A DNA stretch of 25,104 nt from Elusimicrobia bacterium HGW-Elusimicrobia-2 (GTDB taxonomy: Bacteria > CG03): positions 1 through 25,104 of the forward strand of contig PHAM01000028.1 in assembly GCA_002841685.1 (NCBI GenBank). The letters run 5' to 3'. The notes beneath the pieces were generated by a model. It was not told the DNA's origin. It saw only the letters and a program-made list of their open reading frames with translations, and made no database searches. Position 1 is the first letter of the stretch. Every line of letters starts with the position of its first letter. A program made the translations under genes and the position numbers. This document shows, in pieces, positions 1-25,104 of the stretch.

Positions 1-2
1 GT

Positions 3-3000
3 GTGCTGACAGGCCCCAGTGTCGGGCCGAATCTTGACACAATTGAGATCATCCGTCCTGAAACGCCCGCGGATAACGAAAATATCTTTCCCGGTACGGT
101 GACATTTGACTGCCGCCTTTCCGGCGGCGGAGCGGGAGATTTGAACGGCTACAGTTCCTTTCAGGCCCAATTAAAATACAGCCTGAACGGCGGAGCGTAT
201 AAGATTCTCGCCATGACGCAGGACAGCGCGAGCGCCGACGGAAATTATTTCACCGTTTCCAGGCCTTTTGCCGCCGGGGATTATGTGTATTTCTATTTTG
301 AAGGGCGTGACGGCGATTCTTCCACATGGGATGATTGCGGCGGGGAAACTTCCTATTTCAGCGTGGGGCTGCTTAACGGATGGCATTATCCCCCTGTTCA
401 ATTTAAAGCAGGCTCCGTTTTCCCCGCGACTTACAGATATCCGCTTATTCCTCTGCAGACACAGAGCGTTGACATATTCGCCGGCTGTGAATCGTCAACG
501 GTTTCCGTTTCGCTCTATTACGCGGTCAACGCTTTGCCGCAAATGAACCCCGACGGTTCCGCCGCTTCCGGCAGCGTGAAAATAGATATTGGGAAGGAAT
601 TCTCGGTCGGAGCCGCAGAGGACGACAGGGAAGGGAATTACTTCACCACAAGGGTGTCCACCAATCCCATCCCCATACAGAATAACGAGGATACGGTCTA
701 TTACTTCATAAAAACACATCTGACAGGTTACCCGACGACATATCTGATAAAAGACGACAACAGCGCCGATAATTCCCATATGACGCCGGATGTCCCGGCG
801 GTTAAAGAGAAGTGCTTCTCCTATACTGTCGGCGAGGTTGATTTGATAGACGCTTTTCATATCGCATCGCTGCCGGACAATCCGACCGGCACTCTTTTTA
901 TGAGAGAGGTTGTGGATGATTTTAACACTTTCGGCTGTTATCCCCACACCGCTCACGGCGCCAGAACCGAGACGGTAAACATTTACTTTGGAAAGACCGC
1001 CGACCCCGGCGATTATGACAGCGGCTCGGATGATCTGGACGCCACTCTTTATTTCAGGAATTGCGCGTTAAATGGCGAAGAGTATACAAGTGACAATAAA
1101 TTCGCGCATAAGTCCACCTTCACATATTACAGCACGATAGGTTCAACCGATTACTGGCATTGCTCATTCGTCCAGCCGTCGGATGATTCCCTGCGTTTCA
1201 GGAGAGACGATATCGTGGAGTATTATATAGAGCTCAAAAAAGAGGGCATGGCAACAACCGTTATCTATCCCGGCGCGAACAACGGGGCCTCTCCCGACAA
1301 GGACGAGAACAGCGCCGCCATCACCGAGAGCATATTTGAAAAAACGGCATCATATAATAACTCCGCCCAGCCGAAATTCTGGTATCAGATAAAGAACTAT
1401 CCGCCGATTATGCAGTACGCGTTATATCCGGCGGATTACGCGAATAATATTCTTTTGCCCGTCAATAAGTGCGAATTTAGCTGGTCGCCGGCGATTGATT
1501 ACGACGGAGATTCCGTAGTCAACTATAATCTGGAAGTGTCAAAAGACATTGATTTCGCAATTATTATAACTTCGTCAGTATATACAACAGATACAAAGTT
1601 TCTTTTTTCAGGCGTTACCGAGGGGGCGGTTTACTATTGGAGGGTGAGAGCTTTGGACGATTACGGTATGAATAAATACGGAGCTGCTCCGTCGTCGGAA
1701 GGATGGGGCGACTGGTGCAATGATAATTCTCACTGGACATTTTTTTCGCTCGGCTCTGCGCAGGTGTCGTGGCTTTCAATGAGATACGGCCCGACGGGAA
1801 CGGAAAATGTAATGGAAGACCTCGGCGACGGCACAATATACACCGATATAACTAATAGCGACGCCGTGCAGATAAAGTTTGACTTTCAGCCCACTCCGGC
1901 CGCCACGAAGGCCGAGGCGAGGGTTTATTATGCGATGAGCTCCTTGCAGTTCGATCCCGTTGTAACGATAGCGGATTCAACGAACACGGTGACGAACTCT
2001 TTCTTTTTTCGCGCGAATGATGTTGTTAACACGCCTCAGAACACAAACGGTGGGTTCGGCATCATGTCGCCCGTCGAATCAGGCAGCGTGTCCACAGCCA
2101 CGATAACGATTCCCGCCGATGTGCACCGGAAAACGGGCTCGGGTTCTTACTTCTGGGTGCAGCCCTGCGCGACGGCCTTAGCGGAAAGCGCCACCAGCTG
2201 GATAAACGGCAAAGCCCGCTGTTACGCGATAAACGAGAACGCCGATGCAATCGTTACCGGCAGGGGTTTAAAAAACAGCGAGTTTCCCGCCGATTACAGC
2301 ACCGCGCCCCCCGGGGTGGGGGATTCCAATGACGACACTATGGTTGACAATTATACGCCTCTCTGGCACGATCCGTCCGACCCGCTCATGCCCGGTTATC
2401 TGCTGAAGAATTATCTGACGCCGCAGAACGATAAAAAGCGCGTCAATTGGAATAAGCGCAGGCTCAACACCTCCAACGCTTATTTAACGGAAGGCACACC
2501 TGACGCGGCGGGGAATCCGGACATATACTACGGCGAGGATCCGGGCATATACATGAGGACGGCTTATCATGACCTCGGTTCCGGCGGCCTGGCGGCTTCC
2601 GGCTGTTCCGTCGTGATGTCTTACAAAAATAATTTCGTTGACGCTAAAACGGCGCCTCTCTCTTATGAAGGCGTAAATCTTTCAACTTCAATGAGTCCCT
2701 ATGAGCTGAAATACAGCTTTCTCAAAGCCCTTGAATCAAGCGACGCGAAGAATATGCCGGAGAACGCCGAGATCCAATATTACTTCAAGCTCAGTCAGGG
2801 GAATTCCGGCATAAGCTATCTCTGTAAAAACGTCGACGGAGCGCAGGTGGTGGATTCGGAAGGTGTCGCCCAGGCGAATCCTTTCACATATCATGTGCTC
2901 CAGGACGATTACACGAGGCCTTTTGTGTGGCAGGAGCCGAAGCCCTATGCCACGATCGGCGACAGCGAAACTCTCTGCGGCAGGAGCGTCGGTTATGTTA

Positions 3001-4031
3001 TGGTGGAAATCGGTCTCGGCGACACCGCCGACGGATGTATAACGCCTGTTCCGGGCGGGGCGAAACTGGGACCCTTTAACACCTGGCCCGGCGGCTGGGA
3101 TGACGCTATAGCAAACGGGCAGGTTGAATATCTTGTGGGCGATGCGGGCGGGACAGATTTTACGGGATGGGATCCCTTCAAGACAGGCGCTTACAATGAA
3201 ACGCTCACGGATTTTTATGGGAATAATGTCCCCGCCGTCAATGTTTCAACTATCGCCGCTAATAGCGATAGCGGTGTTGTTTCCAGCGCCCCCGATAATC
3301 TTGATTATAGCGTGTCAAACAGATGGGCTCATCAGACGCTGTGTTATTTCGCGTATATGGCAAATCCTGATGAATGTTCTGATGCTGGTTACAGGCGCAC
3401 AGGAGCGACAACATTCAACAAAAAACAGCTTTTTGAGATTAAGAAGGTGGATTGCGCGGACGGATACGGCGATGAGAGCTCGGATCATAATCTTGGCGGC
3501 GTGGAATGGGATGCGGCAACGACAATAATCGGCGTTGCCGTTATGGCTCCAAAGACCCTCGGGGTTAACGGCAACTGCGAGTGGTACGCGAGAATCCCCG
3601 TTCCGCCGAATGTTGAGGAAGTGCCATTCCTCTATTACAGGATATGGGCCTGCAACGGTGACGCCGACCCTCAGGCGCACAACACCGAGCGCGGCGGCGG
3701 CGGCGAGATCGCCAGTACTACCAATACGGGCTTTAACGGAGGGACTTTCGGAAGATCAATAGATGACCCGTATCTGTCGGAATTTCCGTCAGGGGTCCCC
3801 GAGCCCGGGAAAGCCGGGGGCAGATACCGCGACAGGGATTACGGCTGGGTGACGCGTTCGCTTTTCGCAGGCAGGGTAGCCAAGCCCGCTCAGGTGCGGA
3901 TAACGGCCATCGTCAACTACAGGAATACGCAGCGCCAGGTGACAGCCTTTATGAAGATAGACGGGGCCACGAGAAGGCCCGCGGGTATAATTTCCATACA
4001 GGTCAACACACCCAAAATGTCCAGTGACTGA
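3..4031 (+). CDS. Giant extracellular FN3-like protein, 5'-truncated by window edge
   Basis: The frame is open from the left edge to a TGA at 4029-4031, giving at least 1342 residues. The true start and any signal peptide or pilin-like N-terminus lie outside the window. Composition is typical of a secreted beta-sandwich protein: rich in Gly, Ser, Thr, Asn, Asp and aromatics, poor in Lys and Cys, with no internal membrane segment. One FN3-like unit is readable at about residues 465-565, with a WSPAIDYDGD strand and a later YYWRVRALDDYG strand, the usual 'tYyWRVrA.D' end of such domains. The rest I cannot assign. The last 50 residues form a basic strand pair (VRITAIVNYRNTQRQV) that recalls the C-terminal strands of the neighbouring pseudopilins. 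The gene is followed at 50 bp by three pseudopilin genes, so it may be the tip or cargo protein of that pseudopilus. Function unknown. Confidence 0.85.
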   Translation: MLTGPSVGPNLDTIEIIRPETPADNENIFPGTVTFDCRLSGGGAGDLNGYSSFQAQLKYSLNGGAYKILAMTQDSASADGNYFTVSRPFAAGDYVYFYFEGRDGDSSTWDDCGGETSYFSVGLLNGWHYPPVQFKAGSVFPATYRYPLIPLQTQSVDIFAGCESSTVSVSLYYAVNALPQMNPDGSAASGSVKIDIGKEFSVGAAEDDREGNYFTTRVSTNPIPIQNNEDTVYYFIKTHLTGYPTTYLIKDDNSADNSHMTPDVPAVKEKCFSYTVGEVDLIDAFHIASLPDNPTGTLFMREVVDDFNTFGCYPHTAHGARTETVNIYFGKTADPGDYDSGSDDLDATLYFRNCALNGEEYTSDNKFAHKSTFTYYSTIGSTDYWHCSFVQPSDDSLRFRRDDIVEYYIELKKEGMATTVIYPGANNGASPDKDENSAAITESIFEKTASYNNSAQPKFWYQIKNYPPIMQYALYPADYANNILLPVNKCEFSWSPAIDYDGDSVVNYNLEVSKDIDFAIIITSSVYTTDTKFLFSGVTEGAVYYWRVRALDDYGMNKYGAAPSSEGWGDWCNDNSHWTFFSLGSAQVSWLSMRYGPTGTENVMEDLGDGTIYTDITNSDAVQIKFDFQPTPAATKAEARVYYAMSSLQFDPVVTIADSTNTVTNSFFFRANDVVNTPQNTNGGFGIMSPVESGSVSTATITIPADVHRKTGSGSYFWVQPCATALAESATSWINGKARCYAINENADAIVTGRGLKNSEFPADYSTAPPGVGDSNDDTMVDNYTPLWHDPSDPLMPGYLLKNYLTPQNDKKRVNWNKRRLNTSNAYLTEGTPDAAGNPDIYYGEDPGIYMRTAYHDLGSGGLAASGCSVVMSYKNNFVDAKTAPLSYEGVNLSTSMSPYELKYSFLKALESSDAKNMPENAEIQYYFKLSQGNSGISYLCKNVDGAQVVDSEGVAQANPFTYHVLQDDYTRPFVWQEPKPYATIGDSETLCGRSVGYVMVEIGLGDTADGCITPVPGGAKLGPFNTWPGGWDDAIANGQVEYLVGDAGGTDFTGWDPFKTGAYNETLTDFYGNNVPAVNVSTIAANSDSGVVSSAPDNLDYSVSNRWAHQTLCYFAYMANPDECSDAGYRRTGATTFNKKQLFEIKKVDCADGYGDESSDHNLGGVEWDAATTIIGVAVMAPKTLGVNGNCEWYARIPVPPNVEEVPFLYYRIWACNGDADPQAHNTERGGGGEIASTTNTGFNGGTFGRSIDDPYLSEFPSGVPEPGKAGGRYRDRDYGWVTRSLFAGRVAKPAQVRITAIVNYRNTQRQVTAFMKIDGATRRPAGIISIQVNTPKMSSD

Positions 4032-4043
4032 ATATAGCGGCTG

Positions 4044-4072
4044 TGGAAAATGAGTGTGTAATTTGGTAGAAT
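4044..4072 (+). promoter_or_regulatory. Candidate extended -10 promoter of pseudopilin locus A
   Basis: TGGAAA (4044-4049, 4/6 to the -35 consensus) is followed by a 17-bp spacer and TAGAAT (4067-4072, 5/6 to the -10 consensus). A TGn extension precedes the -10 box (TGG at 4064-4066). The predicted transcription start is near 4079, two bases before the ATG at 4081. No Shine-Dalgarno sequence lies between, so the message would be practically leaderless. Inference from motif spacing only. Confidence 0.5.
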
Positions 4073-4080
4073 AAACACTT

Positions 4081-4632
4081 ATGAGAAGCAACAAAAAAGG
4101 CGTAACGCTTGTTGAGCTTATGATCACCGTGTCGGTGATACTGCTGGCTCTTGTGCCGCTCCTGCGGCTTTTTATCAACGCCAACAGAGGCAACCAGCAT
4201 CTGGCTCAGATGACGGTTGCCGAAAATATCATACAGCAGACCTTTGATGAGATAAGCCGGCTGAAATGGGACGAGAACTGTGAATTTACCGGTGACCATA
4301 AAACAGGCACGACTCCGCCGCTGGGTACTGATACCCCGGAAACACCCAATGACAAGACAACTTTTGACGATATGGATGATTACGCGACGATTGACGATAT
4401 TCCGCGGTATATCTCGGGGGATATTATCCCGGGTTACGAGGCCTACCGGATTTCAGTTAAAGTGGTGTATGTTGAAAATCCCAGCTCGGGCCCTCCAACC
4501 GAAAACCTGGCGGCGCCTACGGATTTCAAGAAAGTGACGGTTCGTATCTCATGGAAAGGCGGCGGCGCCAACAGCGCGACGGTGAAGACCAAAACGCGCA
4601 TATTCTACAACGGCGTGGATTATACCAGATGA
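4081..4632 (+). CDS. Type IV pilin-like protein (PilV/GspI-like minor pseudopilin)
   Basis: This 183-residue protein starts with a short basic leader ending in KKG, followed by VTLVELMITV and a hydrophobic helix to about residue 30. This is a class III signal: a prepilin peptidase would cut after Gly7, and Glu12 is the conserved Glu5 of the mature protein. The short leader and the soluble domain ending in a strand pair (KVTVRISWKG, then KTRIFYNG) match PilV/GspI-type minor pilins, which prime pilus or type II pseudopilus assembly in the inner membrane. The acidic Asp/Thr/Pro-rich loop at about 85-125 is not a recognised domain. It opens a three-gene set; its TGA overlaps the ATG of the next gene, so translation is probably coupled. 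No ribosome site is seen upstream of the ATG. Exact subtype is uncertain. Confidence 0.82.
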   Translation: MRSNKKGVTLVELMITVSVILLALVPLLRLFINANRGNQHLAQMTVAENIIQQTFDEISRLKWDENCEFTGDHKTGTTPPLGTDTPETPNDKTTFDDMDDYATIDDIPRYISGDIIPGYEAYRISVKVVYVENPSSGPPTENLAAPTDFKKVTVRISWKGGGANSATVKTKTRIFYNGVDYTR

Positions 4633-5723
4633 TGAAAAAATCTGAAAAACACAGAGGCGCTTTCACTCTCGTGGAGATGATGATAACCATGGCTATCCTC
4701 GCCGTAATATTCATACCGCTTGTGAAAATAATGATGTCGGCAACAAAGACATGGTGGTTCGCGAGAGCCAAGATGACCATAGAGCAGGACGGCAGAGACG
4801 CTCTGTCCTTCATAAACAAGGATTTTCAGGGCGCTTACAGATTTTCAATGGGAAATCTTCTTTATAATGCCGGTTTTGAGGGATATTATCTTGATATAGA
4901 TGACAGGCCGCAACCTTCAATATGGCCGAAGGCGGATTACGGCGATGTATTTTACAACCGTTCCGCTTCAACCGCCATTGTCGCTTCCGGCTACGCTTCG
5001 GTGACGCTCATGGCCGCGAATATGCCGTATACTTATACCGGCCCGGGAGGCGGGGGCTTTGAGATCAGGGGCGGAGCAGGCGGCACCCAGGTGATGTTCG
5101 CTTTCAAGGCCAAGGCCTCAACAAATGCCGTTGTCGCCACCGATGTCACGGGTTCGGTGGAACTTTACGGCGCCGTGCAATTCAGCACGGGTTCGGGAGT
5201 CGGCATCTCATCCACAACATGGACTGAATTTGTGAAGGTCAGCACACTCACTCCGTCGGTGGAGTATAATGTTGTTTTTAAGACGACAAACGGCGGCGTT
5301 ATCATAGACGAGGTGTCGGTCAGGCCAGTGAGTTCCCTTCTTTATGATTTCCAGTTGGCGGCGAATGTGACAAACTATATGTATGTTACGCAGACATCAG
5401 GCGGAGCTCCCGGTGAACTTGAATCAATGTTCAAGATAGGGGACAGGGCAACTAAAAGCGGAGATATCATAAAAAGGCTGAACTGCTACAGTGTTGACTA
5501 TGTGTCGGACGGGTCCGAATGGGGAATAAACGCGCGCTTTTACAACGCGCTGGCCGAAAACTTACGGCATCTTGAGTTCAGGCTTGATTCCGCCGATCTG
5601 GAATCGGACGGCACGAACGCGCCGATCACCATAATACTGCAGATGGGGGCGAAGGTCAGGGGTGATAAATACGGAGACCCCACGACATTCACCATCAGAA
5701 AGACGGTGTATCCGAGGAAATAA
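4629..5723 (+). CDS. Type IV pilin-like protein (PilW/GspJ-like pseudopilin)
   Basis: I start the gene at ATG 4629 (a second ATG follows at 4632), overlapping the previous stop; the longer open frame from 4551 would bury the leader. The product is 364 residues. The leader ends RGA, followed by FTLVEMMITMAIL and a hydrophobic helix. The mature N-terminus is Phe12 and Glu16 is the conserved Glu5. The residue before the cut is Ala, a tolerated variant of the usual Gly. The motif 'rDAlsFInkDf' after the helix (about residues 55-65) is typical of PilW/GspJ proteins. The protein is about twice the length of a normal GspJ because of an inserted Gly/Ser/Thr-rich beta region at about 95-240, which may be a carbohydrate-binding-like sandwich (FVKVSTLTPSVEYNVVF). 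Expected in the inner membrane and pseudopilus tip complex. Confidence 0.82.
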   Translation: MMKKSEKHRGAFTLVEMMITMAILAVIFIPLVKIMMSATKTWWFARAKMTIEQDGRDALSFINKDFQGAYRFSMGNLLYNAGFEGYYLDIDDRPQPSIWPKADYGDVFYNRSASTAIVASGYASVTLMAANMPYTYTGPGGGGFEIRGGAGGTQVMFAFKAKASTNAVVATDVTGSVELYGAVQFSTGSGVGISSTTWTEFVKVSTLTPSVEYNVVFKTTNGGVIIDEVSVRPVSSLLYDFQLAANVTNYMYVTQTSGGAPGELESMFKIGDRATKSGDIIKRLNCYSVDYVSDGSEWGINARFYNALAENLRHLEFRLDSADLESDGTNAPITIILQMGAKVRGDKYGDPTTFTIRKTVYPRK

Positions 5724-5724
5724 A

Positions 5725-6093
5725 ATGTTAAAAAAATTAAACGGCCGGATCTTCGCAAAAGACGCGCGGGCGGGGCAGTCCATCGTGCTGGCGGTGATAA
5801 CCATTACTTTTATGGCGGGAATAGGTTATGCTCTTGTTATGTGGTCGCGGGCCCAGAGCCGTCAGGCGGTGCAGAAGGAACAGCACGGTTCCGCCGAGGA
5901 AATAGGCAAATCCTGCATTGACCAGGCCGTTTATGAGATAATGTATGGCGCATATTCCGGCGCCGGCGGATATACATGGGGTGATAATAAACTTGCCGGC
6001 GGTGATAATGTCTTGTTGCAGATGACGCTCCCTGACGGAACAACAGTGGGCGTACTTATAGAAGAAATAGGAGATATCGCCATCGAGCCTTAG
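5725..6093 (+). CDS. Short PilX/GspK-like membrane-anchored protein
   Basis: The start is ATG 5725, one base after the previous stop; earlier in-frame codons inside the preceding gene are less likely. The product has 122 residues. After a basic leader it reads AGQSIVLAVITITFMAGIGYAL, a hydrophobic helix with no Glu5, as in PilX and GspK. A polar helix follows (QHGSAEEIGKSCIDQAVYEI) in the place of the 'AAEAGie' segment of PilX proteins. Only about 60 residues follow, ending GDIAIEP, whereas PilX/GspK proteins are normally much longer. The stop lies 10 bp before a pair of GGGGACGTCC repeats, so truncation by repeat insertion is possible. Position after PilV- and PilW-like genes supports a minor-pilin role. 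Confidence 0.65.
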   Translation: MLKKLNGRIFAKDARAGQSIVLAVITITFMAGIGYALVMWSRAQSRQAVQKEQHGSAEEIGKSCIDQAVYEIMYGAYSGAGGYTWGDNKLAGGDNVLLQMTLPDGTTVGVLIEEIGDIAIEP

Positions 6094-6102
6094 AAAAAGA
6101 AA

Positions 6103-6138
6103 AAGGGGACGTCCTTAATAAAAATAAGGGGACGTCCT
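6103..6138. repeat. Two direct copies of a GGACGTCC-containing repeat
   Basis: AAGGGGACGTCCT occurs at 6103-6115 and again at 6126-6138, a 23-bp period separated by TAATAAAAAT. The core GGACGTCC is a perfect palindrome. It fills most of the gap between the PilX-like and TPR genes. Short elements of this look are often REP-type repeats mobilised by Y1 transposases; no such transposase is in the window, so that link is inference. Confidence 0.75.
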
Positions 6139-6162
6139 GAATATTATGAGGAGAGAAAACAA

Positions 6163-7002
6163 ATGAAATCATATATACTTGGTGTTGTCATAGGCCTTCT
6201 GCTCGTCGTGGCCGCCGTTTTTACTTTTAAGAAAATGACATCTATCCCGCCCGCCAAACAGGCCAACGCGGCCATAGAGATGACGCGCAAGGCGCTTGAC
6301 TTTGAGAAATCCGGCGATATGAAAGCCGCTGTAAAGATGTACAAAAAAATAGTGAAAAAATGCCCGTCTTCCGGCTGGGCGGAACTTTCTCTTTACAGGG
6401 TTTTTGAGATACACGCCTCCGAGGATAAAAAAAAGATGATAGAAACGGCCGACTGGTATCTTAAGGAGTTCCCCCGGAAAAGAGGCAGCGAGATAGCCAC
6501 CCGTGTGGGGGAATATTATTTTCTTGAGAGCGGCTCTCCGGAACGAGCGAGAAAACTTTTTCTTCACGCCGTGAATCTGGCCACTGATCCTCAATGGACG
6601 ATCCGCGCGCGGGACAGGCTGGCGGATTTTTATTACAGGCAGGGTGAGTTTGATAAGCTGATAGAGATGAATAATCATGTTATAGAAAGCCTGGGAGATA
6701 AGGTCAACGCGGACCATTACAGGATACTCAATCTGAAAGCTTATTGGCGCCAGGGCGCTCAGAAAAAGGCCTATGACGAGGCGAAGAAGATAAAAAACAA
6801 TCAGCAGCCCGTCGTGAAAAATGAGATACTTTACTGGAAAGTCCTTTCAAAGTTTGAGCCTAAAAACGCCGAAGCCCTGATTTATCTGGGCGACGCGTAC
6901 AGAAGAATGGGTTTTCAGGAGCAGGCGAAGACTTACTGGCGCGCGGCCGCGAAAATAGCGCCCAAAAACGCCGAGATCCGGAAACGGTTAAAAAGCAAAT
7001 GA
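6163..7002 (+). CDS. Membrane-anchored TPR protein
   Basis: The 279-residue protein starts at an ATG with a clear ribosome site (GAGGAG at 6148-6153). Residues 5-23 form one N-terminal membrane helix with no signal-peptidase site, so the rest probably faces the periplasm as a signal anchor. The body is all-helical, Lys/Glu/Ala-rich and made of degenerate tetratricopeptide repeats. The clearest is near the C-terminus (about 230-265: EALIYLGDAYRRMGFQEQA, then W..AAKIAPKNAEI). Others are readable around residues 42-75 and 115-150. TPR proteins are scaffolds for protein complexes; no enzymatic motif is present. Its last four bases overlap the start of a second TPR protein, so the two probably work together. 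A link with the pseudopilin genes just upstream is possible but unproven. Confidence 0.8.
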   Translation: MKSYILGVVIGLLLVVAAVFTFKKMTSIPPAKQANAAIEMTRKALDFEKSGDMKAAVKMYKKIVKKCPSSGWAELSLYRVFEIHASEDKKKMIETADWYLKEFPRKRGSEIATRVGEYYFLESGSPERARKLFLHAVNLATDPQWTIRARDRLADFYYRQGEFDKLIEMNNHVIESLGDKVNADHYRILNLKAYWRQGAQKKAYDEAKKIKNNQQPVVKNEILYWKVLSKFEPKNAEALIYLGDAYRRMGFQEQAKTYWRAAAKIAPKNAEIRKRLKSK

Positions 7003-7541
7003 AAGCATGGGGTTTTCCGAGCGCCGTCAAAAATACGCTTATGCGGAAAAAACATTTTTTTTTTACGCTGGCGCTCATCATTATAGCCTCCGGCGTCGCC
7101 CTTAAAAGACACACATTTTCCAGGCCGTCCAAAGGCAAGGAAGCGGGCGTGGCCAAAACCGCTGCCGTCCCGGAAAAAACAGGCCTGGACATCATAAAAC
7201 AGAGGATAAAGAAAAAAAAATATATTGAGAGCGAAGCCCTGTTGAACGATTTTCTCAAAGGAAAACACAGTAAGGAAGACAAATACGAGGCGAGATTCGC
7301 GCTGGGCTATGTCTATCTTTCTCTGGGACAATGGAAGAAGGCTTTTGTGGAATTCAAGCTTGTCGCGAGCGCCTCTCCGCCCCACAAAAGAAGTCCCGAC
7401 GCCACTTATATGGCCGCGGAGCTGCTGGATCAGAAATTCGCTGACAGGGAAAAAGCCGTGGAGTATTACGAAAAATATGTGGAAAAGTGGCCGCAGGGCA
7501 GGCTTGCCCGGCGGGCGATGAAAAAATTGGGGAGTAATTAA
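6999..7541 (+). CDS. Second membrane-anchored TPR protein
   Basis: The ATG at 6999 overlaps the previous stop (ATGA). A start at ATG 7041 (MRKKHFFF) would place the membrane helix nearer the N-terminus and is also plausible. The product is 180 residues: a basic N-terminus, a membrane helix at about 19-36, a Lys/Ala-rich linker, then helical repeats. One TPR is readable at about 95-125 (ARFALGYVYLSLGQWKKAF) and another at about 132-170 (AAELLDQKFADREKAVEYY). The 'YYekYvekWPqgrlarrA' ending resembles the repeats of BamD/YbgF-type periplasmic TPR proteins. It shares an operon and anchor type with the TPR gene upstream. No catalytic motif; specific partner unknown. Confidence 0.75.
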   Translation: MKAWGFPSAVKNTLMRKKHFFFTLALIIIASGVALKRHTFSRPSKGKEAGVAKTAAVPEKTGLDIIKQRIKKKKYIESEALLNDFLKGKHSKEDKYEARFALGYVYLSLGQWKKAFVEFKLVASASPPHKRSPDATYMAAELLDQKFADREKAVEYYEKYVEKWPQGRLARRAMKKLGSN

Positions 7542-7545
7542 GAGG

Positions 7546-7568
7546 TTCCCCTTTTACAAAAAGGGGAA
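7546..7568. repeat. Perfect 10-bp hairpin between TPR operon and surE
   Basis: TTCCCCTTTT (7546-7555) pairs with AAAAGGGGAA (7559-7568) around a 3-base loop, starting five bases after the TPR stop codon. No T-run follows on the plus strand, so it is not a textbook intrinsic terminator, though it could still stop or stabilise the upstream message. The CCCC/GGGG stem with A/T core looks like a palindromic repeat unit. Its loop carries the -35 box of the next promoter. Confidence 0.75.
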
Positions 7569-7582
7569 TTAAAGAATATAAT
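7553..7582 (+). promoter_or_regulatory. Candidate sigma70 promoter for surE
   Basis: TTTACA (7553-7558, 5/6 to the -35 consensus) is followed by an 18-bp spacer and a perfect TATAAT (7577-7582). The -35 box lies in the loop and 3' arm of the hairpin at 7546-7568. The predicted start near 7589 leaves a very short leader with an AGAGGGG ribosome site (7588-7594) before ATG 7601. Confidence 0.6.
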
Positions 7583-7600
7583 CAAAAGAGGGGATTGAAT

Positions 7601-7627
7601 ATGAAAAAAGCGCGGCGAAAAAATTGA
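7601..7627 (+). other. Tiny upstream ORF (8 codons) overlapping the surE start
   Basis: ATG 7601 is preceded at good spacing by AGAGGGG and encodes MKKARRKN, then TGA at 7625-7627. The stop overlaps the TTG start of surE (TTGA). surE itself has no Shine-Dalgarno sequence, so translation may enter here and re-initiate. Alternatively, one missing A in the six-A run (7618-7623) hides an in-frame N-terminal extension. Homologues start right at M-x-I-L-x-T-N-D-D-G, which favours the TTG start. Confidence 0.5.
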
Positions 7628-8370
7628 ATATACTGGTCACAAACGACGACGGGATTCTTTCCGAAGGTTCGCTGCCCCTCATAGACGCCCTTTCGGAATT
7701 CGGACATGTTTCGGCTGTGCTGCCGGACAGGATGAGGAGCGCCTGTTCTCATTCCATATCTTTGCACAAGGCTCTGCGTCTGAGGAAGATCAGGAAAGAT
7801 GTCTATGTTTCCGACGGCACGCCTGTTGACTGCGTGAGGCTGGGGATATTGAGGGTGTTCAGGGACGATGTTGATTTTGTGATCTCCGGCATCAACGCCG
7901 GCCCCAACATGGGCGATGACCTCAATTATTCCGGCACGGTCGCGGCCGCGCGCGAGGCGGCTTTTATGGGCGTGAAAGCCGCAGGGGTGTCTCTCGTCGT
8001 TAAAAAAAGGCGTGATTTCGCCGCGGCCACGGAAGTGCTGCGGAAAATTTTTCCGCAGCTTGTAAAAACAAGATTGTCGCGGGGCGCGTTTTTCAACATA
8101 AACATTCCGGATGCCGCGCCCGGTAAAATCAAGGGCGTTAAAATCGTCAGTCAGGGCCGGCGGATCTATGACAGGGCCGCTATTAAAAGGATAGACCCGA
8201 GAGGTGACAACTACTACTGGCTGGCGGGTGAGAAGCTGGGCGGTTTTATGATAAAGGGCACGGATATTGAAGCGCTGGAAAATAATTATGTCACCCTTAT
8301 GCCGGTGACGCTGGATCACACATCCCACGCCGACTTAAAAGCGCTTCGGGGCAGTGGTTTCAAGCTGTGA
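7624..8370 (+). CDS. surE: SurE 5'/3'-nucleotidase
   Basis: SurE removes phosphate from nucleoside 5'- and 3'-monophosphates in the cytoplasm, using a divalent metal; it is linked to stationary-phase survival. The 248-residue length is normal. Family signatures are complete: MNILVTNDDG at the N-terminus (Asp8 and Asp9 bind the metal), SACSHSIS at about 39-46, DGTPVDC at about 63-69, and SGINAGPNMGDDLNYSGTV at about 88-106 with its metal-binding Asn. The start is a TTG at 7624, chosen because homologues begin at this position; the upstream ATG at 7601 is in another frame. A hairpin and a near-consensus promoter precede it, so it probably heads a new transcript that continues into uvrB 15 bp downstream. 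Confidence 0.95.
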   Translation: MNILVTNDDGILSEGSLPLIDALSEFGHVSAVLPDRMRSACSHSISLHKALRLRKIRKDVYVSDGTPVDCVRLGILRVFRDDVDFVISGINAGPNMGDDLNYSGTVAAAREAAFMGVKAAGVSLVVKKRRDFAAATEVLRKIFPQLVKTRLSRGAFFNINIPDAAPGKIKGVKIVSQGRRIYDRAAIKRIDPRGDNYYWLAGEKLGGFMIKGTDIEALENNYVTLMPVTLDHTSHADLKALRGSGFKL

Positions 8371-8385
8371 CGGCTTTTTTACTTT

Positions 8386-10356
8386 ATGTTTAAATTAGTT
8401 TCGCCGTGGCCGCTCTCTCCCGTCCAGAAGAAGGCTTCGGAAAAACTTTTCAAAGGTCTTTCTCAAAAGGATCATCCTCTCGCTCTTATGGGTGTGACGG
8501 GATCCGGAAAAACTTTTACGCTTGCCAGGGTGATAGAACAATGGGCTCGTCCGGCACTCATAATATCGCACAACAAAACTCTTGCCGCGCAGCTCTACAC
8601 CGAGTTCAAAAGTTTTTTTCCTCACAGCGCCGTCTGCTACTTTGTTTCTTATTACGATTATTATCAGCCGGAGGCCTACATACCGTCGTCCGACACTTAC
8701 ATAGACAAGGACGCTTCAATAAACGAGCAGATAGACAAGCTGCGGCTCCAGGCGGTGGCGGCCCTTTCGTCAAGACAAGATGTTATCGTGATAGCGACCG
8801 TGTCCTGTATTTACGGACTGGGTTCGCCGGAAGACTGGTCGGAGATGGCCTTTGAAATTTCCGCGAACCAGAAGATTTCCCCATCGGCGGTCGCGAAAAC
8901 TCTCTCGCTCATACAGTACAGCAGAAATGATATTGATTTCAGCGTCGGGTCTTTCCGCCTTAAAGGCGGCACGATGGATATTTTTTCACCCGCCTCCGCC
9001 AACCCTTTCAGGATAATGTGGAAGGGCGAAAGCGTGAGCAGGATCTATGAATTCGACCCTCTCACCTACAAGGCGGTGAGGGATATGGAAAAACTGCGGG
9101 TGTTTCCAGTCAAATTTTTTGTCACAAGCAAGGCCAGGTTAAAAAGAGCCATTTCCGGCATAAAAAAAGAATTGAATGAACAGCTCTCTCATTTCAAGAG
9201 CGGCGGGAAACTGCTTGAGGCGGAGAGGCTCCGCCAGAGGACGCTCAACGATATAGAGATGCTGGAAGAGACGGGTTATTGCCACGGCATAGAAAATTAT
9301 TCATTACATCTTTCGGGCCGCAAACGCGGCGAGCCGCCTTACTGCCTTATGAATTATTTTCCGCGGGATTATCTGACGGTGATAGACGAATCGCACGTGA
9401 CGCTGCCGCAGCTGAGAGGCATGTGGGCGGGCGATGCCGCCAGGAAAGAAAATCTCATTAAATTCGGTTTCAGGCTGCCCACGGCCGCGGACAACAGGCC
9501 TCTGCGTTTCGGCGAATTTGAGGCGATGACGGAAAAAGTCATATATTCTTCGGCCACGCCCGCGGTCTGCGAATTGAAAAAGAGCAGGAATTTTCTCGTG
9601 GAACAGCTCATAAGGCCGACGGGGCTGACGGATCCCGAGATCTTTATCAGGACGATGGAGAACGCTCCCGCGGATCTTGAAAAAGAACTGACGACACTGA
9701 AAAAGAATAACGAGAGGGCTCTTGTAATAACGCTGACGAAAAGAATGGCGGAAGACCTGAGTTTTTATTTCATATCCAAGGGGATAAAAACGCATTACCT
9801 GCACAGCGATATAGACACGCTGAAGAGGATAGAGATACTCAACGACCTGCGGCGGGGGAAGGTGGACTGTATCGTCGGGGTGAATCTGCTCAGGGAAGGC
9901 CTTGACCTGCCGGAGATAACCCTTGTGGCCATACTTGACGCCGATAAAGAGGGCTTCCTGCGCAGCCGCACATCCCTTATCCAGATATCAGGCCGGGCGG
10001 CGAGGAATATTTCAAGCCGTGTTATTTTCTACGCCGACAGCGTGACGAATTCAATGAAGAGCGCCATGGATGAGATGGCGCGCCGCCGCGCTCATCAGGT
10101 GGAATATAACCGCCGTCACAAGATCACGCCCAGATCCATACAAAAGATCATTTCGCTGGACACGGAGCTGATCAGGAAATCAAAAGACGGCGCTTACGGC
10201 CTGTTAAAAGAAAATCTGGACAAATTCACCTCCTCCAGCCCCGATCTTCTCAATCAGCTGAAAAAGGATCTGCGCGAGGCCGCGGATAATCTTGATTTTG
10301 AGATGGCCATCATCCTGCGCGATAAGATCCTGTCACTCGGCGGAAAGATCAAATAG
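8386..10356 (+). CDS. uvrB: UvrB, excinuclease ABC subunit B
   Basis: UvrB verifies DNA damage delivered by UvrA, opens the helix with its beta-hairpin and recruits UvrC in nucleotide excision repair. The 656 residues are the usual length. The N-terminal Q-motif region keeps Gln14. Walker A is GVTGSGKT at 36-43. The damage-probing hairpin YYDYYQPEAYIP is at about 90-101. GIENYSLHLSGRKRGEPP precedes DESHV at 334-338. The second helicase domain holds LREGLDLPE and QISGRAARN. A C-terminal UVR motif (about 620-655) for UvrC contact is present. It starts 15 bp after surE with no ribosome site visible, suggesting reliance on surE translation or a weak start. uvrA and uvrC are not in the window. The N-terminal block (PLSPVQKKA) departs from the common 'GDQP.AI'. 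Confidence 0.97.
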   Translation: MFKLVSPWPLSPVQKKASEKLFKGLSQKDHPLALMGVTGSGKTFTLARVIEQWARPALIISHNKTLAAQLYTEFKSFFPHSAVCYFVSYYDYYQPEAYIPSSDTYIDKDASINEQIDKLRLQAVAALSSRQDVIVIATVSCIYGLGSPEDWSEMAFEISANQKISPSAVAKTLSLIQYSRNDIDFSVGSFRLKGGTMDIFSPASANPFRIMWKGESVSRIYEFDPLTYKAVRDMEKLRVFPVKFFVTSKARLKRAISGIKKELNEQLSHFKSGGKLLEAERLRQRTLNDIEMLEETGYCHGIENYSLHLSGRKRGEPPYCLMNYFPRDYLTVIDESHVTLPQLRGMWAGDAARKENLIKFGFRLPTAADNRPLRFGEFEAMTEKVIYSSATPAVCELKKSRNFLVEQLIRPTGLTDPEIFIRTMENAPADLEKELTTLKKNNERALVITLTKRMAEDLSFYFISKGIKTHYLHSDIDTLKRIEILNDLRRGKVDCIVGVNLLREGLDLPEITLVAILDADKEGFLRSRTSLIQISGRAARNISSRVIFYADSVTNSMKSAMDEMARRRAHQVEYNRRHKITPRSIQKIISLDTELIRKSKDGAYGLLKENLDKFTSSSPDLLNQLKKDLREAADNLDFEMAIILRDKILSLGGKIK

Positions 10357-10398
10357 CGAAGAGTTTTTTGACAGTTTCTGTTTTTTTGTTTTGATATT

Positions 10399-10407
10399 TG
10401 ATAGAAT
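10399..10407 (+). promoter_or_regulatory. Extended -10 promoter element before the zinc-ribbon/coaE unit
   Basis: TGA-TAGAAT (10399-10407) is an extended -10 with a 5/6 hexamer. No good -35 sits at 17 bp. A TTGACA occurs at 10368-10373 and could instead pair with GATATT (10393-10398, 19-bp spacer). With TAGAAT the transcript would start near 10414, two bases before ATG 10416. The T-rich stretch 10381-10387 lies between. Confidence 0.45.
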
Positions 10408-10409
10408 AA

Positions 10410-10631
10410 ATGGATATGAAATGTTTAAAATGCGGCAAAGAAAATAAAAAGAACGCGGTTTACTGCAAATTCTGCGGAGAGAATCTTCAGACAGCGGAAC
10501 AGCCTTTGACGGTGGCTTTCATGCTGAAATCACTTTTTGTGATATATTCGCTCATCTTTACCGCCTACATGCTTTATCTCGCCTTTGAGAAACCGGTTCA
10601 GGCATTTGTCAACAGCATTGCCACAAAATAA
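10410..10631 (+). CDS. Small zinc-ribbon membrane protein
   Basis: A 73-residue protein beginning ATG-GAT-ATG; either ATG (10410 or 10416) could be used. The N-terminus is a zinc ribbon with two CxxC knuckles (Cys5/Cys8 and Cys19/Cys22, KCGKENKKNAVYCKFCGENL), like 'zinc-ribbon_2' domains that open many membrane proteins of unknown role. Residues about 34-56 form a single membrane helix (LKSLFVIYSLIFTAYMLYLAF). The ribbon would sit in the cytoplasm. No ribosome site precedes it. The coaE frame begins inside its last codons, so the two are co-transcribed. Function unknown; it may only be a coupling cistron for coaE. Confidence 0.75.
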   Translation: MDMKCLKCGKENKKNAVYCKFCGENLQTAEQPLTVAFMLKSLFVIYSLIFTAYMLYLAFEKPVQAFVNSIATK

Positions 10632-11220
10632 ATCCATCCGCCGGCTTAAAATAGGTATAACAGGAAAATTCGCCTCGGGGAAAAGCGAGGTGTTAAAGAT
10701 ATTTTCCGAATCCGGTTTTTTCGTCTGTTCCGCCGATGAAATAGCGCACATGCTTTTAGAACGGGGAAATCCTGTTTCTGGCGAAGTTTTGAATATCTTT
10801 GGTTCCGGTATCCTGGACACCATGGGCTACATCAGCAGGCAAAAACTCGGAGAGCTGGTTTTTAATTCAGAATCCGCGATGAGAAAGCTTGAAAACATAA
10901 TGCATCCGTCCATCAAAAGCGAAATGAAAAAAATCCTTGACGCTCATCCTCTCTGCGCCGCTGAAAACGCTCTCCTTTTCAAAATGGGGATGAGAGGCTG
11001 TTTTGACAGAATAATTCTCGTGAGGTGTTCTGATCCGCAGCGCGAAAAAAATATAGCGGAAAGGGTTATTTCCCCGGCCCTCGCGAAAAATATTTCTTTC
11101 TTTCAGGAAGACGGGTTCTATCCCGGGGCCGCCGCGGATTTTATCATAGAAAACAGCGGCGGGCTTGCGGCTCTGCGGAAAAAAACAAAAAATCTGATAA
11201 ATTCGCTTTTGAATGAATAA
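10618..11220 (+). CDS. coaE: Dephospho-CoA kinase
   Basis: CoaE phosphorylates the 3'-hydroxyl of dephospho-CoA with ATP, the last step of CoA synthesis. Motifs: a P-loop GITGKFASGKS (about residues 11-21), ADEIAH (the usual DADxxAH region), MHPSIKSEMKK (the HPxI motif), ALLFKMGM where homologues have PLLFE, RCSDPQREKN, and a final ADFIIENSGGLAALRKK matching 'aDyvIdNsG.le.l..q'. No in-frame ATG lies before the P-loop. TTG 10618 gives 200 residues, the usual length; TTG 10606 and 10585 are alternatives. All lie inside the zinc-ribbon gene, so translation should be coupled to it. The P-loop and PLLFE variants make it a divergent but convincing member. Its TAA overlaps a REP-like repeat. Confidence 0.88.
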   Translation: MPQNKSIRRLKIGITGKFASGKSEVLKIFSESGFFVCSADEIAHMLLERGNPVSGEVLNIFGSGILDTMGYISRQKLGELVFNSESAMRKLENIMHPSIKSEMKKILDAHPLCAAENALLFKMGMRGCFDRIILVRCSDPQREKNIAERVISPALAKNISFFQEDGFYPGAAADFIIENSGGLAALRKKTKNLINSLLNE

Positions 11221-11240
11221 TAGGAACCGTCACCATTACT
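11217..11240. repeat. REP-like repeat, copy 1 (after coaE)
   Basis: ATAATAGGAACCGTC (11217-11231) is identical to 20709-20723. Over 24 bases the two copies match at 21. It begins at the coaE stop codon. The GGAACCGTC core resembles short repeats scattered through genomes with REP-associated transposases; that is recollection, not a search. The bases just after it (TTTACT) form the -35 box of the candidate ftsZ promoter. Confidence 0.65.
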
Positions 11241-11242
11241 CA

Positions 11243-11271
11243 TTTACTAAAATCGCTAAATATCTTAGAAT
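11243..11271 (+). promoter_or_regulatory. Candidate sigma70 promoter for ftsZ
   Basis: TTTACT (11243-11248, 4/6) is followed by a 17-bp spacer and TAGAAT (11266-11271, 5/6). The predicted start near 11278 gives a leader of about 60 bases before ftsZ, with a strong ribosome site GGAGGTGG at 11327-11334. Unlike the pseudopilin promoters, this one leaves a normal leader. Confidence 0.45.
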
Positions 11272-11312
11272 TGCGGGTAATCTGTTTTTCGCGCGCACGA
11301 ATTGCGGATAAT
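11269..11312. repeat. Imperfect direct repeat upstream of ftsZ
   Basis: GAATTGCGGGTAAT (11269-11282) recurs as GAATTGCGGATAAT (11299-11312), 13 of 14 bases alike and exactly 30 bp apart, about three helical turns. The first copy overlaps the end of the candidate -10 box and the start site. The arrangement suits a binding site for a dimeric regulator of ftsZ, but no regulator is identified. Confidence 0.5.
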
Positions 11313-11337
11313 TTACGAATAGGCGTGGAGGTGGCTA

Positions 11338-12405
11338 ATGATGAAAATTGATAATGAGGATAATTTAAGGGCCAGGATAAAAGTTATAGGCGTGGGCGGC
11401 GGCGGCTGCAACGCCATTAACAGGATGATCAATTCCAACATAAAGGGTGTTGACTTTATAGCGGCCAACACTGACGCGCTCGCTTTGAAGCAGTCCCTGG
11501 CCCCGTACAGGATACAGCTCGGCGAGAACAGCACAAAAGGCCTCGGAGCCGGCGGGAATCCCGAAATCGGCCGCACGGCCGCGGAAGAATCCAGGGATGT
11601 TATAAGGCAGGCCCTGCAAGGCGCCGATATGGTTTTTGTCACCGCCGGTATGGGCGGCGGCACGGGGACGGGCGCGTCTCCGGTTTTTTCAGCCATGGCC
11701 AAGGAGATGGGGATACTGACGGTCGCCCTGGCCACAAAGCCTTTCAGTTTTGAGGGCTCGGTCAGGATGAAACAGGCCGATGCCGGTTTTAAAAATCTTG
11801 AGGGCACCGCTGACACGATACTGATAATACCGAACCAGAAACTTTTTACGGTGATAGATAAGCGCACACTCATAGAAGCGGCCTTTAACACCGTTGACGA
11901 TGTGCTCCGCCAGGCCGTTCAGGCGATAACGGATATAATCACTTCACAGTCGGTTATCCAGGTGGACTTCGCGGATGTGAAAGCCATAATGAAAGACGCC
12001 GGCAAAGCGCTCATGGGCATAGGCGAGGGAAAGGGCGAGAAGAGGACTCAGGACGCCATAAACCGCGCCATGGACAGCCCTCTGCTGGAGAATATCTCCA
12101 TAGAGGGCGCGCGGGGGCTTCTGGTGAATATAACCGGCAATCCGCAGAATCTGACGATGTTCGAGGTGGCGGAGGCGATGGAGATCGTGAAGAAGGAGAT
12201 ATCAAAGGAGTGCCATGTGTACTTCGGACAGACTTATGATGCTTCCCTGGAGGACGATGTCAAGGTGACGCTCGTGGCGACGAATTTTGAGGAAAAATCC
12301 GCGCGGGACGACACGAAACCGGATTATTTTGATACGCAGTTTTCTGCTCCGGAAGAACCCGACGCTGTTGATGTGCCGCCGGCCATGCGGAAAAAAACTT
12401 ACTGA
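11338..12405 (+). CDS. ftsZ: Cell division protein FtsZ
   Basis: FtsZ is the GTP-binding tubulin homologue that polymerises into the cytokinetic ring. The 355 residues fit a compact member. Visible motifs are the N-terminal nucleotide loop VIGVGGGGCNAI (16-27), NTDALAL (44-50), the tubulin signature GGGTGTG (106-112), and the T7-loop region VDFADVKAIM that completes the GTPase site of the next subunit. The residue equivalent to E. coli Asn207 in the T7 motif NxDxxD is Gln here (IQVDFAD), an unusual change. A short acidic linker ends in VDVPPAMRKK, the conserved C-terminal peptide for FtsA/ZipA-type partners. A strong ribosome site GGAGGTGG precedes ATG 11338 (a second ATG follows). Its stop overlaps the pilT start (TGATG), so the two are translated together. 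Confidence 0.97.
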   Translation: MMKIDNEDNLRARIKVIGVGGGGCNAINRMINSNIKGVDFIAANTDALALKQSLAPYRIQLGENSTKGLGAGGNPEIGRTAAEESRDVIRQALQGADMVFVTAGMGGGTGTGASPVFSAMAKEMGILTVALATKPFSFEGSVRMKQADAGFKNLEGTADTILIIPNQKLFTVIDKRTLIEAAFNTVDDVLRQAVQAITDIITSQSVIQVDFADVKAIMKDAGKALMGIGEGKGEKRTQDAINRAMDSPLLENISIEGARGLLVNITGNPQNLTMFEVAEAMEIVKKEISKECHVYFGQTYDASLEDDVKVTLVATNFEEKSARDDTKPDYFDTQFSAPEEPDAVDVPPAMRKKTY

Positions 12406-13550
12406 TGAAGATCAACAAATTATTTGAAGAAATGATAAGAAGGGGGGCCAGCGATCTGCATTTGCGGGCGGGGCTGCCTCCTGTTTTTAGAATAAAAAAA
12501 GAACTTGTCAGGACGGATTTTCCCCCCATGAGCAAAGATGAGATCGCCGAAAATATCCTTGATGTGCTGGATGTAAAAAGCGCCGCTGATCTGAGGGAAA
12601 AACTCCAGTGCGATTTTTCCTACGCGATACCCGGACTGGGCCGTTTCCGCGGCGCGGCGTTCTATCAGAGGGGAACCGTGGCGGCGGTTTTCAGGGCCAT
12701 CCCCGACGCTCCGTCTGATTTTGAAACGCTGGGATTGCCGAGCTCGCTTCAAAAAATAACCGAAGCCAACGACGGCCTTGTACTGGTGACGGGCCCCGCG
12801 GGCCACGGAAAATCCACCACTCTCGCGGCGATGATCAGCAGCATAAACAACAGCCGTCACGCGCACATAGTAACGCTGGAAGACCCCATAGAATATTTTT
12901 TCAAAGACAATAAATCAATCATAACACAGAGAGAGCTCGGCGGAGATATGCTCTCGTATATGGACGCTCTCAAAAACATCGTGAGGGAAGACCCTGATGT
13001 GCTGCTCATCGGCGAGATGAGGGATATTGATACCATTGAGGCGGGTATTTCGGCCGCCGAACTGGGTAATCTTGTTTTTTCCACCGTCCACACGATAAAC
13101 GCTTATCAGACCATATCGCGGATAATTGATTTTTTCCCCATTTCGCACCAGAACCAGGTGCGTCTGCAGCTTTCCGAAACTCTCAGGGCGGTCATTTCCA
13201 TGAGGCTCATGAAAAGCAAAGACGGGTCACGCATGATGCCGGTGTGCGAGATCCTGGTGAACACCGAGGCTGTTAAAAAACTTATCGCCGAAAACGAACT
13301 TTCCGAAATTTATGATCTCATGGCCAAAGGCGCTTATTACGGAATGCAGACTTTCAATCAGGCGTTCTTCGGCCTTTGCGAAAAAGACATTATAAGCGAG
13401 GAAGACGCTCTGGCTGTTTCAACAAACCCTGAAGAATTCAAGCTATACATGAGAGGCGTGGACATTACCACTGCGGCGACGGGTTTCAGCGAAGGCGAAG
13501 GCCCCGGTGACCGTAAGTGCCAAACCCCGGGTATCAAAAGGAATTTTTAA
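12405..13550 (+). CDS. pilT: PilT-family type IV pilus ATPase
   Basis: PilT and PilU are hexameric cytoplasmic ATPases that retract type IV pili. The 381-residue protein shows the family order: the ASDLHLRAG N-terminus, Walker A GPAGHGKST (130-138), Asp box TLEDPIEY (about 157-164), Walker B VLLIGEMRD (about 199-207), His box STVHT (about 226-230) and the C-terminal GMQTFNQA helix. Two departures stand out. Walker A is usually GPTGSGKST, so Ala and His replace Thr and Ser, with the essential Lys136-Ser137 kept. The retraction motif AIRNLIRE reads AVKKLIAE. A roughly 50-residue polar tail follows. It overlaps ftsZ upstream, and its stop overlaps a tiny ORF before pgeF. With pseudopilin loci on both sides, it may power those pseudopili. 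PilT versus PilU is unresolved. Confidence 0.9.
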   Translation: MKINKLFEEMIRRGASDLHLRAGLPPVFRIKKELVRTDFPPMSKDEIAENILDVLDVKSAADLREKLQCDFSYAIPGLGRFRGAAFYQRGTVAAVFRAIPDAPSDFETLGLPSSLQKITEANDGLVLVTGPAGHGKSTTLAAMISSINNSRHAHIVTLEDPIEYFFKDNKSIITQRELGGDMLSYMDALKNIVREDPDVLLIGEMRDIDTIEAGISAAELGNLVFSTVHTINAYQTISRIIDFFPISHQNQVRLQLSETLRAVISMRLMKSKDGSRMMPVCEILVNTEAVKKLIAENELSEIYDLMAKGAYYGMQTFNQAFFGLCEKDIISEEDALAVSTNPEEFKLYMRGVDITTAATGFSEGEGPGDRKCQTPGIKRNF

Positions 13551-13570
13551 TGGCGCTCCGCGCGGAATAA
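13550..13570 (+). other. Tiny ORF (6 codons) between pilT and pgeF
   Basis: ATG 13550 overlaps the pilT stop (TAATG), reads MALRAE and stops at TAA 13568-13570, three bases before and in frame with the pgeF ATG at 13574. AAAAGGA at 13536-13542 gives this ATG a ribosome site, whereas pgeF has only a weak GGAA. It may pass ribosomes from pilT to pgeF. Confidence 0.4.
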
Positions 13571-13573
13571 TTC

Positions 13574-14266
13574 ATGGGGAAAACAGTCACTGAAGATTTT
13601 GCGGATTTCTCCAAATGTCTCGGCTCCGGAGTGAGTGCGTTATTTTCTTTCCGGGCCAGCGGTGATATGAAAGACAGCGCGAATATGGAGGCCTTCGCGA
13701 GAAGGCATTTCTCCGGCGCTGTGCCTGTTTACGCCGGCCAGTCGCACGGCACGGTTTTGAAAGAGGTTGATGTACAGACCGTCAGCCCGCTGGCGAATGT
13801 TGACGCTCTTGTCACCCGCGACAAGAGTGTGGTGCTGCTTATTTACACGGCCGACTGCATACCGGTGTATTTTTATGACGCGCAGGCGTCTTTCGCCGGT
13901 ATCATACACGCCGGATGGAGAGGTATTTCAAAGAACATAATAATTTCAACGATGGACAGCATAGAAAAAAAATACCCCCTGCATATGTCTTCACTGAAAA
14001 CGGTGATAGGCCCGGGCATCTGCCGCCGGCATTTTGAGGTGTCGACGGAGCTGGCCCATGTTTTCCCGGAGATCTATGTGAAGAACAAAAAAGGTAAAAA
14101 ATTCGTGGATTTGAAACTAATAATAAGGCAGCAGCTTGAATCTTCCGGGGTCAAGCCGCAGAATATCCACGATTCGGGGTTTTGTTCTTTTGAGGACGAA
14201 AACATCTTCTCATACAGGAGAGACAAATCGCCGGAGAGAGGATGCGCTTTTATACGGCTGCTTTGA
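13574..14266 (+). CDS. pgeF: YfiH/YlmD-family laccase-domain protein (peptidoglycan editing factor)
   Basis: Members of this family (YfiH/PgeF, YlmD) carry a zinc site made by two His and one Cys. They are described as purine nucleoside phosphorylase/deaminases and, in E. coli, as an editing factor that keeps wrong amino acids out of peptidoglycan. The 230-residue protein has the whole signature: GQSHG (His59), TADCIP (Cys95), HAGWRG (His112), GPGICRRHFEV and the late FSYRRD. The spacing 59-95-112 equals that of the known metal ligands. It ends the ftsZ-pilT block. In Gram-positives ylmD also lies close to ftsZ, so a cell-envelope role fits. The start at 13574 is chosen because the in-frame codons upstream are closed by TAA 13568. 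Confidence 0.93.
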   Translation: MGKTVTEDFADFSKCLGSGVSALFSFRASGDMKDSANMEAFARRHFSGAVPVYAGQSHGTVLKEVDVQTVSPLANVDALVTRDKSVVLLIYTADCIPVYFYDAQASFAGIIHAGWRGISKNIIISTMDSIEKKYPLHMSSLKTVIGPGICRRHFEVSTELAHVFPEIYVKNKKGKKFVDLKLIIRQQLESSGVKPQNIHDSGFCSFEDENIFSYRRDKSPERGCAFIRLL

Positions 14267-14278
14267 GATCTAAACCTG

Positions 14279-14307
14279 TTTCAATTCTTGTAAATTCATT
14301 GTATAAT
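14279..14307 (+). promoter_or_regulatory. Candidate leaderless promoter of pseudopilin locus B
   Basis: A perfect TATAAT (14302-14307) lies six bases before the ATG at 14314. The -35 region at 17 bp is weak (TTTCAA, 14279-14284). With standard spacing, transcription starts at the A of the ATG. No ribosome site precedes the gene, which supports a leaderless start. Confidence 0.5.
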
Positions 14308-14313
14308 CAAAGT

Positions 14314-14751
14314 ATGGCGGTATTGAAACACAGCTCATCGGTCGGCGTTCGCGCCCGCGGGCGAAAGCGCGCGGGTTTCACATATATAGAAGTGCTGCTT
14401 GCCGTGACAATTATAACCTATGTGTCCCTGGCTTTCATACAGACGCTGATGAACAACATAAAAGCTGAGAAGCTCACGAAATATAAAACAATGGCGTATA
14501 ATGAGGCCGTGAACTGGATAGAAGACAGCAGGCGTAACTTTGATGCCGATGTTTTGAGCACAACAACTTTCACTACGGTTCAGACGGGCGAGCTGGTTCC
14601 GGGAATGCCGTACAGCATGGAGAAAGAGATCACACTATCGTCTCTTGGAGAAAACGGCCAGTATAAGACGATTAAGGTGAGGGTCTCCTGGACGGAAAGA
14701 GGCGAGACCAGGGAAATTAATTACGCGACGATAAAGGCAAAATATGATTAA
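14314..14751 (+). CDS. Type IV pilin-like protein (PilV/GspI-like minor pseudopilin)
   Basis: I place the start at ATG 14314 rather than at the in-frame ATG 14242 inside pgeF, because TATAAT lies immediately upstream and the leader is then of fair length. The product has 145 residues. The leader ends GRKRAG, followed by FTYIEVLLAVTIITYV. Cleavage after Gly21 gives mature Phe1 and Glu5 (Glu26). The helix runs on through MNNIKAEKLTKYKTMAYNEAVNWIED, as in PilV/GspI proteins. The C-terminal strands (IKVRVSWTERGE, then INYATIKAKY) resemble those of the locus A PilV-like protein (KVTVRISWKGG, then KTRIFYNG), so the two are probably paralogues. First gene of the locus B operon, overlapping the next by 8 bp. 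Inner-membrane pseudopilus component. Confidence 0.82.
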   Translation: MAVLKHSSSVGVRARGRKRAGFTYIEVLLAVTIITYVSLAFIQTLMNNIKAEKLTKYKTMAYNEAVNWIEDSRRNFDADVLSTTTFTTVQTGELVPGMPYSMEKEITLSSLGENGQYKTIKVRVSWTERGETREINYATIKAKYD

Positions 14752-16141
14752 TGACCGAATAACCACAGGCCGGGGGAGGGCGTTTAAGCCTGCGCGCGGG
14801 TCTGAATCCGGGGCGTCTCTGGTGTTCGCTCTTTTCCTCATGCTCTTCCTCACGCTCATATCTTTTTCACTCGTTATGCTCATTTCCCATGAGGTTAAAA
14901 GCAGCACCAAACTTTATCTTTCACAGCAGGCCCTTTACGCCGCCGAAGCCGGCGTTGAAAGAAAGATAGCCGAGCTCAAAGAAGAATACTCTTCGGATAT
15001 AGCCCTCACTGATTTCTTCGGCGCGCAGTATGAGGTAAGTGTTTCGGCGGCTGGAACTGACCAGTTTGCAATTGTTTCAAAGGGATATGTTCCGAATAAG
15101 GCCTCGGCAAAAGAAGCGAGGGCGGTGCAGGTTACAGTTCTCGTTACTCCCGGCGCGCCCGAGCATGCGCTCGGTTTTTCCGGAACAGGAACAATAGGAG
15201 CTAATTCAACAATTTTCGGAACAATCAGGTCAAATAGCATAATCACCATCGGCTCTAATGTTAAAATAACGGAAAGCTCGCTAGGCAAGGGCGATGCTTC
15301 TGTTTTTACCGCCCATAACCCGCAAGACAGCGGTGTTACATCCATAAATCTGCCGGTTGGCGCCAGTCTGGAATTTCTTGTACCCGGACAGTTTATGAGA
15401 TGCAGAAACAATTCTTTGGTTGCACCGGATTCGCATGCACGCCAAAGTCCTGACGGTACCGACCAGATTTTTAGTGAGGCGCGTGTCAAAGCCACTAACG
15501 CCCCGACCATCGTTGAAAATGATAATTCTCCCGCGACGGATCCGCTTGATATTCCTTCAGCCGATCTGGATGCGCTTTTGGAAACTGCGATTAATGTGAC
15601 AACTTCCAATTACATCAGTGTAATTAATGGCGGTGATCTGAATCAGCCATGGGTATTGTCGGCAGAAGACGAGACTGGAATTTTTTCTCTTCTAGCGAAT
15701 ATGAACTGGAATCCTGATGGAGGAACATATAATTTCACCAGAGGCGTTGAATTCAGGTCTAATTCCAGTGTTGGCGCCGGTGAAGGGACGGTAATGGTTT
15801 CTTCCGGTACGAGCGATTACGGCATAGAGATTAACAGCAATTTGGGCAGCACCGAGCTCGATAAAGTCAGATTGAACCTGCTCGTTGTTGACGGCGAATG
15901 GGCATTGCGGGATATTATTTTCAACTCAAATATTTATTTGAGCGGTTACGTTTATGGTTCAGCGGATGTTGAAGGCGAAAGCAATGTGGAGATCGAAGGC
16001 ATCGTTGAGGCAGGCGGCGACCTTGTTCTTAACCCCAAGGTTACCATTACATATTCGGACGATATTCCGATGGAACTGCCATGGAAAGAAGGTTTTAGCG
16101 GCCTGGTTGAGATTATTTCGTGGCAGGAAGTATCGCCGTAA
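14744..16141 (+). CDS. PilX-like protein with long beta-rich C-terminal domain
   Basis: This 465-residue protein has a basic leader, then SGASLVFALFLMLFLTLISFSLVML (membrane helix about 23-46, no Glu5) and the PilX signature LYAAEAGVERKIAEL (about 65-79). A small strand domain ends in the YVPNKASAKEARAVQV pattern. From about residue 145 it is rich in Ser, Asn, Gly and Ile with short strands built on 'NSN/SNS' turns, for example TIGANSTIFGTIRSNSIITIGSN and, at about 385-440, FNSNIYLSGYVYGSADVEGESN. This looks like a right-handed beta-helix of the bactofilin/polymer-forming type, a pairing often seen in PilX-N proteins. Probable role: minor pilin carrying an extracellular domain. It starts inside the previous gene, and its stop is two bases before the next start. 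Confidence 0.75.
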   Translation: MINDRITTGRGRAFKPARGSESGASLVFALFLMLFLTLISFSLVMLISHEVKSSTKLYLSQQALYAAEAGVERKIAELKEEYSSDIALTDFFGAQYEVSVSAAGTDQFAIVSKGYVPNKASAKEARAVQVTVLVTPGAPEHALGFSGTGTIGANSTIFGTIRSNSIITIGSNVKITESSLGKGDASVFTAHNPQDSGVTSINLPVGASLEFLVPGQFMRCRNNSLVAPDSHARQSPDGTDQIFSEARVKATNAPTIVENDNSPATDPLDIPSADLDALLETAINVTTSNYISVINGGDLNQPWVLSAEDETGIFSLLANMNWNPDGGTYNFTRGVEFRSNSSVGAGEGTVMVSSGTSDYGIEINSNLGSTELDKVRLNLLVVDGEWALRDIIFNSNIYLSGYVYGSADVEGESNVEIEGIVEAGGDLVLNPKVTITYSDDIPMELPWKEGFSGLVEIISWQEVSP

Positions 16142-16143
16142 TA

Positions 16144-19100
16144 GTGAAGAATCTGTTCTTCTTCACTATCTGCTTGTCATTCTTCCCGTCATGTCTGTAT
16201 GGAGCTTTTGTGGATACGGAAAAACCCTTGCGGACATATTATGACGGCGGCGCGGTATGGGGGGATTTCAATAATAACGGTTTCTGTGATTTGATTGTTT
16301 TCGGCCAGACATCGTTAGGGGACATGGTGCACAGATATAATAACATCGCTGGCGACATTTCAGTATTTCAGCAAGGAACCAATATAGGCGCTGTCAATAG
16401 CGGGGATATCTCCGCCGCAGATTGCAATGGAAATGGAATTCTGGATATCGCGATAACGGGATGGCCGGGGGCATTGAATATTTATGCTGGCCGAGGTAAC
16501 GGCTTTTTTGACAATATTTTCTCCGGTTCAAAATTTCAGAATTCATCTGTGAGCTGGGTGGATATAGATGCTGACGGAGACCTCGATTTATTCGCCACGG
16601 GTTATGATAAAGAAAAGGTTGCGTGGAAAAGCGTTGTTGTCCATAATAGCGTCGGCGTATTTACAGAAGTGGAACAGGATTTGCCCGGCTTTCAGGATGG
16701 CTCCGTAGCTTTTGCTGACTACAACACTGACGGCTGGCCGGATATAGCAATAACAGGCACAACATATTATATTTATGTCGATGGGATTCCGATGTTTCCG
16801 GGCGCACCCATTTCGGTTGTTTATAAAAATCTCGGTTATGGGGAATTTGAGGAAGTGTGTAGTCTTCCCCCGCTTGAAAACGGTACTGTCGCCTGGTTTG
16901 ATTATAACGCTGACGGGTATATTGATTTGTTTATTAGCGGCAAGGAAGAAGGGCAAATTCCCGAAGAGAGGCTATACATTTATAAAAATGCCGGTCCGCC
17001 GAATTACGAACTTGTTTTGAGCACATGGCTGACCGGGGTTGAGAGCGGCCAGGTTATTTGCGGGGATATCAATAATGACGGCTACGGCGATTTTTTCATT
17101 GTTGGCTCAACAAGCACAAGCACCGTAGAAGGCGCGCTCGCCAGATTCTATACATATGATAACGGCTCGGATTTATTTCAGCTATATCAGGAACTTCCCG
17201 GACTAAGTTGTGCCGCAGCGGCTTTTTATGACTATAACAACGACGGGAAACTTGACCTTTTTTATTGTGGAGTAGAACCCGCGAGTTCTCAGGGGAAAAG
17301 TTTTCTTTATGAAAATCAGGAGGCGTCGGCAAATTTGCCTCCGCTTGTTCCTTCAAATGCGGAGGCATCCGTTTCCGAGGGGTATTTGGTCCTACAATGG
17401 GATGCTCCCGATGATGATAATACCCTATCGCCCGGGCTGAATTATTCTTTGAGAGTAGGGAGTGTCAGTTTTTCCTCAAACACAATTTCCGGGTGTCTTG
17501 CTACGCCTTTTCTCGGTTATAATCCCTCTGCGAAACTTGCCGGGGCGCCAGGCATAAATCTTGCCGGGATAAAGGAGGGTGTTACATATTTCTGGTCTGT
17601 CAGGGCGATTGATTCCGCTTTTGCCTCCGGAGGATGGACAGAAGAGCAATTTATTTTCGTGGCAGGCGTGCCGCCGTCATCCATTTCAAATCTCACGGCG
17701 CTTCCCGGCTCTATTGACGGCGCGATATCGCTCAAGTGGACGGCTCCGGGAAATGACGGCACCTTCGGAAAATGTGTCTCTTATGATGTGCGTTATTCAT
17801 CAACGGTAAACACGATATCAGACGAGTCCGGCTTCGCCTCGGCCGCTCTATGGACGCAGAGCTGGAAGCCGAAAATAGGCGGCTGGACGGAATCAAAAAG
17901 TCTGACGGGCTTGATGCCCGGCGTGACATATTACTTCGGCATCAGGGCGAGCGACGGTTTTTCTTATGGGACTTGGGGGTCCGGCGCATCGGCGAATTCC
18001 CTGCGTTTTGCTCCGGCCCAGGACATTGTTCCTTCATCGCCGACCTGGACGGCGGGTCTCAGCCCCGGTGACAGCTATATCGTTTTGAATTGGGATCTTA
18101 ACACGGAAATAGACATTTCATCCTACACCGTTGAAATGTCTACGCTTGGCGGCGCTTTTCAGCATGTGGCGTCCACAGCTCACCCCGTCAACACGTTGTC
18201 AGTGGCGGGGCTGATAAATTTTACAACTTACTATTTTCGCATCCGTTCGTCAGACTGGACAGGTCATATAAGCACATGGAGCGCCGTGAAAAGCGGCTAT
18301 CCTTTTGACACGACGCCGCCTGATGTGGTTGACGATCTTTCCGCTGTCCGTTCGTTGCCCGGTAAAATACGCCTTTCGTGGTCCGCCCCCGGCGACTCAT
18401 GGAACACTCCCGATGATCTGATTGACGGCCGGTATGAGATATCCTACGCGACATACTCATTCGCGCAGTCAACGGGAGCCTTTGCTTCAAATATGAAGAT
18501 AAGTTTTTCAACAAGCGTCGCAAAAGGCCTTGCCGTGGGCTATTCCGTGACGGGCCTTTATCATGACACGACTTATTATTTCCGTTTGCGCACCGCCGAC
18601 GAGGTACCGAACTGGGCGGGAGCGTCAAACATCGCTTACGCCAAAACGCTGGACACGGCTCCGCCCGCCGCTGTGACCGCTTTAACCGGAGAGACGGGAC
18701 AATTCCCCGGCGCTGTTTCTCTTAGCTGGATATCCCCCGGCGATAACGCGTGGTCGGGGAATCTTTCGGGGAATTTCAGGATAGATTATGACACTTACTC
18801 TTTATCCCTGAGCTCACAGACAGCGAAAAAAATCGTTCCTTCTCCCTCTCTTGCTCCGGGAAGCGCGCTCCAGTGTACGGTGACGGGGCTTCTGGCGGGC
18901 ACGAGCTATTATTTACGGTTATGGTCTTTTGATGAAGAAAACAACAGTTCTTACGCCTCAAATATAGCCACGGCTGCCGCGGAGGCGGATTCCAATCCTC
19001 CCGATGTGACGATCTTGATCCCCATCCCGCCGTTACCGCTAAAAAGCTATGGGCGTCTCTGGGAGATTTCGGGAACCGCCGCGGACAATTACGGAACTGT

Positions 19101-20679
19101 GAGCGAAGTCAGGGTGAGCACGGGTTCCGCTTCCGGCCCCTGGCATTTTGCCCAGATTACAGCGGAAACATGGTCGTTTGACTGCTCCACTTTTACTTTT
19201 ATGTCAGGCCGCGCACATACCATTCTGGCCCGGGCAAAAGATTCTTACGGGAATGAAACAAGTTCCTACACCGTCGGGATTTCATCCGTCAGTTTTTATT
19301 ATGACAATCAGCCGCCGGATGAGGTGAGCGGTATGACCGCGTCAACCGGCGCTCTTTCCGGTGTAATAGAGCTTGCGTGGACTGCTCCCTGCGATCAGCC
19401 GAAGTCAGATATGGTTACCGGCTATATCCTTAAATACGCCTCATATACGATATCCGACACAACGGCGTGGTGGGAACAGGCCGCGGATATTTCCGCGATT
19501 GCGCCAGCGCCCGGAGCCCCCGGTACATCAGAATCCGCGACGGTGAGCGGTCTTACACCCGGATGCACTTACTGGTTCGCGCTGAAATCATACGACGGAA
19601 TTGATTATTACAATTCAACATCTGCCGTATCAAACATCCCTTTCCATATGGCGCGCTACGGCCCGGACGCCGTCACGAAATTCCGCATAAATATCGCCAC
19701 AGAAATAGTGAAAGGCGTGCCGGCGACATTTTCGGTGTCGTGCCACAACCCGCATTATGAAACTTCGGTGGCGACTGAGGCTGTTGTCAGCGTCTCTTTT
19801 TCCGGAACGGGCTGTCAGTTTTATCCTTCGTCCTATGATTTCATTCTTGAAGACGGAGGAACAAAGACTTTTTCAAAAGCCCTGATATTCACGGATTTCG
19901 GCGACAGGACTTTTCAGGTCGCCGCGGGTGGAATAATAGCTTATTCCAATTCGGTGCTGGTGAGTTCATCGCCGTTTTCGTCAATAGGATCCACCGGAGG
20001 CGTTGTTTCAGCCTCTGATGACATAAAACTTGTGATACCCGCAGGCGCTCTTTCATCAAATCAGACGCTGCGCTTAAACATGGTGACAGATAATGCCGAT
20101 ATCCCCTCTTACAGCGGCTCAACGATTGCGGCATCCGCCTGCGAAATAAAACAGCTTGCGGGTGATGAGCTTGTTTTTAACACCGCCGCCACGCTCACTT
20201 TGTCTTTTCTTGATAACGATGCTGACGGAAACGAAGACAAAACTGGGGTGTCCGAAAATTCTCTCGGTCTTTTCTTTTATGACGGGAAAGCGTGGAGAGT
20301 GCTTGATGACGACGCCGGCCTTTCCGCTTTATCCGTCGCGACGGGAAATGTTTTTGTCTCAAAAGTTTACAGGACCGGAAAATACGCGATCTTCCCCCTT
20401 TCGGGCGTTTCCCGAAGTGTATCGGGAGTCAAACCCAAGAGGAAGATCATAACGCCCTATGCCGCCGGCTCCAACGATTTTATAGAGTTTACCGGAGCCA
20501 CGGAGCCTTTTACGCTGGCAGTGTATTCGGCATCGGGCAAAAAGGTTTTTGAAGCTCAGAACAGCTACACATGGGCGGGTGTGACGACAGGCGGAGCGAA
20601 GGTGCCGGGTGGAATTTATTTTTACGAGATGGTTTCTCCCGTTGGCACAATAACCGGAGCTGTGGTGGTGGCGCGATGA
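16144..20679 (+). CDS. Giant secreted protein: seven FG-GAP repeats, FN3 domains, ZU5-like domain, sorting-like C-terminus
   Basis: I use GTG 16144 because it yields a clean signal peptide (MKNLFFFTICLSFFPSCLYGA, cut before FVD) and directly follows the previous stop; GTG 16120 is the alternative. The product has 1511 residues. Residues about 33-380 hold seven FG-GAP/VCBS repeats, each with a calcium-type loop (DFNNNGFCD, DCNGNGILD, DIDADGDLD, DYNTDGWPD, DYNADGYID, DINNDGYGD, DYNNDGKLD), the number needed for one seven-bladed propeller. About six FN3 domains (WxxP...YYFxxRxxD) and one Ig-like unit follow at about 397-1165. Then come an Ig-like segment and a ZU5-like domain (GGVVSASDDIKLVIPAGAL, from about 1277). 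The last about 80 residues (from KIITPYAAGSNDFIEF to VPGGIYFYEM) match the FlgD-like fold used as a T9SS-type sorting tail. Function probably adhesion or surface display. Confidence 0.85.
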   Translation: MKNLFFFTICLSFFPSCLYGAFVDTEKPLRTYYDGGAVWGDFNNNGFCDLIVFGQTSLGDMVHRYNNIAGDISVFQQGTNIGAVNSGDISAADCNGNGILDIAITGWPGALNIYAGRGNGFFDNIFSGSKFQNSSVSWVDIDADGDLDLFATGYDKEKVAWKSVVVHNSVGVFTEVEQDLPGFQDGSVAFADYNTDGWPDIAITGTTYYIYVDGIPMFPGAPISVVYKNLGYGEFEEVCSLPPLENGTVAWFDYNADGYIDLFISGKEEGQIPEERLYIYKNAGPPNYELVLSTWLTGVESGQVICGDINNDGYGDFFIVGSTSTSTVEGALARFYTYDNGSDLFQLYQELPGLSCAAAAFYDYNNDGKLDLFYCGVEPASSQGKSFLYENQEASANLPPLVPSNAEASVSEGYLVLQWDAPDDDNTLSPGLNYSLRVGSVSFSSNTISGCLATPFLGYNPSAKLAGAPGINLAGIKEGVTYFWSVRAIDSAFASGGWTEEQFIFVAGVPPSSISNLTALPGSIDGAISLKWTAPGNDGTFGKCVSYDVRYSSTVNTISDESGFASAALWTQSWKPKIGGWTESKSLTGLMPGVTYYFGIRASDGFSYGTWGSGASANSLRFAPAQDIVPSSPTWTAGLSPGDSYIVLNWDLNTEIDISSYTVEMSTLGGAFQHVASTAHPVNTLSVAGLINFTTYYFRIRSSDWTGHISTWSAVKSGYPFDTTPPDVVDDLSAVRSLPGKIRLSWSAPGDSWNTPDDLIDGRYEISYATYSFAQSTGAFASNMKISFSTSVAKGLAVGYSVTGLYHDTTYYFRLRTADEVPNWAGASNIAYAKTLDTAPPAAVTALTGETGQFPGAVSLSWISPGDNAWSGNLSGNFRIDYDTYSLSLSSQTAKKIVPSPSLAPGSALQCTVTGLLAGTSYYLRLWSFDEENNSSYASNIATAAAEADSNPPDVTILIPIPPLPLKSYGRLWEISGTAADNYGTVSEVRVSTGSASGPWHFAQITAETWSFDCSTFTFMSGRAHTILARAKDSYGNETSSYTVGISSVSFYYDNQPPDEVSGMTASTGALSGVIELAWTAPCDQPKSDMVTGYILKYASYTISDTTAWWEQAADISAIAPAPGAPGTSESATVSGLTPGCTYWFALKSYDGIDYYNSTSAVSNIPFHMARYGPDAVTKFRINIATEIVKGVPATFSVSCHNPHYETSVATEAVVSVSFSGTGCQFYPSSYDFILEDGGTKTFSKALIFTDFGDRTFQVAAGGIIAYSNSVLVSSSPFSSIGSTGGVVSASDDIKLVIPAGALSSNQTLRLNMVTDNADIPSYSGSTIAASACEIKQLAGDELVFNTAATLTLSFLDNDADGNEDKTGVSENSLGLFFYDGKAWRVLDDDAGLSALSVATGNVFVSKVYRTGKYAIFPLSGVSRSVSGVKPKRKIITPYAAGSNDFIEFTGATEPFTLAVYSASGKKVFEAQNSYTWAGVTTGGAKVPGGIYFYEMVSPVGTITGAVVVAR
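20410..20427. repeat. Small perfect hairpin inside the giant gene
   Basis: TCCCGA (20410-20415) and TCGGGA (20422-20427) are inverted around AGTGTA. It encodes the Ser/Arg/Val linker just before the C-terminal sorting-like domain. Its form resembles a dispersed palindromic repeat, but only one copy is in the window. Confidence 0.4.
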
Positions 20680-21833
20680 AGAAGACGGCAATTGGCATTG
20701 TGACAGCGATAATAGGAACCGTCCCCATCATTATTTGTCAAGCCCCGTCCCCTATCTCCGCATATTTTGAGGATCCGCCTCAGAGTTTCGGCAAGCTCAC
20801 ATTCGCCGGGGCGCATTCACTGGAAAATCCCGCTGTTTTTAACGGGACGTCTCTGGATATTGTTTATCACACGCCTTATATGGGCGTTGACGAGGAATTT
20901 TCATCCTATCACTTAAGCGCTTCACGGGAATGGAGCCGGTTACAGCTTTCTTTTTCAATGAGTGATTTCGGTTTTGACAGTGTTTATAACGAACAGATTA
21001 CCCGTCTTTCTCTCGGATTAAAAGTGAACAATACATGGAAAGCGGGTATCGCGCTCAAACAGTTTGCCATAAAGTTCAGTCCCGACACTTACGCCACCGG
21101 AGATCCTTATTTAACCTCAACGGACGCTTCCGCCATGGACGCTGATCTGGGAATCGTAAAAAATACCTCTAAAGGGGATATTTCGTTCAGCATCTCAAAT
21201 CTTCTGGGTTCGGGAATAGGCCTTGTCGGCTCCGAGCCGCTCAACAGAAGCATCGCCGCCGGCTGGTCGCTGCCTTTCAGCATTTTTAACAGGCGGCATC
21301 TGTTCTTCTCTGAGTTGGCTGTCAACGATTCCGATAATTTTGAGAGTTTTGATTACCGTCTTGCCCTGGAATCTAACCTTTCGTCCAATATGGTTTTCCG
21401 AATTGCCTTTGACAGATATTATTTTGTTCCGTCGGCTGAATTCAGCTATCCGCTTGAAGGAAAGTACGATATAGGCGCGGGTTTTGCATACAGGTATCCA
21501 TATAACACTTTCAGCGGCTTTACGCAGTTTACGACGCTGATAACTATTAAGAAGAAAATAAAAACTGACACTGAAAGCGCTTTGAAGAAAGAAAATGAAA
21601 TTAAAAAAGAAAAACCTGACGGCGCTGAAAGTAAAGCGGCGCGCGAAGAAACCTCCGGTCAGAAGCAATTGATGAAAGAGAATTATTTTAACGCCGCCGT
21701 GCAGCATTATGAAAAAGGTGAATATGAAAAAGCTATAGAGCAGTGGGAGAAACTGCTGGAACTGGAGCCCGAACATTCCGAATCAAAGCGGCTCATAAAA
21801 AAATCCAGGGAGAAATTAAATGAGACTAAATAA
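20676..21833 (+). CDS. PorV/FadL-like outer-membrane barrel with C-terminal TPR
   Basis: The ATG at 20676 overlaps the stop of the giant gene (ATGA). The 385-residue protein has a signal peptide of about 29 residues (cut after PISA). About 270 residues follow of alternating amphipathic strands with PorV-like features: ENPAVFNGTS near the N-terminus, a YMGVDEEFSSYHLSASREW strand, YATGDPYLTSTDASAMDADLG, ISNLLGSGIGLVGSEPLNRSIAAGWSLPF and the later YDIGAGFAYRYPYNTFSGFTQF. PorV is the outer-membrane lipocalin-like shuttle that accepts T9SS cargo. A charged Lys/Glu linker (about 290-330) leads to a single TPR (about 332-375, NAAVQHYEKGEYEKAIEQW) which would lie in the periplasm. The upstream neighbour with a T9SS-like tail fits as its client. 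Specific PorV activity is inference. Confidence 0.7.
   Translation: MKKTAIGIVTAIIGTVPIIICQAPSPISAYFEDPPQSFGKLTFAGAHSLENPAVFNGTSLDIVYHTPYMGVDEEFSSYHLSASREWSRLQLSFSMSDFGFDSVYNEQITRLSLGLKVNNTWKAGIALKQFAIKFSPDTYATGDPYLTSTDASAMDADLGIVKNTSKGDISFSISNLLGSGIGLVGSEPLNRSIAAGWSLPFSIFNRRHLFFSELAVNDSDNFESFDYRLALESNLSSNMVFRIAFDRYYFVPSAEFSYPLEGKYDIGAGFAYRYPYNTFSGFTQFTTLITIKKKIKTDTESALKKENEIKKEKPDGAESKAAREETSGQKQLMKENYFNAAVQHYEKGEYEKAIEQWEKLLELEPEHSESKRLIKKSREKLNETK
20709..20732. repeat. REP-like repeat, copy 2 (inside a signal peptide)
   Basis: ATAATAGGAACCGTC at 20709-20723 repeats the sequence found after coaE, with 21 of 24 bases alike overall. Here it is in frame and encodes residues 12-19 of the PorV-like protein (IIGTVPII), the hydrophobic heart of its signal peptide. 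Confidence 0.65.
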
Positions 21834-22329
21834 ATATCTCAAAGGGCGCAGGGGCATGACTTTGATAGAGCTCACGATTGTCATTGCCATTTCAGGCATC
21901 TTAATAATAGGGATATTAAAACTTTTCCAGACGTCGTCTGATATATGGACTTCATCCCTGCATTCCATAGACATACAGCAAAAGGGCCGCGCGGCGGTTG
22001 AGGAAATAACCCGTTTCGTCCGGCAGTCAACAAGCCCTGCCACGGGCATAAGCCCCGCGATAGGCGGCACTTCCTCGTCGCTAAAATTCACTTTTCTGAA
22101 AGACACAAGCACTTTTACAAATATGGAATACTTCAAAAGCGGCAGCGCGCTTTACCGCGTGTCCGGCAATTCAACTTCAACTCTTATAGAAAATTATGTT
22201 GACAGCATATATTTCAAGCATGTTTCTTCATATGTGGTCACAATTGAAACTTTTACTCTCACCAAAGGCACGGGCAAAAATCAGAAAACACTGACCTTTG
22301 AAAGAACAATAAACCTCCGCAACCGTTAA
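21820..22329 (+). CDS. Type IV pilin-like protein (PilW/GspJ-like pseudopilin)
   Basis: This 169-residue protein starts 14 bp inside the end of the PorV-like gene, with AGGGAGA about 7 bases upstream as ribosome site. The leader RLNKYLKGRRG is followed by MTLIELTIVIAISGILIIGIL. Gly12 is the cleavage site, mature residue 1 is Met and Glu17 is Glu5. The segment DIQQKGRAAVEEITRFVRQS after the helix is typical of PilW/GspJ proteins ('...r.aldeisrdlR.a'). The remainder is a compact strand domain of normal length, ending in FTLTKGTGKNQKTLTFERTI. It closes locus B, so the operon begins with a PilV-like, contains a PilX-like and ends with a PilW-like protein, with the secreted protein and barrel in between. 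Confidence 0.85.
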   Translation: MRLNKYLKGRRGMTLIELTIVIAISGILIIGILKLFQTSSDIWTSSLHSIDIQQKGRAAVEEITRFVRQSTSPATGISPAIGGTSSSLKFTFLKDTSTFTNMEYFKSGSALYRVSGNSTSTLIENYVDSIYFKHVSSYVVTIETFTLTKGTGKNQKTLTFERTINLRNR

Positions 22330-22354
22330 AAAGTCATTCCTGCGCCCACAGCAC

Positions 22355-22383
22355 TTGACAAACTTTTCTATATCGCCTATAAT
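22355..22383 (+). promoter_or_regulatory. Consensus sigma70 promoter of the toxin-antitoxin cassette
   Basis: TTGACA (22355-22360) and TATAAT (22378-22383) are both perfect and separated by the optimal 17 bp. It is the strongest promoter in the window. A loose inverted pair TTATT...AATAA around 22385-22406 downstream of the -10 could be the antitoxin operator, but it is weak evidence in AT-rich DNA. Confidence 0.85.
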
Positions 22384-22416
22384 TTTATTGTAATACTTGG
22401 TAATAAGGAGGAGAGC

Positions 22417-22659
22417 ATGAGAACGAGCGTAATCCAAACTTTATCTCTGCCGCCTGAGATGATTGAACAGGCAACGAAAATTGCTAAAGAAGAAGGAATG
22501 ACAAAAAGCGAGCTTTTTAGAGAAGCATTTAGACAATTTATGAGAAGGAGAAGATGGGAACACATTCGCGAATATGGAGCCCAAAAAGCAGCGCACCTTG
22601 GAATAAAAGATGAACAAGATATAGAAAAGCTTGTTGATGAATATCGTTCTGGTAAGTAA
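22417..22659 (+). CDS. Ribbon-helix-helix antitoxin (CopG-like)
   Basis: This 80-residue protein has the ribbon-helix-helix layout: a short N-terminal strand (RTSVIQTLSLP, residues 2-12), helix A (PEMIEQATKIAKEEG), the turn MTKSEL, and helix B (FREAFRQFMRRR). An acidic C-terminal tail (KDEQDIEKLVDEY) probably wraps the toxin. Such proteins dimerise, bind the operator of their own promoter and neutralise a partner toxin. The ribosome site AAGGAGGAG (22405-22413) is the best in the window. A PIN toxin begins 8 bp downstream. Base composition is clearly richer in A+T than the flanking host genes, suggesting recent acquisition. The helix repeat RRRRW is strongly basic. Confidence 0.88.
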   Translation: MRTSVIQTLSLPPEMIEQATKIAKEEGMTKSELFREAFRQFMRRRRWEHIREYGAQKAAHLGIKDEQDIEKLVDEYRSGK

Positions 22660-22667
22660 ATAAACCT

Positions 22668-23072
22668 TTGGACAAAGTAGTAGTAGATACCAATGTTTTG
22701 ATTTCTGCTGCTTTATTTGGGGGAAATCCTGAAAAGATATTAGACCTGGTGCAGGAAAATAGAATAACCTTGCTGATTTCCGACGAAATACTGGATGAAT
22801 TTAAAAAAGTTTTGCATGAAAAATTTAGTTTTAGTATAGTTGCGGCGTCCCGAGCAGCTTCTGTAATAAAAGAAATAGCCACAATAGTAACCCCAGACCA
22901 AAAACTAAATGTCATAAAACTAAAAGAATCTGACAATAGAATCTTGGAGTGCGCCGCTGCCGGCAACGCTCAGTATATAATTACAGGGGATACAAAACAC
23001 ATCCTGCCTCTAAAGAAATACAAAAAGGTAAAAATTTTAAGACCATCTCAATTTCTAAAATTGATAGAGTGA
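22668..23072 (+). CDS. PIN-domain toxin (putative ribonuclease)
   Basis: PIN toxins are Mg-dependent endoribonucleases that cut tRNA, rRNA or mRNA when their antitoxin is lost. The 134-residue protein resembles the 'putative toxin-antitoxin system toxin component, PIN family'. Four acidic active-site positions are present: Asp7 in VVVDTNVLISA, Glu44 in SDEILDEF, Asp89 in KESDNRILECA and Asp108 in IITGDTKHI. It uses a TTG start 8 bp after the antitoxin; no nearby ATG exists, so synthesis is probably coupled and weak, as suits a toxin. It appears intact. AT-rich like the antitoxin. It ends just before a hairpin facing the convergent TonB-receptor gene. Confidence 0.88.
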   Translation: MDKVVVDTNVLISAALFGGNPEKILDLVQENRITLLISDEILDEFKKVLHEKFSFSIVAASRAASVIKEIATIVTPDQKLNVIKLKESDNRILECAAAGNAQYIITGDTKHILPLKKYKKVKILRPSQFLKLIE

Positions 23073-23084
23073 GACGTCATACAA

Positions 23085-23107
23085 TCTCCCCCTTTCCAAG
23101 GGGGAGA
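23085..23107. terminator. Hairpin between convergent genes, possible bidirectional terminator
   Basis: TCTCCCCCTT (23085-23094) pairs fully with AAGGGGGAGA (23098-23107) around a TCC loop. It lies between the PIN toxin (plus) and the TonB receptor (minus). No long T-run follows on either side, so it may be a palindromic repeat that also ends transcription. Its CCCC..TT/AA..GGGG design is like the hairpin at 7546-7568. Confidence 0.6.
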
Positions 23108-23127
23108 AGTCCGAAGGACAGTAGGGG

Positions 23128-25104
23128 TTAAAATTCCAGTGAAATCCCGGCATTGAAGCTTCTTTCGGGGGAAGGGTAGTAAGAAAATTTGGCGGGAATA
23201 CCCCATGCGGGGATGGGGGGAGAATAATAACCGAGTGTGCTGTATTTTTTGTTCAAGGCGTTTTCTATACCCGCAAATAGCGAAAACGGAGAGTTTTCAC
23301 TTTTGTAGCGCAGGAATAACTCTAAAAGCGTATACGATTTTAATTTGCTCACTTCGTTATTGTAATCTCCGCTTAAATAACAGTTTCCCGTGTGACTTGC
23401 TTTGGCTGACAGCACAAGGCCGCGGACTGGCGATATGTCGGCGGCGATAAAAGCTTTTCCTGCGGGAACAAGGCTGAGCTTTTTGCCTTTGTACTGGCCG
23501 TCTGTAAATTCGGCGGCGCTGCGTGTGTAGTTGCCGTAAAGTTTGCTGTTTTTTGAAATATCCCACGAAGCGCTTAATTCAATCCCGTCGTGTTTTGTTT
23601 CATCAAGATTTTCATTTTGAGACGTGCCGTTGTTCCATGCGATTTCGTTTTTCATGGATATTCTGAAAAGCGTCAGACCGGTTTTCAAATTCTGCAGAAA
23701 ATAAATTTCAGAACCTATCTCAGCACTCTTACCTTTTTCGGCTTCCAGCCCGGCAACGAATTTATTTCCCCAGCCGGAATAAATAGCCTGTTCGTCAGTA
23801 AAAGGACAGCGGTACAAAGTGGAGAATTTCGTAAACACTTTGCTTTTTTGTCCGGGCTTATAGAGAAGTGATATGTCCGCGGCTCCGAGGTCGTGTTTTT
23901 TTGATTCATCGTATTCAACGGCTCCAGCGGCGGTGACTGATATCGCTTTTATTTGGGCGTTTTCGTATCTCCCCCCGGCCGTAAAAATCATATTCTCCGT
24001 TATATCCAGTTTGTTATTCAGATAAAAACCCACGCTGTCTTTTTTCAGTTCCGCAGAAGAAGCCGGTGTTGTTCTCGGCCTGTCGTCAAAACGCTCAAGA
24101 TCAAGGCTCTCCTTATAATAATCAATGCCGCATAAAAATCTGCTGTCATGTTCGCCGAGGCTGTATTTGCGGTTGTAGCGGGGTGTGAAAGCGAAAGTTT
24201 TTATTTTTGAATCCGAAAATCCGCCTGACCAGAAAGACGCCATGTTTGACGCTATATCTTTTTCGCCGTACATAAAGTTTGTCTCAAACAAACCGCCGGC
24301 TATCGCTTTTTCCAGTGAGATATTGGCGTTCATATATTCATTGACGCCGTCGTCATCCGTGTTAGACGCCTGTTTGCGGTCGGCTGCAAGCTGAGCTTCC
24401 GTTAGAGCGCCCGGCATCTGAAAATCCGTCTTGTTAAAAGACAAATCCAGCGAAGCGTTCAGTGAATTGCGGAAACTGCGCGAAATATTAATACCGGCGC
24501 TGTCTGAGCCAAAAGCCGTTCTGTCTCTGTAGCCATCTTTTTTCCGCGACTGGATGTTTAAAAAAATGGAAGATATTTCATCGCTGCTGTTTAGGTTTAA
24601 GGATGTTGTTTTTTCCCCGAACGATCCGAACTTTGCCGAAGCAGGCGCTTTTCCCGGGCCGAAACCTTTTTTCGTGATTATGTTTATCACACCGCCCGCG
24701 GCGTTGTCGCCGTAAAGAGCGCTTCCGGTGCCTCTTATTATTTCTATGCGTTCGATCGAGTCGGGGGCTATCTGGAGCCAGTTGATTGACGCCATGTCCG
24801 GTCGGTTTAATCTTCTGCCGTTGAGAAGAATCAGCGTTTTTCCGAAAGGGTTATCGCCTCCGAAACCCCTCAGGTCAATATTCGCGAGAGATTCATTGCC
24901 CGATGCGCTCCTTAAATGTATCCCCGCGTAATTTTCCAGAATTTCAGCTATGGAATCAGCTCCTGATTTTTCAAGCTCCGCGGAAGTGATGACATCAATG
25001 TTCGCGGCAATCTTTGTTATGTCCTCGTCCCTTCTTTCGGCGGTGACGACAATTGTCGCAACCTCATTTTCCGGAAAATAAGCCTCCGCATGAAAACAGC
25101 ACAC
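23128..25104 (-). CDS. TonB-dependent outer-membrane receptor, N-terminus outside window
   Basis: Reading from the right edge on the minus strand, 658 residues are visible, starting in the last part of a signal peptide (CCFHAEA before YFPENE). A TonB box/plug start follows at about 15-25 (ATIVVTAERR). The plug domain (to about 145) includes DIDVITSAELEKSGADSIAE-type signatures, IDLRGFGG, LILLNGRRLNRP, IERIEIIRGTGSALYGDNAAGGVINI. The rest is a 22-strand type barrel with the C-terminal TonB-receptor box NALNKKYSTLGYYSP and a terminal Phe. Such receptors import siderophores, cobalamin or other large ligands using TonB energy. The substrate cannot be read, and no transporter or regulator is beside it. 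The gene is convergent with the toxin-antitoxin cassette. Confidence 0.93.
   Translation of the reverse strand: MCCFHAEAYFPENEVATIVVTAERRDEDITKIAANIDVITSAELEKSGADSIAEILENYAGIHLRSASGNESLANIDLRGFGGDNPFGKTLILLNGRRLNRPDMASINWLQIAPDSIERIEIIRGTGSALYGDNAAGGVINIITKKGFGPGKAPASAKFGSFGEKTTSLNLNSSDEISSIFLNIQSRKKDGYRDRTAFGSDSAGINISRSFRNSLNASLDLSFNKTDFQMPGALTEAQLAADRKQASNTDDDGVNEYMNANISLEKAIAGGLFETNFMYGEKDIASNMASFWSGGFSDSKIKTFAFTPRYNRKYSLGEHDSRFLCGIDYYKESLDLERFDDRPRTTPASSAELKKDSVGFYLNNKLDITENMIFTAGGRYENAQIKAISVTAAGAVEYDESKKHDLGAADISLLYKPGQKSKVFTKFSTLYRCPFTDEQAIYSGWGNKFVAGLEAEKGKSAEIGSEIYFLQNLKTGLTLFRISMKNEIAWNNGTSQNENLDETKHDGIELSASWDISKNSKLYGNYTRSAAEFTDGQYKGKKLSLVPAGKAFIAADISPVRGLVLSAKASHTGNCYLSGDYNNEVSKLKSYTLLELFLRYKSENSPFSLFAGIENALNKKYSTLGYYSPPIPAWGIPAKFSYYPSPERSFNAGISLEF

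Follow-up and report, generated by a model that had tools for sequence, protein, structure and literature searches.

Operon layout

Do the minor pilins encoded beside a giant secreted protein and an outer-membrane barrel help to bring that protein to the cell surface, or does the locus join parts of two separate machines? In the window, meaning the whole stretch of 25,104 nucleotides that was analysed, five co-oriented genes lie at positions 14314–22329 of the forward strand in the order PilV, PilX, giant, barrel and PilW (Table 1), and each touches the next. The 3' end of the PilV gene overlaps the 5' end of the PilX gene by 8 bp, the giant starts with a GTG codon at 16144, 2 bp past the PilX stop codon, the giant and barrel genes overlap by 4 bp (ATGA), and the barrel and PilW genes by 14 bp. 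The preliminary description had claimed five overlapping or touching genes, which were all confirmed, and a single operon mixing minor-pilin and type-9-type parts, which the data support. In family f1 the gene order leading into the cluster is ftsZ-pilT-yfiH-PilV. Scans for promoters and terminators gave counts near the shuffled expectation and were not used as operon evidence, and the Rfam and tRNA scans gave no match. A second minor-pilin set is also present in the window, and there the contigs of the relatives G003 and G001 end at about 3.6 kb.

Table 1. Coordinates of genes, domains and exchange blocks in the window.
Feature	Position	Strand	Basis or remark
PilT-type retraction ATPase	12405..13550	+	Upstream neighbour in family f1
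PilV/GspI-type minor pilin	14314..14751	+	Class III signal GFTYIE; orthologues adjoin PilX in almost every relative
PilX-type minor pilin with inserted beta-solenoid, predicted ComZ-like fold and C-terminal SWQE motif	14744..16141	+	PilX_N, alignment, model, Foldseek
Exchange block B: PilX solenoid and propeller of the giant	14950..17690	+	Replaced as one 2.7-kb tract between species
Secreted giant of 1511 aa with Sec-type signal, FG-GAP repeats at the N-terminus, then fn3 repeats, and a sorting domain at the C-terminus	16144..20679	+	
FG-GAP repeat region of the giant, predicted beta-propeller	16240..17330 (limits approximate)	+	FG-GAP_3, five stretches
CHU_C / FlgD_ig / Por_Secre-type sorting domain of the giant	20443..20676	+	CHU_C and tail profile
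FadL/PorV-type 14-stranded outer-membrane barrel (predicted), C-terminal TPR	20676..21833	+	TPR at about 21681–21776
Exchange block D: barrel C-terminus/TPR and PilW	21400..22300	+	Common to G000 and G001 against G003
PilW/GspJ-type minor pilin	21820..22329	+	N_methyl; orthologues come last in the cluster

Minor pilins and pilus machinery

PilX scores 27.0 bits against Pfam PilX_N (cut-off 25.5) and PilW 26.0 bits against N_methyl (cut-off 21.2). PilV reaches only 14.8 bits with the latter profile, yet the GFTYIE motif is present, and its curated scores for gspI (29.2 bits, cut-off 44.35) and type_IV_pilV (28.1 bits, cut-off 52.2) are nearly equal and both below cut-off. The structural model of PilX (pLDDT 82) has a beta-helix or beta-solenoid inserted in the pilin fold, in agreement with the beta-helix predicted earlier from the sequence, and the predicted fold is that of a ComZ-like pilin of the pilus tip, with a Foldseek E value of 3.9e-10 to ComZ (6qvi) and a VIA Z of 18.5 over 358 residues with an rmsd of 6.9. 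A search of the PilX sequence against the PDB gave no match at E ≤ 1. The ComZ/PilA2 competence pilus tip of Thermus thermophilus (PMC6561018) likewise includes a minor pilin whose head carries a large beta-solenoid; this proposed tip receptor adjoins another minor pilin. The system differs in having no detectable sequence similarity to PilX, and no type-9 cargo or barrel has been described for it. The search for an assembly ATPase elsewhere in the genome found PilB, encoded with PilT and PilC at G000:C31, in addition to the pilT gene in the window. Both the predicted ComZ-like fold of PilX and the presence of pilT close by favour a role at the tip of a type IV pilus over one in a secretion pseudopilus.

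The giant protein and the barrel

Pfam identifies five FG-GAP_3 stretches (6.7e-23) and five fn3 stretches in the giant; the PilY1 (Neisseria_PilC) domain was not found by Pfam, the repeats present being the N-terminal FG-GAP. The C-terminus is recognized by CHU_C with 29.6 bits (cut-off 27), while Por_Secre_tail TIGR04183 gives only 13.9, under its cut-off. Export of the giant by the type-9 route is likely.

The barrel of the window has no match to NF033709 (PorV/PorQ family) at E ≤ 1, and its Pfam and NCBIfam matches are to TPR only. Its AlphaFold model shows 14 strands at medium confidence (pLDDT 65), and the best Foldseek matches are PorV of the type 9 secretion system (T9SS), 8gl6_F with 6.2e-7 and 6h3i_F with 1.4e-6, but VIA does not separate the two folds, with a Z of 17.2 to 8gl6_F and of up to 17.9 to FadL. 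It is therefore designated FadL/PorV-type, being PorV-like by predicted fold and context, with a model that lies just as near to FadL. Two relatives have operon barrels that are clear PorV/PorQ members (132.8 bits in G014 and 129.3 bits in G012, NF033709 cut-off 90). The earlier assignment as a PorV-like barrel thus gains from the predicted fold and from the barrels of relatives, but nothing PorV-like is seen in the sequence of the window barrel itself. Orthology of the operon barrel across the phylum was considered and is unsupported; the barrels of family f1 and of families f3, f5 and f6 are of different lineages, indicating that the barrel has been replaced or has diverged beyond recognition.

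Type 9 components in the genome and the phylum

The comparison set consisted of 16 genomes of the phylum labelled "Elusimicrobia", with G000 as the source genome. A profile built from relatives located SprA-like ORFs of about 1700 aa in 15 of them, the copy of the source genome being at G000:C93:2995-8034, and an SprA-like protein is also found in the sister phylum. The SprA-like protein of the phylum matches TIGR04189 with E 7.5e-55 and 185.9 bits, just below the cut-off of 200, and SprA in the PDB with E 4.4e-18. Pfam SprA_N gave no match in the window's own genus and missed SprA in most of the 16 genomes. The search for T9SS core genes thus shows that an SprA-like translocon is encoded. The GldM N-terminal domain (PF12081, GldM_1st) was detected in 0/16 genomes, which is a weak test since the Pfam model for SprA likewise missed that protein in most of these genomes and the control set had no positive over the cut-off. 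Members of the PorV/PorQ family exceed the curated cut-off in all 16 genomes, with 6–35 places per genome and 25 matches in the source genome.

In the source genome, a tailed secreted protein is encoded directly 5' of 14 of 22 PorV-family genes but of only 4 of 147 other genes (Fisher p 8e-12), and the paired genes mostly overlap by 4 bp. At least 13 further pairs of this kind are present there, and minor pilins are beside none of them in the stretches read. This pairing indicates that the giant and its barrel are one among many cargo-partner modules, the others being without pilins.

Compared with the SprA-PorV translocon of Flavobacterium johnsoniae (6h3i, 8gl6; PMC10994853), in which loops of PorV bind the cargo sorting domain inside SprA, the source genome likewise has an SprA-like protein, an operon barrel with a predicted PorV fold and a cargo sorting domain, whereas the SprA-like protein is shorter than the 2403 aa of F. 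johnsoniae SprA and the PorV-family barrels are many per genome.

Conservation and exchange between sister species

The five-gene order was sought in relatives, and the lack of conservation that would speak against it did not materialise: the arrangement is conserved in the phylum and recurs in several families, indicating that it is more than chance. The order PilV-PilX-giant-barrel-PilW is present in G000, G003 and, partially, G001, and the same order is found in G014, but with a barrel of different lineage, a shorter giant and a tmk-like gene after PilW. G005, G006 and G013 hold part of the order, cut by contig ends, G012 has PilV-PilX-barrel-FG-GAP protein, and G007 has PilV-PilX-giant with PilW divergent. 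An orthologous PilX is absent from G009, G011 and G015. The insertion of giant and barrel is kept beside PilX in every relative with enough contig, in five families, and the FG-GAP domain of the giant is homologous in the operons of G014 and G012. In the sister phylum this pilin cluster is also present, but both the giant and the barrel are missing from it. Grouping of the pilins with another secretion set, raised in the preliminary description as a possible objection, is not favoured, as the operon PilX orthologues stand apart from the PilX paralogue of a PilB/PilC-type locus, in a tree that is not fully resolving.

Between sister species the operon is a mosaic. Site patterns in block B are 419:56:51 favouring G003=G001, while those in the C part of the giant are 611:106:87 favouring G000=G003. 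The control genes are uniform with the species relation (SprA 989:95:87, ftsZ 245:20:15), and both they and the flanks of block B follow the species tree. In two genes, the limits of the exchange block coincide with domain borders. That the mosaic stems from chimeric binning or assembly is unlikely, since it lies within contigs and the shared tracts are mostly 82–96% identical and not about 100%. Adjacency alone could account for the joint exchange of solenoid and propeller.

Interpretation

We give about an even chance to the reading that the locus is a type IV pilus tip operon with a built-in type-9-style cargo and barrel pair, the adhesin working with the pilus tip. PilV, PilX and PilW would together prime a type IV pilus and make up its tip, with the ComZ-like beta-solenoid of PilX as the ligand-binding head. 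The giant would be exported by Sec, and its C-terminal sorting domain would then direct it through the SprA-like translocon of the outer membrane; its own FadL-type barrel would take it over and hold it at the surface, as SprF does SprB, with the N-terminal FG-GAP propeller pointing outward. That the two heads share a ligand or bind each other is suggested by co-expression in the operon and by the PilX solenoid and the propeller being replaced together, and a ligand drawn in by the retracting pilus would then meet the surface-anchored adhesin. The export route, the anchoring by the window barrel and the cooperation with the pilus are what we infer from these features. The fuller version, a two-machine device in which a type-9-exported, barrel-anchored propeller adhesin cooperates physically with a ComZ-like PilX tip, the heads being swapped as one cassette, outside the supposed host group of T9SS, is tentative and rather unlikely.

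The preliminary description had proposed that the three pilins form a pseudopilus for pushing the giant to the surface or displaying it there. Pilins and cargo do share one operon, and PilV scores about equally for GspI and type_IV_pilV, but this idea appears highly improbable given the cargo-barrel pairs without adjoining pilins, the pilin cluster of the sister phylum without cargo, the ComZ-like PilX and the nearby pilT. The assistance of the pilins in secretion or display is thus unsupported, and from the pairs without pilins and the pilins without the pair, export of the giant is apparently independent of the operon pilins. The frequent cargo-barrel pairs standing alone elsewhere and the pilin cluster of the sister phylum also fit a pair that landed by chance in a pilin operon and was kept there solely because it is co-regulated, neither touching the pilins nor sharing a ligand with them; the barrel lineage has changed, and adjacency may explain the co-exchange. 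That the pair stays beside PilX in all sufficiently covered relatives of five families, that the FG-GAP domain is homologous throughout and that the exchange block is bounded by domain borders in two genes nevertheless makes this account unlikely. The giant might also be an analogue of PilY1 on the pilus tip, leaving through the secretin with PilV, PilW and PilX, its C-terminal domain being a structural cap only. Its gene has minor-pilin neighbours, as pilY1 has in pilV-W-X operons, the propeller-type repeats of the giant are exchanged jointly with the PilX solenoid, and PilX is a predicted ComZ-like tip pilin, but we regard the analogy as quite improbable since no PilY1 domain was found in the giant, since its FG-GAP lies at the N-terminus and the propeller that defines PilY1 proteins at the C-terminus (PMC13190605), and since the CHU_C tail and the 4-bp overlap with a barrel gene resemble the other cargo genes of the source genome.

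Relation to known systems

The tip operon with cargo and barrel proposed here resembles the PilV/W/X-PilY1 operons of type IVa pili (PMC13190605, PMC5979040) in PilV, PilX, PilW, a giant with propeller-type repeats and the presence of pilT and pilB; it differs in that N-terminal FG-GAP is followed by fn3 and a type-9 tail, in a protein other than PilY1, and that a partner barrel is added. SprB-SprF is a precedent for a surface adhesin held by a partner barrel (PMC9143113), and sprB-sprF and other type B CTD cargo with PorP-like barrels in Bacteroidota T9SS share with the locus a giant surface adhesin, a C-terminal sorting domain and an adjoining dedicated 14-stranded FadL-family barrel, together with several cargo-barrel pairs per genome and an SprA translocon (PMC9143113). 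In contrast, the barrel here is of PorV/FadL type with TPR, the pair lies inside a minor-pilin operon, no GldLM motor came to light in the weak search for GldM, and the organism is outside the FCB group. Among the papers searched, none connects minor pilins of type IV pili to type 9 cargo.

T9SS and SprA are called Bacteroidota- or FCB-specific in recent papers (PMC9143113, PMC12611786). The SprA-like protein in 15 of the 16 genomes and in the sister phylum, with 6–35 PorV-family places per genome, indicates a wider distribution and a system of cargo with its own barrel. With the pilus-tip and adhesin heads lying in one exchange block, their cooperation can be tested directly, and the locus suggests that the type IV pilus and type 9 secretion, regarded so far as unrelated machines, may cooperate at the cell surface in a little-known bacterial group.

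Operon genes and predicted structures

The window corresponds to contig C68 in a MAG (G000) of 1.78 Mb that is 96% complete. By our gene reading, five genes on the same strand are packed closely there (table), and the preliminary description of them is borne out: the genes are real, have one orientation and are tightly packed. They encode PilV, PilX, a secreted protein of 1511 residues (the giant), an outer-membrane barrel and PilW.

Genes of the operon and the domain evidence for each
Gene	Position	Strand	Evidence
PilV	14314-14751	+	motif GFTYIE; Pfam score under the cut-off
PilX	14744-16141	+	PilX_N above the cut-off (Pfam)
Giant	16144-20679	+	FG-GAP repeats, fn3 repeats and CHU_C above the cut-off (Pfam)
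Barrel	20676-21833	+	TPR match only in the sequence-based search
PilW	21820-22329	+	N_methyl above the cut-off (Pfam)

The barrel is modelled with 14 strands and C-terminal helices (mean pLDDT 65), and its top two PDB matches in Foldseek are both T9SS PorV, 8gl6_F (6.2e-7) and 6h3i_F (1.4e-6). A second aligner gave PorV a Z of 17.2, tied with FadL (up to 17.9), so that the predicted fold gives good support for the FadL superfamily, and the barrel appears PorV-like by best match and context. The PilX model (pLDDT 82) combines a pilin head and a beta-helix with a long helix at the N-terminus. Its top match is the Thermus thermophilus protein ComZ (6qvi; E 3.9e-10, with Z 18.5 and rmsd 6.9 over 358 residues), a DNA-binding pilin that carries a beta-solenoid within its pilin head and has been proposed to sit at the pilus tip (PMC6561018).

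A perfect sigma-70 consensus promoter (22355-22383) just past PilW precedes a small gene pair (22418-23072), by eye an RHH-type antitoxin and a PIN-type toxin. The window also holds a second minor-pilin set (3-6093), starting with a large protein (3-4031) that is cut by the contig start and has no recognised sorting tail, followed by PilV-like (4081-4632), PilW-like (4551-5723) and small PilX-like (5662-6093) genes.

Conservation and ancestry of the gene order

The comparison covered 16 genomes of the phylum, which is probably CG03 in GTDB. The named relatives are 'Elusimicrobia bacterium' MAGs, including CG03_land_8_20_14_0_80_50_18, AUK224, AUK228, LH_S2 and GH52, plus one that carries the label Caldiserica; five genomes represent the sister phylum. 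By gene calls the order PilV-PilX-giant-barrel-PilW is complete also in G003 and in G014, which belongs to another family and has a giant of 780 aa. It is partial in others. G001 has giant-barrel-PilW, its contig beginning within the giant. As far as the contigs reach, the order is PilV-PilX-giant-barrel in G006, PilV-PilX-giant in G005 and PilV-PilX-barrel in G013, and G012 has PilV-PilX-barrel followed by an FG-GAP protein. G007, a lineage with a rearranged operon, has PilV-PilX-giant; its PilW is divergent and adjoins PilV, and behind PilW lies a fragment of a PorV-like barrel (L073, 5945-6966 on G007:C64). In G002, G008 and G010 the contig stops at PilX, and an orthologous PilX was not found in G009, G011 and G015, profile search included.

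The window giant matches the FG-GAP domains of the operon proteins of G014 (E 1.9e-36) and G012 (E 1.4e-38), far exceeding every other protein read from G000. The barrels of G014, G012 and G013 are mutually orthologous (37-53% identity), and the barrel of family f1, with relatives in G003, G001 and G006, has no evident orthology to them. A FadL/PorV-type barrel is thus constant in the operon while its lineage varies.

All five sister-phylum genomes have PilV-PilX(-PilX2)-PilW followed by tmk-, holB-, psp1- and metG-like genes (named by eye from the sequences), with giant and barrel absent; the same four genes follow the complete operon of G014. The simplest reading of these gene orders is that a cargo-barrel pair entered the cluster between PilX and PilW. 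Another sister-phylum locus (L226, 6443-10775 on G075:C58) offers a parallel to this combination of pilin, propeller cargo and barrel: there a further PilX-like gene directly precedes the genes for a tailed Kelch-propeller protein and a PorV/PorP-like barrel. In the tree the operon PilX is set apart from sister-phylum PilX and from a G005 paralogue of a PilB/PilC-type locus, the position of this paralogue being uncertain owing to long branches.

Exchange blocks

G000 was compared with its close relative G003 and with G001. Across PilV and the PilX helix, identity between G000 and G003 is about 96%. The tract from ~14950 to 17690 takes in the solenoid of PilX and the propeller of the giant; here G000 shows only ~50-67% to G003 and, where covered, likewise to G001, whereas G003 and G001 share ~82-96%. 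From 17700 to ~21300 G003 is again at ~92% (G001 ~73%), and from 21400 to 22200, the TPR end of the barrel and PilW, G001 is at ~92% (G003 ~77%). Informative sites number 419 for G003=G001 in the N part of the giant (vs 56 and 51), 611 for G000=G003 in its C part (vs 106 and 87) and 71 for G000=G001 in PilW (vs 17 and 14). The controls SprA (989 for G000=G003 vs 95 and 87) and ftsZ (245 vs 20 and 15) are block-free. The PilX tree groups G000 with G005, a different genus (100/99), contradicting the species relation; as the G001 assembly lacks PilX, the block in this gene shows itself only in the tree and in the drop between G000 and G003. Recombination has thus made the operon a mosaic whose block borders coincide with domain borders, the pattern expected of exposed binding parts. 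Solenoid and propeller were exchanged jointly, which favours cooperation of PilX and giant; since adjacency by itself might yield joint exchange, this is support and not proof.

Type 9 and pilus components

Pfam SprA_N matches occur in six genomes; a profile from these ORFs matches PDB SprA at E 4.4e-18, and one ORF matches TIGR04189 at E 7.5e-55 with 185.9 bits (cut-off 200). Profile search places an SprA-like gene of ~1700 aa in 15 of the 16 genomes of the phylum, including G000 (G000:C93:2995-8034, stretch L167), and in two sister-phylum genomes. It adjoins a comF-like gene, and its neighbourhood is conserved. Of the T9SS core genes that the preliminary description proposed to look for, SprA is thus represented, but GldM was not found in the 16 genomes, which is weak as a negative. 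Genes for FliG-domain proteins with MotA and MotB-OmpA are seen in L168 (12328-15298), beside PorV-family and tailed-protein genes, and in L170 (2366-5913), and a MotB-OmpA-TPR gene lies close to SprA (L167, 782-1579); a MotA/MotB-type motor possibly replaces GldL/GldM.

NF033709 (PorV/PorQ) is matched in 16/16 genomes at 6 to 35 places each (25 in G000), and the operon barrels of G014 and G012 exceed its cut-off. Many barrels of this family are fused to TPR or OmpA domains or, in L157 (1825-4206), to CsgG-OmpA domains. In G000 stretches chosen by barrel or TPR matches, not by tails, and including the window pair, the gene of a secreted protein with a tail like that of the giant directly precedes 14 of the 22 PorV-family genes vs 4 of 147 others (Fisher p 8e-12), the pairs mostly overlapping by 4 bp. 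The giant and its barrel are therefore one among many cargo-partner modules of G000. Precedents exist: SprB is held by the co-encoded barrel SprF (PMC9143113), and PorV loops bind cargo sorting domains inside SprA (PMC10994853).

T2SSE ATPases are present in 16/16 genomes. PilB-PilT-PilC at contig C31 of G000, and a PilT encoded shortly upstream of the operon, fit a retractile type IV pilus. At a second spot in G000 type-9-type and pilus genes are in contact: a PilT-type ATPase gene comes directly after the genes for a tailed protein and a PorV-family barrel (L159, 1-2780 on G000:C10).

Interpretation

The preliminary description had proposed a pseudopilus-assisted surface display system. The five-gene operon stands, but the evidence leans against this mechanism, since cargo-barrel pairs of this kind also occur at other G000 loci without minor pilins and the pilin cluster is found elsewhere without cargo. 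The most economical reading is a pilus-tip operon that has gained a type-9-exported surface adhesin, the giant, functionally allied with the tip. Alternatively, the giant may be an analogue of PilY1, or the cargo-barrel pair and the pilins may have no link. An SprA-like translocon, called FCB-specific in the literature, is present in this Elusimicrobia-labelled phylum and in its sister phylum.
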